A DNA stretch of 64,000 nucleotides from Maribacter aquimaris (GTDB lineage: Bacteria > Bacteroidota > Bacteroidia > Flavobacteriales > Flavobacteriaceae): positions 124,001 to 188,000 of the forward strand of contig NZ_JABTCF010000008.1 in the NCBI RefSeq assembly GCF_014596745.1, read 5' to 3'. Position numbers and translations under genes: made by a program. The notes under the pieces are model-generated. The model made no database searches. It was not told the DNA's origin and saw only the letters and a program-made list of their open reading frames with translations. Position 1 is the stretch's first letter. Every line of letters begins with the position of its first letter. Shown in pieces: positions 1 to 64,000 of the stretch.

Positions 1-350
1 GCAAGGGCCCACCAGCCCTCATCGTCATAGTAATCATTGATGTAGTTCTTACAGATCCAGGCTGGTTGTTTCTCCGTGGCGGGAACTTCGAATTCTTTGG
101 TCTTGTCAAAAATATCCGCGATATTATTTTTAAAATCGGGGTTCTGGGTTAGTCTGGCATTGTTTATTTGGGCGGTTAGGATATTGGCAGCGTTCCACCA
201 TGAGGTGGTTTCCCATTGCCCGGTATCCTCATTGTACCAATGGTCTAGATAATGGATTAATTCCTTCGCTTTGTCTTTTGGGGTGTACTGCCCATAGGAT
301 TGAATGTGTATACCCACGATTAAAAAAAGGAAAAGAAGTGATTTCTTCAA
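1..350 (-). CDS. GH76-family glycoside hydrolase (alpha-1,6-mannanase type), N-terminal part
   Basis: Partial gene cut by the left edge; about 116 N-terminal residues are present. An N-terminal hydrophobic segment after LKKS and ending in SYGQ looks like a Sec signal peptide, so the enzyme is probably exported. The mature part has a Trp-rich stretch (WETTSWWNAANIL) and, near the window edge, YYDDEGWWALA, which matches the DDxxWWALA active-site region of GH76 endo-alpha-1,6-mannanases. The only in-frame start after an in-frame stop at 396-398 that gives this signal peptide is TTG (348-350); there is no ATG. It lies 45 bases after meaB on the same strand. Family assignment is from motif recognition on a fragment; another alpha/alpha-barrel hydrolase is possible but less likely. 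Confidence 0.72.
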   Translation of the reverse strand, partial: MKKSLLFLFLIVGIHIQSYGQYTPKDKAKELIHYLDHWYNEDTGQWETTSWWNAANILTAQINNARLTQNPDFKNNIADIFDKTKEFEVPATEKQPAWICKNYINDYYDDEGWWAL

Positions 351-395
351 AGTAAAACTATTTAATTCCAAATGCCCAAGAGCCTGGAAATGTAA

Positions 396-1400
396 TTATA
401 TCGATTTTTTGAACTCTTCAATAATGCTTTGTGCAGCCTTTACCGGTGATATTTTTGCAGCAATGATGTCCTTTTCCAAAATCGATAAATGATCCGCTAT
501 ATTTTTGGATCCATAGAATAATTGTTTTAATTCCTCATTGATATTGTTGTACATCCATTTAATTTGCTGGTGGTTCCGGTTTTTAATGAAATAACCATTT
601 TCATCGATCAGTTTTTTGAACTTGGTTATTTCTTCCCATACGTTATCAATACCAATATGTTTTACGGCAGATGCTGTGGATACGACTGGACTCCAACCTG
701 AATCCGCCATAGGGAATATATGTAAGGCATTTTGGTATTGTCGCTTCGCAATTTCACTTTTTTTGATGTTGTCACCGTCGGCTTTATTGATCACGACCAT
801 ATCGGCCATTTCCATAATCCCTTTTTTAATGCCTTGAAGTTCATCACCTGCCCCGGACAACATTAGTAGCAAAAAGAAATCGGTCATGCCATGCACGGCA
901 GTCTCAGATTGTCCGACCCCTACGGTTTCAATTAAGATCACATCGTATCCGGCGGCCTCACAGAGCAACATGGATTCTCCTGTTTTATTGGCTACTCCCC
1001 CTAGGGTATCCCCTGTTGCGGAGGGGCGTATGAAAGCCTCTTCCATATTCGCCAATTCCTCCATCCGGGTTTTGTCACCCAAAATACTGCCTTTTGAACG
1101 TTGGCTACTGGGGTCGATGGATAAAATCCCTACTCTATGGCCTTTACTGACTAGATACATTCCAAAAGCCTCTATAAATGTACTTTTGCCTACGCCGGGA
1201 ACACCGGTTATGCCGATTCGAATCGAATTCCCCGAGTGGGGTAAAATGCCTTGGATGATCTCTTTGGCTAATATTTTATCACTTTCAAGATTGCTTTCCA
1301 CGATGGTAATTCCCCGGGACAAAATAACCCTGTCCCCTTTTAAGATACCATCAATATATGCTTTTGCCGTTAATCTTCCCTTTGGTTTGTAGTTTGTCAT
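396..1400 (-). CDS. meaB: Methylmalonyl-CoA mutase-associated GTPase MeaB
   Basis: 334 residues, normal length for MeaB/ArgK P-loop GTPases. It gates cobalamin loading and protects methylmalonyl-CoA mutase, the last step converting propionyl-CoA carbon to succinyl-CoA in the cytoplasm. A Walker A motif GVPGVGKST sits at residues 66-74, followed by IDPSSQRSKGSILGDKTRM (the family's switch region), ETVGVGQSE, and the guanine-specificity motif NKAD. It starts at ATG 1398-1400. It is divergent from the propionyl-CoA carboxylase genes across a 478-base gap, which fits the same pathway. The mutase itself is not in this window. Old annotations of this family as an arginine/ornithine transport kinase (ArgK) are not supported here by any transporter neighbours. 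Confidence 0.93.
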   Translation of the reverse strand: MTNYKPKGRLTAKAYIDGILKGDRVILSRGITIVESNLESDKILAKEIIQGILPHSGNSIRIGITGVPGVGKSTFIEAFGMYLVSKGHRVGILSIDPSSQRSKGSILGDKTRMEELANMEEAFIRPSATGDTLGGVANKTGESMLLCEAAGYDVILIETVGVGQSETAVHGMTDFFLLLMLSGAGDELQGIKKGIMEMADMVVINKADGDNIKKSEIAKRQYQNALHIFPMADSGWSPVVSTASAVKHIGIDNVWEEITKFKKLIDENGYFIKNRNHQQIKWMYNNINEELKQLFYGSKNIADHLSILEKDIIAAKISPVKAAQSIIEEFKKSI

Positions 1401-1878
1401 GGAGTGCGGAATAAAATCAAATTAGCTACTTATTTTAAATAAATAATCCTCTCTTTTTAATGAAAAAAAGATGGATTTTTTAACAGGATTTAACTTAGTG
1501 AAATCGAAAGGGCAAAGGTAGTCATAAAGCCAAAAGCACCATAATTATGATTCATGTTTATAAGTTTCCATGGTGTTGTATTTTTGATAATTCAGAAAAT
1601 CATGGATCATTTTGATATTTTGTAAAAAATTATAGGTATAAAGTATCAAAAAATGATAGAATTTATATTTTGTTTCTTTTTTTATATTTATACTTGTTAG
1701 GTTCGTTATTGTGGAATATGTATGATTATTGGAAGTCCAAATAGATTTGTTCAATCCTAGGGTAAATGATAAGTAACAGAAAAGGAATACAGTCTATATG
1801 GATAGGTAGCGGAAACCCTCGATTACGTTTTTAGGATCGATAGCTTTAGTGATAAAACAATACTGATAATTCTAAATA
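1401..1878. other. Intergenic region between meaB and the carboxylase operon
   Basis: 478 AT-rich bases between divergent genes. The meaB side holds one good match to the Bacteroidota -7 box (see 1513-1520). I see no RNA gene, repeat or convincing coding frame. A 69-codon minus-strand frame at 1545-1754 has low-complexity Asn/Tyr/Lys-rich content typical of random AT-rich DNA. The carboxylase promoter should lie in the right half, but I could not pick a clear box. Confidence 0.5.
1513..1520 (-). promoter_or_regulatory. Candidate -7 promoter element of meaB
   Basis: The minus strand reads TACCTTTG, a full match to the TAnnTTTG -7 box used by the primary sigma factor of Bacteroidota. It lies 112 bases before the meaB ATG. 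No TTTG is found 19 bases upstream, so only half of the promoter consensus is present. Confidence 0.35.
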
Positions 1879-2373
1879 ATGCCATACATGAACAAAAAAT
1901 TCAAGGTAAATGTTAACCATGACCTGTCCTTCAATATTACCGATCAGGATATTGCAGGTTTGGATGCATTGCCAACCTCAAAAACAGCCTATCATATCTT
2001 ACAGGAAAACAAACCGTTTTTGGCAGAGATACTTGCTTCTGATTTTAACAAAAAGAAATATACCGTAAAGGTCAATACCAGTACGTATGAGACTGTCATT
2101 TCCGACGACTTGGATCTTTTGATCAAGGAAATGGGATTTTCCCTAGGGTCTACAAAGAACATAGACGTAATATACGCCCCTATGCCCGGACTTATTCTTG
2201 AGATTAATGTATCCATCGGGCAAACGGTGAAGGAGGAAGACCCTTTATTGATATTGGAAGCCATGAAGATGGAAAATGTTATCGCATCCCCTAGGACGGG
2301 AACCATAAAGTCGATCTCGGTAAATAAGGGGGAAGCCGTTGTTAAAAAACAATTATTGATAGAGTTCGAATAA
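1879..2373 (+). CDS. Biotin carboxyl carrier subunit of acyl-CoA carboxylase
   Basis: 164 residues. The C-terminal half (about 95-164) is a biotinyl domain with the attachment motif EAMKMENV, the biotinylated lysine being K130; the conserved APMPGLI turn at 100-106 precedes it. The N-terminal half is a linker/assembly region without a recognised fold. The protein carries the carboxylated biotin between the two enzymes encoded just downstream. First gene of a run of three on the plus strand (gap of 81 bases to the next). ATG codons at 1879 and 1888 are both possible starts; the second gives MNKKFKV, a common beginning in relatives. Separate carrier, carboxylase and transferase polypeptides are typical of this phylum. 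Confidence 0.88.
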   Translation: MPYMNKKFKVNVNHDLSFNITDQDIAGLDALPTSKTAYHILQENKPFLAEILASDFNKKKYTVKVNTSTYETVISDDLDLLIKEMGFSLGSTKNIDVIYAPMPGLILEINVSIGQTVKEEDPLLILEAMKMENVIASPRTGTIKSISVNKGEAVVKKQLLIEFE

Positions 2374-2454
2374 ACAGGTTGTACAATGATGCTACAATTT
2401 TGTCATTAAGTACTATGGCAAATTATTTCTGGTAATAAATAGAAAAAGGAACAG

Positions 2455-3897
2455 ATGAAAAAAATATTAATAGCCAATAGGGGGGAAATTGCCATACGGG
2501 TAATGAAAACCGCCCAGCGAATGGGCATTAAGACCGTCGCGGTTTATTCAGAGGTGGATAGAAACGCACCCCATGTAAAGTTTGCCGATGAGGCGGCATG
2601 TATCGGGGAAGCACCTTCCAACCAATCCTATCTTGTAATTTCAAAGATCATCGAAGTGGCTAAGAAGCTGCATGTAGATGCCATACATCCCGGTTACGGT
2701 TTTTTGAGTGAAAATGCTGAATTCGCAGAGGAAGTCGAGAAGAACAAAATGATATTCATTGGCCCTAAAACCCATGCTATCCGAATCATGGGAAGCAAAT
2801 TGGCAGCGAAAGACGCTGTTAAAAAGTATGATATTCCGATGGTTCCCGGTGTTGATGAAGCCATAACCGATATTAAGAAAGCCAAGGAGATCGCTAAGGA
2901 AATCGGATTCCCTGTACTGATAAAGGCCTCTGCGGGTGGTGGAGGTAAGGGCATGCGGGTGGTGGAAAAGGAAAAAGACCTGGAGGCACAAATGAAACGG
3001 GCAATCAGTGAGGCCACTTCCGCATTTGGTGATGGTTCTGTTTTTATTGAAAAATATGTGACCTCCCCAAGGCATATCGAGATACAGGTAATGGCCGACA
3101 GTCACGGTAATATACTCCACTTTTTTGAACGCGAATGCAGCGTACAACGAAGACACCAAAAGGTAATCGAGGAAGCTCCCTCAACGATTTTAACCCCTGA
3201 ACTTCGCGCAGAAATGGGCATTGCGGCAACCAAGGTGGCCAAGGCTTGTGATTATTTGGGAGCGGGTACCGTTGAATTCCTGATGGATGCAGACCTGAAT
3301 TACTATTTCTTGGAAATGAACACTCGATTACAGGTAGAGCACCCGGTAAGTGAGCTTATTGCGGGAGTTGATTTGGTAGAATTACAGATACGGGTTGCCC
3401 GTGGAGAGGCCTTGGCAATGAAACAGGAAGAACTGAAAATAAACGGACACGCCTTGGAACTTCGAGTATATGCCGAAGACCCATTGAATGATTTCTTACC
3501 GAGTATCGGCACATTGGAAACCTATCAGCTGCCAACAGGTAAAGGGGTTCGTGTTGATAATGGTTTTGAGCAGGGGATGGATGTGCCCATCTATTACGAC
3601 CCCATGCTCTCAAAGTTGGTAACCTATGGGGAAACTCGGGATGAAGCGATTCAAATCATGTTGAAAGCCATTAGTGATTATGTCATTAGGGGAGTACAGA
3701 CGACCTTGCCTTTTGGAAAATTCGTTTTTGAACACGAAGCTTTCCGTTCAGGAAAATTTGACACACATTTTGTAAAAGACCATTATTCTCCTGAAGTACT
3801 CAAGGCAAAAACCCATGAGGAGGCAAAAATAGCAGCGATCATCGCTTTGAAAAAATACAGGGAAGACCAAAAAATCCTAAGAACCCCAAGACAATAA
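2455..3897 (+). CDS. Biotin carboxylase subunit (propionyl-/acetyl-CoA carboxylase)
   Basis: 480 residues of ATP-grasp biotin carboxylase: N-terminal domain starting KKILIANRGEIAIRV, the glycine-rich ATP loop KASAGGGGKGM at 157-167, RECSVQRRHQK at about 226-236, and the metal/bicarbonate site EMNTRLQVEHPV at 287-298. All catalytic motifs look intact. It carboxylates the biotin on the carrier protein encoded directly upstream, using ATP and bicarbonate. The stop codon is followed after three bases by the carboxyltransferase start, so the two are clearly co-translated. Its length fits a stand-alone carboxylase (AccC/PccA head) and not a fused alpha chain. Together with the beta subunit and MeaB nearby, propionyl-CoA is the likeliest acceptor; fatty-acid AccC cannot be excluded from this subunit alone. 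Confidence 0.93.
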   Translation: MKKILIANRGEIAIRVMKTAQRMGIKTVAVYSEVDRNAPHVKFADEAACIGEAPSNQSYLVISKIIEVAKKLHVDAIHPGYGFLSENAEFAEEVEKNKMIFIGPKTHAIRIMGSKLAAKDAVKKYDIPMVPGVDEAITDIKKAKEIAKEIGFPVLIKASAGGGGKGMRVVEKEKDLEAQMKRAISEATSAFGDGSVFIEKYVTSPRHIEIQVMADSHGNILHFFERECSVQRRHQKVIEEAPSTILTPELRAEMGIAATKVAKACDYLGAGTVEFLMDADLNYYFLEMNTRLQVEHPVSELIAGVDLVELQIRVARGEALAMKQEELKINGHALELRVYAEDPLNDFLPSIGTLETYQLPTGKGVRVDNGFEQGMDVPIYYDPMLSKLVTYGETRDEAIQIMLKAISDYVIRGVQTTLPFGKFVFEHEAFRSGKFDTHFVKDHYSPEVLKAKTHEEAKIAAIIALKKYREDQKILRTPRQ

Positions 3898-3900
3898 ATT

Positions 3901-5442
3901 ATGGATCCAAGATTGAAGAAATTAGAAGAAAGGGTGGCTCTGGCCCATAAGGGCGGAGGTAAAAGACGTATCGATAAACAGCATGCCAAAAAGAAATTGA
4001 CAGCAAGGGAGCGAATCGATTATCTATTGGATGAAGGTTCGTTTGAAGAAATGGGGGTTTTGGTCACGCACCGTTCCACCGATTTCGATATGGAAAATAA
4101 AATGTATTTTGGAGATGGGGTTGTCACGGGGTATGGTACCATCAATGGACGATTGGTTTATGTGTATGCCCAGGATTTCACGATTTTTGGTGGAGCCTTG
4201 TCAGAGACCCATGCGGAGAAAATATGCAAAGTAATGGATTTGGCCATGAAAGTTGGGGCGCCCATTATCGGTTTGAACGATTCCGGTGGCGCGCGTATTC
4301 AAGAAGGGGTTCGCTCTCTGGGGGGCTACGCCGATATATTTTTCAGGAATGTGCAGGCATCTGGGGTAATTCCGCAATTATCCGCAATCATGGGGCCATG
4401 TGCCGGTGGAGCGGTTTATTCACCTGCGATGACCGATTTCACCCTCATGGTCGAAGAAACAAGTTATATGTTCGTAACAGGACCCAATGTGGTAAAAACG
4501 GTGACCAATGAAGAGGTGACATCGGAAGAACTGGGTGGTGCCAATACCCATGCGTCAAAATCAGGTGTGGCCCATTGTACTTCGGCCAACGATATTGAAT
4601 GTATGGAGGACCTTAAGAAATTGTTGGGCTATCTTCCCCAGAACAATAAGGAAACCACCCTGAAATTGCCCTTTGAGTTTAAGGACGAGGTGCGGGATGT
4701 CCTAAAGGATATTATTCCGGAAAATCCCAATAAACCTTATGACATGCATGAAGTTATTAAGGGGATTATAGATGAGGCTTCCTTCTTTGAGATCCATAAG
4801 GATTTTGCAGAGAACATGATTGTGGGCTTTGCCAGGTTAGGGGGTAGGAGTATTGGAATAATTGCCAATCAACCCATGTTTCTCGCAGGGGTTTTAGGGG
4901 TGAAAAGTTCCATTAAGGCGGCCCGTTTCACTCGCTTTTGTGATGCTTTCAATATTCCGCTTTTGGTTTTGGTCGATGTGCCTGGGTTCTTGCCGGGAAC
5001 CGATCAGGAATGGAACGGGATCATCGTACATGGGGCCAAATTATTATATGCCCTTAGTGAAGCCACCGTACCCAGGGTTACGGTCATTACCAGGAAAGCC
5101 TATGGTGGGGCCTATGACGTAATGAATTCAAAACATATTGGCGCTGATTTCAACTATGCATGGCCTACGGCGGAAATCGCGGTGATGGGGGCCAAAGGGG
5201 CTAGTGAGATAATTTTTAAAAGGGAAATTTCGGAAGCGGAAGACCCTACGGCCAAGTTGGCGGAAAAAGAAGCGGAATATGCCGAGAAGTTTGCCCACCC
5301 CTACAGGGCGGCAAGAAGGGGTTTTATCGATGAGGTGATACGACCTGAAAATACGAGGCGAAAATTGATCAAAACCTATAGTATGTTAGAGGGTAAAGAG
5401 GTAATCCGCCCCGATAGAAAACACGGCAACATACCTTTGTAA
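3901..5442 (+). CDS. Acyl-CoA carboxylase carboxyltransferase (beta) subunit, propionyl-CoA type
   Basis: 513 residues, the normal size of PccB/MmdA-type carboxyltransferases. The N half has [19 protein letters not shown] and the acyl-CoA oxyanion segment [16 protein letters not shown]; the C half has [17 protein letters not shown] and the second oxyanion segment [13 protein letters not shown]. Both crotonase-fold halves are in one chain, unlike bacterial AccA/AccD, which argues for propionyl-CoA (or another acyl-CoA) carboxylase and against the fatty-acid enzyme. It transfers carboxyl from biotin to propionyl-CoA to give methylmalonyl-CoA. Last gene of the three-gene operon. Substrate is inferred from family and from the MeaB and PrpE genes nearby. 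A membrane decarboxylase role (MmdA) is unlikely because no beta-subunit membrane protein is present. Confidence 0.9.
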
Positions 5443-5542
5443 TCGGTTTGGCCATATGCAATGCGGGTTCATATCCCCATCGAGGTTTTTTTTCGTTTAC
5501 GAATTTGATTTTTTATTAATAATTAATTAAAGGGGATATGGC

Positions 5543-5550
5543 TACCTTTG
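5543..5550 (+). promoter_or_regulatory. Candidate -7 box directly before the efflux-pump start codon
   Basis: TACCTTTG matches TAnnTTTG exactly and ends four bases before the ATG at 5555. If functional, transcription would begin at or within a few bases of the start codon, giving a leaderless or near-leaderless mRNA. No TTTG sits at the usual 19-base spacing. Confidence 0.45.
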
Positions 5551-5554
5551 CCAG

Positions 5555-6772
5555 ATGCAAAATGAGAAAGTAAAACCCAATTTTGAATTTGTAGCCCTTA
5601 TGGCAGCATTGATGTCCATTGCGGCATTGGCCATTGATGCTTTGTTGCCTGCACTTTCCGAGATTGGTGTGTCTATAAATAGTTTTGATGCTACCGATCA
5701 TCAACTATTGATCACCATGATTTTTTTGGGGTTGGGAATTGGTCAATTGTTTTTTGGACCTTTATCGGATACGTTTGGAAGAAAGCCAATGGTCTATTCC
5801 GGATTTACGGTCTTCGCCTTGGCCAGTGTTGTATGCCTATTTGCCCCTTCCTTGGAATGGATGATTGTGGGAAGGATATTCCAGGGCATAGGATTATCGG
5901 CGGCAAGAACCATATGTGTAGCGATTATCAGGGATACCTATAAGGGGGATTATATGGCAAAGGTAATGTCATTTGTCACAGCCTTTTTTATAATGGTGCC
6001 TGTTGTGGCACCTGCTATCGGAAAAGGTGTAATGATTGCTTTTGGATGGAAAGCCATTTTCTATTTACAATTGGTCCTCGCTTTGGTTGTATGTATATGG
6101 TTTTGGAAACGACAACCGGAAACCCTTCATCCTGAATATAAAATTCCATTTTCGAGCCATATTTTTGTTGATGGCCTAAAGGAATTGCTCAAGTATAAGG
6201 AGACCATGGCATTCACTATGATTTCTGGATTGATTACGGGCTCTTTCCTGGTTTATCTCAGTGCCTCTCAACATATATTCGAGGATATTTATGGACTTAA
6301 GGATACTTTTCCCTTTATTTTTGCAGGTTTGTCAGTCTCCATAGGGTTGTCTACCTTTTTGAATGGTACTTTGGTGTTGAAATTCGGTATGCGAAAATTA
6401 TCATTGACTGCCCTTTCGATCTTCAGTAGTATTGCACTATTGTACGTACTATTGTTTTGGAATGCGGACAATCCGGATATAGTCGTACTGGTCAGCTTTC
6501 TTTCTGCCCAGTTTTTTTGCTTAGGCTTTATGTGGGGTAATTTTAGATCCATTGCCATGGAACCCATAGGGCATATTGCTGGCATCGGGGCAGCCATCAC
6601 TGGTTTTGTTTCCACATTGTTTTCGATTCCAATTGCGGCCTATGTAGGTAGTTTTATACAGAAAAGCGTATTGCCTATGTTTGTGGGATTGGCTATTTGC
6701 GGATTGGTATCCCTCGTTATTTTTCTGCTAATGCGAAGAAAAATCTCCAAGCGCGCGAAACTTTTGGTTTAG
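5555..6772 (+). CDS. Bcr/CflA-type multidrug efflux MFS transporter
   Basis: 405 residues with about 12 hydrophobic membrane segments. After the first segment (ALMAALMSIAALAIDALLPA) comes the DHA1 loop motif GPLSDTFGRKP, followed by GRIFQGIGLSAARTICVAIIRD, a sequence shared with Bcr/CflA drug-resistance transporters. It probably exports small drugs or metabolites with proton antiport at the inner membrane; the substrate is unknown. Single-gene unit: it follows the carboxylase operon after 112 bases with its own candidate promoter, and converges on acs with a strong hairpin between. The start ATG 5555 is four bases after the candidate -7 box, so no room for a Shine-Dalgarno site is left. Confidence 0.88.
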   Translation: MQNEKVKPNFEFVALMAALMSIAALAIDALLPALSEIGVSINSFDATDHQLLITMIFLGLGIGQLFFGPLSDTFGRKPMVYSGFTVFALASVVCLFAPSLEWMIVGRIFQGIGLSAARTICVAIIRDTYKGDYMAKVMSFVTAFFIMVPVVAPAIGKGVMIAFGWKAIFYLQLVLALVVCIWFWKRQPETLHPEYKIPFSSHIFVDGLKELLKYKETMAFTMISGLITGSFLVYLSASQHIFEDIYGLKDTFPFIFAGLSVSIGLSTFLNGTLVLKFGMRKLSLTALSIFSSIALLYVLLFWNADNPDIVVLVSFLSAQFFCLGFMWGNFRSIAMEPIGHIAGIGAAITGFVSTLFSIPIAAYVGSFIQKSVLPMFVGLAICGLVSLVIFLLMRRKISKRAKLLV

Positions 6773-6789
6773 CGTTGGCTTACATAAAA

Positions 6790-6825
6790 GAAACCGTTCC
6801 TAAGGAATGCCTTAAGAACGGTTTC
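6790..6825. terminator. Bidirectional terminator between the MFS gene and acs
   Basis: GAAACCGTTC pairs with GAACGGTTTC, extended inward by TAAGG/CCTTA after one mismatch, with a four-base AATG loop: a 15-pair stem. Short T-rich tracts follow on the plus side (TGTTTTTA) and A-rich bases precede it, so it can serve both convergent genes. Confidence 0.85.
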
Positions 6826-6853
6826 ATGTTTTTACGATCTTCGGTTAAGGGTA

Positions 6854-8761
6854 CTATAGAACGTTATCCATAATTTCCTTAACGACTTCAGGATTCAATA
6901 AGGTACTGGTATCTCCCAGGTTGGAAGTGTCATTACTGGCGATTTTACGCAAAATCCTTCTCATAATCTTACCGCTTCGTGTTTTTGGTAGTCCGGACAC
7001 AAATTGAATTTTATCCAATTTGGCTATAGGGCCAATAAGTTCGGTAATCTGTTGATTGATTTCCTTACGAACGTTATCCCTATCACGACTTTCACCGGTT
7101 TCCTTCAGGATAACATAGCCATATAGGGCATTTCCTTTAACGTCATGTGGGAATCCTACGATTGCGGATTCTGCCACAGCCTGGTGTTCGTTAATGGCAT
7201 CTTCAATAGGGGCAGTTCCCAAGTTATGTCCAGATACGATAATCACATCATCGACGCGGCCTGTAATCCTATAATACCCTACGGCATCCCTATTGGCACC
7301 ATCACCTGTAAAGTACATGTTTTTGTATGCCGAAAAGTAGGTGTCCCGATAACGCTCATGATTGCCCCATATGGTCCTCGCAATCGATGGCCATGGGAAT
7401 TTAATACACAGTCGTCCCTCTACCTGGTTGCCTTTGATTTCTTTGCCTTCCTCATCCATTAATGCTGGTTGTACGCCTATAAAGGGTAAGGTGGCAAAAG
7501 TTGGTGTGGTTGGCGTAACATAGGGGATAGGGGAAATCATGATACCTCCCGTCTCAGTTTGCCACCAAGTATCAACAATCGGACTCTTTTTCTTACCTAC
7601 ATTATTGTTATACCAGTGCCAAGCTTCCTCATTAATGGGTTCACCCACTGAACCGAGGACTTTTAAGGATGATAGGTCATGTTTTTCTAGATAATCCAAA
7701 TTTTCCTTTGCCAAAGCCCGGATAGCGGTAGGTGCCGTATAAAACTGATTCACCTTGTGTTTTTCGATCACTTCCCAAAAACGACTAAAATCAGGGTAGG
7801 AGGGAACGCCTTCGAACATTATCGATGTAGCGCCATTGGCCAAGGGTCCGTATACGATATAAGAGTGTCCCGTAATCCAACCAATATCGGCCGTACACCA
7901 GAAAACATCTTCTTCGCGATATTGAAATATATTTTTAAACGTGTAGGCGGTATAAACCATATAACCCCCACAGGTATGAACCATTCCCTTTGGTTTTCCT
8001 GTGGATCCTGAAGTATAAAGAATGAACAACGGATCCTCGGCATTCATGGTCTCTGCCTCGCAAACGCTATCGGCGTCATCCATCAAAGGGGCCAGCCATT
8101 TATCCCTACCTTCAACCATCTCAATGTCACTTTGGATCCTTTTGGCCACTAATACGGATTGTACACCAGGGCATTCTTCCAAGGCTTTATCCACGATTCC
8201 CTTAAGATCGATTGATTTGTTTCCACGATAAGAACCGTCTGATGTTATCACCATTTTACAATCGGAATCATTGATCCTGGAAGCAATTGCATTTGAGGAG
8301 AAACCTGCAAAGACAACGGAATGGATTGCCCCAATACGCGCACAGGCAAGAAGGGCATAGGTGAGTTCAGGGATCATGGGCAAGTAAATACAAACACGAT
8401 CGCCTTTTTTTATACCATTGTCTTTAAGTACATTGGCCAATTTGCAAACCCTTTCATGTAACTGTCCGTAGGTGATATGCTGTGCCTCTTCCTCAGGGTC
8501 ATTGGGTTCAAAAAGGATGGCGGTTTTGTTCCTGCGGGTAGCCAAATGCCTGTCGATACAGTTATCGGTAATGTTCAATTGGGCACCCTGAAACCATTTG
8601 ACCTCCGGTTTGGAAAAATCCCATTCCAATACGGTGTCCCATTTCTTTCGCCAGATGAAATGTTCCTCTGCGATTTCTTCCCAAAAACTCTCGGGGTTAC
8701 GAACGGATTTTCTATAAACTTGATAATATTCCTCTAGGTGTTTAATGTGATAATTACTCAT
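6854..8761 (-). CDS. acs: Acetyl-CoA synthetase (AMP-forming)
   Basis: 635 residues of ANL-superfamily acyl-adenylating enzyme. It shows the phosphate-binding loop YTSGSTGKPKG (249-259), the acetate-pocket/adenine segment DTWWQTETGG, the hinge region TGDGANRDAVGYYRITGRVDD, and the C-terminal catalytic lysine in PKTRSGKIMRR (K598), the residue acetylated in homologues to switch the enzyme off. It converts acetate, ATP and CoA to acetyl-CoA in the cytoplasm. It is the last gene of a same-strand run with the propionyl-CoA synthetase 12 bases upstream, and shares the locus with an ActP-type acetate symporter and a symporter-linked sensor kinase. Tryptophan in the WWQTE motif favours acetate over longer acids. 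Start ATG 8759-8761. Confidence 0.94.
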   Translation of the reverse strand: MSNYHIKHLEEYYQVYRKSVRNPESFWEEIAEEHFIWRKKWDTVLEWDFSKPEVKWFQGAQLNITDNCIDRHLATRRNKTAILFEPNDPEEEAQHITYGQLHERVCKLANVLKDNGIKKGDRVCIYLPMIPELTYALLACARIGAIHSVVFAGFSSNAIASRINDSDCKMVITSDGSYRGNKSIDLKGIVDKALEECPGVQSVLVAKRIQSDIEMVEGRDKWLAPLMDDADSVCEAETMNAEDPLFILYTSGSTGKPKGMVHTCGGYMVYTAYTFKNIFQYREEDVFWCTADIGWITGHSYIVYGPLANGATSIMFEGVPSYPDFSRFWEVIEKHKVNQFYTAPTAIRALAKENLDYLEKHDLSSLKVLGSVGEPINEEAWHWYNNNVGKKKSPIVDTWWQTETGGIMISPIPYVTPTTPTFATLPFIGVQPALMDEEGKEIKGNQVEGRLCIKFPWPSIARTIWGNHERYRDTYFSAYKNMYFTGDGANRDAVGYYRITGRVDDVIIVSGHNLGTAPIEDAINEHQAVAESAIVGFPHDVKGNALYGYVILKETGESRDRDNVRKEINQQITELIGPIAKLDKIQFVSGLPKTRSGKIMRRILRKIASNDTSNLGDTSTLLNPEVVKEIMDNVL

Positions 8762-8773
8762 TGGTCTTTGTTT

Positions 8774-10666
8774 TTAGTTTGATCCTATTTTATGCGTTTT
8801 GTAAACGTTCTCTATTTCATCGATTATTTTTGGGTCATCAATTGTTGATGGTATTTTATAGTCGTCATTATCCGCTATACTGCGTAACAATTTACGTAGA
8901 ATTTTTCCAGAACGTGTTTTGGGCAATCGATCTACCAAAATCACTTGTTTTAATGAGGCAACCGGTCCAATTTGATTTCTAACTTCCTTGATGACCTCAC
9001 TTTGGATGACCGATTCCGCGATTTCATTTCCGGATTTGGTCACGGCCAAGGCTAAGGGGATCTGGCCCTTAAGGTCATCATTGATCCCGATTACGGCACA
9101 TTCGGCCACAGCCGGATGGGAAGCGACGATTTCTTCCATTTCAGCGGTGGATAACCGATGTCCTGCCACATTGATGACATCATCCACCCTTCCGGTGATA
9201 TAGACATAACCATCCGAATCCCTATAACCGCCATCACCTGAAAAATAATAACCGGGAAAACGTGCTAAATAACCTGCTTTGAATCTTTCCGGATTTTTCC
9301 AAATATTCTTCAGGTTCCCTGGAGGTAAAGGTAATTTTACGGTTACAAAGCCTTCTGAGCCCGCCCCTAATATTTCACCGTCATTACCCAGTATTTGAAT
9401 ATTATACCCACAGACAGGAAAGGTGGCAGAGCCTGGTTTTACCTTGGCCAATTCCACTCCGGCCATATTGGCCAACATCGGCCATCCGGATTCTGTTTGC
9501 CACCAATGGTCAATGACGGGTACCTTTAATTTTTCCTCGGTCCATTTTAAGGTGGATGCATCACAGCGTTCCCCAGCTAAAAATTGGAACTTAAGGCTTG
9601 AAAGGTCATAGCCTTTCATCATTTCCCCATTGGGATCTTCCTTCTTGATGGCCCTGATTGCCGTGGGTGCCGTAAACATTACTTTTACCCTATGTTCACT
9701 GATAACCCTCCAAAATGTCGAGGCATCGGGAGTCCTGATGGGTTTGCCTTCAAAAAGAATGGTGGTGTTCCTATTGATCAATGGTCCATAAACGATATAA
9801 CTATGTCCTACAACCCAGCCTACGTCACTGGCCGCCCAAAACACATCCCCGGGCTCTACCCCATACACGTATTTCATTGAGAATTTGAGTGCAGTCGCAT
9901 ACCCTCCAGTGTCCCTAATGATTCCTTTGGGTTTACCCGTGGTACCCGAGGTATATAGGATATATGAGGGATGGGTGGCTTCAACCGCCAAGGGTTCTGC
10001 TGGTGAGGCATTCTTGACAGCTTCCAGATAGTCGATATCATAGGGTTTCCCAGGGGTGTCGGCCCCTAAATGTCTTTGGAAAAGAATGACCTTATTAGGT
10101 TTGTGCGCGGCCATTTCAATGGCTTTGTCAACATAAGGTTTGTAGGGTATGATCCGGTCGATTTCTATACCACTGGAGGCGGTAATGATGACCTTTGGTG
10201 TGCAATCATCTATTCTAATGGCCAATTCATGGGGGGCAAATCCGCCAAATACAACGGAATGTATAACACCGATTCTTGCGCAAGCCAACATGGAATAGAG
10301 GGCTTGGGGTATCATGGGCATATAGATGATGGCCGTATCACCCTTTTCGAGTCCTAAATCCTTTAAGGCCCCAGCGAGTCTTGAAACTTCTTTGTGAAGA
10401 CGATTATAGGTAATTATCTCTTTGGTATTTGTGACCGGTGAATCATATATTAGGGCATTCTGACGTCCAAATCCATCTTCGATATGTTTGTCTATGCAGA
10501 GATAACTCAAATTCAACCTACCATCGGCGAACCATTGCGGATACCCATCGTCATCTTTTGAAAGTATGTGTTCGGGAGCCTGATGCCAGTGAAGGTTCTC
10601 AGCTTGTTCTTTCCAAAATCCTTCTGGATTCCCAATGCTCTGTTTGTAGAATTCCTGGTAATTCAT
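8774..10666 (-). CDS. prpE: Propionyl-CoA synthetase (PrpE/ACSS3-like)
   Basis: 630 residues from the chosen ATG at 10664-10666, which overlaps the stop of the upstream small gene as ATGA, a coupling arrangement; an ATG 36 bases further up would add residues unlike the family. ANL enzyme with YTSGTTGKPKG (238-248), HWWQTESGWP, SGDGGYRDSDGYVYITGRVDDVIN, then AGHRLSTAEMEE and PKTRSGKILRKLLR with the catalytic lysine. The GHRLSTAEMEE / LKGQIPLAL segment resembles PrpE and ACSS3 rather than Acs. It would activate propionate to propionyl-CoA, feeding the carboxylase encoded 5 kb away. Acetate or butyrate activity is also possible. Confidence 0.85.
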   Translation of the reverse strand: MNYQEFYKQSIGNPEGFWKEQAENLHWHQAPEHILSKDDDGYPQWFADGRLNLSYLCIDKHIEDGFGRQNALIYDSPVTNTKEIITYNRLHKEVSRLAGALKDLGLEKGDTAIIYMPMIPQALYSMLACARIGVIHSVVFGGFAPHELAIRIDDCTPKVIITASSGIEIDRIIPYKPYVDKAIEMAAHKPNKVILFQRHLGADTPGKPYDIDYLEAVKNASPAEPLAVEATHPSYILYTSGTTGKPKGIIRDTGGYATALKFSMKYVYGVEPGDVFWAASDVGWVVGHSYIVYGPLINRNTTILFEGKPIRTPDASTFWRVISEHRVKVMFTAPTAIRAIKKEDPNGEMMKGYDLSSLKFQFLAGERCDASTLKWTEEKLKVPVIDHWWQTESGWPMLANMAGVELAKVKPGSATFPVCGYNIQILGNDGEILGAGSEGFVTVKLPLPPGNLKNIWKNPERFKAGYLARFPGYYFSGDGGYRDSDGYVYITGRVDDVINVAGHRLSTAEMEEIVASHPAVAECAVIGINDDLKGQIPLALAVTKSGNEIAESVIQSEVIKEVRNQIGPVASLKQVILVDRLPKTRSGKILRKLLRSIADNDDYKIPSTIDDPKIIDEIENVYKTHKIGSN

Positions 10667-10887
10667 GACTTGTTTTTTTTGGGGTTGAACAGTCCAAACC
10701 AATTCGGGTTAAGTACCTTTAATTTGATCAACACCCACAGTATTACCACAAAACAAATGCCCATGACAATGGAGTTCATTGGACTGATTGTTGTTTCACT
10801 TTCATATTTAAAACGCAGGTAAAGGGATACGATGGCATATACACAGATAAAGATATCCGATGCCAAAGGGTTGAGACGTAATTTCAT
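10663..10887 (-). CDS. Small membrane protein, unknown function
   Basis: 74 residues with two hydrophobic segments (about 12-24 and 40-60) separated by a short charged loop (RFKYESE), ending in a basic tail (NPKKNKS). I recognise no family. The short soluble ends suggest an inner-membrane hairpin. Its stop overlaps the prpE start by four bases (ATGA), so translation is coupled, and it is 51 bases after the response regulator, all on one strand. Context suggests a role with short-chain acid uptake or activation, but nothing in the sequence shows it. Confidence 0.7.
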   Translation of the reverse strand: MKLRLNPLASDIFICVYAIVSLYLRFKYESETTISPMNSIVMGICFVVILWVLIKLKVLNPNWFGLFNPKKNKS

Positions 10888-10938
10888 ATTAACTTACATT
10901 AATTAGACATAGGTGTTGTTTGCACACAAAACCAATGG

Positions 10939-11307
10939 TTAATTAAGTAGTCCAAGTATCTCTGAAACTATTTTTTTAATTGAAAACGGCTTGGTTAAAT
11001 ATTTATCAGCTCCAAGTTTTAGTCCTTTTTCAATATCTGAAATTTTATTTTTTGCTGTCAGGAACACCACTTTGGTGTTCTTGAGGGCCTCGTTTTTCTT
11101 GATATGCTCCAACGTTTGGTAACCATCCACGTTCGGCATCATTATGTCCAACAGAACCACATCGGGAATGCTTGTTTCCAGAATATGCATGGCCTCACCA
11201 CCATCCCTGGCTATATACACTTCAAAGTCTTTTTTCTTGAAAGCGTATTCCAATGTCATTACAATATTTGGCTCGTCATCGACGATTAATATTTTTTTCG
11301 TTTTCAA
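10939..11307 (-). CDS. Receiver-only response regulator
   Basis: 122 residues when started at TTG 11305-11307, giving MKTKKILIVDDEPN; an upstream ATG would add about 20 residues lying over the end of the kinase gene and is less likely. A single REC domain: acidic pocket D10-D11, phospho-acceptor D54 in VVLLDIMMPNVDG, T84 in FLTAK and K106 in YLTKPF are all present, so it should be phosphorylated. There is no DNA-binding or other output domain, and the protein ends just after the fold. It follows the symporter-kinase gene by 13 bases and is almost surely its phosphorylation partner. Output must go through another protein. CrbR-type acetate regulators of other bacteria carry a LuxR domain, which is missing here. 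Confidence 0.88.
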   Translation of the reverse strand: MKTKKILIVDDEPNIVMTLEYAFKKKDFEVYIARDGGEAMHILETSIPDVVLLDIMMPNVDGYQTLEHIKKNEALKNTKVVFLTAKNKISDIEKGLKLGADKYLTKPFSIKKIVSEILGLLN

Positions 11308-11320
11308 TAGCGTGTACAAT

Positions 11321-14011
11321 TTAATTAAAAGGCAGCTTAAATCCAAACGTTGAGCCAACTTTGACACCTTTTTCCAACCAAATCCTACCGTTGTGTTTTT
11401 CGATTATTTGTTTGCTTATCGCCAGCCCTAGTCCACTGCCTTGGGGCTTAATCGTATTTTGGTTTTTTGATTGGTAGAATTTATCAAAAATATAATTAAT
11501 ATCCTCATCGGGAATGCCTTTTCCGTTATCCTTCACGTAAACCTCGATACAATTGTTCCCTAATTTATAATCCAGGGTTATAACACCCTTTTCGGACTCA
11601 CAGAATTTTAGGGAATTTGAAAGTAAGTTCGTCAATACCTGGAGTATCCTGTCCTCATCATAGGGTAATTCAAAATTAAAGCTATTGAGGTTCACTATTT
11701 TGATTTCTTTTTTGGCAGCGATATGTTGAATGTTACCAATGGCTTTCTTTAAGGTCTTTTGGATATTGTGTTTTTTTAAGTTCAACTGTTGTCTGCCGGT
11801 AGAAAGCTTTTCAAAATCAAGGATATTGTTGATCAGTCGCGATAGGCGGTCAGAATCACTGACGATATTCTTAAGGAAGGTCTGTCGAATTTCCGGGGGC
11901 ATGTCGTCGTTTTCATCCATCAAAAGTTCGGAGGCGGCCCGGATACCCGTAATGGGTGTTTTTAATTCATGGGCGACGGTATCCAGGAATTCATCCTTTT
12001 GTTTATCCTTTACGATCAATTCCTCATTGGCCTCTTTTAGTTTACCCGTTAAATCGGTGAGTTCGATCGATTTTTCCTGTAATGCCTTGTTACTGCTTAT
12101 GGTTTCCTTTGATTCTTCCAAAATCTTCAATACTTCGGTCAAGCTGATCTCTTGTTCCTTGACAACGCCTGCAATTAGGATCTTCGCCGAGGCACCGCCG
12201 ATACTTCCTGTCAGCAGTTTTTCTGAAAAATTGATCAATCGGGCATCTGCCATTTGGGTGTCACTTGGTATGTGGTATTTTTTGAAGAAAAGTTGCAGTG
12301 CACGCTGAGTCCTTGCTTCCCCTAAAAATTTGGTCAGGACATTTTTGATATCCGCGACATAAGCTTCCCCTTTCCATACGAGGGCGTTATCCTGTAGCGA
12401 GGAATAGTTTTTGCTGTCGACGAACATCTCGGCATAATTCCGCTCCCTATAGTGCCCCTTAAAAGCTACGGAGATGGTCAAATAACATACTATGTTGGCA
12501 GATAAACTCCAAAAAAATGCATGGGCGGGTGGACTTAGAAAGTCAATACCAAATAACGCATAGGGCTTTAACGCTGCAATCCCGAAAAGCCCTAAGTCGG
12601 TAAATTCACTGCCCCCGGTAAATGCCTCTATGGTAAACGGGAGGATCAAGGTGTAGGTTGAAATCGCAAACCCCAATAAAATACCTAGGATGGAGCCTAA
12701 GGAGGAACCACGGTTCCAATAAAGACCAATAAAGAATGATGGGGCCAATTGGGCGACGATCACAAAGGAAATCAACCCAATGGAATACAGGGAGAGTTCT
12801 ATGGAGAAATTAGTGTAAAAGAAATAAGCGAGAATAATGATGGTAAATATCGATATGCGTCGAATATTCTTGATATAAAGGGCATTCTCCTCGGGTTTCG
12901 CTTTTATGAACTTGTCTAGGAAACCATATGGAATGATCAAATTGTTACTGATCATTTTCGACAGGGCCAATGTAGAAACGACTACCATTGATATTACAGC
13001 CGAAAACCCTCCAAGGAAGACCAAAAGGGCTAAAAAGGTATGACCACTGTTCAATGGGAGTAATAGGGTATAGTATTCCGCATTAGCGTTTTCCCCAAAT
13101 GTCAATTTGCCGGCCCAAGCAATGAATATAACGAAGACGTTAAAAAGCAATAGGTAAAGGGGGAACATCCAGATGGCTTTCTTAAGATGTTTTTCCCTGC
13201 TATTTTCCAGAACTGAAATTTGGAACTGTCTGGGCAATAGAAAAATAGCAGTGAACGAGAGCATTAACATAAAGAACCAATTGAACCCACTTTCCAGGGT
13301 GGGTAATTTAATCAAGGAATCGAAGTTGGGCTCTGATGATATTTTATTATAAATATCCTCCGTGCCGTCAAAGAGGTAGTAGGTCACATAAATACCAATG
13401 ATCAAAAAGAAAGTCAATTTCAATAGGGATTCAAAAGCTACCGTGGTAACAATGCCCTTGTGTTTTTCAGAGGCATCGGTAGCCTGGGTGCCAAAGAATG
13501 TCGCGAAAATAGCCAAAATCAGTGCGATGTAAAAGGTAGAATCGTCAAACATACCCAAACCTATGGGATGGGGTTCATTCGTCATTATGGAAAAGGTGTC
13601 GGCAACTGCTTTAAGTTGTAATGAAATATAGGGTACGGTGGCCGTAATGCACAAAACCGTGATCAAGGCCCCTAAAAAACGATTGTTACCATATCGAAGC
13701 GAAATGAAATCAGCAATCGACGATATCTTATGTTGTTTTGATATCCGTATGATCTTACGTAGCAGAATGATCCATATTGGAACGGCTATGGCCGGACCAA
13801 GGTAAATGGGAAGGAATTCCACCCCGGAATTGGCAGCCGTACCAATACTGCCATAATACGTCCAGGCGGAGCAATATACGGCCAAGGATAAGGTGTAGAT
13901 ATAGGGGTTGTTTACCCATTTGCTCTTGGCGTTCTTTTCGGCGATGAACGCAATGTAAAAAAGCACTGCCAAATAACAGAAAATGATTATGACCAATAAA
14001 TAATTACTCAT
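11321..14011 (-). CDS. Sodium:solute symporter-sensor histidine kinase fusion
   Basis: 896 residues. The first 520 or so form an SSS-family transporter domain of about 13 membrane segments (for example AVYCSAWTYYGSIGTAANSG near residue 50). A linker with the short STAC-like region around 540-620 and a coiled coil (about 625-670) leads to HisKA with the phospho-accepting histidine H681 in AHELKTPITG, then HATPase_c with the N box NLLSNSLKF, G1 VKDNGKGIPDED and G2 GSGLGLAISK. This is the CbrA/CrbS architecture; CrbS controls acs in vibrios. It probably senses or takes up acetate or a related acid and phosphorylates the adjacent receiver. It overlaps the small upstream gene by 8 bases. Ligand is inferred from the acs and actP neighbours. 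Confidence 0.9.
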   Translation of the reverse strand: MSNYLLVIIIFCYLAVLFYIAFIAEKNAKSKWVNNPYIYTLSLAVYCSAWTYYGSIGTAANSGVEFLPIYLGPAIAVPIWIILLRKIIRISKQHKISSIADFISLRYGNNRFLGALITVLCITATVPYISLQLKAVADTFSIMTNEPHPIGLGMFDDSTFYIALILAIFATFFGTQATDASEKHKGIVTTVAFESLLKLTFFLIIGIYVTYYLFDGTEDIYNKISSEPNFDSLIKLPTLESGFNWFFMLMLSFTAIFLLPRQFQISVLENSREKHLKKAIWMFPLYLLLFNVFVIFIAWAGKLTFGENANAEYYTLLLPLNSGHTFLALLVFLGGFSAVISMVVVSTLALSKMISNNLIIPYGFLDKFIKAKPEENALYIKNIRRISIFTIIILAYFFYTNFSIELSLYSIGLISFVIVAQLAPSFFIGLYWNRGSSLGSILGILLGFAISTYTLILPFTIEAFTGGSEFTDLGLFGIAALKPYALFGIDFLSPPAHAFFWSLSANIVCYLTISVAFKGHYRERNYAEMFVDSKNYSSLQDNALVWKGEAYVADIKNVLTKFLGEARTQRALQLFFKKYHIPSDTQMADARLINFSEKLLTGSIGGASAKILIAGVVKEQEISLTEVLKILEESKETISSNKALQEKSIELTDLTGKLKEANEELIVKDKQKDEFLDTVAHELKTPITGIRAASELLMDENDDMPPEIRQTFLKNIVSDSDRLSRLINNILDFEKLSTGRQQLNLKKHNIQKTLKKAIGNIQHIAAKKEIKIVNLNSFNFELPYDEDRILQVLTNLLSNSLKFCESEKGVITLDYKLGNNCIEVYVKDNGKGIPDEDINYIFDKFYQSKNQNTIKPQGSGLGLAISKQIIEKHNGRIWLEKGVKVGSTFGFKLPFN

Positions 14012-14198
14012 AGAACCTATTAAGTATGATATATGAAATTACTATGGATACGAGCCAGACGGAAAATATGTAGAAATAAAAATAGGGGATGCCGAATAGG
14101 GCACCATCAATATTAAAAACCCATAAAAGAGGAATATTGAAGAGCAGTAGCATGCCTATCGATAGGATTATCAATTTCTGTTCGTGCCGTTTTTTCAT
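14004..14198 (-). CDS. DUF3311-like small membrane protein
   Basis: 64 residues with two hydrophobic helices (about 9-29 and 39-58). The stretch FNIPLLWVFNIDGALFGIP followed by YFYFYIFSVW resembles DUF3311 proteins, which are encoded next to sodium:solute symporters. The stop overlaps the start of the symporter-kinase by 8 bases, so it is likely a small partner of that protein's transporter domain. Its own transcription follows a hairpin at 14227-14263, so either a separate promoter or read-through from the actP unit drives it. Family assignment is by eye on a short protein. Confidence 0.65.
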   Translation of the reverse strand: MKKRHEQKLIILSIGMLLLFNIPLLWVFNIDGALFGIPYFYFYIFSVWLVSIVISYIILNRFYE

Positions 14199-14226
14199 GG
14201 TTTTGGGCTATAATTATAAATATATG

Positions 14227-14263
14227 AAAAAAGCAGTACTCCAAGAGGGAGCACTGCTTTTTT
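14227..14263. terminator. Hairpin terminator after actP
   Basis: AAAAAAGCAGT pairs with ACTGCTTTTTT, extended by CTCC/GGAG after an A-C mismatch around a five-base loop. It has a T-run on both strands. It lies 20 bases downstream of the symporter gene on the minus strand and 29 bases upstream of the DUF3311-like gene, so it probably separates or attenuates between transport and sensing genes. Confidence 0.75.
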
Positions 14264-14282
14264 CAACAATCAACTAACTATC

Positions 14283-16058
14283 TTAATGGGAACTGGCTTC
14301 TCCTGCATTGCTTGGTATTCTAATGCTTTCAACCATTTCCTGTACATTTTCTGGTGGAGGGGCGGTCATTCTTGAAACCACTACCGATACGATGACATTA
14401 ACGATCATAGCAACCGTACCGAAACCTTCAGGTGACGTACCGAACCACCATTCACTGGCGGGTCGGGCATCCATGACACCGACAAGTCCTGTTTTATACC
14501 GAATCATATAGAATAGCATTAAGGTGATACCCACGATCATACCGGCAATGGCCCCCTTACTATTCATTCTTTTATCAAAAATACCTAAGATAATGGCAGG
14601 GAAGAATGATGCGGCAGCAAGACCGAAGGCCAATGCGACAACCGCGGCCACAAAGCCTGGCGGATATATTCCAAAAACACCGGCGATAATGATCGCAACC
14701 AAAATAGCGATTCGTGCCGCCATTAACTCTCCCTTTTCCGAAATATCGGGTTTGATTTGCTTTTTGATCAAGTCATGGGAGATCGATGTGGAAATCACCA
14801 ATAATAATCCTGCTGCCGTTGATAAAGCTGCAGCCAGTCCACCCGCTGCAACCAATGCGATTACCCAGTTTGGTAAATTAGCGATTTCAGGGTTGGCCAA
14901 TACCATGATGTCCCTATCGACATAAAGTTCATTGGACGATGTATTTGCATTGGAGATCAATCGTTCCCCATTGGCACCACGAGCATCGGTGAATAGCGGT
15001 TTTTTTCCTTCTAAGGCGTTACCGGCGACATATTGGATTTTTCCATCATTATTCTTATCTGCCCAAGCAATTAAACCAGTGTCTTCCCAGTTCTTGAACC
15101 ATTGTGGTATTTCGGTATACGACTTGTTGTCGACCGTCTCGATGAGGTTTGTCCGCGCAAAAACGGCGATAGCGGGTGCCGTGGTGTATAAAATGGCAAT
15201 GAACAGTAAGGCGAGTCCTGCCGATTTACGGGCATCCTTCACTTTAGGTACGGTAAAGAATCTGACAATTACATGCGGCAATCCTGCAGTTCCCGCCATT
15301 AAGGCAAGTGTAATTGCAAAAACGTCCCAAGTTGATTTTGTTCCGCTGGTATATTCATTGAAACCTAGTTGGGTATGCAATGCATCCAATTTATCCAAAA
15401 GAAATGTCCCACCTTCAACTTTTCCACCCATTCCCATTTGTGGGATAGGGTTTCCGGTCATTTGCATGGAGATAAAAAATGCGGGGACCATAAAGGCAAA
15501 AATCAATACACAATATTGGGCCACCTGGGTATAGGTAATCCCTTTCATTCCGCCTAAAAAGGCAAATACAAGAACAACCGCCATTCCGATGATGACACCT
15601 AAATTGATATCGACCTGTAAGAATTGTGAAAATACGATTCCAACCCCCCTCATTTGTCCCGCCACATAGGTAAAAGAAACGATCAAGGCACATATAACGG
15701 CAACTGTCCTCGCCGTGTTGGAGTAATACCTATCCCCGATAAAGTCTGGTACTGTAAATTTCCCGAATTTTCGAAGATAAGGGGCCAGCAGTAGTGCAAG
15801 AAGCACATACCCACCGGTCCAGCCCATGAGATAGACAGAGCCATCGTAGCCTGCAAAAGAAATGATTCCGGCCATAGAGATGAATGATGCGGCGCTCATC
15901 CAATCGGCGGCTGTTGCCATACCGTTGGCCAATGGGGAAACTCCGCCACCGGCTACATAAAATTCCTTAGTGGAACCAGCCCTTGCCCAGATGGCAATTC
16001 CAAAATAAATGGAGAACGTAATCCCAACTAAAATCCAAGTCCATAATTGAACACTCAT
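14283..16058 (-). CDS. ActP-type sodium/acetate symporter
   Basis: 591 residues, SSS family, about 13 membrane segments. YVAGQMRGVGIVFSQFL (about 127-143) and the sodium-site region GTAGLPHVIVRFFTVPKVKDARKS (about 256-279, shown in part) are typical of cation/acetate symporters of the ActP group. A soluble insert at about 315-385 contains an EF-hand-like DKNNDGKIQY segment, a feature of the subgroup paired with DUF4212. It imports acetate or another short-chain acid with sodium. The DUF4212 gene lies 30 bases upstream; a terminator follows. Acs and PrpE are encoded further down on the same strand, which supports acid uptake as the job. Exact substrate is inferred. Confidence 0.88.
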   Translation of the reverse strand: MSVQLWTWILVGITFSIYFGIAIWARAGSTKEFYVAGGGVSPLANGMATAADWMSAASFISMAGIISFAGYDGSVYLMGWTGGYVLLALLLAPYLRKFGKFTVPDFIGDRYYSNTARTVAVICALIVSFTYVAGQMRGVGIVFSQFLQVDINLGVIIGMAVVLVFAFLGGMKGITYTQVAQYCVLIFAFMVPAFFISMQMTGNPIPQMGMGGKVEGGTFLLDKLDALHTQLGFNEYTSGTKSTWDVFAITLALMAGTAGLPHVIVRFFTVPKVKDARKSAGLALLFIAILYTTAPAIAVFARTNLIETVDNKSYTEIPQWFKNWEDTGLIAWADKNNDGKIQYVAGNALEGKKPLFTDARGANGERLISNANTSSNELYVDRDIMVLANPEIANLPNWVIALVAAGGLAAALSTAAGLLLVISTSISHDLIKKQIKPDISEKGELMAARIAILVAIIIAGVFGIYPPGFVAAVVALAFGLAAASFFPAIILGIFDKRMNSKGAIAGMIVGITLMLFYMIRYKTGLVGVMDARPASEWWFGTSPEGFGTVAMIVNVIVSVVVSRMTAPPPENVQEMVESIRIPSNAGEASSH

Positions 16059-16088
16059 AATTTTTAATTTTTTTGGTTAGTTATTAGA

Positions 16089-16349
16089 TTACTCGTCGTA
16101 ACCGTATTTTTTATCTAGTTTGTTCATTAATCGTACATAAACGAAGATCAAGATCACGAATACATAAATAGAACCTTGTTGGGCAAACCAAAAACCTAGT
16201 TTGAATCCTCCTAACCGAAACTCATTTAAAGTTTCCCTGAATAGTATTCCTGCACCATACGATACCAGAAACCAAATAGATAGAAGAATAATCAGGTACT
16301 TTAGATTTTCCCTCCAATACGCGGTGGCCTTTTTTTGTTTTTCACTCAT
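16089..16349 (-). CDS. DUF4212 sodium/substrate symporter small subunit
   Basis: 86 residues, two membrane helices (about 16-36 and 57-76). The opening KATAYWRENLKYLIILLSIW and the segment LGGFKLGFWFAQQGSIYVFV match the DUF4212 family, described as small subunits of SSS symporters. Its position directly before the ActP-type gene, 30 bases apart on the same strand, fits a two-component transporter. It follows the porin start by 13 bases on the 5' side (porin is downstream in position but separate in reading order), so porin, small subunit and symporter are probably not independent units. Confidence 0.88.
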   Translation of the reverse strand: MSEKQKKATAYWRENLKYLIILLSIWFLVSYGAGILFRETLNEFRLGGFKLGFWFAQQGSIYVFVILIFVYVRLMNKLDKKYGYDE

Positions 16350-16362
16350 AATTGTTTGGTTT

Positions 16363-17583
16363 TTATAAATAAATCATTGCTTGTAGGGTTACTGTTCCCA
16401 AATCGGAATCCCCGAATTTTTGGTTTTTGTATTCCATTGTTAATTTGGAGTTATGTCCGTTGAGATAGGCATTTATGCCTAAACCGAAGATATTCCTATT
16501 GTCATCGACTACATCATAACTGTTGGAAGCAAAGGAAACATAGGGTTGAAACCTTGTCTTTGTTTTGTCTCCCGCAAAAACATAGCCCAAATGGGAGTAG
16601 ATCATACTTCCCGTACCATAGGCACTATACAGGTAATCGGTACCGTAATCGTTGCTTTGATACGTGGCATATGCGGTTAGGGCACTTCCATCATCACCTA
16701 AAGGGGTGTCATAAAAAGCGTCAATACCGAAGATACTTACATTTTCTTTCTCCAGATTTCCAGTGGCATCAGCGATTACCGATCCCCCAGGATGTAAAAA
16801 GAACCCTGCACCAATATTGAATACCTTCTTGGTTCCCAGATAAGAACCTACTTTAAAAGGTAGGAAATTAGACTCCTGATCCAAGAAATTAAAATCGAAA
16901 TAACCTGCATAGGCTTTACCGGAATCTTTGGAGCCAAGTAGTCGTTTGCCTGCGTATACCGCTGCACCATTGGGTTCGGGTGTACGTGTATCCAAGCCAT
17001 TGGTGATTGCGTCATTGATGGCAACCCTGTATTGCAACTTACCGAACTTACCTTTGGCAAATATACCTATGTGCCTCGCAAATTGGTCGGTTAGTCCTAA
17101 AGTAGACCATGACTGCCGATTGTTGTCCAGTGTCATGAAATTAAGGGTACTTTGATTGTTCAGTCTTGAGATGCCGTTAAAGTAGTGTAGGCCACCACCA
17201 ACAACATGGTCCTCACCCACATTGTATTGTGCCCATACGTCATGAAAGAACAATTGGGACCCATCTCCCTTTCCTGTGGGGGATAGTGTTCCACTATTGA
17301 GACTATTCAGTCCGAAATGGGTAAGGATCAAGAACTTTTTGTTGATTTGGGCAAACATCAAAACACGGGCTCTTCTTAAGTTGAAACTCGTGCTACTGGT
17401 GTTGTCGGGTACATCACTGTTGTACGTTCCTTGGACTTGGGCCCAGGAAATAATACGAAGGTATTTATTGCCTTCTTCATCAAATTTTACTTTAAGGCCG
17501 CCATTATAATCAGGTGACCCTTGCGAATGCAACATCTGAAAGGAACCAAATAAACCTAACAGAAGTAAAGCAATTTTCTTCAT
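16363..17583 (-). CDS. Outer-membrane porin (phosphate-selective porin O/P-like)
   Basis: 406 residues with a clear signal peptide (MKKIALLLLGLFGSFQMLHS). The mature chain alternates polar and hydrophobic residues with many Gly, Asn and aromatic residues, ends in an aromatic-rich strand (VTLQAMIYL), and contains LRRARVLMFAQINKKFLILTH-like strands seen in porin O/P relatives: an outer-membrane beta barrel. It precedes the DUF4212-actP pair by 13 bases on the minus strand and so is the first of a three-gene transport unit that would carry small acids across both membranes. Substrate is inferred only from this context; the anion-selective porin family fits it. Confidence 0.8.
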   Translation of the reverse strand: MKKIALLLLGLFGSFQMLHSQGSPDYNGGLKVKFDEEGNKYLRIISWAQVQGTYNSDVPDNTSSTSFNLRRARVLMFAQINKKFLILTHFGLNSLNSGTLSPTGKGDGSQLFFHDVWAQYNVGEDHVVGGGLHYFNGISRLNNQSTLNFMTLDNNRQSWSTLGLTDQFARHIGIFAKGKFGKLQYRVAINDAITNGLDTRTPEPNGAAVYAGKRLLGSKDSGKAYAGYFDFNFLDQESNFLPFKVGSYLGTKKVFNIGAGFFLHPGGSVIADATGNLEKENVSIFGIDAFYDTPLGDDGSALTAYATYQSNDYGTDYLYSAYGTGSMIYSHLGYVFAGDKTKTRFQPYVSFASNSYDVVDDNRNIFGLGINAYLNGHNSKLTMEYKNQKFGDSDLGTVTLQAMIYL

Positions 17584-17691
17584 GATTTTTAGGGTTTAGT
17601 TAGTAACAAATTGGTTTTGTGTGCTTTGCTAAACTCCTTAAAAGAAAGTCACGATAAAAAAATGATATATATAAATGGTAATTATGTATAG

Positions 17692-18111
17692 TTAATCACG
17701 GAATCGTTCCCATTTAATAAGCATGAACTTATCCCCTAGTTCGGTAACCACCACTCCTGCGCCCGATAGGTTGTCGGTATTTTGGAAATAGTTGGACAAT
17801 TCGCCTGCATTGAGGATTTTATAGGTGGGATGGTAGTTGGGATTGTACGGTCTTTTGATGTTGTATTTTTTTACCCAGTTCATGATACTTACATGTGAAA
17901 TGCCAAGGATGCGTTCAATTTCACGATAAGACAATCCCTCTAGATATAATTGCAACGCTTTATTCACGTAGTATTGGTCAATACTCTTACCTATCTTGTT
18001 GACCGAGAAGAAATAGTTGCACGATTTGCACTTGTAACGTTGTCTTTGGTTGATGATTCCACTCTTGACGAATTGTTCGGATCCACAGTTCGGGCAGCAA
18101 TCAATTTTCAT
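17692..18111 (-). CDS. InsA-like zinc-ribbon and HTH protein, probable regulator
   Basis: 139 residues. The N-terminus is a zinc ribbon (ligands C6, C9, C28, C31) and residues about 46-85 form a helix-turn-helix (LSYREIERILGISHVSIMNWV), the same order as IS1 InsA. A C-terminal tail of about 50 residues (from NPNYHPTYK) is not part of InsA. There is no InsB transposase partner, no terminal inverted repeat and no target duplication around it, so it is not a live insertion sequence. It heads the acetate transport unit and sits divergent to the DUF294 gene. I infer a domesticated DNA-binding regulator of this locus; an inactive transposase remnant is the alternative, though the intact frame speaks against it. 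Confidence 0.75.
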   Translation of the reverse strand: MKIDCCPNCGSEQFVKSGIINQRQRYKCKSCNYFFSVNKIGKSIDQYYVNKALQLYLEGLSYREIERILGISHVSIMNWVKKYNIKRPYNPNYHPTYKILNAGELSNYFQNTDNLSGAGVVVTELGDKFMLIKWERFRD

Positions 18112-18118
18112 ATATATA

Positions 18119-18146
18119 AAATTAGCATAAATATATCAAATTAGCA
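18119..18146. repeat. Tandem 9-base repeats before the InsA-like gene
   Basis: AAATTAGCA occurs at 18119-18127 and again at 18138-18146, a 19-base period, followed in each case by an A/T stretch containing AAATA. The pair begins 8 bases upstream of the start of the InsA-like gene, where a promoter and autoregulatory site would be expected. It could be an operator, but such AT-rich repeats also arise by chance. Confidence 0.4.
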
Positions 18147-18292
18147 ATAAATAAGGATTATGGGTCCAAATGGTTTGATAATTTCATGTAATATTGAATG
18201 ATATATGGGTTGTTTTATAGCTGAACATCATTGTTTGTTCCTAAGTTCCTTCCTGTATTTTAGGTCTTGGGTTACGAGTCGATTTCATTGAT

Positions 18293-18300
18293 TATCTTTA
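18293..18300 (+). promoter_or_regulatory. Candidate -7 box before the DUF294 gene
   Basis: TATCTTTA differs from TAnnTTTG only in the last base and ends four bases before the ATG at 18305. If used, the transcript would be nearly leaderless. Confidence 0.3.
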
Positions 18301-18304
18301 ACTT

Positions 18305-20215
18305 ATGAAAAATACGATAGCAGAACGTATTTATGATTTCCTAAAGGATTTTCCGCCTTTCAATGCGTTGGATGAAGGACAATTAATGACCATTTGTGAA
18401 CAGGTCAAAATTGGTTATTACGACGTGGGGGACTATGTTTTTCAGAAAGAAGATGATTTACACGATGTTTTTTATGTAGTAAAAGATGGTGCTGTCGGTA
18501 TTTTTAGGGAAGGCGATGTTCTTGTTGATGAATGTGATGAGGGGGATATTTTTGGTCTTCGGGCACTTATACGACAAAGTGCTTACCTATTAAGTGCCAA
18601 GGCTATTGAGGAAAGTATCGTATATGCGATATCCTCGGATTTGTTGGAAGCCTATATAACGAGTAATATTGATGCTAATAAATTCATAATGGCCAGTTTT
18701 GCATCGAATACCCTGAACCCTTACTTGGATAGGGACATAGGACGGCCATATTCCTTGGAAGGTGAATTCAATCAGCAAACAGGGCACTTGGCCTACTTAC
18801 AGAATGTAGGGGTTAAAAAAAATCCGGTTACCTGTTCCGAGGACACCAATATAATGACCGCGGCAATCACAATGACCGAAAAAAAAGTCGGATCGATCAT
18901 CATCACGAACAATGACAAACCTAGGGGGATAATCACCGACAAGGATTTACGGACAAAAATAGCAACGGGAAAATACAGTATATCCAATTCGGTCACGCAG
19001 ATCATGAGTTCGCCTGTTATTACCGTACCTGAAAATATTTCGATCGCCGAGGCACAAATTACCATGCTTCGAAATAAAATCACCCACCTTTGCGTAACCA
19101 AGGACGGTACAAACGATTCTGTCTTGGTCGGAGTCCTTTCCGAACATGATATTGTTGTTGCACAAAGCAATAATCCCTCATACTTGATCAAGGAGGTTAA
19201 AAGAGCGGAAACCGCCATTAAACTGCATGAGGTTCGTCAAAAATCCCAAGGATTGATGCAGCGTTACCTGGATCAACATATTCCTGTTAGTTTGGTTTCG
19301 AAGATCATTTCGGCCATTAATGAGGCTATTTGCCAAAAGGTAATCGAATTGAGTATTGATGAAATGGGCCAACGGCCCCCCACTGCTTTTTCATGGCTTT
19401 CTTTGGGTAGCCAGGGTAGGGGTGAGCAACTGTTATTGACCGATCAGGATAATGCACTGGTTTTTGGGGATGTACCTCCTGAACATCAAGAAAAAACAAA
19501 GACATACTTTCTCGCATTCGCGCAGTTGGTAACGGAAAAATTGAATGTGGTGGGATTTGAATTCTGTCCGGCCGAAATGATGGCAAGCAATTCCAAATGG
19601 TGTTTGTCACTGACCGAGTGGAAAAACCAGTTCAATGATTGGATTACCAAACCCGATGAGGACAAGATAATGCTCTCAACCATTTTCTTTGACTACGATA
19701 GGGTGTATGGCGATGCCAATTTGGTTGATCGGATGTCCGATAGTATATTCCAATCTATTGATAATTACGGGATTTTCTTGAACTTCCTAGCTTTGAATGC
19801 GATAAAAAACCCACCACCACTAAGTTTTTTCAGACAGTTCCTGGTGGAATCGAGTGGAGAGCATAAGGATCTTTTCGATATTAAGTCCAGAGCCATGATG
19901 CCCTTGGTGGATGCTGCTAGACTCTTGGTACTTTCAAATAGTATCAAGGAGCATAACAATACCATTAAAAGGTTCGAGGTGCTTGCAGGGTTAGAACCTC
20001 AGAACAAGGATTTGTACAATGCTTGCATAGATGCCTTTAAGGTCCTACTGCGCTTTAGAACGGTGGAGGGACTAAAACACAACGATTCGGGTAGGTTTTT
20101 CGACCTAAAGTCACTCAGCAAGGCTAACCGTTTAAAATTGAAAGGTTGTTTTGGTGCTATAAAGGATATTCAGGAATTGATTAAAGTGCGTTTTAAACTA
20201 GCCCAAATAATGTAA
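18305..20215 (+). CDS. cNMP-binding/CBS/DUF294 nucleotidyltransferase-like protein
   Basis: 636 residues in four parts: a cyclic-nucleotide-binding fold (about 15-125), a CBS pair (about 170-290), a DUF294 nucleotidyltransferase fold, and DUF294_C (about 500-630). The catalytic signature GSQGRGEQLLLTDQD (368-382) has GS plus DxD as in GlnD-type uridylyltransferases, so it may be active. The family is often encoded beside acetate symporter genes and a DnaQ-like exonuclease, as here, but no molecular function is established that I can name. The CBS pair suggests sensing of adenine nucleotides. Its stop abuts the next start with no gap. The probable role is a regulatory enzyme of acid metabolism or symporter activity (inference). 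Confidence 0.85.
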   Translation: MKNTIAERIYDFLKDFPPFNALDEGQLMTICEQVKIGYYDVGDYVFQKEDDLHDVFYVVKDGAVGIFREGDVLVDECDEGDIFGLRALIRQSAYLLSAKAIEESIVYAISSDLLEAYITSNIDANKFIMASFASNTLNPYLDRDIGRPYSLEGEFNQQTGHLAYLQNVGVKKNPVTCSEDTNIMTAAITMTEKKVGSIIITNNDKPRGIITDKDLRTKIATGKYSISNSVTQIMSSPVITVPENISIAEAQITMLRNKITHLCVTKDGTNDSVLVGVLSEHDIVVAQSNNPSYLIKEVKRAETAIKLHEVRQKSQGLMQRYLDQHIPVSLVSKIISAINEAICQKVIELSIDEMGQRPPTAFSWLSLGSQGRGEQLLLTDQDNALVFGDVPPEHQEKTKTYFLAFAQLVTEKLNVVGFEFCPAEMMASNSKWCLSLTEWKNQFNDWITKPDEDKIMLSTIFFDYDRVYGDANLVDRMSDSIFQSIDNYGIFLNFLALNAIKNPPPLSFFRQFLVESSGEHKDLFDIKSRAMMPLVDAARLLVLSNSIKEHNNTIKRFEVLAGLEPQNKDLYNACIDAFKVLLRFRTVEGLKHNDSGRFFDLKSLSKANRLKLKGCFGAIKDIQELIKVRFKLAQIM

Positions 20216-20884
20216 ATGTTCAAGGAGATTTTTAAACGGCATAAACCGGAATTTTGGAAGGATTATACGGGTCATTTCAAAAATAAACAGCCACAGGAAC
20301 TGAATGCTGTCCGTTTTGTCGTATTCGATACCGAGACAACAGGTTTGGATATTGTGGAGGATCGCATATTATCCATCGGGGCCATATCGATTGTAGATTT
20401 AAGGATAGACGTTGGCGATTCCCTGGAAACGTATGTTAAACAAGATGTTTTCAATGTTGGGACCGTAGGTATCCACGGCATCCTAAAAGAGGGGAATATT
20501 CATAAATTGTCTGAGGCAGCGGCCATAAAGGGTTTTTTGGGTTATGTGGAAAATGCGGTTTTGGTTGCCCATCATGCCGCTTTTGATATTGCGATGGTCA
20601 ATGCGGGATTGGCCCGAATGGGGTTGCCCAAACTTAAAAACAAGGTGTTGGACACCGGTGTTCTTTTTAAGAAAACATCGCTCTGTGAAAAGAAACAAGA
20701 CCATTATTCCTTGGACCGTTTATGCGCGGTTTTCAACTTGAAGAAACATGACAGGCATACGGCCTCAGGAGATGCCTTGATAACAGCCTTGATTTTCTTA
20801 AAGGTTGTTTCCCACCTATCAAAAAAAAGGAAACCGAATTTGGGTGATCTTCTTTTTAATTCGGACCGTAGGGGGTTATGGTAA
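20216..20884 (+). CDS. DnaQ-like 3'-5' exonuclease (DEDDh)
   Basis: 222 residues. All five DEDDh residues are seen: D38 and E40 in FDTETTGLD, D124 in HHAAFDIAM, H181 and D186 in HDRHTASGDALIT. About 30 residues precede the fold. The ATG follows the stop codon of the DUF294 gene without a gap, so the two are translated together. Stand-alone epsilon-like exonucleases degrade single-stranded DNA or RNA ends; the partnership with a nucleotidyltransferase-like protein hints at removal of an added nucleotide or small nucleic acid, which is only an inference. It converges on anmK with 11 bases between stops. Confidence 0.87.
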   Translation: MFKEIFKRHKPEFWKDYTGHFKNKQPQELNAVRFVVFDTETTGLDIVEDRILSIGAISIVDLRIDVGDSLETYVKQDVFNVGTVGIHGILKEGNIHKLSEAAAIKGFLGYVENAVLVAHHAAFDIAMVNAGLARMGLPKLKNKVLDTGVLFKKTSLCEKKQDHYSLDRLCAVFNLKKHDRHTASGDALITALIFLKVVSHLSKKRKPNLGDLLFNSDRRGLW

Positions 20885-20895
20885 TCAATACGGCG

Positions 20896-21972
20896 TCAAT
20901 TGGGTAGATAAACCACACCACTTGAAGAATCCCTTTTGGCTCCGGTCACCGAACATAGGACATTGATTTCCCTTTCAATTCTCAAAACACCCATGAGGGC
21001 AAAAACCAGGGCTTCCTTGTTTTCAATCAATTCTTGGGAGGGTACGATAACATCAACAGCTTCCCCTAATTTGGTTTTGAGCGTAGCGATGAGAAAATCA
21101 TTCAAGGCGCCACCCCCGGTAACCAATAAATTCGATTTTTGTTTTGTGGTATTACTTTTTACCTGAAGGGCAATTTGTTCGCATAGGTGGTGGATCGAGG
21201 TGTGCAAAAGATTTTCAATGCTTTCATCGGTGGCATCGACTATGGGTACAACCTTGTCCTCAAACCATTCAAAGCCTGTTGACTTTGGGAAAGGTAATTT
21301 GTAATAATCCAAGGCATTTAAAGCGTCGAGCATTTTTTGATTAACCGATCCGCTTTCGGCCAATTGACCTCCTTTGTCGTAATTCAAATCGATTTTTTGG
21401 GTAATATAATTCAAGATCATGTTTGCCAATCCAATATCGTAAGCTATACGTTGGCCGTCTTTTTCGAAGGAGATATTACTTATGCCCCCTAGATTCAAAC
21501 AAAAATCATATTCCCCGAACAACAAACGATCCCCGATGGGAACGAGAGGGGCCCCCTGACCGCCCAAGGCAACATCATTGGTGCGGAAATCACAAACAAC
21601 CTTATGCTTACAGGCATTGGCCAAATGTTGTCCTGATCCAATTTGGTAGGTGAGGCCATTTTCTGGTTGGTGGTGTGTTGTGTGTCCATGACTTGCTATA
21701 AAATCCACTTCTAAGGCATTGGTTTTAATGAACGACTTTACCTGTTCACCGAGCCATTGGCCGTAGGTGTTGTTGAACGTTAAAAGCTCATCGGCGGAAA
21801 GGTATATTGAATTCTTCAATTTATCCTTCATGCTTTTTGAATAGGATATGCTTTGGGTTTTTGTAATTCGATATGCCCAGCGATCCAAAGTTCTTGTAAA
21901 ATGGCAATAGGTGAGGTCTAAACCATCCAAAGAGGTGCCAGACATGAGTCCGATGACTTTAAATGTTTTCAT
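20896..21972 (-). CDS. anmK: Anhydro-N-acetylmuramic acid kinase
   Basis: 358 residues from ATG 21970-21972, which puts KTFKVIGLMSGTSLDGLD at the N-terminus as in the family; an ATG 24 bases further up is less likely. Other family marks are GGQGAPLVPIGD and LNLGGISNISF (ATPase fold, ASKHA). It converts 1,6-anhydroMurNAc and ATP to MurNAc-6-P in the cytoplasm, the step before MurQ, which is encoded 10 kb away in this window along with the GH3 hexosaminidase and an AmpG-like permease. A TATCTTTC box (22008-22015, minus strand) is 35 bases before the start and may be its promoter. Confidence 0.93.
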   Translation of the reverse strand: MKTFKVIGLMSGTSLDGLDLTYCHFTRTLDRWAYRITKTQSISYSKSMKDKLKNSIYLSADELLTFNNTYGQWLGEQVKSFIKTNALEVDFIASHGHTTHHQPENGLTYQIGSGQHLANACKHKVVCDFRTNDVALGGQGAPLVPIGDRLLFGEYDFCLNLGGISNISFEKDGQRIAYDIGLANMILNYITQKIDLNYDKGGQLAESGSVNQKMLDALNALDYYKLPFPKSTGFEWFEDKVVPIVDATDESIENLLHTSIHHLCEQIALQVKSNTTKQKSNLLVTGGGALNDFLIATLKTKLGEAVDVIVPSQELIENKEALVFALMGVLRIEREINVLCSVTGAKRDSSSGVVYLPN

Positions 21973-22310
21973 TGTTTTCCGTTGTTTTATGCTCAAAAAA
22001 GAGAATTGAAAGATAGTCAGTTTCAGATTTAAAAGGAATTAAACCTGGATTTTTTTAATCATAGATTCCGCTGTTTCTGTGAGATAGGGAATTTGTTGGT
22101 GTTTATTTGAATATTCTAGCATTTTTTGCTATTAAATTTTGACAAAAATGATTAATTTTAGGATTAATTAGTTTCCAAAGGCTATTCGTGTTTATTCCAG
22201 AAAATCGAAGTATCCGGATTCTTAAAGGGTTTTATGATTCTATGATGTATGGAATAACCATGATTATAACCGATTCACTATTTTTTTAACCAATTTTAAA
22301 GTTATGCAAT
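21973..22310. other. Intergenic region between anmK and the oxidoreductase gene
   Basis: 338 bases between divergent genes, AT-rich. Apart from the possible anmK -7 box (TATCTTTC on the minus strand at 22008-22015) I see no hairpin, repeat or small gene. The plus-strand promoter for the oxidoreductase must lie here but was not recognisable. Confidence 0.45.
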
Positions 22311-23825
22311 ATGAGTAAGATTAAGAAAGAGAACACTTTAACACGCCGTGATTTCGTTGGCAAAACCTTGGCTGCCTCCGCTGCTTTTACGATTGTACCG
22401 TCGTATGCCGTAAGTGGGCTTGGCCATGTGGCCCCAAGTGATAAATTAAACATTGCCGGCATAGGTGTTGGTGGTATGGGACTGGCTAATTTAAAGAATT
22501 TGGAGAGTCAGAATATTGTTGGACTTTGTGATGTGGATTGGAAGTATGCCAAAGGGGCATTCGACAGATATCCAAATGCCAAAAAGTATTGGGATTGGCG
22601 TAAGATGTTCGATGAAATGGGTGATGAGATTGATGGTGTGGTTATCGCTACTGCGGATCATGCACATGCCGTTATTGCAGCCAATGCAATTACCATGGGT
22701 AAACATGTGTACCTTCAAAAGCCATTGACACATTCTGTTTATGAGTCCAGGTTATTGACCAAATTAGCCGATAAATATAATGTTGCGACCCAAATGGGGA
22801 ACCAAGGTGCCTCTGGCGCCGGTGTTGCGGAAACTTGTGAAATTCTATGGAGTGGAGCCATAGGTGATGTGACCAAGGTTGAATCATTTACAGACAGACC
22901 TATTTGGCCACAAGGATTGAATACTCCCGAAAAAGGGGATTGGGTACCCGACACTTTGAATTGGGACTTGTTTACTGGCCCAGCGAAAATGCGTCCGTTC
23001 AATGAGGTTTACCATCCATGGAACTGGAGAGGATGGTGGGATTATGGTACAGGTGCCTTAGGTGACATGGCTTGCCATATACTTCATCCTGTGTTTGAAG
23101 GATTGAAATTAGGTTATCCTTCCAAAGTTCAGGCGAGCTCTTCATTATTATTGAATGATTCAGCCCCGGTATCCCAAGCAGTGAAACTTACCTTCCCATC
23201 TAGAGGTGGTAGGCAAGGAAAGATGAAATTGGGAGAAGTCGATGTAAGTTGGTATGACGGTGGTATCAAGCCTATGTTGCCAGACAATTGGCCTTCAGGT
23301 AAAAATCCTAACAAAAGTGGTGGAGGAACCTTCTTTTATGGAACAAAAGATATCCTACACGTAGGTTGTTATGGTGTGGAGCCAGAATTGTTGTCCGGTA
23401 AGAAGATTACGGCAGCAAAAACTGAACGTAGGGTTGAGGACGAAATTGGTCTTTCATGGAATAAGGGAGCCCACGAAATGGATTGGGTACGTGCATGTAA
23501 GGAAAGTGCTGATAACAGAAAACCTTGTACTTCTGATTTTGCGGAGGCTGGTCCTTTCAATGAAATGGTCGTAATGGGTGTATTGGCAGTTCGCTTACAG
23601 GCATTGAACAAAACACTTAAATGGGACGGTGAGAATATGAAATTCACCAATATAGGCCCTAATGAGGAAATCAAAACTGTTATTAGGGATGGATTTAAGA
23701 TTCACGATGGTCACCCAACCTTTAATAAGGATTGGACCGAACCAATGAATGCCGTAGCTTATGCTGAAGAGTTGGTGAAACACACCTATAGGGAAGGTTG
23801 GTCATTGCCAGATATGCCAGCTTAA
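22311..23825 (+). CDS. Gfo/Idh/MocA-family oxidoreductase with Tat signal
   Basis: 504 residues. The N-terminus has a twin-arginine signal (TRRDFVGKTLAASAAF), so the folded, cofactor-loaded enzyme is probably exported. Then comes a Rossmann fold (LNIAGIGVGGMGLANL, about 45-60) and the Gfo/Idh core with ADHAHAVIAANAITMGKHVYLQKPLTHS, where the K of QKPLTHS is the catalytic-site lysine. The length exceeds the 340-400 of cytoplasmic members, as in the secreted sugar-acting group. It likely oxidises or reduces a sugar or glycoside hydroxyl using a bound NAD(P). The DUF1080 gene follows after a hairpin. Together they resemble the 3-keto-glycoside route. Substrate unknown. Confidence 0.85.
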   Translation: MSKIKKENTLTRRDFVGKTLAASAAFTIVPSYAVSGLGHVAPSDKLNIAGIGVGGMGLANLKNLESQNIVGLCDVDWKYAKGAFDRYPNAKKYWDWRKMFDEMGDEIDGVVIATADHAHAVIAANAITMGKHVYLQKPLTHSVYESRLLTKLADKYNVATQMGNQGASGAGVAETCEILWSGAIGDVTKVESFTDRPIWPQGLNTPEKGDWVPDTLNWDLFTGPAKMRPFNEVYHPWNWRGWWDYGTGALGDMACHILHPVFEGLKLGYPSKVQASSSLLLNDSAPVSQAVKLTFPSRGGRQGKMKLGEVDVSWYDGGIKPMLPDNWPSGKNPNKSGGGTFFYGTKDILHVGCYGVEPELLSGKKITAAKTERRVEDEIGLSWNKGAHEMDWVRACKESADNRKPCTSDFAEAGPFNEMVVMGVLAVRLQALNKTLKWDGENMKFTNIGPNEEIKTVIRDGFKIHDGHPTFNKDWTEPMNAVAYAEELVKHTYREGWSLPDMPA

Positions 23826-23858
23826 GAGTTGAATAATAATTAACAGTAATCAAATAAG

Positions 23859-23892
23859 CAGAACCATCCCCCAAAGGGGCTGGTTCTGTTTT
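23859..23892 (+). terminator. Hairpin between the oxidoreductase and DUF1080 genes
   Basis: CAGAACCA pairs with TGGTTCTG around an inner CCCC/GGGG stem and AAA loop, followed by TTTT. Likely a terminator or an attenuator setting the level of the downstream lipoprotein gene, whose start is 22 bases on. Confidence 0.75.
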
Positions 23893-23914
23893 AAAAACCA
23901 ATAAATAGTTACCA

Positions 23915-24721
23915 ATGAGAAAAATAAGTTTAGTTTTTATTTTCGGATTGATTATGCTTCCTGTACTTAATAGTTGTAAGGAAAAAAAATCAGAACAAAA
24001 AGAAGAATCAGCTACAGAAGCTGAAGTAGTAAAGGAAACCAAGGAAGAAGCCCCTATGAACGGACTTTCCGAAGCTGAAAAAGCCGATGGATGGGTTATG
24101 CTTTTCGACGGAAAAACATCTGAAGGTTGGAGAGGATATAAAAAAGACCATTTTCCTGAAGGTTGGGAAATTATCGATGGTACCATACATATGGTCGGCT
24201 CCGGAAGGGGTGAGGCTGGGTCAAAAGACGGTGGTGATATTATCTTTGATAAGAAATTCCAAAATTTCACGCTTAGTATGGAATGGAAAATTTCTGAAGG
24301 AGGTAACTCTGGTATCTTTTACCTAGGAGAGGAAAAATTGGATTATATCTGGAAAACCGCTCCTGAAATGCAGGTATTGGACAACGAGAGACACCCTGAT
24401 GCCAAATTGGGCAAGGATGGCAATCGTATGGCTGGATCTTTATATGATCTGATTCCAGCTAAACCACAGAATGCAAAACCTGCCGGTGAATGGAACAAAA
24501 TAGAGCTTACAGTCTTTAAAGGTACTGTTATCCATAACCAAAATGGTGAAAATGTAGTTGAGTATCATTTATGGACCCCAGAATGGAAGGAATTGGTCGC
24601 TGGTAGTAAATTCCCAGGTCTAAATCCTGATTGGGCAGAAGTTCCTGCCAAGGGTTATATCGGATTGCAAGATCACGGTGATGATGTTTGGTTCCGAAAT
24701 ATCAAGATTAAGGAATTGTAG
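23915..24721 (+). CDS. DUF1080 (3-keto-disaccharide hydrolase) lipoprotein
   Basis: 268 residues. A lipoprotein signal ends at C21 (LNSC), followed by a charged linker rich in Glu/Lys (about 22-50) and one DUF1080 jelly-roll domain (about 55-268): WVMLFDGKTSEGWRGYKKD, then DGGDIIFDKKFQNFTLSMEW, GNSGIFYL, and the closing DDVWFRNIKIKEL. DUF1080 proteins of this type cleave 3-keto-glycosides. The gene stands behind a Gfo/Idh oxidoreductase that could make or reduce the keto sugar, so the two may act in sequence at the periplasm. A strong terminator follows. Confidence 0.85.
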   Translation: MRKISLVFIFGLIMLPVLNSCKEKKSEQKEESATEAEVVKETKEEAPMNGLSEAEKADGWVMLFDGKTSEGWRGYKKDHFPEGWEIIDGTIHMVGSGRGEAGSKDGGDIIFDKKFQNFTLSMEWKISEGGNSGIFYLGEEKLDYIWKTAPEMQVLDNERHPDAKLGKDGNRMAGSLYDLIPAKPQNAKPAGEWNKIELTVFKGTVIHNQNGENVVEYHLWTPEWKELVAGSKFPGLNPDWAEVPAKGYIGLQDHGDDVWFRNIKIKEL

Positions 24722-24743
24722 TAAGACGTATTACAATAATAAG

Positions 24744-24777
24744 CCCCACATTATTCAATGGATAGTGTGGGGTTTTT
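24744..24777 (+). terminator. Terminator after the DUF1080 gene
   Basis: CCCCACATTAT pairs with ATAGTGTGGGG (one G-U pair) around a six-base loop and runs into TTTTT. It also lies 3' of the convergent GH3 gene. Confidence 0.85.
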
Positions 24778-24811
24778 ATTTGGTGATATGCCGAGAATGG
24801 CATAAAAAGTA

Positions 24812-26404
24812 TTATTGTAATTCCACTGGTAGTTTGCCTTTAGCGGTGATACTACCCTTAAAATGGGACGCTGCCACTTCTTGGAATACCTTGAAGTTTT
24901 GATAGGCCACAACGGTTGAATGTGCTTTGTGATAGTCAAAAAGTTGCAGTGCATAGGGATTCCCAAAAAGGTACAATACAACATTCCCTGTGTTTAGTAA
25001 TTCATTGATCTTATTGATTTCATCGTCTGTAAATCCAAAATTATGGGTGGGTTTCACTTGGGGAGGTTCAAGCGATAGCAGAATGTTTCCTTCCTTTTCG
25101 ATACCCTCAAGGGAAGAATCCATGGTGACCTTTAATGAATACGTACGAAAATCATGAGGTCCGTTTAACATTCCCAAAAAGGATTTATCCACTTCTGTAC
25201 TATTGGTGATACCTATAAAGCCGTCCTTCCTAAAATTGGCAATGTCATCCTTATTCCCTTGGACCATGGTGATGCTTGCTTTGGCTATTTCGGTATTCAG
25301 GTAATCAGGGTCGCTGAGCTCAGAACGGGAACCAACTTCGGCCCGTATTGCTTTTTCCTTTAATGACCATACCCGTTTAAATGCTTCCTCGATTTGCGTT
25401 TGGGTGGTCTTTTCCGAAATCGTTCTTATTCCGGCAGCAATATGTTCGGCAAAGCAGAGGATGTCGTTTCCAGCATCAAAGGCCAGCCATTCCAATTCCC
25501 CTTTTACAGGGTGGTTTTTGGATACGGCATGCATATTCAGTGCATCGGAAATAACGACGCCCTTAAAACCAAGTTCATGCCTTAAAACGCCTTTGATCAT
25601 GTCTTTGGAAATACTTGAAGGTATCTGTTTTCCCTGGGATAAGGCAGGGACACAAAGATGTCCGACCATTACCGAATCAACGCCTTCTTCTATGAGTTTT
25701 CGAAAGGGGTAAAGTTCATTGTTCAATAATTCTTCTTTGGATTTTTCAATGATGGGTAACCCTAAATGTGAATCAATGGCCGTATCCCCATGACCCGGAA
25801 AATGTTTGATGCTCCCAATGACACCTTCACTTTGTATTCCTTTAAGATAGGCCAACGAATTCTTGGTGACATTAATCTTGTCCTCACCAAAGGAACGATA
25901 ACCGATAACAGGGTTTTTGGGGTTGTTGTTGATGTCAACAACCGGGGCCAGATTATAGTGGATACCGGCTTGTTTGCAATCGTGTGCTATGTTTTTCCCT
26001 ACTTGGAACACCAAATCGGTATTGTCCTGAATGGCACCCATTGTTACTGCGTATGGGTATTGTGGTGTATTCTCGATACGCATGGCAAGTCCCCATTCGG
26101 CATCAATGGCAATAAGGAGCCTATGTTTTGCCTTTTTTTGATAGCGTTCAACCAAATTTTGGAGCGTCCTAAAACTTTCCTTATTATAGAGGACCTTTTT
26201 TTTGCCTTCAAAATTCGTCGCTGCACTCGACCTACTATGAAAAAAACAAAGTCCACCTACATGATTTTCACAGATGAGTTGTTCCAAGGCTTGGATTTCT
26301 TCTTCCGAATCATTGATAAATGCGGCAGGCATAAATAATTGACCTATTTTTTCAATAAGGCTCAACTGATGGGATGCTTGTTGGTATGACAGTATTTTAG
26401 GCAT
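24812..26404 (-). CDS. GH3 beta-N-acetylhexosaminidase (NagZ-like)
   Basis: 530 residues from the chosen ATG 26402-26404 (PKILSYQQASHQLS), which overlaps the end of the permease gene by 8 bases. The N-terminal GH3 barrel has KHFPGHGDTAIDSH (about 200-213), the loop carrying the NagZ acid/base Asp-His pair, and ISDALNMHAV with the nucleophile Asp. It is longer than Gram-negative NagZ (about 340) through a C-terminal GH3 sandwich domain (about 390-530). No signal peptide is seen, so it should act in the cytoplasm on GlcNAc-anhydroMurNAc brought in by the permease encoded just upstream. A role on other GlcNAc glycosides is possible. Confidence 0.88.
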   Translation of the reverse strand: MPKILSYQQASHQLSLIEKIGQLFMPAAFINDSEEEIQALEQLICENHVGGLCFFHSRSSAATNFEGKKKVLYNKESFRTLQNLVERYQKKAKHRLLIAIDAEWGLAMRIENTPQYPYAVTMGAIQDNTDLVFQVGKNIAHDCKQAGIHYNLAPVVDINNNPKNPVIGYRSFGEDKINVTKNSLAYLKGIQSEGVIGSIKHFPGHGDTAIDSHLGLPIIEKSKEELLNNELYPFRKLIEEGVDSVMVGHLCVPALSQGKQIPSSISKDMIKGVLRHELGFKGVVISDALNMHAVSKNHPVKGELEWLAFDAGNDILCFAEHIAAGIRTISEKTTQTQIEEAFKRVWSLKEKAIRAEVGSRSELSDPDYLNTEIAKASITMVQGNKDDIANFRKDGFIGITNSTEVDKSFLGMLNGPHDFRTYSLKVTMDSSLEGIEKEGNILLSLEPPQVKPTHNFGFTDDEINKINELLNTGNVVLYLFGNPYALQLFDYHKAHSTVVAYQNFKVFQEVAASHFKGSITAKGKLPVELQ

Positions 26405-27671
26405 CGGTATCTTTTGTTTTTTTGCCAAAATCGGCAGGATAGGTAATGAATTTCAGTAAAAATAGGGCAGGGAGTGAGGCTAGGACCACCCAAATGAAAA
26501 AGCCGCCATATCCCAACCATTGTTGGATATAGCCACTGATCATGCCGGGCAACATCATTCCCAGCGCCATAAACCCTGTGGCAATGGCGTAATGCGATGT
26601 TTTTGATTTTCCTTCGGCGATATAGATCAAATACATTAAAAAGGCTGCAAATCCAAAACCATATCCAAATTTCTCAAAGACTACGGTTGTTGTTACTGCC
26701 ACGACATTCGTAGTTTTTGTAAATGCGAGTAGGGCATAGAGTATATTCGGGATATTGAGGGAGAGAACCATGGGCAACATCCATTTTTTTAATCCGTCAC
26801 GGGATATCAAAACTCCACCCAAAATACCACCTAATGATAAAAAAATCACCCCAACGGTTCCAAAAATGGTTCCCAGTTGTTCTGTCGAGTAGCCTAAACC
26901 TCCTTTATCTTGGGAATCCAATAAAAATGGGGCAACCATTTTTACCAGTTGTGATTCGCCTAGTCGGTATGTTAAGATAAACGTCAGGGCAATACCAATG
27001 TTTGGTTTGTTGAAGAAAGAAGAGAATACTTCCAAGAAACCCTTGGGCTTGTCCTTGGCAAAGGCCAAGGAGGATTCAAATTTTGGTGTCACGAAAAAGT
27101 TGGATAGGGTCAACGCCAACATCAAAAAGGCCGTGGCGATCATGGTCATGCTCCAAGCTTTGGTATTGTCCCCATACTTTTGTTCTAAAAAGCCCGCCAA
27201 GATAACAATGAGTCCCTCCCCAGTGACCATCGCCAAACGGTAAAAGGTACTCCGTATGCCTACAAAGAATGATTGTTTCTTTTCGGTCAACCCGATCATA
27301 TAATACCCATCGGAGGCAATATCATTGGTGGCCGAGGCAAAGGCGGCCATCCAGAAACAGGCCAGGGTGGTCATAAAGAACATTTGGGTAGGTAAGCTTA
27401 ATCCCACTCCCAATAGTGCTATGGAAATCAATAATTGCATTGCCAAAAACCATTTTCGCTTGGTGCTTTTTAAGTCAACAAATGGGCTCCATAGGGGTTT
27501 TAGCACCCATGGCAAATATAGTAAACTGGTGTAGAGTCCGATATCCTCATTACTGACCCCTAATTTTTTGTACATGATTACTGATACTGTTACGACCAGT
27601 ACATAGGGGAGTCCTTGGGTAAAATAGAGAATGGGTACCCATGCCCATGCCCACTTGTCTTTTTGTATCAT
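26397..27671 (-). CDS. AmpG-like MFS permease (muropeptide uptake)
   Basis: 424 residues with about 12 membrane segments. WVPILYFTQGLPYVLVV at the start, then LLYLPWVLKPLWSPFVDLKSTKRKW and DIASDGYYMIGL, resemble AmpG and its acetyl-CoA-transporter relatives. It probably carries GlcNAc-anhydroMurNAc or GlcNAc oligomers across the inner membrane. It sits between the GHL10 lipoprotein (11 bases upstream) and the GH3 hexosaminidase (8-base overlap) on the minus strand, with AnmK, MurQ and NagB genes nearby, which supports wall-sugar recycling. Confidence 0.84.
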   Translation of the reverse strand: MIQKDKWAWAWVPILYFTQGLPYVLVVTVSVIMYKKLGVSNEDIGLYTSLLYLPWVLKPLWSPFVDLKSTKRKWFLAMQLLISIALLGVGLSLPTQMFFMTTLACFWMAAFASATNDIASDGYYMIGLTEKKQSFFVGIRSTFYRLAMVTGEGLIVILAGFLEQKYGDNTKAWSMTMIATAFLMLALTLSNFFVTPKFESSLAFAKDKPKGFLEVFSSFFNKPNIGIALTFILTYRLGESQLVKMVAPFLLDSQDKGGLGYSTEQLGTIFGTVGVIFLSLGGILGGVLISRDGLKKWMLPMVLSLNIPNILYALLAFTKTTNVVAVTTTVVFEKFGYGFGFAAFLMYLIYIAEGKSKTSHYAIATGFMALGMMLPGMISGYIQQWLGYGGFFIWVVLASLPALFLLKFITYPADFGKKTKDTDA

Positions 27672-27682
27672 CTATATTGTAT

Positions 27683-29185
27683 TTAATTTAAACGTAGTAG
27701 CATAGGGATGCTTTCATGTCCGTATTTGTCTATAAATGTGACAGCTATTCTTTTCTTGCCCTTGAGGTCCTCTTTAGGAATGATGACACTTTCCCCGCGT
27801 TCAATGGTGGTTTTCATCAGTAATTTTTTTATGGGATAGAAGTCCTTTTTCTTTTTTCCTGTGCGGTATACGATAGCATATCGATAATCCTCTGAATTCA
27901 AAAAATTCAGTTCATAACTTTCATTATTAATCTCCATGGATTTGAATTGAATAGGGTTATCCTCCATTTTTGGGGCCAAAGGCGAAATAGGGGATAGGGC
28001 CGGGCTGGGATAGAATTTTTTCTTGAGGAGGTCTACGACATCATGATTATCGTTCATTAGGCTTTTGGCACTAAAGAAAACATTGCCTTGAACCTTGGGG
28101 TTTTTTCGCGCCAGTTTCAATTGGTTAGGGAGTTCTTTAATGTTATCCCATGCCTTATCGCTATTGTTTCGCACTTTGTAAGCCCCATTACCAATATATA
28201 GATTGGTGTTTTTGGAATTTTTCGACCACCAATCGACAATTTTGGTGTGTGACGCTACAGGGAGGTCCATACTCCAATATACTTGGGGAACTAAATAATC
28301 GATCCAACCTTGTTCCATCCAGGTAAGTGGGTCGGCATAAAGGTCCTCATAAGTCGTTTGTCCTGCCCTGGTGTCAGATCCACGTGGGTCCGTGGAATTA
28401 TTTTTCCATACCCCAAACGGACTAATACCGAATTGCACCCAAGGTTTAACCTGTTTAATGGATTTATGTACTTTCATGACCAGCGAATCGATATTGCTAC
28501 GACGCCAATCGTCCAAGGATTGATGGGGTAGTGCATATGCGGAATAGATGGTTGAATCTTTCAATGTTTCTCCCTTGATTTTGTAGGGATAGAAATAATC
28601 ATCAAAATGAACGGCATCGATATCATAATTGGAAACCAATTCGGTCATAACTTCCACCATTCTCTTTTGAACCTCAGGAAGCCCTGGGTTGTAATAGTAT
28701 TTTTTGCCGTATTTGACCATCCATTCAGGATGCAGGTTAAAATCATGGGTGGGACTCAGGATTTCAGTCTTCAAATCAAAAGTGGCCCTATAGGGATTCA
28801 ACCAGGCATGGAATTCGATTCCCCTATTGTGCGATTCATTGATCATCCATTCCAAATAATCGAAATCATTCGCAGGTGGCATGCCTTCCTTAGCGGTTAA
28901 AAACCGTGACCATGGAGCATATTCGGAAGCGTAAAATGCATCTCCGGCGGCACGCACTTGAACAATAATGGCATTGAAATTCAAGGCATCATAGAATTCG
29001 AGTATTTTCAGAAAGTCTTTTTTCTTTTTTTCGATGGAATCCGCACCATTTTTTGGCCAGTCGATATTAACCACCGTTGCTACCCATGCACCCCTGAATT
29101 CCGTTTTTGGTTGGGGTATGGGTTGTAGTATACTACAGGAAGTAGTAAGTAAGACGACAAGGAGAAAGCTTATTTTTTTGGTCAT
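27683..29185 (-). CDS. GHL10-family glycoside hydrolase-like lipoprotein
   Basis: 500 residues. Lipoprotein signal with C17 (TTSC). The GHL10 (formerly DUF187) barrel begins at EFRGAWVATVVNIDWP and includes FNAIIVQVRAAGDAFY, NRGIEFHAWLNPYRATF, VHFDDYFYP and DYLVPQVYWS; the C-terminal 110 residues form a likely beta sandwich. Such proteins are surface- or periplasm-facing and some relatives act on peptidoglycan glycan strands. It is the first gene of a minus-strand unit with the AmpG-like permease and GH3 enzyme, which fits release of wall fragments before uptake. The activity is not proven by sequence. Confidence 0.83.
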   Translation of the reverse strand: MTKKISFLLVVLLTTSCSILQPIPQPKTEFRGAWVATVVNIDWPKNGADSIEKKKKDFLKILEFYDALNFNAIIVQVRAAGDAFYASEYAPWSRFLTAKEGMPPANDFDYLEWMINESHNRGIEFHAWLNPYRATFDLKTEILSPTHDFNLHPEWMVKYGKKYYYNPGLPEVQKRMVEVMTELVSNYDIDAVHFDDYFYPYKIKGETLKDSTIYSAYALPHQSLDDWRRSNIDSLVMKVHKSIKQVKPWVQFGISPFGVWKNNSTDPRGSDTRAGQTTYEDLYADPLTWMEQGWIDYLVPQVYWSMDLPVASHTKIVDWWSKNSKNTNLYIGNGAYKVRNNSDKAWDNIKELPNQLKLARKNPKVQGNVFFSAKSLMNDNHDVVDLLKKKFYPSPALSPISPLAPKMEDNPIQFKSMEINNESYELNFLNSEDYRYAIVYRTGKKKKDFYPIKKLLMKTTIERGESVIIPKEDLKGKKRIAVTFIDKYGHESIPMLLRLN

Positions 29186-29196
29186 TTGGGTAAAAA

Positions 29197-29226
29197 AAAG
29201 GCCTATTTATACTAAAATAGGCCTTT
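29197..29226 (-). terminator. Terminator after nagB
   Basis: A 12-pair stem (AAAGGCCTATTT with AAATAGGCCTTT) around a six-base loop, followed on the minus strand by an eight-T run. It is 23 bases past the nagB stop and just before the GHL10 start, so it splits nagB from the GHL10-permease-GH3 unit. Confidence 0.88.
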
Positions 29227-29248
29227 ATGAGCTATTACTTACATAATT

Positions 29249-31177
29249 TTAATCCATTTTATATCGAACAAAAGCTTCAATGGCTGCATAATCGGCTAAA
29301 CCAAGGGCTTTGTATTTGGCAGCTGTGTGCTTATTTCTTTCTTCTGCCCGCATCCAGAACTCCCTAGAGTCGTCGCCTTGGAACATAACCCCATCCTTTT
29401 GGGATTGGTGGCAGAAAATAGCATATCGTTTTTTCAATACCTGATCTGGACTCATCGGTACTGCCATTTCAATTTCATTGATGTCCCACTCATGCCAAGC
29501 TCCCCGGTATAACCACATCCAGCAATCTTTCATAAAAGATTCCTCTTTAAGTCTTTTCAAGGCTTCGAAAATCGCATCCAAACAAACTTTGTGTGTGCCA
29601 TGGGGATCTGCCAAGTCACCTGCTGCAAAGATTTGATGGGGCTTAATCTCATTGATCAGGTCCACTACAATATCAATATCCGCATTGGACAGGTTGTTTT
29701 TCTTGATGGTTCCTGTTTCGTAAAATGGCAAATTCAAGAAATGCACATGTGAATCATCAAGACCTAAATAACGCGTGGCGCCATAGGATTCAGATCGTCT
29801 TATCGCTCCTTTCAAGGTTCGGACCTCTAAGGCATCAAAAGTATTTTCATCCTTGTTTAAGATGGCTTCAATAATATTTTCTGATTCTTTGGAAGGGGTT
29901 ATTGTATTTGCTATTTCCGCAAATTTCAATGCTTCCTTGTCAGAAACGGCGATATTACCAGAGGTTTGATAGGCAACGTGTACATCGTGCCCCTGTTCTA
30001 CCAAACGATCGAAAGTTCCGCCCATCGAAATAACATCATCATCGGGGTGCGGACTGAATATAATAACGCGCTTTTTCGCAGGTTCGGCCCTTTCTGGCCT
30101 ACTTGAGTCATCAGCATGGGGTTTTCCGCCTGGCCAACCCGTAATGGTATGTTGTAGCTTGTTGAACATTTTAATGTTCAGGTCATAGGAGTCTTCCAAG
30201 GACAAAAGATCTGACATTCCATTGTCATTATAATCCTTATCGGTTAAGCTTAAAATGGATTTACCAGTTTTAGCGCATAACCATACGATGGCCTTGGAGG
30301 TAAGTTCTTCGGTCCACTCGCATGACCCAACAAGCCATGGTGTTTTGTTTCTTGTTAGTTCGCTACCGGCACCTTTATCAAGGACAAAGGTTGCATTGTT
30401 GTGCTCTTGAAGATAGGTCGCTGGTACATGCGATGAAATTTCACCTTCAATAGTTTTTTTAATGATTTTGGCCTTGTTGTTACCCCATCCGAGTAGTACG
30501 ATTCTTTTTGCACTCCTGACAGTGGCTATACCCATTGTTATCGCCTTTCGAGGAACATTATCGATGCCCAAAAAGGACGGTGCGGCATCAACCCTGGTTA
30601 TATGGTCCAATGTAATGATGCGGGTTCCTGAATTATAATGGGATCCCGGCTCATTGAATCCGATATGTCCGGTTCGGCCTATTCCCAGTAATTGGAAATC
30701 GATTCCGCCATGATCCTTTATCTTTTTTTCATATGATAAACAGTATTCCACTACATCTTCTTGGGGAATACTACCATCAGGGATGTTAATGTTTTCTTCG
30801 GGAATATCGACATGATTGAACAAATGCTCATGCATAAAGTAATAATAACTCTGCATATTGCCCTTGTCCATTGGCAGATATTCATCAAGGTTAAAGGTGA
30901 TGACATTGGAGAAGCTCAACCCTTCTTCCTTGTGCATACGAACAAGTTCTTCGTAAACCTTAATCGGGGAGGACCCTGTTGCAAGACCTAGGACACAATT
31001 TTGCCCCAAAGCTTGTTTTTTTCGAATCAAATCCGCTATTTCCTGTGCTACTTGTACGGAAGCCACATTTGAATCCTCGAAAATTACATTGTGTATTTTC
31101 TCAAAACGGGTTTCTTCAAATTGACCTACAGGTTTGTGACTGATGTCTTTTGTCATTTTTGCAATTAGTGTGCTCAT
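29249..31177 (-). CDS. nagB: Glucosamine-6-phosphate deaminase fused to LmbE/PIG-L deacetylase domain
   Basis: 642 residues in two enzyme domains. Residues about 25-300 are NagB: GLATGSSPIKVYEEL, NLDEYLPM with the proton-shuttling D98, and LGIGRTGHIGFNEPGS; all active-site motifs are intact. Residues about 368-640 are an LmbE/PIG-L metal-dependent N-deacetylase: HPDDDVISMGG (377-387) and the second metal ligand set HGTH (526-529). NagB turns GlcN-6-P into fructose-6-P and ammonia; PIG-L members remove acetyl from GlcNAc groups. The fused domain could supply the GlcNAc-6-P deacetylation normally done by NagA, which is missing here (inference). Divergent from its probable regulator across paired tandem-repeat operators. 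Confidence 0.9.
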   Translation of the reverse strand: MSTLIAKMTKDISHKPVGQFEETRFEKIHNVIFEDSNVASVQVAQEIADLIRKKQALGQNCVLGLATGSSPIKVYEELVRMHKEEGLSFSNVITFNLDEYLPMDKGNMQSYYYFMHEHLFNHVDIPEENINIPDGSIPQEDVVEYCLSYEKKIKDHGGIDFQLLGIGRTGHIGFNEPGSHYNSGTRIITLDHITRVDAAPSFLGIDNVPRKAITMGIATVRSAKRIVLLGWGNNKAKIIKKTIEGEISSHVPATYLQEHNNATFVLDKGAGSELTRNKTPWLVGSCEWTEELTSKAIVWLCAKTGKSILSLTDKDYNDNGMSDLLSLEDSYDLNIKMFNKLQHTITGWPGGKPHADDSSRPERAEPAKKRVIIFSPHPDDDVISMGGTFDRLVEQGHDVHVAYQTSGNIAVSDKEALKFAEIANTITPSKESENIIEAILNKDENTFDALEVRTLKGAIRRSESYGATRYLGLDDSHVHFLNLPFYETGTIKKNNLSNADIDIVVDLINEIKPHQIFAAGDLADPHGTHKVCLDAIFEALKRLKEESFMKDCWMWLYRGAWHEWDINEIEMAVPMSPDQVLKKRYAIFCHQSQKDGVMFQGDDSREFWMRAEERNKHTAAKYKALGLADYAAIEAFVRYKMD

Positions 31178-31203
31178 GGGCTGTTCTTAAATTGATTGTA
31201 GGG

Positions 31204-31211
31204 CAAAGATA
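31204..31211 (-). promoter_or_regulatory. Candidate -7 box of nagB
   Basis: Minus strand TATCTTTG, an exact TAnnTTTG match, 26 bases before the nagB ATG. The tandem-repeat operator begins 18 bases upstream, over the expected -33 position. Confidence 0.6.
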
Positions 31212-31229
31212 GGTGATCTGTTTATTATA

Positions 31230-31250
31230 TTGCCGTTTTTTGCCGTTTTT
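31230..31250. promoter_or_regulatory. Tandem-repeat operator, nagB side
   Basis: Two copies of TGCCGTTTTT in direct tandem (31231-31240 and 31241-31250). It is the inverse complement of the site at 31299-31318 and overlaps the -33 region of the nagB promoter. A DeoR-type protein binding short direct repeats would repress from here. Confidence 0.7.
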
Positions 31251-31298
31251 TTTGCGACTTTGTGCTGCAAAATTTTACATATTGAATTAGTCTTTGTG

Positions 31299-31318
31299 AA
31301 AACGGTATAAAACGGCAA
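31299..31318. promoter_or_regulatory. Tandem-repeat operator, regulator side
   Basis: AAAACGGTAT AAAACGGCAA: AAAACGG repeated with a 10-base period, the mirror of the nagB-side site. It overlaps the -33 region of the regulator gene's own promoter, fitting autoregulation. Confidence 0.7.
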
Positions 31319-31331
31319 TGAATAGTTTTCT

Positions 31332-31339
31332 TATCTTTG
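31332..31339 (+). promoter_or_regulatory. Candidate -7 box of the DeoR-type regulator gene
   Basis: TATCTTTG on the plus strand, exact TAnnTTTG match, 19 bases before the ATG at 31359 and 13 bases after the operator. Confidence 0.6.
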
Positions 31340-31358
31340 CGGAATTAAGTACAAAAAT

Positions 31359-32108
31359 ATGTTGAAAGAAGAACGTCATCAGGCAATATTGTCCCAAGTT
31401 GAATTGCATAATCGGGTCTTACTTACCGATATAGCTGAAAAGTTGGATGTTTCTATAGATACGGCACGAAGGGATGTTAAAGAATTGGATCAAGTGAATA
31501 AATTGCGGAAAGTCCATGGCGGGGCCATTTCCCTTGGATTCACAACCAATAGTACCAGGAACAATAACATCTACGCGCTTCCCCAAAAAATAACCATAGC
31601 GGAAAAGGCAGCTTCCTTGATTAAGAATGAAGGGGTTATCTTCATCGATGGTGGTACCACTTGTATGGAATTGGCCCGTATAATTCCGCCAGAATTGAAA
31701 TTGACCTGTTTTACCTTGAGTTTACCTGTGGCCATGGAATTGAATACCAAACCCAATGTGGATGTTATTTTCATTGGGGGGAAGATTTCTAAGGATGCGC
31801 AGATTGCTATAGGGGCGAACGCTACCCATGCTTTATCGGAAATCAGGGTTGATTACGGTTTTATAGGAACGGGTTATGTTGATGCCATTGAGGGTTTAAC
31901 CGATTTTGATTGGGATGTGGTACAATTGAAAAAGGCTGTGATAAAGGCCTCCAAAAAAACGATACTTTTGAGCATATCCCAAAAGTTGAATTCGAGACAT
32001 CGTTATAAAACTTGTGATATGAATGCAATCGATACAATGATTACTGAGTTATCACCGGATGATGACAAATTAAAACTTTTTAGAAATAACCAAGTACACC
32101 TTATTTGA
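31359..32108 (+). CDS. DeoR/GlpR-family transcriptional regulator
   Basis: 249 residues. The N-terminal winged HTH (about 5-58) has the DeoR signature LLTDIAEKLDVSIDTARRD followed by LRKVHGGA; the C-terminal DeoRC sensor domain (about 75-230) has IFIDGGTTCMELARIIP and GFIGTGYVDAIEGLTDFD, the sugar-phosphate-binding fold. It likely represses nagB and itself, and perhaps murQ, by binding the two tandem-repeat sites in the divergent region, and responds to an amino-sugar phosphate (inference). Six bases separate its TGA from the chosen murQ ATG, so regulator and murQ form one operon. Confidence 0.9.
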   Translation: MLKEERHQAILSQVELHNRVLLTDIAEKLDVSIDTARRDVKELDQVNKLRKVHGGAISLGFTTNSTRNNNIYALPQKITIAEKAASLIKNEGVIFIDGGTTCMELARIIPPELKLTCFTLSLPVAMELNTKPNVDVIFIGGKISKDAQIAIGANATHALSEIRVDYGFIGTGYVDAIEGLTDFDWDVVQLKKAVIKASKKTILLSISQKLNSRHRYKTCDMNAIDTMITELSPDDDKLKLFRNNQVHLI

Positions 32109-32113
32109 TACTT

Positions 32114-32926
32114 ATGGAATATAAGAAAATTACCGAAACACCTTCTAATTATGATCGTTTAGAGGAGATGAGCACTTCCTCGATACTTGAGAAGATCAAT
32201 AACGAGGACAAAAAAGTGGCCTACGCAGTGGAAGCTGTTATTCCGCAGGTCACAAAACTGGTCGACGCATTGGCGGAACGATTTGATAAAGGGGGGCGCT
32301 TGTTTTACATAGGGGCTGGGACCAGTGGAAGACTGGGAATCTTGGATGCCTCCGAAATACCCCCAACTTTTGGTATGCCGCATGAACGGGTAATTGGATT
32401 GATTGCTGGTGGGGATATAGCCATAAGAAAGGCCGTTGAAAATGCGGAGGATGATATAGATCAAGCGTGGTTGGATTTACAAAAATATGGTGTTAATGAG
32501 CACGATGTGATTGTTGGTATTGCCGCATCAGGTACCACACCTTATGTCATCGGTGGTTTAAACGCAGCTAAAAAGAATGGCTTGCTTACCGCAGGGATTA
32601 CGAATAATCCGGGATCCCCATTGGCTGTTGTTGCGGATATTCCCATCGAGGTTAATGTAGGGGCTGAATTTGTAACCGGTAGTACACGTATGAAAAGTGG
32701 TACTTCCCAGAAACTGGTTTTGAATATGATAACCACCGCCCTTATGATTAAGATAGGTCGTGTAAAGGGTAATAAAATGGTGAATATGCAATTGACCAAT
32801 ACCAAACTGGTAGACCGGGGTACAAGATATTTGGTAGAAGATCTGGGCATCGATTATGATGCAGCGGAAATGTTACTTAAAAAACATGGTTCTGTCAAAA
32901 AGGCCCTTGATGCCGAAAGATCATAA
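32114..32926 (+). CDS. murQ: N-acetylmuramic acid 6-phosphate etherase
   Basis: 270 residues from ATG 32114 (MEYKKITETPSNYDRLEEM); a TTG nine bases up overlaps the regulator's stop and is less likely. SIS-fold enzyme with IGAGTSGRLGILDASEIPPTFG (about 63-84, shown in part), IAGGDIAIRKAVENAEDD and the ending GSTRMKSGTSQKLVLNM, all MurQ hallmarks. It cleaves MurNAc-6-P to GlcNAc-6-P and lactate in the cytoplasm, directly after AnmK. It is co-transcribed with the DeoR-type regulator and converges on the cytochrome gene with only five bases between stop codons. Confidence 0.94.
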   Translation: MEYKKITETPSNYDRLEEMSTSSILEKINNEDKKVAYAVEAVIPQVTKLVDALAERFDKGGRLFYIGAGTSGRLGILDASEIPPTFGMPHERVIGLIAGGDIAIRKAVENAEDDIDQAWLDLQKYGVNEHDVIVGIAASGTTPYVIGGLNAAKKNGLLTAGITNNPGSPLAVVADIPIEVNVGAEFVTGSTRMKSGTSQKLVLNMITTALMIKIGRVKGNKMVNMQLTNTKLVDRGTRYLVEDLGIDYDAAEMLLKKHGSVKKALDAERS

Positions 32927-32931
32927 CGGGA

Positions 32932-33333
32932 TTATTCGGAAATAGCAGCTACCTCTTCAACGGTTACGGGATCGTTCGAGGAATTGCCCCATGAATTCAA
33001 AATATAATTCATGACATCGGCGATTTCCCCATCGTCCAATCCCATTGGGGCCATTGCACTGCTATAAGTAATACCGTTTACGATCATTTCGCCTTCATTA
33101 CCGTATTTTACCCCTTTGATACTTGCTGTTCTATTTTTTATTAAATAGTCGGATTTAGCCAATGGGGGGAAAGCAAAGGGAACCCCTTCACCACTAGGCA
33201 AATGACAGGTGATACAGAAATCATCGTATATGGCACTTCCCCTTTGAATGCTGGATAGTAATTCGGGATTCTGCCCCATTGCATTGGCTGCACCCAAAAG
33301 CAGGGGCAAGAATAATAGGATTGTTTTCTTCAT
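32932..33333 (-). CDS. Secreted c-type cytochrome
   Basis: 133 residues with a signal peptide (cleavage near NAMGQ) and one haem site CITCH (C40, C43, H44). Methionines in SSAMAPMG (about 94-97) can provide the second iron ligand. A small class I cytochrome c of the periplasm. It directly follows the sugar dehydrogenase gene (seven bases), so it is the likely electron acceptor of that enzyme. Confidence 0.9.
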   Translation of the reverse strand: MKKTILLFLPLLLGAANAMGQNPELLSSIQRGSAIYDDFCITCHLPSGEGVPFAFPPLAKSDYLIKNRTASIKGVKYGNEGEMIVNGITYSSAMAPMGLDDGEIADVMNYILNSWGNSSNDPVTVEEVAAISE

Positions 33334-33340
33334 TTTGCAG

Positions 33341-34462
33341 TTACGATTTAGGAATTAGCCTATAAATGCCTTTTCCCTCAATGGCGACATATATCAAGCC
33401 ATCCGGTCCTTGACGCACATCACGGACCCTCCCCATGTTTTCCAGTAACTTTTCGCGATTCGTGACTTTTGTTCCGTCCAAGGTCAAGCGTTCCAAATAT
33501 TGAAAAGATAACGAACCTACCAATAAACTACCTTTCCAGCCCTTGTATTTGTCGGAGGTCACAAAGGCCATTCCACTTGGTGCTATTGATGGAACCCAAT
33601 AGTGAATGGGCTGTTCCATGCCTTCCATTTCGGTTTTGTCGGTAATGGGAGTTCCACTATAATTGATACCATAGGTTATAATAGGCCAACCATAATTCGC
33701 GCCTTTCTTGATAATATTGATTTCATCACCACCGCGAGGGCCATGTTCGTGATCCCATATAGCTCCTGTTTCCGGGTTTTTTACCAATCCTTGGGGGTTT
33801 CGATGTCCGTAACTATAAATTGCTGTTTTTGCATTTTCCTCACCCATGAATGGGTTGTCTTCAGGAATACTGCCATCATCATTCAGTCTGTAGATTTTCC
33901 CTCCGTCCCGGGTGATGTCCTGCGGATTTTCATCCCGGGCACCACGTTCCCCAATGGAGAAATATAGGTATCCATCATTATCAAATGCAATACGGGAACC
34001 AAAATGTTGCCCTTTTGTAGTGTTTGGACTGGCTTTGTATAGTAATTCGTTGTCATACAATGAGTTGTCTTTTAATCTGGCACGCATCAAGGCAGTATGT
34101 CCTCCTTTTTCATTTCCTTCTTCAGAGGCATAGGTGATATATATCCAACCGTTGTCCTGATAGTTCGGATGTAAGAAAACGTCCATTAATCCTCCTTGGC
34201 CTCTTGCATACACTTTGGGTGTATTGGCTATAGTTGCTTTTTTTCCATCTTTAAAATGGATTAGGCTTCCTGATTTTTCGGTAATCAACATACTCCCATC
34301 AGGAAGAAACGCCATTGCCCATGGAATTTGTAGTCCGTCTACCAGCAGTTCTTCGGAAAAAGGAATATCGCTGGGTGTATTTGCTTTATTTTCAGCATCC
34401 TGGGCGCATGAGTAATTTAGCGTTACAACGAATAAATAGAGATATACTATACTATATTTCAT
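33341..34462 (-). CDS. PQQ-dependent sugar dehydrogenase (soluble GDH-like)
   Basis: 373 residues of the GSDH six-bladed beta propeller. An N-terminal signal ends near C19 (NYSC), possibly a lipoprotein. Family blades include GLQIPWAMAFLPDGSMLITEKSG, GQGGLMDVFLHPNY, GQHFGSRIAFDNDGYLYFSIGERG, YGHRNPQGLVKNPETGAIWDHEHGP (quoted in part; H and R here line the PQQ site) and VRDVRQGPDGLIYVAIEG. It would oxidise aldoses at the periplasm or cell surface and pass electrons to the cytochrome c encoded next. Actual substrate is unknown; relatives also act on other sugars. Confidence 0.88.
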   Translation of the reverse strand: MKYSIVYLYLFVVTLNYSCAQDAENKANTPSDIPFSEELLVDGLQIPWAMAFLPDGSMLITEKSGSLIHFKDGKKATIANTPKVYARGQGGLMDVFLHPNYQDNGWIYITYASEEGNEKGGHTALMRARLKDNSLYDNELLYKASPNTTKGQHFGSRIAFDNDGYLYFSIGERGARDENPQDITRDGGKIYRLNDDGSIPEDNPFMGEENAKTAIYSYGHRNPQGLVKNPETGAIWDHEHGPRGGDEINIIKKGANYGWPIITYGINYSGTPITDKTEMEGMEQPIHYWVPSIAPSGMAFVTSDKYKGWKGSLLVGSLSFQYLERLTLDGTKVTNREKLLENMGRVRDVRQGPDGLIYVAIEGKGIYRLIPKS

Positions 34463-34507
34463 AATTTGACGTTAAAATTAAATATTATATGAAAGCCACC
34501 TTTGGCC

Positions 34508-34515
34508 TAAAGATA
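34508..34515 (-). promoter_or_regulatory. Candidate -7 box of the sugar dehydrogenase-cytochrome operon
   Basis: Minus strand TATCTTTA, one base off TAnnTTTG, 46 bases before the dehydrogenase start. No -33 partner is clear. Confidence 0.3.
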
Positions 34516-34604
34516 AATAGAAATATATAAGTTTAAATAAATACGCTAAAGAATATACTTTAATCCCCAATTCAAGGATATTCTTGCCAAAACTGACTTA
34601 ACCT

Positions 34605-37600
34605 ATGTTCCCAAAAAGCCCACGGCATATTTTATATGCGCTATTGTTGTTGCTGTTTTCTGCAGTTTGTACATCGGCTATCGCCAATTATGACCACAAG
34701 GTGTTGGCCGGGATTTCTGAAGCCTTTGAAGAAGCTGTCTCTATTGAAGATTCCAGTTCCAAGACCAGAATCGCGGAAAATTATAATGCTCCAGCTCCAT
34801 TGGAACATCAAAATAAGGCAAGTACCTCGGCACCCTTGCCTATGTTCATGACTATCATTCAAGGCGCCGATCTAGAGGTGAACTGTACGAATGACGGTAG
34901 TACCATTGCACGATTCAATCTTTGTGGGGATTCCGATGATAGGGTAGTTTCCTTGTCCGGCGGCCCTTATAGTTCAGTTTCTTGGGAAAAGTTGGGGGGC
35001 GCGTGTAGCGCGGATATCAATGAAAATTGTCCGGAAACGAGTAATTCGTGTTATACCCAAGTCGGTATCGCACAGAATTTCACTATTGACGCAAGTACCA
35101 TTTCCTCTACAACTGGAGGAGAGTTTAGGGTGCGGGTCAATGGTTCAGGTCCATACTATTATTTCAAGGTAAAGAAAAGTACGATTACGCAGACCTATGT
35201 AAAACAAGATAATATCTGTGGGGTGCCTGGAAGAATCCAAATTACGAATCTTTCAAGTGCTTATGAGTTCAGTATCGATAACGGTAGTGGTTTTGGCCCA
35301 TGGCAAGGTCCGATTTTCAATGATTTGGCGCCAGGAACTTATATTGTAAAGGCAAGATTACAGAACACACCCAATACCTGTGAGTACCCTTATGAACCCA
35401 TAACCATAGAGCAGTTGGATATTGCCATAGACGTTACTTTTACCGATGCCCTTTGTAGTGGGGATACAGGTACAATTACAGTAACGGCGAACAATGTTCC
35501 CGGTCCATACAAATATACTTTGTTGGATAGCAGTGGTGTTGCACAGGAATTTACGGCATTTATATCCGATAACCCCTATACTTTTTCAGCTGTGGGATTT
35601 GGCACGTATACCGTACAGGTCGAAACACAACAATGTACAGGAGACCCATTGAATGGTATTGATCCGCCAAGGGAAAGTTTTGATACTAGTGGAAACCCTA
35701 TAGTAATAGGTAACGGATTATCACCATTAGATGCCTCAACAGAGGTACACAGTAGTTTTGGATGCTCAACAATTACCGATGTAGATATTACAGTGAATAC
35801 TTCAGGTGGTTCTGCCCCTTATACTTTTACGGTCAATGGGGGTTCATCACAACCTTCTTATACAGCTACTACAACGTATACGGCTACTAGTCCAGGTTCT
35901 TATGATTTCTTGATTACGGATAGTAATGGTTGTACCATTTCCGCCTCGGCGAATGTTGAAAACCTTTTACCACCGGTAGTTACGGCAACGGGACTAGATG
36001 GAACATGCTCCAATGGAGGAGCAAAAATAATCTTTAATGTTACCGATGCACGTGGATATAACCTTAGTTATAGGGTCAATAGTGGAGATCCATGGGAGAC
36101 AACCCCTGAGATTTCAGTCCCTGCGACAACATCAGGCACCTTATATGACCAAATAGAAGTGCGTTATCAACAAGGTGGATTCGAATGTACCTTGCCTTTG
36201 GCCGATGTTACGGTATCAAGTGTTGGTGTTATTTCAGGTTCAGCGACCAAGATAACAGACCGTACTTGTGATGGTAGCGGGGGAACCAATGGAGGTCAGA
36301 TCGACTTTGTGGGACCTTTCACCGGAGGCTCTGGAAGTGGATATGTCTTTAGTATCGACGGATTGAATTTTACAGGAACCACCTCATATACGAATCTCGC
36401 ACCAGGAACGTACACGCCAATTATTAAGGACGGTGGCGGATGTCGATTGGAGCTGACCCCTATCACTATTTTAGATGTTGATCCTCCTTCCGATCTCGTT
36501 TTTGTACAAAGTAATATCAATTGTACTGCAGGAACTTCTGATGTAACATTGACAGCAACTGCGAATGCTGCAATTGCTCAATATGTTGTTCTTAGTCCTA
36601 CCCCTGGTTTCGATACTGATGGGGATGCCACCAATGATGTGATTACAGGATTAAGTACCAATACTTCCTATATATTTCAGATAACCGATGTTAATGGTTG
36701 TACCTATACAGAAGGCTTTACGCCAGCCCAAATCAGTTCTATACGGGCAAGGGTTAAATCTGGGGGGGATTTGAATGTTTGTAATGGAGCCACAGATGGT
36801 ACAGGAACTTTTTTAATCGATGGTTTTGCGAATAACTATACGTGGGAAATCAATGGTGGTTTATACTCCGGTGGCCCACAGAGCGATTTGGAAGTAGTTT
36901 TACCTCCTTCTGGTGCTGGCACCTATACAATTACGGTAACGGATGCCGATACGGGATGTACAGATACAAACTCATTCGATATACAGGAAGCCACACCGAT
37001 TGATTTAAGTACCAGTGTGGTAACCCCTATGACCTGTGCCAATGGTAATTTAGGTCGGGTTGTTGCCAACGCTACAGGGGGCTGGGGAACCTATAGGTAT
37101 ACCTTGCTTTATCCTGATGGAAGTACTACCGTAGGTCCTAAGTCAGGTAGAACATTTAGTAATCTCAGTCAAGGAACTGATCCATTGGATCCTTCAGATG
37201 TATATACCTTAACCGTGGAAGATTCCGAAGGTTGTACAGACACCTTTTATTTTGATCTTGAACCTTTGGATGCTCCAACAATAAATCTAGATGCAGCTGC
37301 ATCCGATTTTTGTTATGTGCCTGGGGTGGGGGCAACCGCAACCGTAACATCCACGGCCGGTACGGCACCATTGGGGAGTCATCAATATCGTATCAATAAT
37401 GGAACACTCCAGGCAAGTCCGACATTCACGGATCTAACCCCTGGAAATTATATAATTGAGGTTGTTGACGGTAATAATTGTAGTGATGATTTATCCATTA
37501 CCATTGAGCCACAGTTACGTGTTTCTACAAGTATTGAAACTGAAATTCCATGTGGGGGAACTCCAGGACAAATTCGTGTGCGTGTAAATGGAGGTTATTT

Positions 37601-40600
37601 CTCGGGACCGGGAACCAAACAATATCAAGTAAGTTCTGACAATGGGGCTACTTGGAGTGGGTTGACCACCTTTACATCGAATAATTTTTTATATGATACG
37701 ACGGTTGACGGCAATTATATTTTCCGCATTTTTGATGAAAACATGACCAATAGTGCTTGCTCTGCGGAGTCCGCAGCAATTTATTTGGCGCCACCGGCCT
37801 CTTTGGATCCACCAACAATTGAAGTTTTTGATGTAAGTTGTGGTGCTACCGACAATGGTAGGGTGATCATTACCCCGGATGCGACCAGTGGGGTCCCACC
37901 TTATAAAATTAGAATAAATGGAACGGATTATGGTTATCAAACTTCGTTTTCCAATCTTTCTGCAGGTATATATACCGTTGAAATAGAGGATGACAGAGGT
38001 TGTTTGTATACCGGACCCTTTACAATTAATACCAGTATTACGCCAACACCGGATGCCAATATTTCTGAAATACCCGCTACCTGCTCGCTAAGTGCGGTCA
38101 GTGGCGGTATTCTCATAAACAGTGTTACTGACGGTACAGAGAATTTCAGTTTTATCATTGAGGATAGCTTTGGTAATTTTATCACAAGAAAGGATGATGT
38201 AGCTCGATCTTCCTTACCTTACTCGATAACCGATTCAGGTTTAGTGCCAGGGGAATACAGGGTAATTACCTTGGATGCCAATGGTTGTATGGATGAGGAT
38301 CAAATAACTATTACGCAGCCAAATATAACTGTTGTTCCTGATCCTGTTCCGCTACCAGTATGTTCAATAACTGGTTTTAGTAATACTGTTGAAATTTTTG
38401 GAGGTACAGGTCCTTTCTTAATCCGATTGGTTGATGATCCAAATCCTCCTGTTTCTCCAAACCCTGGGCCGAGAAGACATACATTTTCGGGGTTACAATA
38501 TGGTGTGACCTATACCGTTGAGGTGACCGATACGCAAGGGGATCCGGATCCTGCAAACTGGTGTGTTTATTTTGAAGAAATACCACCGGTCGAGGGGCCT
38601 TCTCCTTTGGATGTCAGCACTAGCTCTATTCCAGCGGGGTGTTATCCCAGTACAGATGGGGAAATTATATATTCTATTACTGGATTTACCATTGGTGATG
38701 TATTACAAATTGATTTGTTAAACGACCAGGATGGTTCGCTAACGCCATTGGAGACTGCTACGACTACTGCAATTCCACATACAGGAAATGTTTACGCCCC
38801 TGAAGGTGACTATCAGATTATAGTTACGAACTTAACAGATCAATGTACCGATGCAGCAGTAGCAACAATTGAGCAAAACCTACCCGCTATAGATATACTA
38901 AATACGACCCCTGCGAATTGTAATGCCGATGGGTCGATTACCGTACAAGGTAGGGGAGGTGATGGAGGTCCGTATACTTTTGCATATATGCCACAGGGAA
39001 ATCCGCCAAGTGCTGGGGATTATGTCTCCGAAACGACTTTCTTTGGACCAGATGGGGACTATGATGTTTATGTCTTGGATGATAGTGGCTGTAGCTCTTT
39101 TGCGATTGCCAGTATTATACCTATTGATGATGCTCCTGTTATTAGTACAACGGTAATAAACCAATGTGATTATACATCCACAGCTTTCGATATAACAGTA
39201 AGTGTCCCATTTACGGTAGATACACCTCTATTTACCTTAGGAGGGGACGAACAATATGGGGTTCTGAACGGTGCAGGGACTTTATACGAATATACTTATG
39301 TGGTTTCTACACCTGGAGATTATGCAATAGAGGTTGTCGATGCCAATGGATGTATTGGAACTGCTACGGCCCATGTCTACGAATTTTTGTCGGCTTCAGG
39401 AAGTTTTACGACCGCAACTACCTGTAACGATGCCGATGGGCAGATAACCATACAAACCACGGGTGGTAGTGGTGATTTTACCTTTGAGCTTACCGGTACC
39501 GACTATAACTCCAATGCAGTTACAACAACACAAACTTCTAATGTGTTTACGGGATTGTACCCAGGGGATTATTCTGTTCATGTAGTGGATAACATTATGT
39601 ACGATGGTACAAAATTCTGTGATTTCACCATATCCAATATTCATTTAGATGCAGCTGTTACTCCTGTGATATTACCTACTACACCACATGATGTTACTTG
39701 TTATGGGGATAATGACGGTAGTATCGATATTGTTTTACAAGCTGGAACTGACGTCGATGGACCTATAACTTATCAGTTGGTAGACTTTGCCACTAGGGTT
39801 CCAGTAGCACCCAACAATAATTCTGGGTCTTTTACGAATTTAGGGCCAGGTAATTATGAGGTTGAGGTAACTTCCGCAAGAAATTGTGTTGCTTATTCAG
39901 GGGAATTGATAATTGATGAACCAGATGATTTTGCCATTACGGCAAGTGCACCACCCTTCGCTTGTGAAAATGGAGCCAACCGATATAGTTCAACAACGAT
40001 TACAGTAACCGTAGATCCCTCTAACCCGGGAACGGTAGGGAGTGGATATCAATTTAGTATTACAGGTTATTCGGATTACCAATCATCAAATACCTTTGAA
40101 ATCGTTGATAATGGTTCACCTCAAAGTATCACGGTTTATGCTATCGATGGTAATGGTTGTCAAACTTATTTCGACTTACCCCAATTGGATACACCTGATG
40201 ATATCACTTCAACCATTATCGAAGTGGATGCCTTAAACTGTAAGGATGATGAGCGGGTGCGTATCCAAGTATCGGGTACCACTGATTTCACGGTTTCTGC
40301 CGTATCAGTAGCACCAGTAACACCACAGACAAATATATCCGGTAATGATTATGTGGATATGTACTTGCCTGCTGCTGGGGACTATATTTTCGAAGTCACT
40401 GACAATATTGGAGGATGTACCTACCCCATGCCTGTACATACGGTTGTTGAACCTATTAGTCCAACAGTCGTAATCAGTGAAGCTAAAGCGGTAACTTGTT
40501 TTAATCCTGGAAATGATGGAGAATTATCTATAACGGTTACCGATTATGTCGGAGCCTATACGTACAATGTTTATAGTAATAATGATCCTGGAAAAACCAC

Positions 40601-43187
40601 TGTTTTGGCTACGGGTAGTTTTGACACGGCCAATAATCCTGAAACCATAACCGGTTTAACAGGGGGTAATTTCTTTGTGGAGGTCATCTCGGATGGAATT
40701 CCGTTCTGTTCGAGCGATAGTAATTCAGCCACGATCAGAACACCAAATGGGGAATTACAGGTCAATGCCATTGAAGTAGGGAATACCGGATGTAATGATA
40801 ATACAGGAAAGATTGAGGCGAATGGTCAAGGAGGATGGGATGGTTCTGCCTATGAATATCGACTATTGGTCAGTTCAGATGGAGGGGCAACCTATGCCAC
40901 GGAAGTTGTACCTTTCTCAACAACCGCTACATTTGAAAACTTACCAAATGGTGATTACCAAGTAGAAATCAGGGATGTAGAAGGTTGTACGGATACTTTC
41001 GAATTGAATTTGGCCCCCGTACCGCAGATTGATGCCGGTATTCGGGAACCCCTTTCTTTACAATGTCCCGGTGGTAATAATGCTGTTTTGGAAGCTTATG
41101 ATCCTACCTCAGGAGATGCTACAACAGCAGTTGCCGGGGCAACAGGAGGATATCCAGGCGCGGGGTACAACTATCGATTATTGTATTTGAACAGTAACGA
41201 TAATACCGATATCGCTGCGACCAGTGGGTTGCAGAATACCCCTACCTTTATTGGTGCCACAGGTGGTTTTATCAGTGAGGGATGGTATGCGATAGAGGTG
41301 TCCTCAAGTTTCGATTGTTTGTTCGTCACTGATCCTTATTACGTGGATCCACCTCCAGCAGTGCAACCGAGATTGGTTCAAACCAGGGTACCAGGATGTG
41401 GAGGTATGGGTGAAATACGGTTGACCATCGAGAATCCCGACCCATTATTTACATATGAGTACATGGCCATTGAAAATGGCGTCGCTATTGGCACGTTTGT
41501 CGATATGACGGGGACTTCGGAATTGTTCCCTGGTGTTGCCGGGATTACGTATCAATTTGATGTAAGAAAGAAAAATGCGTTGAATGTGTGTCCGGCTGTT
41601 ACCTCGAATGGTATCACCATGACCGATGCAACAGGAATAACCTTATTACCTAACCTGCCGGATGACATTTCATGTGCTTCTGAACTCGATGGTAGGATAG
41701 AATCGTTTATTAACGGTGGTGTGGGGGATAACCAATTCTATCTATACGCAGGGGACCCAGTTGACGCCTTTAGTCCGTCAGCGACCGCAACCCTTGTTAG
41801 AGGTCCACAAGACCATGGGACTTTCGAAGGTTTGGATGCTGGAACCGATTATTATATAACCGTTACGAGTGGGGCCACATGTAGTGATATTGCAGGGCCT
41901 TTTGAAATTGTACGACCACAGCCCATATTGTTCAATGCGACCCCGATTCCGGTTAGTTGTTTTGGAGAAGAGGATGGAGGCGTAACGATTGAGGTTACTA
42001 GTGGGGGTGTTGGCCTTATACAGTTTGCCATAGAACCTAATTTCAATGAATTCTTTAGTGACCCGTCAAATCCAGGAAGTTATACGTTTGATGAATTGGC
42101 TGCAGGGGATTATGAAATCTTGATTCAGGATGAAAATGGATGCTTCGAAAAGCAGACCCTTACCGTAATAGAACCTGCAGTGGTCAGTATTGATGATGTT
42201 GCTACGACCCCTGAAACATGTATCGGTTTTGCTGATGGTACTGCACAGCTAACCGTGTCTGGAGGTACGCCTTTTGTAGACCCCATAACCATGGTGTCCT
42301 ATTATGAGACCATGTTGGTAGGTCCTGATTCGGATGGCAGTGAAGTCTTCGTTCGCAACGATGATTTAACTTTCAATGGTCTCGAAGGAGGCGAAACATA
42401 CATCGTATTTGTCCAGGATGCACACATGTGTGGTACCGATGCACTGATCCCAATAGAAATCGGGGTTGATTTAACCGCTGAAGCTATTGTGCAATATGGT
42501 TGTGAAGGCATATTCCCAAATAGTACGGTATCTGTTGAAATGCAAGAAAGAAATCTGTTGCCTAATCTATTGTTCTCATTGGATGTCGATGACATAAACT
42601 TGGCCGATACCCAGACCACTTGGGGCGACCTGCCTGCTGGTGACCATACGGTATATATCTATCATGAAAATGGTTGTACCAGTTTTGAGGAGTTTACCAT
42701 TGAAAATTATGAACCATTAACCTTAAGTGCCATAAAAACAGGTCCGAATGAGTTGGTGGCAACGGCCACGGGAGGCTTTGGAGGGTATGAGTATTTCTTC
42801 CAAGGGCAATCCTATGGTAGCGATAATATCTTTACAACCAATGAGAGTATGACGGTAACGGTCAGGGTGGTAGATCAAAATGGTTGTGTTGCTGAGGTAA
42901 CGGTCCCATTTGAATTTACCGGTATGTTGGAGATCCCTAATTTCTTTACACCGGATGGAGATAATAAAAACGACGTTTGGGCACCCAAGAACCGCGAGTT
43001 CTTCCCGAATATCGAGGTTAAGATCTATGACCGTTATGGTAGGGTAGTGGCCGAACTCGATGCTGTAAGTAATTGGGATGGTAATTACGACGGTAAACCT
43101 GTGCCAACCGGAGATTATTGGTATGTGGTCAACGCCAATGATAAGAGCAAGATTCGTTATGTTGGTCACTTTACGCTATACCGTTAA
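34605..43187 (+). CDS. Giant T9SS type B secreted repeat protein (SprB-like repeats)
   Basis: 2,860 residues. Signal peptide (residues 1 to about 27) and then around 25-27 degenerate repeats of 80-110 residues, each ending in a turn such as TDSNGC, EDSEGC, DANGC or DENGC followed by a short T/I-rich strand (for example ITITQP, LTVIEP). This is the SprB-repeat pattern of flavobacterial surface proteins. Most repeats carry one or two cysteines. The last 80 residues (from IPNFFTPDGDNKNDVW to HFTLYR) are the CHU_C/gliding-associated type B signal for type IX secretion. It is likely a surface adhesin or gliding-related fibre. It stands alone between two hairpins, and no PorP/SprF-like gene follows, unlike sprB. 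Confidence 0.9.
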   Translation: MFPKSPRHILYALLLLLFSAVCTSAIANYDHKVLAGISEAFEEAVSIEDSSSKTRIAENYNAPAPLEHQNKASTSAPLPMFMTIIQGADLEVNCTNDGSTIARFNLCGDSDDRVVSLSGGPYSSVSWEKLGGACSADINENCPETSNSCYTQVGIAQNFTIDASTISSTTGGEFRVRVNGSGPYYYFKVKKSTITQTYVKQDNICGVPGRIQITNLSSAYEFSIDNGSGFGPWQGPIFNDLAPGTYIVKARLQNTPNTCEYPYEPITIEQLDIAIDVTFTDALCSGDTGTITVTANNVPGPYKYTLLDSSGVAQEFTAFISDNPYTFSAVGFGTYTVQVETQQCTGDPLNGIDPPRESFDTSGNPIVIGNGLSPLDASTEVHSSFGCSTITDVDITVNTSGGSAPYTFTVNGGSSQPSYTATTTYTATSPGSYDFLITDSNGCTISASANVENLLPPVVTATGLDGTCSNGGAKIIFNVTDARGYNLSYRVNSGDPWETTPEISVPATTSGTLYDQIEVRYQQGGFECTLPLADVTVSSVGVISGSATKITDRTCDGSGGTNGGQIDFVGPFTGGSGSGYVFSIDGLNFTGTTSYTNLAPGTYTPIIKDGGGCRLELTPITILDVDPPSDLVFVQSNINCTAGTSDVTLTATANAAIAQYVVLSPTPGFDTDGDATNDVITGLSTNTSYIFQITDVNGCTYTEGFTPAQISSIRARVKSGGDLNVCNGATDGTGTFLIDGFANNYTWEINGGLYSGGPQSDLEVVLPPSGAGTYTITVTDADTGCTDTNSFDIQEATPIDLSTSVVTPMTCANGNLGRVVANATGGWGTYRYTLLYPDGSTTVGPKSGRTFSNLSQGTDPLDPSDVYTLTVEDSEGCTDTFYFDLEPLDAPTINLDAAASDFCYVPGVGATATVTSTAGTAPLGSHQYRINNGTLQASPTFTDLTPGNYIIEVVDGNNCSDDLSITIEPQLRVSTSIETEIPCGGTPGQIRVRVNGGYFSGPGTKQYQVSSDNGATWSGLTTFTSNNFLYDTTVDGNYIFRIFDENMTNSACSAESAAIYLAPPASLDPPTIEVFDVSCGATDNGRVIITPDATSGVPPYKIRINGTDYGYQTSFSNLSAGIYTVEIEDDRGCLYTGPFTINTSITPTPDANISEIPATCSLSAVSGGILINSVTDGTENFSFIIEDSFGNFITRKDDVARSSLPYSITDSGLVPGEYRVITLDANGCMDEDQITITQPNITVVPDPVPLPVCSITGFSNTVEIFGGTGPFLIRLVDDPNPPVSPNPGPRRHTFSGLQYGVTYTVEVTDTQGDPDPANWCVYFEEIPPVEGPSPLDVSTSSIPAGCYPSTDGEIIYSITGFTIGDVLQIDLLNDQDGSLTPLETATTTAIPHTGNVYAPEGDYQIIVTNLTDQCTDAAVATIEQNLPAIDILNTTPANCNADGSITVQGRGGDGGPYTFAYMPQGNPPSAGDYVSETTFFGPDGDYDVYVLDDSGCSSFAIASIIPIDDAPVISTTVINQCDYTSTAFDITVSVPFTVDTPLFTLGGDEQYGVLNGAGTLYEYTYVVSTPGDYAIEVVDANGCIGTATAHVYEFLSASGSFTTATTCNDADGQITIQTTGGSGDFTFELTGTDYNSNAVTTTQTSNVFTGLYPGDYSVHVVDNIMYDGTKFCDFTISNIHLDAAVTPVILPTTPHDVTCYGDNDGSIDIVLQAGTDVDGPITYQLVDFATRVPVAPNNNSGSFTNLGPGNYEVEVTSARNCVAYSGELIIDEPDDFAITASAPPFACENGANRYSSTTITVTVDPSNPGTVGSGYQFSITGYSDYQSSNTFEIVDNGSPQSITVYAIDGNGCQTYFDLPQLDTPDDITSTIIEVDALNCKDDERVRIQVSGTTDFTVSAVSVAPVTPQTNISGNDYVDMYLPAAGDYIFEVTDNIGGCTYPMPVHTVVEPISPTVVISEAKAVTCFNPGNDGELSITVTDYVGAYTYNVYSNNDPGKTTVLATGSFDTANNPETITGLTGGNFFVEVISDGIPFCSSDSNSATIRTPNGELQVNAIEVGNTGCNDNTGKIEANGQGGWDGSAYEYRLLVSSDGGATYATEVVPFSTTATFENLPNGDYQVEIRDVEGCTDTFELNLAPVPQIDAGIREPLSLQCPGGNNAVLEAYDPTSGDATTAVAGATGGYPGAGYNYRLLYLNSNDNTDIAATSGLQNTPTFIGATGGFISEGWYAIEVSSSFDCLFVTDPYYVDPPPAVQPRLVQTRVPGCGGMGEIRLTIENPDPLFTYEYMAIENGVAIGTFVDMTGTSELFPGVAGITYQFDVRKKNALNVCPAVTSNGITMTDATGITLLPNLPDDISCASELDGRIESFINGGVGDNQFYLYAGDPVDAFSPSATATLVRGPQDHGTFEGLDAGTDYYITVTSGATCSDIAGPFEIVRPQPILFNATPIPVSCFGEEDGGVTIEVTSGGVGLIQFAIEPNFNEFFSDPSNPGSYTFDELAAGDYEILIQDENGCFEKQTLTVIEPAVVSIDDVATTPETCIGFADGTAQLTVSGGTPFVDPITMVSYYETMLVGPDSDGSEVFVRNDDLTFNGLEGGETYIVFVQDAHMCGTDALIPIEIGVDLTAEAIVQYGCEGIFPNSTVSVEMQERNLLPNLLFSLDVDDINLADTQTTWGDLPAGDHTVYIYHENGCTSFEEFTIENYEPLTLSAIKTGPNELVATATGGFGGYEYFFQGQSYGSDNIFTTNESMTVTVRVVDQNGCVAEVTVPFEFTGMLEIPNFFTPDGDNKNDVWAPKNREFFPNIEVKIYDRYGRVVAELDAVSNWDGNYDGKPVPTGDYWYVVNANDKSKIRYVGHFTLYR

Positions 43188-43212
43188 AATCAAATAACAT
43201 ACTATTGAATTG

Positions 43213-43244
43213 AAAATGCCGATTTTTTTAATCGGCATTTTTGT
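43213..43244 (+). terminator. Terminator after the giant gene
   Basis: AAAATGCCGATT pairs with AATCGGCATTTT around a five-T loop, followed by more T residues; 26 bases after the stop codon. Confidence 0.88.
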
Positions 43245-43458
43245 TTTGTATTGAGAACTGGGTTAAAGGACTTATGGCAATATCCGGTTGGATTCCAGTA
43301 GGAACATATGTATTGCAAGAAGATTTTATTTTAAAAACAATCCATGATAAAATGGTTATATGGTCCATTTTGGAAAATGTGTAATTTTTAGTATTAAAGT
43401 GATAATATTTTGGAAAACAATCTGTAGGTTTTGTGGTAACTTCATGGCTATATTAAAA

Positions 43459-43466
43459 TAGTTTTG
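43459..43466 (+). promoter_or_regulatory. Candidate -7 box directly before GH9
   Basis: TAGTTTTG matches TAnnTTTG exactly and is separated from the ATG by only two bases, which implies a leaderless transcript if used. Confidence 0.4.
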
Positions 43467-43468
43467 AA

Positions 43469-45196
43469 ATGAGATATTATAATTATCGATTTGTATGGAT
43501 GCCATTACTTCTAATAGTTACATTATTAGGTTGTAAAGAAAAATTGCCCAACAATACAGGGAATTATACAGATCAAATTCGTTTAAACCAGATAGGGTAT
43601 TATCCAAAGGCCATAAAAAGGGCTGTAATTGTCGATGCGGGTAATCTGGACAAATTCAGTTTGGTAGATACAAAGGCCGATAAAGTTGTTTATTCAGGAA
43701 ATCTTACGGACACCCAAAATTGGGAATTAGCTGGCGAGAAAGTCCAAATTGCGGAATTCAGTGATGTTACCGCTGAAGGCGAATACGTTTTGTATGTTGA
43801 AGACCTAGGGTATTCCTATCCTTTCAAAATTAAGGAAAATGTGCTTCAGGATGTTTTTCTTGGGTCGATAAAAGGGATGTATTATCAAAGGGTCGGTATG
43901 CCTTTGGAGAAAAAGTATGCGGGAAAATGGCATAGACCCATGGCCCATCCTGATGATAGTGTTCCTTATCACCCTTCCAGCGGTAAAAGTAAGGGGTATA
44001 TTTCTTCCACCAAAGGCTGGTACGATGCAGGGGATTATAATAAATATGTAGTCAACGGAAGTTTTCCTCTAGGTCAATTTTATATGCTTCAAGAGCAATA
44101 CCCAGGGATTATTGCCGATAAAGCCTTGAACATCCCCGAAAGTGGTAATGGAAAAAGTGATTTATTGGATGAATTGAAATACGAAATGGATTGGCTTTTG
44201 ACCATGCAGGATGATGACGGTGGATTGTTTCATAAATTAACCACTAAGAGTTTTGAAGGGATGGTAATGCCCAATAAGGCCACAAGCCAACGATATATTG
44301 TAGGGAAAGGCACTGCTGCTACGTTGGACTTTGCAGCCTGCGCGGCACAAGCGTATAGGATATTCAAAGAGGTTGACCCAAGTTATGCGGACCAATGTCT
44401 GGTTGCGGCAAAAAAGGCGTATAGTTGGGCTGTTGAAAATCCAGAAATAGAATTTTTAAACCCCGAGGATATATCTACAGGACAGTATGGGGACAAGGAT
44501 TTTGAGGATGAATGGTTTTGGGCCAATGCGGAACTATATATATCGACTAATGAGCCTCTATATTTGGATACATTAAATGAAGGTTCTTTGGATTTTAAGT
44601 TTGCAAAAGGGGATAATTGGAGAAAGTTCATGAGATTCACAGGAATGTTCAGTTTGTTGAAAAATAAGGATGTGATTCCTGAAGCCTTATTTGAGACCCT
44701 TAAAAATGGTATTATCGCTAGTGCAGATGAATTAACCGCTAAGGCAGGGGAATTGGATTATTTTCAGCCCATCGATGATTTTCAATGGGGTTCTAATAGC
44801 GATGTTTTGAATGTGGCCATAATTATGGCCCAGGCCTATCGTTTAAATCCAAAATCGGAATATCTCAGTGGGGTACAACAATGTGTTGATTATATTTTCG
44901 GAAATAACGCTACAGGATATAGTTTCGTTACTGGATTCGGGGATAAGTACCCAATGCATATACATCATCGCCAAAGTGCGGCCGATGGAGTGGAAGAACC
45001 GGTGCCAGGGTTACTATCGGGAGGACCTAATTTCGGAAAGCAAGATGTAATTAATGGTGTTGTTTATCCCGAGAACGCCGCCCCAATGAAAAGTTGGGCC
45101 GATCAAGAACCTAGTTATGCAAGCAATGAGATTTGTTTAAATTGGAATGCTCCCTTAACCTACATCCTTGGCTTCTTGGAACAGGAATCAAAATAA
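43469..45196 (+). CDS. Glycoside hydrolase family 9 lipoprotein
   Basis: 575 residues. Lipoprotein signal with C22 (LLGC). An N-terminal Ig-like CelD_N domain (about 35-120, IRLNQIGYYPKAIKRAVI) precedes the GH9 (alpha/alpha)6 barrel. Catalytic marks are GWYDAGDYNKYV (D186, D189) and the acid YASNEICLNWNAP with E554; HHRQSAADG is the second substrate-binding segment. GH9 enzymes cut beta-1,4-glucans or, for some CelD_N members, cello-oligosaccharides or chitosan-like glycans. The lipid anchor suggests a periplasmic or surface place. It is followed after seven bases by a sulfatase gene, hinting at a sulfated or mixed glycan. Substrate not shown. Confidence 0.88.
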   Translation: MRYYNYRFVWMPLLLIVTLLGCKEKLPNNTGNYTDQIRLNQIGYYPKAIKRAVIVDAGNLDKFSLVDTKADKVVYSGNLTDTQNWELAGEKVQIAEFSDVTAEGEYVLYVEDLGYSYPFKIKENVLQDVFLGSIKGMYYQRVGMPLEKKYAGKWHRPMAHPDDSVPYHPSSGKSKGYISSTKGWYDAGDYNKYVVNGSFPLGQFYMLQEQYPGIIADKALNIPESGNGKSDLLDELKYEMDWLLTMQDDDGGLFHKLTTKSFEGMVMPNKATSQRYIVGKGTAATLDFAACAAQAYRIFKEVDPSYADQCLVAAKKAYSWAVENPEIEFLNPEDISTGQYGDKDFEDEWFWANAELYISTNEPLYLDTLNEGSLDFKFAKGDNWRKFMRFTGMFSLLKNKDVIPEALFETLKNGIIASADELTAKAGELDYFQPIDDFQWGSNSDVLNVAIIMAQAYRLNPKSEYLSGVQQCVDYIFGNNATGYSFVTGFGDKYPMHIHHRQSAADGVEEPVPGLLSGGPNFGKQDVINGVVYPENAAPMKSWADQEPSYASNEICLNWNAPLTYILGFLEQESK

Positions 45197-45203
45197 TCGA
45201 TAT

Positions 45204-46712
45204 ATGAAAACAATTAGAACTTTAGTATTTACTTTGAGCTGTTTGGTTTTATTTGGGAATAGAGCCTATGCCAATTATGATTCTGATACTATAATTTCCC
45301 CGATAAAAAAGGTAAAAAAGAAGCCCAGGAATGTCATATTCATCCTAACCGATGATCATCGGTACGACTATATGGGCTTTACGGGTAAAGTACCATGGTT
45401 GGAAACCCCAAATATGGATAAATTGGCCTCCGAAGGGGCTTACTTGCCCAACACCTTTGTTACTACTTCATTATGTTCCCCAAGTAGGGCTTCCATTTTG
45501 ACCGGACAATTTTCGCATTCCCACACCATTGTGGACAATCAGGCACCCGATCCGGGCAATCTTACCTATTTTCCACAATATCTGGAAAAGGCAGGTTACC
45601 AGACCTCCTTTTTTGGAAAATGGCATATGGGAGACCATGGTGATGAACCGCAACCGGGCTTTACCCATTGGGAGAGTTTTCGGGGGCAAGGGGTGTATTA
45701 CAATCCTACCTTGAATATCAATGGTACCCGGGTTTCGTACAAAGACTCTACCTATATCACTGACTTACTAACCGAACATGCTGTGGATTGGTTGGATAAA
45801 CGCGATAAAAAGAAACCATTCTTTATGTATTTGTCACATAAAGCCGTACATGCAGCCTTTAAACCCGCAAAAAGACATAAGGGAAGATATAAGGGAAAAA
45901 GAATAGAACTGCCTTCAACCTATGATCAAACCAAAACCGGAAAATACCGTGATTTAAAATGGCCCCAATGGGTCGCAAACCAACGTGTGAGTTGGCACGG
46001 GGTCGATTATATGTATCATGAAAACGATGGTATCTATGATATGGTCGTCGATTATTGTGAAACCTTGCTTGGGGTTGATGAGAGTATTGGAACGATTATG
46101 GATTATTTGAAAAAAGAAGGTTTGGATGAGTCTACCCTAGTAATTTATATGGGGGATAATGGATTTAGTTGGGGAGAACACGGCCTAATCGACAAAAGGC
46201 ATTTTTATGAGGAATCGGTAAAAGTACCTTTATTGGTTCGGTGTCCTGAACTTTTTGAAGGTGGGAAAACGCCCAAACAAATGGTACAGAACATCGACAT
46301 AGGACCTACGGTTTTAGCTGAAGCGGGAATAAATAAACCCGATAACATGCCAGGGGTCTCCTTCATACCTATCCTGACAGGGGATTCAAGTACTCCTTCC
46401 CGAAAGGAAGTGTTTTATGAGTATTACTGGGAATATGATTTTCCGATGACCCCTACCGTTTTTGGTATGCGCACAGATCGATACAAGTATATTAAGTACC
46501 AAGGTATTTGGGATCGTAATGAGTTGTATGACTTACAAAATGATCCCGATGAGATGTACAATTTAATAGCGGACCCGGACAAACAAGAAATAGCCAAGGA
46601 AATGTCAACGGCAATTTATGATTGGTTGGAAAGGACCAATGGGATGCATATACCCCTTAAACGCACGATTAAATATCGTTTTGGGGATTATAAGCATATG
46701 AATGAATATTGA
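45204..46712 (+). CDS. Type I (formylglycine) sulfatase
   Basis: 502 residues from ATG 45204; a longer frame upstream overlaps the GH9 gene and lacks a signal peptide, while this start gives a Sec signal (MKTIRTLVFTLSCLVLFGN) with cleavage near AYA. The sulfatase signature CSPSRAS has the cysteine (C91) that is converted to formylglycine, and LTDDHRYDYMGF and YMGDNGFSWGEHG supply the metal-binding aspartates. Sulfatase family S1 by motif; subfamily and glycan unknown. Probably removes sulfate from a glycan that the adjacent GH9 enzyme then cuts. The formylglycine maturase is not encoded in this window. Confidence 0.9.
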   Translation: MKTIRTLVFTLSCLVLFGNRAYANYDSDTIISPIKKVKKKPRNVIFILTDDHRYDYMGFTGKVPWLETPNMDKLASEGAYLPNTFVTTSLCSPSRASILTGQFSHSHTIVDNQAPDPGNLTYFPQYLEKAGYQTSFFGKWHMGDHGDEPQPGFTHWESFRGQGVYYNPTLNINGTRVSYKDSTYITDLLTEHAVDWLDKRDKKKPFFMYLSHKAVHAAFKPAKRHKGRYKGKRIELPSTYDQTKTGKYRDLKWPQWVANQRVSWHGVDYMYHENDGIYDMVVDYCETLLGVDESIGTIMDYLKKEGLDESTLVIYMGDNGFSWGEHGLIDKRHFYEESVKVPLLVRCPELFEGGKTPKQMVQNIDIGPTVLAEAGINKPDNMPGVSFIPILTGDSSTPSRKEVFYEYYWEYDFPMTPTVFGMRTDRYKYIKYQGIWDRNELYDLQNDPDEMYNLIADPDKQEIAKEMSTAIYDWLERTNGMHIPLKRTIKYRFGDYKHMNEY

Positions 46713-46794
46713 TGTTAGCATAGCGATATGGCACGTGTAGGGAAGACCTTGGTGCTTGTGTCCAACCCATTGATAAGTGATGCCATTGTAAAAC

Positions 46795-46839
46795 AAAGAA
46801 TCATCCAAGAGTTAATGACAACTCGATGGATGATTCTTT
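46795..46839. terminator. Branched bidirectional terminator
   Basis: AAAGAATCATCCA pairs with TGGATGATTCTTT (13 pairs), enclosing a second short stem GAGTT/AACTC. Lies between the convergent sulfatase and VCBS genes, with T-runs on both sides. Confidence 0.85.
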
Positions 46840-46857
46840 TGGTATTCCTGTAAAGGA

Positions 46858-49800
46858 TCAATTTTTCTGAAAAACTTTTAACTTACCCCGATTTTGGGTA
46901 GCAATGATATAGGGATCCGTTCCATTGGCAGGTTGTATTGTAATCATATCCTTGGCATCTCCAGGAACCAGAAAACCGGATTCTTGGGTTTTGATCATTT
47001 CAAAACCACCTTTTCCATCCCCTTTAAGTAATCCTCCATTGAAGGCATCGAGTCGGCCGACAAAAACCTCATTCCCGAAATTATTACCGATAAGTAAAAG
47101 GTCGCTTTTGTCATCGTTATTGTAATCTGTGACCACCATACGGTTGATGGGGGCAATTTGAGCTTCCAAGGGTAATGGATGGCATTTAAATGTGCCATCA
47201 CCCATATTTTCGAAATAACTGCTTTTGTCATAGTTGACCGTCAACTTCATAGCCTCGTTCAACTCTTCCGGGGTTAATAATTCTTCCTGTGTTGTTCTGG
47301 CATATTCCTTGTATGAATTGAATTTTGCCCTGAATAATGGACTTTGGCCATATAAGTCACCCCAAAAATTGATTGGAAACGACTTGTAGGTTTCGTCTTC
47401 GAAGTTGTTCTTGAAATAGGCGAACATTACGGGGTCTACAGTGCCATTATTGTCAAAATCCTTAGCGAGCAATGTAACGGGCCTTTCTTTGGAGGGATGA
47501 TAGAAATTGTTGGCGCCAAGATTGCCTACGACAAGATCAAGGTCTCCATCCCCATCAAAATCGTGGGGTAAGAGACTTTCCCACCAACCATTTAGGCTGT
47601 CTAGACCTGTTTCTTTTAATTGGCGAAAGGAAGATCGTTCATTTTTTAAAATAGTGATGGGCATAAATTCACCGGTCAAGATCAAGTCACTAAGTCCGTC
47701 TTGATCCATATCGGCCCAGGTCGCATCGGTGATCATGCCCAAATGGCTTAAGGTAGGGCAGAAGGTCTCGGTAACATCCTTGAGCGTGCCATTGACATTC
47801 TTTAGAATAAAGCTCCTTTCTGCGGTTGGAAACTCGGCAAATGGCGTTCTACCACCTACAAAAAGGTCCACGTAACCATCACTGTCATAATCATGGGCTT
47901 TTACCACGGAGCCACTAGCCTTGATTTCGGGCATTTTATCCATGGCCAATGAAAAGTTTCCCTTTCCATCGTTAACCATTAATCGATCGTTATAAAAGTA
48001 ACTTCCTTTTTTAAATTCGTTGCTTCCTGAAACCAGATAAAGGTCTAAGTCACCATCATTATCTAGGTCGAAAAGGGCCATCCCTTCTTCCTCATATTTT
48101 TTATCCCTTACTTCGGTAAAAAGTGGGGTTTTTGTAAAGGAACCGTTTTTTTGCTGTAAAAAGATTTCCGGGGAGTATCCTGAGGCGCTTCCCACAATGA
48201 AATCCTCTGTGCCATCCCCATTTAAATCACCGGCCACCAAGCAAGGTCCGTTTTGGGTCAATTTATGCGGTAGGATCCGTTGTACATTGTAATCGACCAT
48301 ATCCTTTTCTTCATGTACATAATCAATTCCGATGCTATCGGTAATGTCATTATAGATGGGTTTTATTTTTTTGGGAACAAAAGGGAATGCAATTTCATTG
48401 GGGTTTACCAGCGTTGCGTTCTTATGGTCCAGGGTAATGGTTTGATTGCCTTGAACATCGGTTAATTTTTGAAATTTACCATCGGGCCAAATGATTTCAA
48501 GGGATTTTACACTATCGGCGGATCCCAGACCATAGTGTGCAATATCCTGTACCGAGGACATGTAGCCCCTGTTTAAATGGTGCTCGTAATATTGAAGGGT
48601 ACTGTCTTGGAACCGAATGGCAATTTTCGCCCCGATACCTGATGTATTGTTATTAGGACCTTGTACATCCACTTTTAAATAGTTGTGGGTAGTATCAGGA
48701 TTTTTGTCCAGGGTGTTTTCAAAAAGGAAGGCTTCGTCGTTTATGTTATTCACTACATAATCCATATCCCCATCATCATCCAAATCAGCGAATACCGCTC
48801 CATTGGAAAAAGAGGGAATGTTCAAGCCCCATTCTTTTCCTACATCGGCAAACAGTCCGTTTCGATTGTTTTTATAGGCGTAGTTGGGTATTTTCACTTT
48901 AGGGATAGAATCCAGGATTTGCATGGGTTTTAGGTAACGTCGCACATTGAATTCGAATTCCCCAAAGTCAAGATCGGTAATATCACGTGGAAATCCGTTG
49001 GTAATCAATAAGTCCCTATAACCATCATTGTCCATATCCACAAAAAGGGGAGACCAGCTCCAATCGGTTTTCGAAATCCCGGCCATAAGTCCTATTTCTT
49101 GAAAAGGAATCCCAACCCCTTGACCAGTCTGTAGCATATTTCTCATGTATTGGTATTCATAGCCGAACTTTTCGTTTAAGACATAGTCATTATATTTAGT
49201 GGACCGGATCGTTGTTTTTAGCCGATAATTATTTTCACCCAACATATCCAAGGTTAGAATATCCAAAAACCCATCATTGTTATAGTCCGAAATATCATTA
49301 CCCATAGAGAATCTGCCTTGATGCTTAAGGAGTTCGTCAATTTTGTTGGAAAAGGTGCCATCACCGTTATTGAGATAAAGAACATCATTGGTGAGATAGT
49401 CATTACTGACATATATATCGGGCCAGCCGTCATAATTCAAATCGGCAATAGCGAGTCCAAGACCATAACCTTCAATGGTAATCCCGGCCTCAAGGGTTAC
49501 ATCGGTAAAGGTGTTGTTGCCATTATTATGGTATAACCTATCGTTGCTCAATGCGGAACCATCTGTAATTTTGATCCTATAGTTGGAAGGTAGTTTGTGG
49601 ATATCAGTGTTGTTGAGCACATATAGGTCTAAAAATCCATCCTTGTCATAATCGAAAAATGTGGCGTTCATGCTGTTGCCGGTATCGGCTATCCCATACG
49701 CTTTGGCCATTTCCTTAAAGGTGGGGATTCCGTTTTCATTCAGGCCCTGATTCACGAAAAGTAAATTTGCCATTTCCGAGGAGCTAGGGAACATGGCTGC

Positions 49801-50187
49801 ACAGACATAGATATCCAAGAAACCATCATTGTTGATGTCGATCAGGGAAACTCCCGTTTTCCACTTATTAAGAGCTTCAATACCACTTTCTGTTGAAACA
49901 TCCTTGAATTTAAAATCGCCTTGGTTCAGATAAAGTTTGTTGGCTACTTGGTTTCCGGTGAAAAATAGATCTTGTTTATTGTCATTATTGAAATCACCTA
50001 CGGCCACACCACCTCCATTGAAGATGTATTCGGATGTTAGGATGTTAAAGCTATCGGTCTCGACGATTTTATTGTTGAAGGTTATTCCGGAATGATCCGA
50101 TGAAACTTTTGAGAACAGGGTGTTATCTTTTTTCTGGCAAGAAATTACTGCTGTCAGGACAAGTAAAAGCAAAGTGATTTTTTTCAT
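46858..50187 (-). CDS. VCBS/FG-GAP repeat lipoprotein with ASPIC/UnbV domain
   Basis: 1,109 residues, lipoprotein signal ending at C17 (VISC). At least 13 calcium-binding FG-GAP-type turns of the form DxNxDGxxD (DFNNDNKQDLFF, DINNDGFLDIYV, DYDKDGFLDLYV, DYNNDGFLDILT and, later, DLNGDGTEDFIVG, DFDGDGDLDLVVG, DYNNDDKSDLLLIG) in two groups, separated by an ASPIC/UnbV domain at about 510-590 (YLKVDVQGPNNNTSGIGAK). Likely a surface beta propeller. Such proteins often accompany SusC/SusD in marine Bacteroidota, and here the SusCD-fasciclin genes lie directly upstream on the same strand, past a terminator. Function in glycan or metal binding is inferred only. Confidence 0.87.
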   Translation of the reverse strand: MKKITLLLLVLTAVISCQKKDNTLFSKVSSDHSGITFNNKIVETDSFNILTSEYIFNGGGVAVGDFNNDNKQDLFFTGNQVANKLYLNQGDFKFKDVSTESGIEALNKWKTGVSLIDINNDGFLDIYVCAAMFPSSSEMANLLFVNQGLNENGIPTFKEMAKAYGIADTGNSMNATFFDYDKDGFLDLYVLNNTDIHKLPSNYRIKITDGSALSNDRLYHNNGNNTFTDVTLEAGITIEGYGLGLAIADLNYDGWPDIYVSNDYLTNDVLYLNNGDGTFSNKIDELLKHQGRFSMGNDISDYNNDGFLDILTLDMLGENNYRLKTTIRSTKYNDYVLNEKFGYEYQYMRNMLQTGQGVGIPFQEIGLMAGISKTDWSWSPLFVDMDNDGYRDLLITNGFPRDITDLDFGEFEFNVRRYLKPMQILDSIPKVKIPNYAYKNNRNGLFADVGKEWGLNIPSFSNGAVFADLDDDGDMDYVVNNINDEAFLFENTLDKNPDTTHNYLKVDVQGPNNNTSGIGAKIAIRFQDSTLQYYEHHLNRGYMSSVQDIAHYGLGSADSVKSLEIIWPDGKFQKLTDVQGNQTITLDHKNATLVNPNEIAFPFVPKKIKPIYNDITDSIGIDYVHEEKDMVDYNVQRILPHKLTQNGPCLVAGDLNGDGTEDFIVGSASGYSPEIFLQQKNGSFTKTPLFTEVRDKKYEEEGMALFDLDNDGDLDLYLVSGSNEFKKGSYFYNDRLMVNDGKGNFSLAMDKMPEIKASGSVVKAHDYDSDGYVDLFVGGRTPFAEFPTAERSFILKNVNGTLKDVTETFCPTLSHLGMITDATWADMDQDGLSDLILTGEFMPITILKNERSSFRQLKETGLDSLNGWWESLLPHDFDGDGDLDLVVGNLGANNFYHPSKERPVTLLAKDFDNNGTVDPVMFAYFKNNFEDETYKSFPINFWGDLYGQSPLFRAKFNSYKEYARTTQEELLTPEELNEAMKLTVNYDKSSYFENMGDGTFKCHPLPLEAQIAPINRMVVTDYNNDDKSDLLLIGNNFGNEVFVGRLDAFNGGLLKGDGKGGFEMIKTQESGFLVPGDAKDMITIQPANGTDPYIIATQNRGKLKVFQKN

Positions 50188-50282
50188 TTTTAATTAAAAG
50201 GTTTTTAAGGACTGAGTGGATAAAGACCAGATAAAGGAATTTGATAGTATCTTGAAGAATTTACAATTCTTTCAATTCACAG

Positions 50283-50290
50283 GAAAGGTA
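50283..50290 (-). promoter_or_regulatory. Candidate promoter (-7 box) of the VCBS gene
   Basis: Minus strand TACCTTTC, one base off TAnnTTTG, 96 bases upstream of the start, with TTTA at the -33 position after a 19-base spacer. It lies downstream of the fasciclin terminator, so the VCBS gene can have its own transcript. Confidence 0.4.
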
Positions 50291-50359
50291 AAAAATAGAT
50301 ATCGATATTTAAAATTAAAATATAATCATGTTTTATTTTCTTAGGCTCACGAATAAAAA

Positions 50360-50390
50360 AACCACCCCGCAGCAAAAGTGCGGGGTGGTT
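50360..50390 (-). terminator. Terminator after the fasciclin gene
   Basis: AACCACCCCGCA pairs with TGCGGGGTGGTT around a seven-base loop; on the minus strand it runs into a stretch of six T. It closes the SusC-SusD-fasciclin operon. Confidence 0.88.
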
Positions 50391-50435
50391 TAGTATTTAC
50401 GACTTTAAAAAAACGTCAGCACAATACAATTTCTA

Positions 50436-52043
50436 TTATTCCATAGATTCTATGAAATCAATAGCACTCTTAGGTAGTAATACCTTATCAATAATATGAG
50501 CTACACCATTACGTGCTAAGACATCAGGAGTGGTTATATTAGCGTTTACGTCATTGGTGGCATCGCCGATAACAAAATTATCCGTTCCAACAACACTAAT
50601 GATTTCAATATCCTTTTCAGAAGCAGTGGTTGCCACTCCGGCCTCTAAATCCTCACTTACTACTTTTCCGGCCAATACATGATATAGAAGAATTTCAGAA
50701 AGAAGTGCTAGCTCTTCTTCAGTATCAAAACTTGCTATGCTAGTGTAATCAGGCCCTAAAGCGTTAAATAAATCTTCAAAAGCAGCATCTGTAGGGGCAA
50801 AGACGGTTGCTGGTCTATAATAAGTGAAATTGGTAGCCTCATCATCCTGAACATTTGTCATATCAACAAAGGCGCCGGCCAAATCAGTAGCAATCAAAGC
50901 TTCTTCCAATACGCTCAATTGAGGGGCACCAGTTACAGTAGTTGCCAAATCGTCAGAATCTAATAAGGTCGAAAAGTCCAATGCCGCTTGCGGTAAAAGA
51001 ACTTTGTCTATTATATCAACAGCACCGTTTTTAGCATCTATATCGGCAGTAATTGTATTTGCAATATCAGCTGTGGCATCTCCAAATGCAAATCCACCAA
51101 CTGCAGTAGTTACATCAACAAAGTTTTCATCTAAAAGCGTTGTTGCCGGACCTACTGTTAAATCGATAGAGTCATCTACAGGTGGTAACACATGATATAA
51201 AAGGATTTCACCTAGCAAAGCGATTTCTACTTCATTGTCAAAATCATCAAGACTATTGTAATCATCTCCTAGTGTTTCAAGAAGATCGGCGAAAGCTTGA
51301 TTGTTCGGAGCTAGAACTCTTGCGGTATCCAATGCTGCAATGGCATCTGTCAAACCAGCTTTTTCAATAGAACTTGCCAATAGGCTAAGATCGTCGGTTC
51401 CTGTGGCCCAATCTATAATAGTTGGTCGAATATCAAAATCCAAAGCATCAATGGCAGCCTGTGGTAGAAGAACTTTGTCTATAAAGTGAACAATACCATT
51501 TTCTGCATATCCGTCTGATTGAACAATCGTTGACACGGGACTCGTTTCTGGTAACTTTGTGGCATCCAATAATTGAATATCTCCATCTTCTGAAATTATA
51601 ACAGAAATTTCATCTCCTAAAACAGTGGTTAATGTTGCTCCATCTGAAAGCGACGCTGCTTCCATAGAACCTGCAACTACGTGATAAGTCAATATCTGTG
51701 AAAGTAGCGCTGGGTCAATACTCGCTAATAAGGCTTCACTGGCCGAAACATCATCTGTGGATTCAAAACCCAGTGACTCTGCCAAGTTAGCAAATGCAGT
51801 GTTATTAGGGGCGAATACAGTGAACGGGCCTGTGCCTTCCAAGGTTCCGGGAAGGTCACCGGTGGCTATTTTAAGAGCTGCTTCCAAAGACGTTGAACTT
51901 CCGCTAGCACTAATTCTGGTATGGACTGTGCCCGGGCCGATAATTGCGCTTCCGGGGGAATCGATGTCATCGTCATCACAGGAGTTCAGTCCCAATAATG
52001 CGAACATCGAAAATATAATACCTATAGTTCGAATTTTATTCAT
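50436..52043 (-). CDS. Three-domain fasciclin (FAS1) lipoprotein
   Basis: 535 residues. Lipoprotein signal ends at C23 (LNSC), followed by an Asp-rich stretch (DDDDIDSP), a pattern seen in surface-exposed lipoproteins of this phylum. Three FAS1 domains (about 45-195, 210-355, 370-535), each with H1-like TVFAPNNTAF, RVLAPNNQAF or TVFAPTDAAF and ending VHFIDKVLLPQAAID, VDIIDKVLLPQAALD or AHIIDKVLLPKSAID. FAS1 modules mediate adhesion or binding to glycans. It is third in an operon after SusC and SusD (37 bases from SusD) and may act as an extra binding protein of the complex. Confidence 0.9.
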   Translation of the reverse strand: MNKIRTIGIIFSMFALLGLNSCDDDDIDSPGSAIIGPGTVHTRISASGSSTSLEAALKIATGDLPGTLEGTGPFTVFAPNNTAFANLAESLGFESTDDVSASEALLASIDPALLSQILTYHVVAGSMEAASLSDGATLTTVLGDEISVIISEDGDIQLLDATKLPETSPVSTIVQSDGYAENGIVHFIDKVLLPQAAIDALDFDIRPTIIDWATGTDDLSLLASSIEKAGLTDAIAALDTARVLAPNNQAFADLLETLGDDYNSLDDFDNEVEIALLGEILLYHVLPPVDDSIDLTVGPATTLLDENFVDVTTAVGGFAFGDATADIANTITADIDAKNGAVDIIDKVLLPQAALDFSTLLDSDDLATTVTGAPQLSVLEEALIATDLAGAFVDMTNVQDDEATNFTYYRPATVFAPTDAAFEDLFNALGPDYTSIASFDTEEELALLSEILLYHVLAGKVVSEDLEAGVATTASEKDIEIISVVGTDNFVIGDATNDVNANITTPDVLARNGVAHIIDKVLLPKSAIDFIESME

Positions 52044-52080
52044 ATCTATATTTTTTAATATTTAATTGCTTGAGTTTTTA

Positions 52081-53772
52081 TTAATAACCAGAATTTTGTT
52101 CTAAAATACCACCACTTAAATCAATTGCGGTAACAGGAATTGGGAACAAATTATGAAAATCTGAATAGGTTTTCACTTCTTCTCCGAAAGGAATGATTGT
52201 TCGTCCTTCGTTTTCAGCGTATTCGGTCATAACTTGTACATAGTTACCCCATCTTCTAAGATCAAATAAACGATGGCCTTCCATACCTAATTCCAAACGA
52301 CGTTCAAAACGGACTGCTTTTCTGGCATAAGAAGCATTTGGGAACGAAGTATAAAGGTTAATCTCATAGTTGGCTGCATCATCACCAGAATCATCAACTG
52401 CCTTCATATAATTAGAGCTTTTTGCTCTAGCACGTACTCTATTTACATATTGTAAAGCTAGATCAAGGTCAGGACTACTTTTTTCTACTGCAGCTTCCGC
52501 GGCCATTAATAAAACATCGGCAAAACGCATGATATGATAATTTACCCCTGAAAGTTGTTCACCCCATGAACCTGTAGAAATATTACCTGTTTCACCTACC
52601 CAATATACATTTTTCTTAGGAAGATAGGTCCCTGAGATATCACTATTTTCCGCTCTAATCCAATCATTACCAGGATGCTCACCATAGCCATTGTAATCAA
52701 TGCCTCTTCGGCCTACAGTATAATCCGCTCTTGGGTCCAAAGGTCCCTCAAATGGAGTGAAATCCTCACTAGAGGCAATTCCGAAATCACTATTAACATC
52801 AGTCTGATTGTAGGTATCCAATAATGGTAATCCACTATTGGTTTGAAATGCATTCAACAAATCTTGGGTTGGTGAATAAAAACCACAACAAGAACCAAAA
52901 GGCCCTGGGTTAGGAAAATTCAGAGCGCCTTTAACATTAGCGTTATATGATTGGCCATCATCGGTAGTAAACTGTATGGCAAAAATAGATTCTACGCTAT
53001 TGTCCCCTGCCAATCTGAAATTGTCTACATAATCTGGTAAAAGATCATAAGGTCCACTAGTAACCACCTCATTCAATAAGGTAAAAGCAGTATCCCAATC
53101 AGATTGGTATAAATGGGCTTTGCCCATAAATGCCTTCGCAGTCCAAGATGTTGGTTTACCTACCTGTGCTTGAGTTGCAGGCAAGTTATCAATAGCAAAT
53201 TGAAAATCAGTTTCAATTTGTTCCCAAATATCACTGGTGTTTGGCTGGTTGAATTCAGTTGCCGCATAATTTTCTTCAGAGATGTAAGGAACTTTGCCCC
53301 ACATTTTCTGAAGTTCAAAATTATAATGACCCCTTAAAAAACGGGCTTCTGCCAATTGGCTAGAAAAATCACCTTCTTCTATGGTTTCAATTAAAGCAAT
53401 GACGGCATTGGCTCTGTTGATGCCAGCGAAAATGGCTCCCCATTTCCCATAGAAATAAGAACTACCTGTAGCCCATGTCATAGTTTCTAGGTTATAGAGT
53501 TCTTGTTGATCACCGTCAGTACTTCCCTTATGGGCATCATCGGATAATACATCCATAACCCAGTTGTCACCGGACATAGACCATCCTTCTCCAAATTCAT
53601 TGGCCCGAACCCCATCTATTGCAGAATAGGCTCCAACGAGCATTAAATCAACTCCGGTTTCATTCTTAAGTGATTCATCACTTAGTGCCCCTATTGCGGG
53701 TGACTCAGTGAATTCGTCACTACATGCTAATATAGCAAATAGCATTATTAAATAAGTTACTGTTCTTTTCAT
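52081..53772 (-). CDS. SusD/RagB-family nutrient-binding lipoprotein
   Basis: 563 residues from ATG 53770-53772 (MKRTVTYLIMLFAILACS, lipobox cysteine C17); an earlier ATG lies inside the SusC stop region and would break the signal. Conserved SusD segments: EARFLRGHYNFELQKMWGKVPYI, YHIMRFADVLLMAAEAAV, RRLELGMEGHRLFDLRRWG. It is the surface lid that captures the ligand for the TonB-dependent channel encoded 10 bases upstream. Ligand unknown: the operon has no glycosidase, only a fasciclin lipoprotein. Confidence 0.93.
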   Translation of the reverse strand: MKRTVTYLIMLFAILACSDEFTESPAIGALSDESLKNETGVDLMLVGAYSAIDGVRANEFGEGWSMSGDNWVMDVLSDDAHKGSTDGDQQELYNLETMTWATGSSYFYGKWGAIFAGINRANAVIALIETIEEGDFSSQLAEARFLRGHYNFELQKMWGKVPYISEENYAATEFNQPNTSDIWEQIETDFQFAIDNLPATQAQVGKPTSWTAKAFMGKAHLYQSDWDTAFTLLNEVVTSGPYDLLPDYVDNFRLAGDNSVESIFAIQFTTDDGQSYNANVKGALNFPNPGPFGSCCGFYSPTQDLLNAFQTNSGLPLLDTYNQTDVNSDFGIASSEDFTPFEGPLDPRADYTVGRRGIDYNGYGEHPGNDWIRAENSDISGTYLPKKNVYWVGETGNISTGSWGEQLSGVNYHIMRFADVLLMAAEAAVEKSSPDLDLALQYVNRVRARAKSSNYMKAVDDSGDDAANYEINLYTSFPNASYARKAVRFERRLELGMEGHRLFDLRRWGNYVQVMTEYAENEGRTIIPFGEEVKTYSDFHNLFPIPVTAIDLSGGILEQNSGY

Positions 53773-53782
53773 CTTTTTTTTT

Positions 53783-56700
53783 TTAAAATTTAATATTAGC
53801 ACCCAAAGTAAATACCCTTGAAGCAGGATATACCCTACCATCAATACCCAAACTTAAGTTGGCACTTTCTCCACTACCTATATCGGATACAATTTCGGGA
53901 TCGAAACCTTCATAATCCGTTATAGTAAATAAATTGGTGGCCTGGATGTATAATCTCAAAGATTTCATACCAATTTTGTCAGAAACGGTTTTGGGTAATG
54001 TATACCCAATTTGGGTGTTCTTTAATCGTAAATATGAACCGTCTTCAACAAAATATGAATTTGGCTGACCTTCATTATTGACAACTGATGTTGATAATGC
54101 AGGTAGTGACGCATTCGTGTTGGTAGGTGTCCAAGAATCCATGACCCTAGTACTTCTATTACCATTCACGAATGAAGGAAAATCAGTATAAAACTTATTA
54201 AAGTTGTAAATCTCATTCCCTTGAGATCCATTAAAGAAAAGAGAAATGTCAAATCCTTTGTAAGCCGATGTCAAGTTAATACCGTAAGTAAAATCAGGGT
54301 GGGGCGAACCTATATTGGTCCTATCATCATCATCAACAGTACCATCACCATTTACATCAGCATACTCATATCTTCCTTCATCGGTAAATCCAACTACTTT
54401 ACGACCATAGAAAAAGGACAATGGCTCACCAACCTCAGTTCTGGTAGCGTTTTGGCCTCTTAGGGCTTCACCAGTTCCAGTAACAGGAGCTCCATCAATT
54501 AAACTAGTGACTTCATTTTTGTAATGGGATAGGTTCGCTGTAATTCCGTATGACCAACCTGAGGCGGTCTCGTCATGATAACCCAACACTAAATCAAAAC
54601 CAGTATTTTTTATGTTCCCTAAGTTTACGTAAGGGGCACTGGCGTCAATCGCAGTAGAACTAATTGCACTAAAATCCTGGGTAATTAAATCCTGGGTCGA
54701 AATATGAAAATATTCCGCTTCAAAAGTCAATTTGTTTTCTAACATACCTAACTCTATACCAAAGTTTGTGGTTTCACTGGTTTCCCATTTTAAATCAGTA
54801 TTCCCTACTTGGCTTAAAATAGCACCTGTTGCAATACTGCTTCCACTCAAGGAATAATTTGCATACTGATCACTTAAGTTAGAGATATTTGCAGTAGGAT
54901 TATCTACAGGTAAAGATTGGTTACCTAATTTACCCCAAGACCCTTTAAACTTTAATCTATTGACAAAAGAATTTTGTGGATAAAAATCTTCATCACTGAC
55001 TAACCAGCCTCCACTGAAAGAAGGGAAAATATCGCTTTGGTTATCCCCTATAAACCTGGAAGATTTATCATTACGTATGGTAGCAGAGAGGAAATATTTA
55101 TTCTTGAAAGAATAATTTGCCGTACCGAATACGGAAAACAAGGTATTGTAACCATCATAAGCATAATTTACACTTGGAGCTGCAGTACCGTTACTCAATA
55201 GATAAAAATCAGGATCTTCAAATAAGTATCCGGAACGGTTTATCTGTTTGCCTTTACCGGAACCCTTAAGAGCTTCAACACCTAGTAAGGCATTAACCGT
55301 ATGGTCTCCGAAAGATTTGTTGTAATTTAAAGTATTCGTCCAAATCCAGTTGTAGTTGGTTTGATCTTGTTCTGAAAGAGATCTTGAGGATATCGGTTCA
55401 CTATGTTCAGGGTCCAAGGCAGTAAAAGACCTGGAATCAAAAGTATTGAAACCGCCTGCCAGAGTTGTTTTAAAGGTCAACTCATCCAGAATGTTATAGG
55501 ATAAATACATATCACCTATTACAGCATATCGCTTATTGTAATTATCCCTGGCTCTATAATTTAAGGCAATCGGATTTCTACCATTACCCAAACCTGGGGC
55601 AGCAGAACCGGCAAATTCTCCTTCGTCGTCATAAACAGGAACTAAAGGGGACATTCTCAAGGCCATTTGCATGGCCTCATTATTTCCTGTTCTTGTATTC
55701 GAATAGGAAACATTAAGGTGTTCCCCTATTTTAAGGCGTTTCCCTATTTTGAATTCAGAATTCAATCGTGTACTAACTCTACTGAATCCTGTTTCATTAA
55801 TAATACCATCACTGTCCAAATAACCAACAGACATGAAGTATTTACCGGATTCCGTTCCGTTAGCAACGGATACTGACATATTTGAAATAGCTGCGGTACG
55901 GGTAAGTTCGTCGATCCAATCAGTACCACCTGGCTGTACTGTGGCATTCAATGCCCCAACAGGATAATAAACAATTGGGTCATAAGATTGTACTCTAGTA
56001 TACCCTATGATAGAGGTAGGGACAACAGGATTTCTACCATTGCCATATTGGGCGTGCGAAGGAATAGCACCATCATTAAGTTGACTTTGGAAAATCATAT
56101 CACCATGCTGTTGTGTGCTTAGCAAATCCGGAGCATTTGTAATTTGAGAAAAACCTGTATACATATCAACAGAGATTTCGGCAGAGTCCATATTGTAACC
56201 ACCACCTTTGGTGGTAATAATTACAACCCCGTTCGATGCCCTTGCCCCATAAATGGCCGCGGCGCCATCCTTAAGAACGTTCATCTGATCGATATCGGAA
56301 GGGTTTATGTTGTTCAAGAAACTGGCATCATCTGTCTGTACACCATCTATAATATACAGCGGGTCAGTATTGTTGGCAGTTCCGAATCCTCGAATATTAA
56401 TTTTAGGTGCAGCACCTGGAGTGTTGTTGTTTACAACGGTAACACCAGAAGCTCTACCTTGTAAGGCTTCAGCGGCGTTGGTTGTAGGTGCTTTTAAAGC
56501 TTCATCCATATCAACAGAAGCAACAGATCCGGTGATGTCCCCTCTTGTTTGGGTGCCATAACCTATTACAACCACCTCTTCGAGTAAGCTTGCATCTTCA
56601 GCCAAGATTACATTGATTGTTTCATTGCCATCCAAAGCAATTTCCTGTGTATGATAACCAATATAGCTGATGACCAAAACGGCATCGCTGTCAGCCTCAA

Positions 56701-56971
56701 GTGTGAAATTACCGTCAAAATCGGTTTGGGTACCCTGGGTCGTCCCTTTAATGACGATACTTGCACCAGGTAAGGGTCCTGATGCATCAGAGACCGTTCC
56801 CGTAATAATTGATTGAAAAGAACTTTCCACATCAACCTTCAATAATGATGTTTCAGAATTTGCCAGAGCCATTTGGGCACTTAGGCAAATCATGAACGAT
56901 AAAAGCCCAATTCCAAAAGAAGTAAACCTTCCTTTGGGCTTTAACGATTTGTAATCGTGTTTTTGATTCAT
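53783..56971 (-). CDS. SusC/RagA-family TonB-dependent outer-membrane channel
   Basis: 1,062 residues. Long signal sequence (about 1-38), a carboxypeptidase-D regulatory-like domain (about 53-130, ITGTVSDASGPLPGASIVIKG), the TonB-box region EEVVVIGYGTQ (about 131-141), plug domain (about 145-260, including DVNLKDGAAAIYGARASNGVV-like text with KDGAAAIYG), then a 22-strand barrel ending ASRVFTLGANIKF. No STN/sigma-interaction domain, so regulation through an anti-sigma factor is unlikely. Energised import of a glycan or peptide fragment together with SusD. First gene of the operon, 367 bases after the methyltransferase gene's end. Confidence 0.94.
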   Translation of the reverse strand: MNQKHDYKSLKPKGRFTSFGIGLLSFMICLSAQMALANSETSLLKVDVESSFQSIITGTVSDASGPLPGASIVIKGTTQGTQTDFDGNFTLEADSDAVLVISYIGYHTQEIALDGNETINVILAEDASLLEEVVVIGYGTQTRGDITGSVASVDMDEALKAPTTNAAEALQGRASGVTVVNNNTPGAAPKINIRGFGTANNTDPLYIIDGVQTDDASFLNNINPSDIDQMNVLKDGAAAIYGARASNGVVIITTKGGGYNMDSAEISVDMYTGFSQITNAPDLLSTQQHGDMIFQSQLNDGAIPSHAQYGNGRNPVVPTSIIGYTRVQSYDPIVYYPVGALNATVQPGGTDWIDELTRTAAISNMSVSVANGTESGKYFMSVGYLDSDGIINETGFSRVSTRLNSEFKIGKRLKIGEHLNVSYSNTRTGNNEAMQMALRMSPLVPVYDDEGEFAGSAAPGLGNGRNPIALNYRARDNYNKRYAVIGDMYLSYNILDELTFKTTLAGGFNTFDSRSFTALDPEHSEPISSRSLSEQDQTNYNWIWTNTLNYNKSFGDHTVNALLGVEALKGSGKGKQINRSGYLFEDPDFYLLSNGTAAPSVNYAYDGYNTLFSVFGTANYSFKNKYFLSATIRNDKSSRFIGDNQSDIFPSFSGGWLVSDEDFYPQNSFVNRLKFKGSWGKLGNQSLPVDNPTANISNLSDQYANYSLSGSSIATGAILSQVGNTDLKWETSETTNFGIELGMLENKLTFEAEYFHISTQDLITQDFSAISSTAIDASAPYVNLGNIKNTGFDLVLGYHDETASGWSYGITANLSHYKNEVTSLIDGAPVTGTGEALRGQNATRTEVGEPLSFFYGRKVVGFTDEGRYEYADVNGDGTVDDDDRTNIGSPHPDFTYGINLTSAYKGFDISLFFNGSQGNEIYNFNKFYTDFPSFVNGNRSTRVMDSWTPTNTNASLPALSTSVVNNEGQPNSYFVEDGSYLRLKNTQIGYTLPKTVSDKIGMKSLRLYIQATNLFTITDYEGFDPEIVSDIGSGESANLSLGIDGRVYPASRVFTLGANIKF

Positions 56972-57338
56972 AGTAACTGTTGTTTGTTAGTTTAATTAAA
57001 AATTCAAGTAGATAAAAAAAGCGTAATTTTTTGACACCATATTTATGTAGTACGCAAAATATTATGCTAATATTAACAAATTTATAGGAAGGATGGTAAT
57101 ATATCATGTCGTATTTTGTCAAATGATGGTATTATATATTTTGTTAAATTTAACATAAACCATCATCTGGAATGTTCTCACTAAAACGTTTTCGTAATGT
57201 TTGTAGGGCCTTAGAGACAAAAGGTGTGGTTATTTCACGGAAATTATCCCCATTTGACAAAAGAAAAGGTGTCTTTTAAATTGTTTAATTTAGAATCGGT
57301 CTTTGTTGAATTAAGGGTTGATTTCCAGTTATTGGAAG
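56972..57338. other. Intergenic region upstream of SusC
   Basis: 367 bases between the SusC start and the stop of the upstream methyltransferase gene, AT-rich. It holds an inverted repeat, ATGATGGT at 57123-57130 and ACCATCAT at 57159-57166, with a 28-base AT-rich centre, which may be a regulator site or a weak hairpin. A full -7/-33 promoter was not recognised, and no small gene is evident. Confidence 0.45.
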
Positions 57339-58526
57339 TCATTGCAGGATGACTTTTGAAGTTTTGATGACGGCCAGTTGGTTGTTTTGTAACCGCGTAA
57401 AGAATAAATAGACTTCCCCACCGTCTTTGATTTTGTGCTTTTTTCGGATAGTGGTAACACTTTCCGGGAAGTTTCTTACCGTGATATTCGCCTTGGTGCC
57501 TATTAAGGGTTTAAGTTCCTTTTTGGAATAGCCAATGACATCCTCAATGTGGAACACCCTGCCTGGGAATTCCAACAAATCTTTTGATGTGAACAAATGG
57601 GAATGTTCGTGAAGTTTATGGACTCGAAATGCTTTTGAGGTGATTTTGAAAGCCCCGGCTTTCAATAGGGCGACATTCGGTTCGTATAAATAGTTTTGTG
57701 GAAGTTCATAGGAGGGTAAGGTGTCTTTTTCGTCCGTAAGGTTAAAGCTAAAACGTTGTGGTTTGGGTGGGGTTATATTTAATGTCCTTATATGTGTTTT
57801 ACCTTGATATTCCCTTTCCAATACCCAGAGTAATTCCTTGACCTCATTCTTTAAAGCCACGACATGAATCTCCTTCACATGTGCTAATTCGTTTAAGCCA
57901 ATCGTAATATCCAAAAGGGGAGAGGTCTTGATTAAAATATGCTTTGATTTTTGAAAAAGCAACGGTAGGTGTTCAACAATATTTGGGGTACAATCCGATA
58001 GCATAAAAACCTTTCCCTTGCTTTCCGATCTTCGTGAAGGGTCAACATATAACCAATCGAAATTTTGATGTGATCCTTCTAAAAAATCCATACCATCCAT
58101 CGAGCTGAAATCGATGTTTCCGACTCCTAATATCCCAAGATTATGCGCGGCGATTTCGGAAAGATTTTGATTGATTTCGCAATGGAAAACCTTCTCTATT
58201 TTTTTACTGAAAAAGTAAGTATCCACTCCCAATCCTCCGGTTAGGTCAACAAGGGTTTTTCCACTAAGGATACTCGCCTTATATTTGGCCGTGGTCTCAG
58301 AAGAACATTGTTCAATGTTCAACTTGTTTGGGTAATAAATAAGAGGTGTGCTGAACCAGTAGGGGAGTTTCTTTTCGCACTTTTTCTTGGCTTGTATCTG
58401 TTCGGCCAATTCTTGGGACGAAATATTATGGAAAGGACTCTTTTTAAGGATAACTGACATGATGTCAGTATCTAAATTATTGTTTATAAAATTTTGAACA
58501 CCAGTATTTAATATGTTTTTATTCAA
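57339..58526 (-). CDS. Class I SAM methyltransferase, THUMP-like C-terminus
   Basis: 395 residues. Rossmann methyltransferase core at about 90-260: motif I LVDLTGGLGVDTYFF, acidic residue after the second strand in FHCEIN, and the catalytic-type loop DWLYVDPSRR. The last 90 residues match a THUMP-like domain found with this family in Bacteroidota, which suggests an RNA substrate. Methyl target unknown. Eight bases separate it from the AI-2E-type gene on the same strand, starting a housekeeping run up to tsaD. Confidence 0.82.
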   Translation of the reverse strand: MNKNILNTGVQNFINNNLDTDIMSVILKKSPFHNISSQELAEQIQAKKKCEKKLPYWFSTPLIYYPNKLNIEQCSSETTAKYKASILSGKTLVDLTGGLGVDTYFFSKKIEKVFHCEINQNLSEIAAHNLGILGVGNIDFSSMDGMDFLEGSHQNFDWLYVDPSRRSESKGKVFMLSDCTPNIVEHLPLLFQKSKHILIKTSPLLDITIGLNELAHVKEIHVVALKNEVKELLWVLEREYQGKTHIRTLNITPPKPQRFSFNLTDEKDTLPSYELPQNYLYEPNVALLKAGAFKITSKAFRVHKLHEHSHLFTSKDLLEFPGRVFHIEDVIGYSKKELKPLIGTKANITVRNFPESVTTIRKKHKIKDGGEVYLFFTRLQNNQLAVIKTSKVILQ

Positions 58527-58533
58527 AGTGATA

Positions 58534-59622
58534 CTATAGGTTTTTGGTCAATGATTTCACAATCTTGTTTTCGGCTAAAAATTCCTTTAAAATCACTTTG
58601 ATTGCCGTGTAACCCGGTACTGCAATGATCATTCCCGTGATTCCGAATAGTAAGCCTCCTATAATGATCACCAAGAAAATCTCCAGGGGGTGTGACTTCA
58701 CACTATTGGAAAAAATATAAGGTTGCGAGAAGAAATTATCTACCAGTTGACCAATGATAAAACCAATCATTACGTAGATGGTTTTGGGTAGGATTACGGT
58801 GCTGAAATCAGCCCCTAAATTACTGGTCATTGTCAGGGTCAACATGAGAGCTCCACCGATGATCGGACCTACATAAGGAATCAGGTTCAGCAAGGCACAA
58901 AGAAAGGCGATAACGATGGCGTTTTCAATGCCGAAAATAAACAGGACAATGGAGTAGATTACAAACAAAATAAGGATTTGAAAAACCAGTCCAACGAAGT
59001 ATCTCGATAGTAGATCCTTGATGGTGTCCAAAGATTTTTTTAAACGGTTTTCCTTGTTCTCCGGTATAAAAATCAGAAGGCCATCCTCAAACAATTTACT
59101 GTCCTTTAAAAAGAAAAAAGCTATAAAAAGTACACTGAACAAACCTATACCAAAACTGCCAAGAACACCGACAAATGAATTCAGGAAATTCGGTATAAAG
59201 CCAAAATCCAAGTTGGTAAATATTTTAGATTCTTTTAAACCTTGTTCAATTTCGTTCGAACTCAATCCGAAATATTCGGTTACTTGTCGATATATATGTT
59301 CTACATTGGCCTGAAGGGCATCTATATCCAATAAAGAAAGGTTTTGTCCTTGTGCGATAAGTAGCGGGATGAATAAGGCGATGATACCAGCAATGAGCCC
59401 AATAAGGAGCAACATGGTAACGATGACCGCCAAGGTGTTGTTGAACTTAAGTCTTTTGCGCAGGAATAATACGATAGGCCTTCCTAAAAGTGACGCTACC
59501 AAGGCTATGGCCATGTAGGCCAATACCGATTGTATTTTGTACAAGAATAATAAGACCAAGAAGATACCGACAAGGATAGCTATCGCTCTCAAAATGCCGT
59601 CTGCAATTGTTTTGGATGTCAT
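58534..59622 (-). CDS. AI-2E family transporter (PerM/YdiK-like)
   Basis: 362 residues, about 8 membrane segments. Conserved C-terminal text ALLNLIPYVGPIIGG and QPYIFSNSVKSHPLEIFLVIIIGG (quoted in parts: LNLIPYVGPIIGG, VKSHPLEIFLVI) identifies the family. Members are permeases of uncertain substrate; the AI-2 role holds for few. It is 3 bases after the DUF4159 gene and part of a compact minus-strand run. No quorum-sensing genes are near. Confidence 0.88.
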   Translation of the reverse strand: MTSKTIADGILRAIAILVGIFLVLLFLYKIQSVLAYMAIALVASLLGRPIVLFLRKRLKFNNTLAVIVTMLLLIGLIAGIIALFIPLLIAQGQNLSLLDIDALQANVEHIYRQVTEYFGLSSNEIEQGLKESKIFTNLDFGFIPNFLNSFVGVLGSFGIGLFSVLFIAFFFLKDSKLFEDGLLIFIPENKENRLKKSLDTIKDLLSRYFVGLVFQILILFVIYSIVLFIFGIENAIVIAFLCALLNLIPYVGPIIGGALMLTLTMTSNLGADFSTVILPKTIYVMIGFIIGQLVDNFFSQPYIFSNSVKSHPLEIFLVIIIGGLLFGITGMIIAVPGYTAIKVILKEFLAENKIVKSLTKNL

Positions 59623-59625
59623 TGA

Positions 59626-60276
59626 TTAACTTTTAAAGGCATAAGATATAATATTGGCTCCCATTTGCAAGGCCTTGGTTCGTATCGCTTCCGGATCGTT
59701 GTGAACCGATGGATCCTCCCAACCATCACCCAAATCGGATTCATAGGTAAACAGAAGAACCAACCGCCCCTCAAATGTTATTCCGAAGGCTTGGGGTCTT
59801 TTACCGTCGTGTTCGTGTATTTTGGGTAGACCTTCAGGAAAATTATAATGTTGTGAAAAAATAGGGTGGTCAGCACCTAGTTCTTCCAAGGTTTCATTTG
59901 GGAATACCTTAGCGATTTCCTTACGTAAATAAGGCTCCATACCGTAATTGTCATCGATATGCAAAAATCCACCAGAGCGCAAGTAAGTCCTTAGGTTATC
60001 TGCTTCCTCTTGCGAGAACAATACGTTGCCATGCCCTGTCATATGCAAAAATGGGTATTGGAAAATATTTATATTCCCAACGTCCACCGTTTCGGGTTGT
60101 TCTTTGATTTTAGTGTTGATATTGGCATTGCAAAATTGTATTAAATTGGGCAACGCCGTGGGGTTGGCATACCAGTCACCCCCGCCATTGTATTTTAGGA
60201 TGGCGATTTCCTGACCGTTGGCCATAGAGGCGTAGGCTAATAAAAATAGTGTGCAGATGAGTTTCCAATATCCCAT
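59626..60276 (-). CDS. DUF4159 secreted protein
   Basis: 216 residues with a signal peptide (cleavage near MANGQ). The DUF4159 fold spans most of the mature chain: ILKYNGGGDWYANP, FPFLHMTGHGNV-like HMTGHG, LRTYLRSGGFLHIDDNYG, and VLLFTYESDLGDGWEDP. The domain resembles a glutamine-amidotransferase-like fold but its function is unknown. Usually found in envelope-related gene sets. It sits 23 bases after rsmE and 3 bases before the AI-2E gene, likely in one transcript. Confidence 0.85.
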   Translation of the reverse strand: MGYWKLICTLFLLAYASMANGQEIAILKYNGGGDWYANPTALPNLIQFCNANINTKIKEQPETVDVGNINIFQYPFLHMTGHGNVLFSQEEADNLRTYLRSGGFLHIDDNYGMEPYLRKEIAKVFPNETLEELGADHPIFSQHYNFPEGLPKIHEHDGKRPQAFGITFEGRLVLLFTYESDLGDGWEDPSVHNDPEAIRTKALQMGANIISYAFKS

Positions 60277-60299
60277 TCCCTAAATATACGAAGATGGAT

Positions 60300-61007
60300 T
60301 TAACCGTTGTTTATCAAATTTACTGTGGTGCAGGCGACGATGGCAGCAGTTTCAGTGCGCAGTCTATTCTGGCCCAAAGAAACAGGTAAAAAGCCTTTTT
60401 CGTATGCCTTGTTGATCTCTTTTTCAGAAAAATCGCCCTCAGGACCAATAAGTATGGTCACATCCTTGTCCGGGGCTACCCTTCTTTTCAATTCCATTTT
60501 TTCGTCCTCTTCACAGTGGGCGATAAATAAGAGTCCTTCCCTTTCCTTTTCCACAAATTCCGTGTACGTCGTAATAGGGTTCAACTTGGGTAAATACGCT
60601 TGCATGGATTGTTTCATGGCCGATTGTAAGACTTTTTCCATACGTTCCTGTTTTACGATCTTACGCTCAGACCTGTCACAGATAACCGGTGTAATTTCGT
60701 CTACGCCTATCTCTGTGGCTTTTTCTAAAAACCATTCGAATCTATCATTGCTTTTTGTGGGAGCGACGACTAAGTGAAACCAATACATCTTTCGATGCTT
60801 TTTTGTTGATGAAATGATCTGTGCCTTACACTTTTTGGTGTCGGATATCATGATCTTTGCCTCGAAGATGTACCCTTTGCCGTTTGTTATAAGTAAATTA
60901 TCGCTTTCTTTTTTGCGTAGTACTTTTACGATGTGACGACTCTCTTCCGGGGTAAAAACAAATTGGGAGACGCTACTATCCAGCTTTGGGTTATAGAATA
61001 ATTGCAT
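60300..61007 (-). CDS. rsmE: 16S rRNA (uracil-1498-N3)-methyltransferase
   Basis: 235 residues. N-terminal PUA-like part with the family opening SQFVFTPEESRHIVKVLRKKESD and C-terminal SPOUT (deep trefoil knot) domain with ILIGPEGDFSEKEI and SLGQNRLRTETAAI, the SAM-binding knot. It methylates U1498 of 16S rRNA in the decoding region. 15 bases after the TfoX-like gene; this tsaD-tfoX-rsmE-DUF4159 order is a compact housekeeping run. Confidence 0.95.
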   Translation of the reverse strand: MQLFYNPKLDSSVSQFVFTPEESRHIVKVLRKKESDNLLITNGKGYIFEAKIMISDTKKCKAQIISSTKKHRKMYWFHLVVAPTKSNDRFEWFLEKATEIGVDEITPVICDRSERKIVKQERMEKVLQSAMKQSMQAYLPKLNPITTYTEFVEKEREGLLFIAHCEEDEKMELKRRVAPDKDVTILIGPEGDFSEKEINKAYEKGFLPVSLGQNRLRTETAAIVACTTVNLINNG

Positions 61008-61022
61008 AGTTATAGGTCGTTT

Positions 61023-61373
61023 CTATTTAGTGTTCTTTAATTTTTTTTTAGCGTGTTCCAGTCCCAATTCAATCCAATTTTGGAGTTCCTCCTCGGTGGT
61101 GTATCCCTTGGAGGATACATAAACGAATTCTTTCATGGGCCTTTTGGCAAAATCCATGGGGCGAACGGCTTCCATTTTCATGATTTCATCGATTTTCTCT
61201 GCTACAATACGCACCATAAGATTCTCTTTAATGATGCCGACGGTCATTTTGCCCTTGAACAGATAGGCCAATCCTCCGAACATTTTCTTTTTAAGGATTT
61301 CATTGGCGATGTCTTTAGGAAACAACTTAAATGCATAATCAAGTCTTTTTTCCAAATCTTCATTATAGGCCAT
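61023..61373 (-). CDS. TfoX/Sxy N-terminal domain protein
   Basis: 116 residues forming a single TfoX_N domain: KKMFGGLAYLFKGKMTVGII and the C-terminal GYTTEEELQNWIELGLEHAK. The TfoX_C part of competence regulators is absent, as in many such short proteins. Role unknown; a competence function should not be assumed. Encoded 7 bases after tsaD. Confidence 0.85.
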   Translation of the reverse strand: MAYNEDLEKRLDYAFKLFPKDIANEILKKKMFGGLAYLFKGKMTVGIIKENLMVRIVAEKIDEIMKMEAVRPMDFAKRPMKEFVYVSSKGYTTEEELQNWIELGLEHAKKKLKNTK

Positions 61374-61380
61374 GGGTTTG

Positions 61381-62406
61381 TCATTGGATGATATATCGTG
61401 CCTTGGCCGTTATATCCTGGGATGCGAATGCCTTCTGTTTATATTTATGATAGCCCACGATGCCGATCATGGCAGCATTGTCTGTACAATACTCAAATTT
61501 AGGAATATAAGTGGACCAACCGTATTTCTTTTCTGCATTTTTCAGTGCGGAGCGTATGCCCGAATTGGCAGATACCCCCCCGCCAATGGCTACGCGCCTT
61601 ATTCCGGTTTCTTTTACTGCTTTTTTAAGCTTGTCCATTAAAATGTTGATAATGGTGTATTGTATGGAGGCACATATATCATTAAGGTTCTCCTCCTTAA
61701 AATTCGGGTTCGTCTTGGTTTCCCTTTGTATAAAATAAAGGATACTTGTTTTTAATCCGCTAAAACTGAAGTTCAGGCCATCTACCTTCGGTTTCGGGAA
61801 AGGGAATTTTTTAGGATTGCCAAGCTGTGCGAATTTATCTACCAGTGGTCCACCAGGATAGGGTAGCCCCAGGATTTTGGCACTTTTGTCAAAAGCCTCC
61901 CCAACCGCATCATCCAAGGTTTCCCCAAGGATTTCCATATCGAAGAAATCATTCACCCTGACAATTTGTGTGTGGCCACCGCTGATGGTCATGGCTAAAA
62001 ATGGGAACTCTGGTTTTGTGTTTTTTTCCTCTGCAATGAAGTGCGCTAGGATGTGCGCTTGCATGTGGTTTACATCAATAAGGGGAATGTCTAGACCAAG
62101 TGCCAAAGACTTGGCAAAAGAGGTACCCACCAATAAAGAACCCATAAGTCCCGGTCCGCGCGTAAAAGCTATGGCGGATAACTGTTTTTTGTCGATATTT
62201 GCCCTTAATAAAGCTTGGTGCACCACAGGTACAATATTTTGTTGGTGCGCCCTAGAGGCAAGTTCGGGTACAACACCCCCATATTCCTCATGGATTTTTT
62301 GAGTTGAAACAACATTGCTAATGACTTTGTCATTGCGTAAAACCGCCGCGGAGGTGTCGTCACATGATGATTCTATGGCAAGAATATAAATGGTTTCTTT
62401 TTCCAC
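61381..62406 (-). CDS. tsaD: tRNA N6-adenosine threonylcarbamoyltransferase TsaD
   Basis: 341 residues from GTG 62404-62406 (VEKETIYILAIESSCDDT). A longer frame starting 144 bases up would run through the divergent promoter and TamB start, so the GTG is preferred; the family normally starts a few residues before ILAIESSCDDT. ASKHA fold with metal ligands in HMQAHILAH and TISGGHTQ, and IGGGVSANSGIR near the C-terminus. It transfers threonylcarbamoyl to A37 of ANN-reading tRNAs. Divergent from the TamB gene, an order that is common in Bacteroidota. Confidence 0.94.
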   Translation of the reverse strand: MEKETIYILAIESSCDDTSAAVLRNDKVISNVVSTQKIHEEYGGVVPELASRAHQQNIVPVVHQALLRANIDKKQLSAIAFTRGPGLMGSLLVGTSFAKSLALGLDIPLIDVNHMQAHILAHFIAEEKNTKPEFPFLAMTISGGHTQIVRVNDFFDMEILGETLDDAVGEAFDKSAKILGLPYPGGPLVDKFAQLGNPKKFPFPKPKVDGLNFSFSGLKTSILYFIQRETKTNPNFKEENLNDICASIQYTIINILMDKLKKAVKETGIRRVAIGGGVSANSGIRSALKNAEKKYGWSTYIPKFEYCTDNAAMIGIVGYHKYKQKAFASQDITAKARYIIQ

Positions 62407-62431
62407 TAGGTTTGGAATAAAAATTGAGGTA

Positions 62432-62439
62432 CAAAGGTA
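62432..62439 (-). promoter_or_regulatory. Candidate promoter of tsaD
   Basis: Minus strand TACCTTTG, exact TAnnTTTG, with TTTC at the -33 position (19-base spacer), one base off TTTG. It lies 25 bases before the GTG start and supports that start. Confidence 0.55.
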
Positions 62440-62463
62440 AAACATTATAGCCCTATTAGAAAA

Positions 62464-64000
62464 TTGAGAAAAATACTTGTTAGAATACTCTTGGTATTGT
62501 TGCTCATTAGTGTATTGGGCACGATAGTGCTTTCTATGCCTTTTGTCCAAACCCGTTTTGCAAAATATGCCACGAATTCAATAAATGAATCGTATGGTAC
62601 GAATATCAATATCGACGGGATTCGTCTTTCATTGATCTCTTGGGACGTGGCCATCAAGGGTATTTATATTGAGGATTATCAAAAAGACACTTTGTTTTAC
62701 ATCAATGAGTTGGGGACATCGGTTTTAAGTGCCCGTAATTTGACAAAGGGAAAACTGGAGTTTGGACATATCGATATCGATAAGCTCAATTTTAAACTGA
62801 AAACCTATAAGGACAGTTCGCTTACCAATCTGGAAGTGTTTATAGACAAGCTCGACGACAAACAACCCAGGAAACCGGGTACACCTCCCTTTTTTTTCTC
62901 ATCATCCAGTGTTGGGATAGCCCATAGTAATTTTAGGCTGATTGATGAAAATCTAGAGAACGAGGAAACGTTGGACTTTAGGCAGTTGAACATTTCGGCT
63001 GGGAATTTTTTGATTTTGGGACCTGAGGTGTCCACGGATATAAAGGCTATGTCCTTTATAGATAAACGCGACATTGAAGTAAAAAAACTCGCTACCAAGT
63101 TTAAATATACCAAGCAGCAAATGCGTTTTGATACCTTGAGTATTGAAACGCCCAAATCCCAATTGACCGGAAATCTTGTTTTTGATTATGATCGAAAGGA
63201 TTTTAAGGATTTTTTGAATAAGGTAAGGTTAACAGCTGACTTTAAGGATTCTAATCTGTCCCTGGATGATATAAACCTGCTTTATAAACAATTTGGTGCC
63301 GGAAAAGTAGTTTCGTTCTCAGGGGATTTCAACGGGGTCTTAAATGACCTTAGTGCCGATAACCTTTTCCTGTTGTCTGAAAACACCGGGGTGCGGGGTG
63401 ATTTCAATTTTAAGAACCTTTTTACCAAAAAAGAGCCTTTTGTAATGAAGGCCCAAATGAAAAACGTAACCAGTACCTACTATGAGTTGCGGTCTTTGAT
63501 GCCCAACTTCATGAGTAGTAAGTCGATGTCCTCAACGTTTAGTAAACTCGGACAGTTTACCGTACGGGGTGAGGCCACGGTAACAGAGAGTTCGGTAAAA
63601 ACCAAGGTCAATTTGAATACGGCCGTAGGTAGTAGTTATGCCGATTTGGAATTGACCGACTTCAATAATATCGATAATGCCGCCTATAAGGGGTTTGTCT
63701 CTTTGATTGATTTTGACCTGGGTAATTTTGTGGATAATGAAAAATTGGGGAAAACTACCCTCGATTTTAATGTTGAGGGGAAAGGTTTTGTGCAGGAAAA
63801 GCTGAATACCGAAGTCATAGGGGAGGTGTATAGCATACAATTCAATAACTATGACTATAAGAACCTGAAGGTTTCCGGTATTCTTAAAGAGCAACTTTTT
63901 GACGGTTCGATCTTTAGCAATGACCCCAATATCAAATTCAATTTTAAGGGATTGGCCGATTTTGGGGAAGAAAGCAACAACTTTAATTTCATCGCCAATG
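62464..64000 (+). CDS. TamB-like translocation/assembly module, N-terminal part
   Basis: Partial gene running off the right edge; about 512 residues are present. It starts at TTG 62464 with a single hydrophobic anchor (RKILVRILLVLLLISVLGTIVLS), followed by long beta-rich stretches of AsmA/TamB type, e.g. INIDGIRLSLISWDVAIKGI and IDKLNFKLKTYKD. Such proteins span the periplasm as lipid-transfer/OM-assembly bridges and are usually 1,400-1,700 residues in this group. Divergent from tsaD, as in many Bacteroidota. No ATG is present near the start; the frame is open for the whole visible length. Confidence 0.82.
   Translation, partial: MRKILVRILLVLLLISVLGTIVLSMPFVQTRFAKYATNSINESYGTNINIDGIRLSLISWDVAIKGIYIEDYQKDTLFYINELGTSVLSARNLTKGKLEFGHIDIDKLNFKLKTYKDSSLTNLEVFIDKLDDKQPRKPGTPPFFFSSSSVGIAHSNFRLIDENLENEETLDFRQLNISAGNFLILGPEVSTDIKAMSFIDKRDIEVKKLATKFKYTKQQMRFDTLSIETPKSQLTGNLVFDYDRKDFKDFLNKVRLTADFKDSNLSLDDINLLYKQFGAGKVVSFSGDFNGVLNDLSADNLFLLSENTGVRGDFNFKNLFTKKEPFVMKAQMKNVTSTYYELRSLMPNFMSSKSMSSTFSKLGQFTVRGEATVTESSVKTKVNLNTAVGSSYADLELTDFNNIDNAAYKGFVSLIDFDLGNFVDNEKLGKTTLDFNVEGKGFVQEKLNTEVIGEVYSIQFNNYDYKNLKVSGILKEQLFDGSIFSNDPNIKFNFKGLADFGEESNNFNFIAN

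Follow-up and report, generated by a model that had tools for sequence, protein, structure and literature searches.

A candidate split response regulator with an IS1-derived InsA-like protein at a predicted acetate/propionate sensing and uptake locus of Maribacter aquimaris

We analysed a 64,000-nucleotide stretch of the Maribacter aquimaris genome (the window; contig NZ_JABTCF010000008.1, positions 124,001 to 188,000). Profile searches and reading frames confirm the original prediction of a twelve-gene locus spanning 14 kb (Table 1). This is probably an acetate/propionate sensing and uptake locus, with these acids as the presumed signal. No Pfam family exceeded its cut-off in either small ORF. 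The scan for terminator-like hairpins recovered 17 overall, against 15.5 expected, so only the longer stem after ActP is persuasive. This hairpin probably separates a predicted transcription unit for uptake from one that encodes the sensor and enzymes.

Table 1. Features of the locus, with positions in the window
Feature	Position	Strand	Basis or remark
Terminator-like hairpin 3' of Acs	6790..6825	-	16-bp stem
Acs acetyl-CoA synthetase	6854..8761	-	NCBIfam 970 bits, cut-off 725
PrpE-like acyl-CoA synthetase	8774..10702	-	propionate--CoA ligase 755 bits, under its cut-off of 955
Small ORF between REC and PrpE, 74 aa	10663..10887	-	membrane protein by eye
Predicted complementary segment just after REC stop	10921..10935	-	sense TTGGTTTTGTGTGCA
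Bare receiver (REC)	10939..11319 (end approximate)	-	Response_reg
Symporter-domain histidine kinase, non-hybrid	11321..14011	-	HisKA + HATPase_c
Small ORF upstream of kinase, 64 aa	14004..14198	-	membrane protein by eye
Intrinsic-terminator-like hairpin 3' of ActP	14225..14265	-	18-bp stem, T-rich tail
ActP-type symporter	14283..16058	-	Pfam
DUF4212 subunit	16089..16349	-	Pfam
Porin	16363..17583	-	NCBIfam porin_ExtI E 5e-19, below cut-off; no Pfam match
Predicted stem-loop in porin leader	17590..17640	-	loop core 17611-17625, sense GCACACAAAACCAA
Inverted, more degenerate copy of 19-bp element	17656..17691	-	directly after InsA stop, upstream of porin
InsA-like protein, 139 aa	17692..18111	-	IS1-type zinc ribbon, HTH, ~45-residue C-terminal domain
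Tandem 19-bp element, proposed operator	18113..18145	-	GCTAAATTNNTATA twice, ending beside InsA start codon
cNMP-binding/CBS/DUF294 protein	18305..20215	+	Pfam; neighbour, outside fixed array
DEDD exonuclease	20216..20884	+	222 aa

The His box and ATP-binding boxes of the kinase appear intact by eye. Its Pfam matches are HisKA and HATPase_c only and the protein ends with HATPase_c, so there is no C-terminal receiver. The symporter half (residues 6-460) matches PDB entry 10ed_A with an E value of 1.8e-72, and the kinase has no Pfam SSF match. Nor is there a Pfam match between the symporter and kinase parts, where resemblance to a STAC linker was judged by eye alone. The reading frame of REC starts directly after the kinase stop codon. 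As predicted, REC is the sole response regulator of the locus and is bare: Response_reg is the one Pfam family whose cut-off it passes (106.7 bits). By eye, the residues needed for phosphorylation (DD, D, T, K) are intact. A LuxR-type CrbR is missing from the locus. Among 80 named relatives, the highest-ranking of 573 and therefore a sample biased to close relatives, the kinase is followed by REC in 75; in the other five (L034, L048, L053, L079, L098) the retrieved stretch stops before the expected REC start. REC also comes after the kinase in the 30 further loci described below.

As in CrbS/CrbR (MxtR/ErdR) systems, represented by the Halomonas locus L219, the symporter-domain kinase neighbours acs and actP/DUF4212, with a gene of DUF294 type close by. 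According to excerpts of PMC5715377 and PMC7918813, however, CrbS is a hybrid kinase that contains a receiver whose role is unknown, and the output domain of CrbR is of LuxR type. In contrast, the kinase described here is non-hybrid, the receiver is separate and bare, and an IS1-derived protein heads the locus. REC is 21.7% identical to Halomonas CrbR and, over 75 residues, 28% identical to the receiver of Halomonas CrbS.

The comparisons do not support a wiring peculiar to this locus. Bare receivers (39-50% identical) directly follow the same non-hybrid kinase, homologous over its full length, in Proteobacteria, on plasmids of Paracoccus and Cupriavidus (kinase 37-40%). The same holds for 12 of the 13 distant kinase loci examined within the phylum. 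By these comparisons, the association of a bare receiver with a symporter-type kinase is old. Among the matches listed for the locus wiring, InsA-type regulators and Bacteroidota base-pairing RNAs, no title or abstract opening describes this wiring. In the Paracoccus, Cupriavidus and distant phylum loci the gene after the receiver encodes a kinase-like protein with Glu (by eye) in place of the phospho-histidine; on the plasmids this part is fused to an exonuclease. The kinase-like part was not found in the window or in the 80 named InsA loci, which have InsA instead. A bare receiver must act through another protein, as the single-domain regulator DivK does with its pseudo-kinase partner DivL, but no pseudo-kinase gene was found in the window.

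One conceivable output is post-transcriptional or enzymatic, via the DUF294/exonuclease pair, and inherited from the proteobacterial arrangement. The fused exonucleases of the plasmids are in keeping with this, as are the Pseudomonas putida genes pp_0354 (CBS) and pp_0353 (putative exonuclease), which an excerpt of PMC9927547 gives as MxtR/ErdR targets. We regard this route as improbable: the 222-aa exonuclease of the window is without the kinase-like part, no such part was found in the 80 named loci, and the pair lies outside the fixed array. Within 10-kb flanks, where pairs beyond Acs are often out of view, DUF294 occurs in four and the exonuclease in five of the 80. The original prediction had offered the InsA-like and DUF294 proteins side by side as possible partners of REC. 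Co-occurrence and synteny, together with the DNA elements next to its gene, now strongly favour the first, and the DUF294/exonuclease pair does not stand as an equally good choice. The InsA-like protein is thus the strongest candidate for the DNA-binding output that REC lacks.

Residues 6-125 of the InsA-like protein match positions 1-123 of the 199-position NCBIfam IS1 transposase profile (E 9.4e-23; 81.2 bits, cut-off 100), and the last third of the profile (124-199) is unmatched. The IS1-type N-terminal zinc-binding domain (39.8 bits, cut-off 28) and HTH_28 (27.2 bits, cut-off 25) both exceed their thresholds. A sequence search of the PDB with the InsA profile gave a best E value of 0.089, and a PHROGs search returned weak matches. 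A passing insertion sequence is ruled out by the single copy (one match per genome in the 48 of 397 family genomes that carry it) and by the fixed place with constant neighbours. The clear homology to the IS1 family would also fit a decaying remnant that is there by chance. This is hardly credible given that the gene is first in the array in all 80 named loci, with gene order broken in none, and in another 30, of which four duplicate loci already counted. Moreover, the named-locus proteins are 76-91% identical to that of the window, and zinc and HTH residues are conserved in an alignment of 64 hand-chosen proteins (the window, 43 of the 80 named loci and 20 others).

InsA and the kinase occur together. 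In a family sample of 120 genomes, 13 (own included) encode both, two InsA alone and none the kinase alone; in a phylum sample of 395 genomes, every one of the 28 from the same class that encode the kinase, again counting the own genome, has InsA as well. InsA can persist without the kinase, since three genomes at least 99% complete (G064, G283, G406) have InsA and no kinase match. These genomes are consistent with InsA acting alone as the locus regulator, by metabolite sensing or autorepression, with REC serving as phosphate sink, in kinase feedback or with an unlinked DNA-binding partner. The AlphaFold model of InsA points weakly the same way: Foldseek found nothing below E 0.001, and its best matches were Lrp/AsnC ligand-sensing regulators (E 0.02, TM ~0.25). 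Other receivers are also plentiful, with 52 receiver matches genome-wide; several belong to proteins whose length would accommodate a DNA-binding part, and an unlinked partner may be among them. Nevertheless, we consider this account rather unlikely. The kinase never occurs without InsA in the same-class sample, and the genome has no close CrbR relative (best match to Halomonas CrbR 28% identical); a LuxR-type cognate regulator elsewhere in the genome is unlikely. Furthermore, in the three kinase-less genomes the C-terminal domain of InsA is eroded (identity to the nearest relative 0.53, 0.33 and 0.10), the DNA-binding half less so (0.79, 0.64 and 0.66). The gap is larger than in all 61 others (p 0.002), a set counted as kinase-bearing that includes L098, whose stretch ends before the kinase. 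Mutual information among the InsA, REC and kinase sequences (the window and 89 other loci, ~57 effective) was uninformative, as the kinase-receiver control failed to pick the residues that we take to be in contact.

The DNA elements beside the InsA gene argue further for a role of InsA as regulator. In 79 of the 80 named loci the tandem element lies upstream of InsA at a distance of no more than 70 bp; three shuffles of the window gave no hits. The one exception is L034, whose stretch begins 31 bases upstream of InsA. Among InsA loci that are more distant, 13 of 17 have the element too, some of them G+C-rich, and none of 13 kinase loci without InsA has it. L175 and L178, with InsA and kinase, have no tandem above the threshold, and G283, with InsA and no kinase, has a degenerate one by eye. 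For the inverted copy, 67 of 80 regions have a best 16-bp unit that scores above the shuffle 95th percentile, and the orientation is the same in 78; the tandem scan detects this downstream copy outright in five of the 80. The element occurs in the gap between REC and PrpE in at most 1 of 74 loci and nowhere else in the array. Given that it is confined to both sides of InsA, InsA would control itself and the uptake unit only, and not Acs. InsA of IS1 likewise has a zinc ribbon and HTH, and inverted elements flank its gene, one at its own start. The gene described here differs in its single copy, fixed position, metabolic neighbours and the unmatched last third of the profile.

A second pair of elements may act at the level of RNA. 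The porin leader and the stretch after REC typically share 13-19 complementary bases that co-vary between species. Complementary sites are present in 59 of the 69 locus pairs, or in 58 when L068 is set aside by hand because its after-REC match is spurious. Pairing within a locus exceeded swapped pairing in 20000 of 20000 permutations. These used 69 of 81 leader/after-REC sets; those dropped lacked a porin match, showed no REC with PrpE/Acs behind it in the retrieved stretch, or had a gap no longer than 60 bases. Of the 69, 59 entered the co-variation count: L095 and L096 were removed by hand, and the others dropped had fewer than 9 of 13 matches. At seven core positions there are 15 double compensatory changes, and three further changes differ on both sides (L031, L039, L056). 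One-sided C>T or A>G changes number 20 in the porin leader versus 0 after REC, with transversions at 3 versus 3 (without L068; Fisher p 0.008); with L068 counted, the one-sided transitions are 23 versus 1. Both this test and the permutations ignore shared ancestry. RNAalifold found no consensus structure whatever in the leader alignment, and stem arms were therefore compared per sequence. A stem of 5 bp or more surrounds the leader core in 70 of 72 loci versus 200 of 360 shuffles, a comparison that takes the best helix of each sequence and so leans towards finding one.

In a replication set (the 30 further loci minus four duplicates of the first set), the leader site is kept and its partner degraded in 2 of 18 (L235, L247), and both sites are absent in 8 of 26. 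The sites were not seen in 15 distant InsA loci. There, complementarity of any kind was no better than the best of 20 shuffles in 11 and above it, with other sequences, in four (L167, L182, L183 and, by half a point, L175).

Two reverse-complementary copies flanking a block of genes could instead be opposite-orientation sites of one DNA-binding protein, and drifting protein specificity would also make both copies co-vary. Several observations make such protein sites improbable. Within Winogradskyella both copies shift together (L045, L075 versus L059, L071, L072) while InsA stays 80-83% identical to that of the window; one-sided transitions occur only on the side where a G.U pair remains (20 versus 0, or 23 versus 1 with L068); and the leader copy falls within the loop of a predicted hairpin, with flanks that differ from those of the after-REC copy. 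The two segments look built to pair, and their co-variation is as expected of pairing RNAs.

The gene array, the co-occurrence, the DNA element and the RNA co-variation are established by comparison between genomes; neither the tandem element nor the pairing of RNA segments featured in the original prediction. We propose that the response regulator may be split over two genes. The symporter-type kinase would phosphorylate the bare receiver, which would control the domesticated, truncated IS1 InsA, probably through its C-terminal domain. InsA would in turn bind the tandem sites at its own promoter and the inverted copy at the promoter of the porin-DUF4212-ActP unit. It may operate much as InsA of IS1, a protein that binds the inverted ends on both sides and acts as a repressor of its own promoter (PMC12428005, in excerpt); the signs of the transcriptional and RNA controls are presumed rather than observed. 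The after-REC segment, predicted to lie in one unit with kinase, receiver, PrpE and Acs, would pair with the hairpin loop in the porin leader, and expression of the sensor/enzyme unit would thereby tune synthesis of the uptake unit. We hold the whole explanation, split regulator and RNA layer together, to be evenly balanced between right and wrong. A more specific form, which we consider less likely than not, is that InsA has replaced the output domain and acts in trans. Here phospho-REC would dock on the C-terminal remnant, the former transposon ends would serve as operators of insA and the uptake operon, and the after-REC RNA would kiss the porin leader, such that sensing, transcription and translation are coupled.

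The split regulator offers a concrete answer to where the bare receiver sends its signal. It suggests an evolutionary swap of output partners, with a kinase-like/exonuclease protein in some lineages and an IS1-derived regulator in others. It would also be a bacterial case of the DNA-binding part of a transposase and its ends turned into a regulator and its operators. In many marine flavobacteria, whose uptake of acetate and propionate is ecologically weighty, genes for acid sensing, import and activation are accompanied by a domesticated piece of a transposase that probably switches them on or off.

The co-varying pairing element would be an addition in a group with few known base-pairing RNAs. 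An excerpt of PMC7366714 describes GibS of Bacteroidota, a small RNA with an extended stretch complementary to a metabolic mRNA leader, and reports no obvious Hfq or ProQ homologue in Bacteroides. The element described here differs in that the partner segment lies behind a receiver gene and the predicted target is a hairpin loop in the leader of a neighbouring gene. Rfam gave two matches far below their gathering scores in the region 5000-22500 of the window (E 1.1 and 4.3, near 14189-14346), and none at the pairing sites. The complementary motif was also considered as a genome-wide operator and rejected: when up to one mismatch is allowed, its 15-mer has three occurrences in the genome, two at this locus and one inside an unrelated 128-aa frame.

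The locus, in the 4.86 Mb genome of M. aquimaris, is a new variation on a two-component system of familiar type. All ten main genes of the predicted acid sensing, uptake and activation locus were found at their predicted places, and two small ORFs bring the total to twelve. The receiver (REC), said to lack an output domain, is indeed a receiver domain alone in a Pfam search of the window proteins, with its phosphorylation residues intact by eye. The kinase stop codon directly precedes the REC frame, and the kinase is not a hybrid, because its C-terminal end is the ATPase domain. Terminator-like hairpins follow ActP and Acs (table) and suggest three transcription units: InsA; porin-DUF4212-ActP; and small ORF-kinase-REC-small ORF-PrpE-Acs. 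The two small membrane ORFs flank the kinase and receiver, and similar ORFs are seen by eye in relatives. Genes adjoining the locus look like propionyl-CoA metabolism, consistent with a role in propionate use. Added interest lies in an apparently domesticated transposase part and a putative RNA layer, neither visible to the earlier sequence-only reading.

Coordinates of features in the window and in related loci (L-numbers)
Feature	Location	Basis
Long terminator-like hairpin after ActP	14265-14225	hairpin scan
Terminator-like hairpin after Acs	6825-6790	hairpin scan
Small ORF, membrane protein, no Pfam family	10663-10887 (-)	membrane protein by eye
Small ORF, membrane protein, no Pfam family	14004-14198 (-)	membrane protein by eye
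Apparent MeaB-type GTPase, biotin carrier, carboxylase and carboxyltransferase genes	396-5442	by eye
MFS-looking transporter in DUF4212/ActP place	L170:6420-7997, L174:3979-5655, L182:6733-8343	by eye
IRAA-like family with Glu for phospho-histidine	L187-L194, L196-L199; L217:11131-13290; L218:10043-12160	place by eye, five examined
ArsR-type HTH protein	L197:6233-6565, L191:6769-7104, L192:6619-6945	Pfam for L197 only, rest by eye

The wiring had been thought undescribed, but a bare receiver has precedents. Next to the same kinase, Paracoccus denitrificans has a gene annotated as encoding a 121-residue 'response regulator', and after it one for an exonuclease-domain protein; Cupriavidus has a similar arrangement. 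A Halomonas plasmid carries the classical hybrid kinase and LuxR regulator. The window REC is 50% identical to the Cupriavidus receiver and 39% to that of Paracoccus; identity is lower to the Halomonas proteins of the acetate system CrbS/CrbR, at 22% for CrbR and, over 75 residues, 28% for the receiver of the hybrid. The role of the hybrid kinase's receiver is described as unknown in a section of PMC7918813.

The InsA-like protein (InsA), one candidate partner of REC, is a member of the locus by conserved order and co-occurrence. In 80 named loci (the best 80 of 573 by InsA similarity, hence biased to near relatives), the one-strand order InsA, porin, DUF4212, ActP, kinase, REC, (PrpE), Acs is never violated. 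Matches there number 79 for porin, 78 for DUF4212, 77 each for ActP and kinase, 75 for REC, 50 for PrpE and 72 for Acs; the porin match is absent in L107, DUF4212 and ActP are absent in L087 and L088, and the missing kinases and receivers belong to loci whose fetched stretch ends early. The order recurs in 30 additional family loci (4 duplicates; porin match missing in 2). Among 120 family genomes, own genome included, 15 have InsA and 13 the kinase; 13 have both, two InsA alone (G064, and G116 with a weak partial match) and none the kinase alone. The kinase occurs in 41 of 395 phylum genomes, accompanied by InsA in 28/28 from the window's class (own included) and by a strong InsA match in 0/13 outside it (G132 and G249 are near 1e-8). 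Four genomes of the phylum sample have InsA at E <=1e-20 without the kinase (G283, G406, G308, G297). The frames in G308 (L184) and G297 (C92) contain stops, perhaps reflecting gene decay after loss of the system. An MFS-looking transporter replaces DUF4212/ActP in L170, L174, L175, L178 and L182 (by eye), with InsA, kinase and receiver unchanged, which leaves these three genes as the constant core.

InsA looks domesticated. The NCBIfam IS1 transposase model aligns the first 123 of its 199 positions with residues 6-125 and scores 81 bits, under the cut-off of 100; the IS1-type zinc domain is above its cut-off. InsA is a single match per genome in the 48/397 family genomes possessing it. Its AlphaFold model (mean pLDDT 87.7, pTM 0.64) comprises a zinc ribbon, an HTH and, at the C terminus, a small alpha/beta domain, and the top Foldseek matches are weak ones to Lrp/AsnC.

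InsA is probably the DNA-binding regulator of the locus. De novo word counts place GCATAAATATA upstream of InsA in 75/81 regions (0.3 expected), as part of a GCTAAATTNNTATA tandem of 19-bp period ending at the InsA start codon. A tandem scan found it <=70 bases upstream of InsA in 79/80 named loci, the sole miss being L034, whose stretch starts 31 bases upstream. It occurs at other places six times only, five inverted directly after the InsA stop codon and one in L033. The tandem is present in 13/17 more distant InsA loci (missed in L175, L177, L178 and L179, although a degenerate copy is discernible by eye in L177, which has InsA and no kinase), in 0/13 kinase loci without InsA and in none of three window shuffles. 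Scored by single units rather than as a tandem, a related copy in opposite orientation lies at the InsA stop codon, 5' of porin, in 67/80 loci, where its score exceeds the shuffles' 95th percentile; such scoring of the REC-PrpE/Acs gap gives one in 1/74. This arrangement either side of insA recalls IS1: a section of PMC12428005 describes both inverted ends as bound by InsA, and a promoter overlapping one end as repressed. InsA would presumably bind the tandem and inverted elements.

The original interpretation is upheld in part, and as partner of REC, InsA is a better candidate than the DUF294 protein. That REC acts on InsA is a tentative step, short of proof, at slightly less than even odds and rated somewhat likelier than any single rival. 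Two indirect observations favour it, partner exchange and C-terminal erosion without the kinase. A kinase-like gene lies directly 3' of the receiver in 12/13 distant kinase loci that lack InsA (the exception, L195, shows no receiver match and no such gene), and also in the Cupriavidus and Paracoccus plasmids. Its product has Glu at the phospho-histidine place (by eye, five examined), and some are fused to a DEDD exonuclease. There are no matches to it in the window and 80 named loci, and in 17 more distant InsA loci only weak ones, all inside the kinase itself. In three InsA from kinase-less genomes the C-terminal domain is more eroded than the DNA-binding half (gaps 0.26, 0.31 and 0.56; maximum 0.24 in 61 others). 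Against the link, the erosion cases number only three, InsA can occur without the kinase, and a co-variation test of InsA, REC and kinase gave no informative signal. The proposed mechanism as a whole could equally hold or fail. The protein family 3' of the bare receiver looks like the dimerisation domain of the kinase itself (with an IRAA-like motif); it is a likely receiver-docking partner, similar to DivL. ArsR-type HTH proteins just 5' of the kinase in several loci without InsA may be the DNA-binding partner there.

RNA pairing, taken alone, is very probable. By word counts, TGCACACAA occurs in the InsA-porin gap in 43/80 and the REC-PrpE/Acs gap in 51/75 regions (0.0 and 0.1 expected), the two copies being reverse complements on the sense strand. 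Genome-wide, the 15-mer with <=1 mismatch is found at both locus sites and once elsewhere. The longest within-locus complementarity is typically 13-19 bases (unbroken 24-25 in L037 and L075), and the mean pairing score falls in 20000/20000 permutations swapping partners between species. Co-variation in the 59 loci kept includes 15 exact double changes, spread over core positions 3, 4, 8, 9, 11, 12 and 13. A C>T or A>G change on one side alone keeps a G.U pair solely when it lies in the porin leader; with L068 set aside, such changes number 20 in the leader versus 0 behind REC (23 versus 1 with L068), and one-sided transversions are 3 versus 3 (side bias, Fisher p 0.008). Counting one event per genus and position gives 15 by eye, and the test on 13 versus 0 gives p 0.0002. 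The leader copy is stem-enclosed in the predicted fold of 70/72 loci versus 200/360 shuffles, and the stem arms co-change (GTTTAG/CTAAAC, GATTAG/CTAATC, TCGTACT/AGTACGA); an alignment-based consensus fold of the leader found no structure.

Both sites are present in 18 of 26 further loci and neither in 8; the 18 include 13 consensus pairs, one double change, two one-sided G.U-compatible changes and two degraded after-REC sites (L235, L247). No sites were seen in 15 more distant InsA loci; compared with the array, the RNA element thus arose later or disappears more readily. An Rfam search gave no relevant match for it. With a functional ActP terminator, the pairing partners would be two separate transcripts, or one of them would be an RNA processed from the second. 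Long pairing without Hfq fits the pattern of Bacteroides base-pairing RNAs, for which a section of PMC7366714 reports long seeds without Hfq. In the Flavobacterium-like L182 (G176), another complementary pair of ~23 bases, scoring well above 20 shuffles, lies in the InsA-porin gap and the region after REC, and perhaps corresponds to the element in diverged form.
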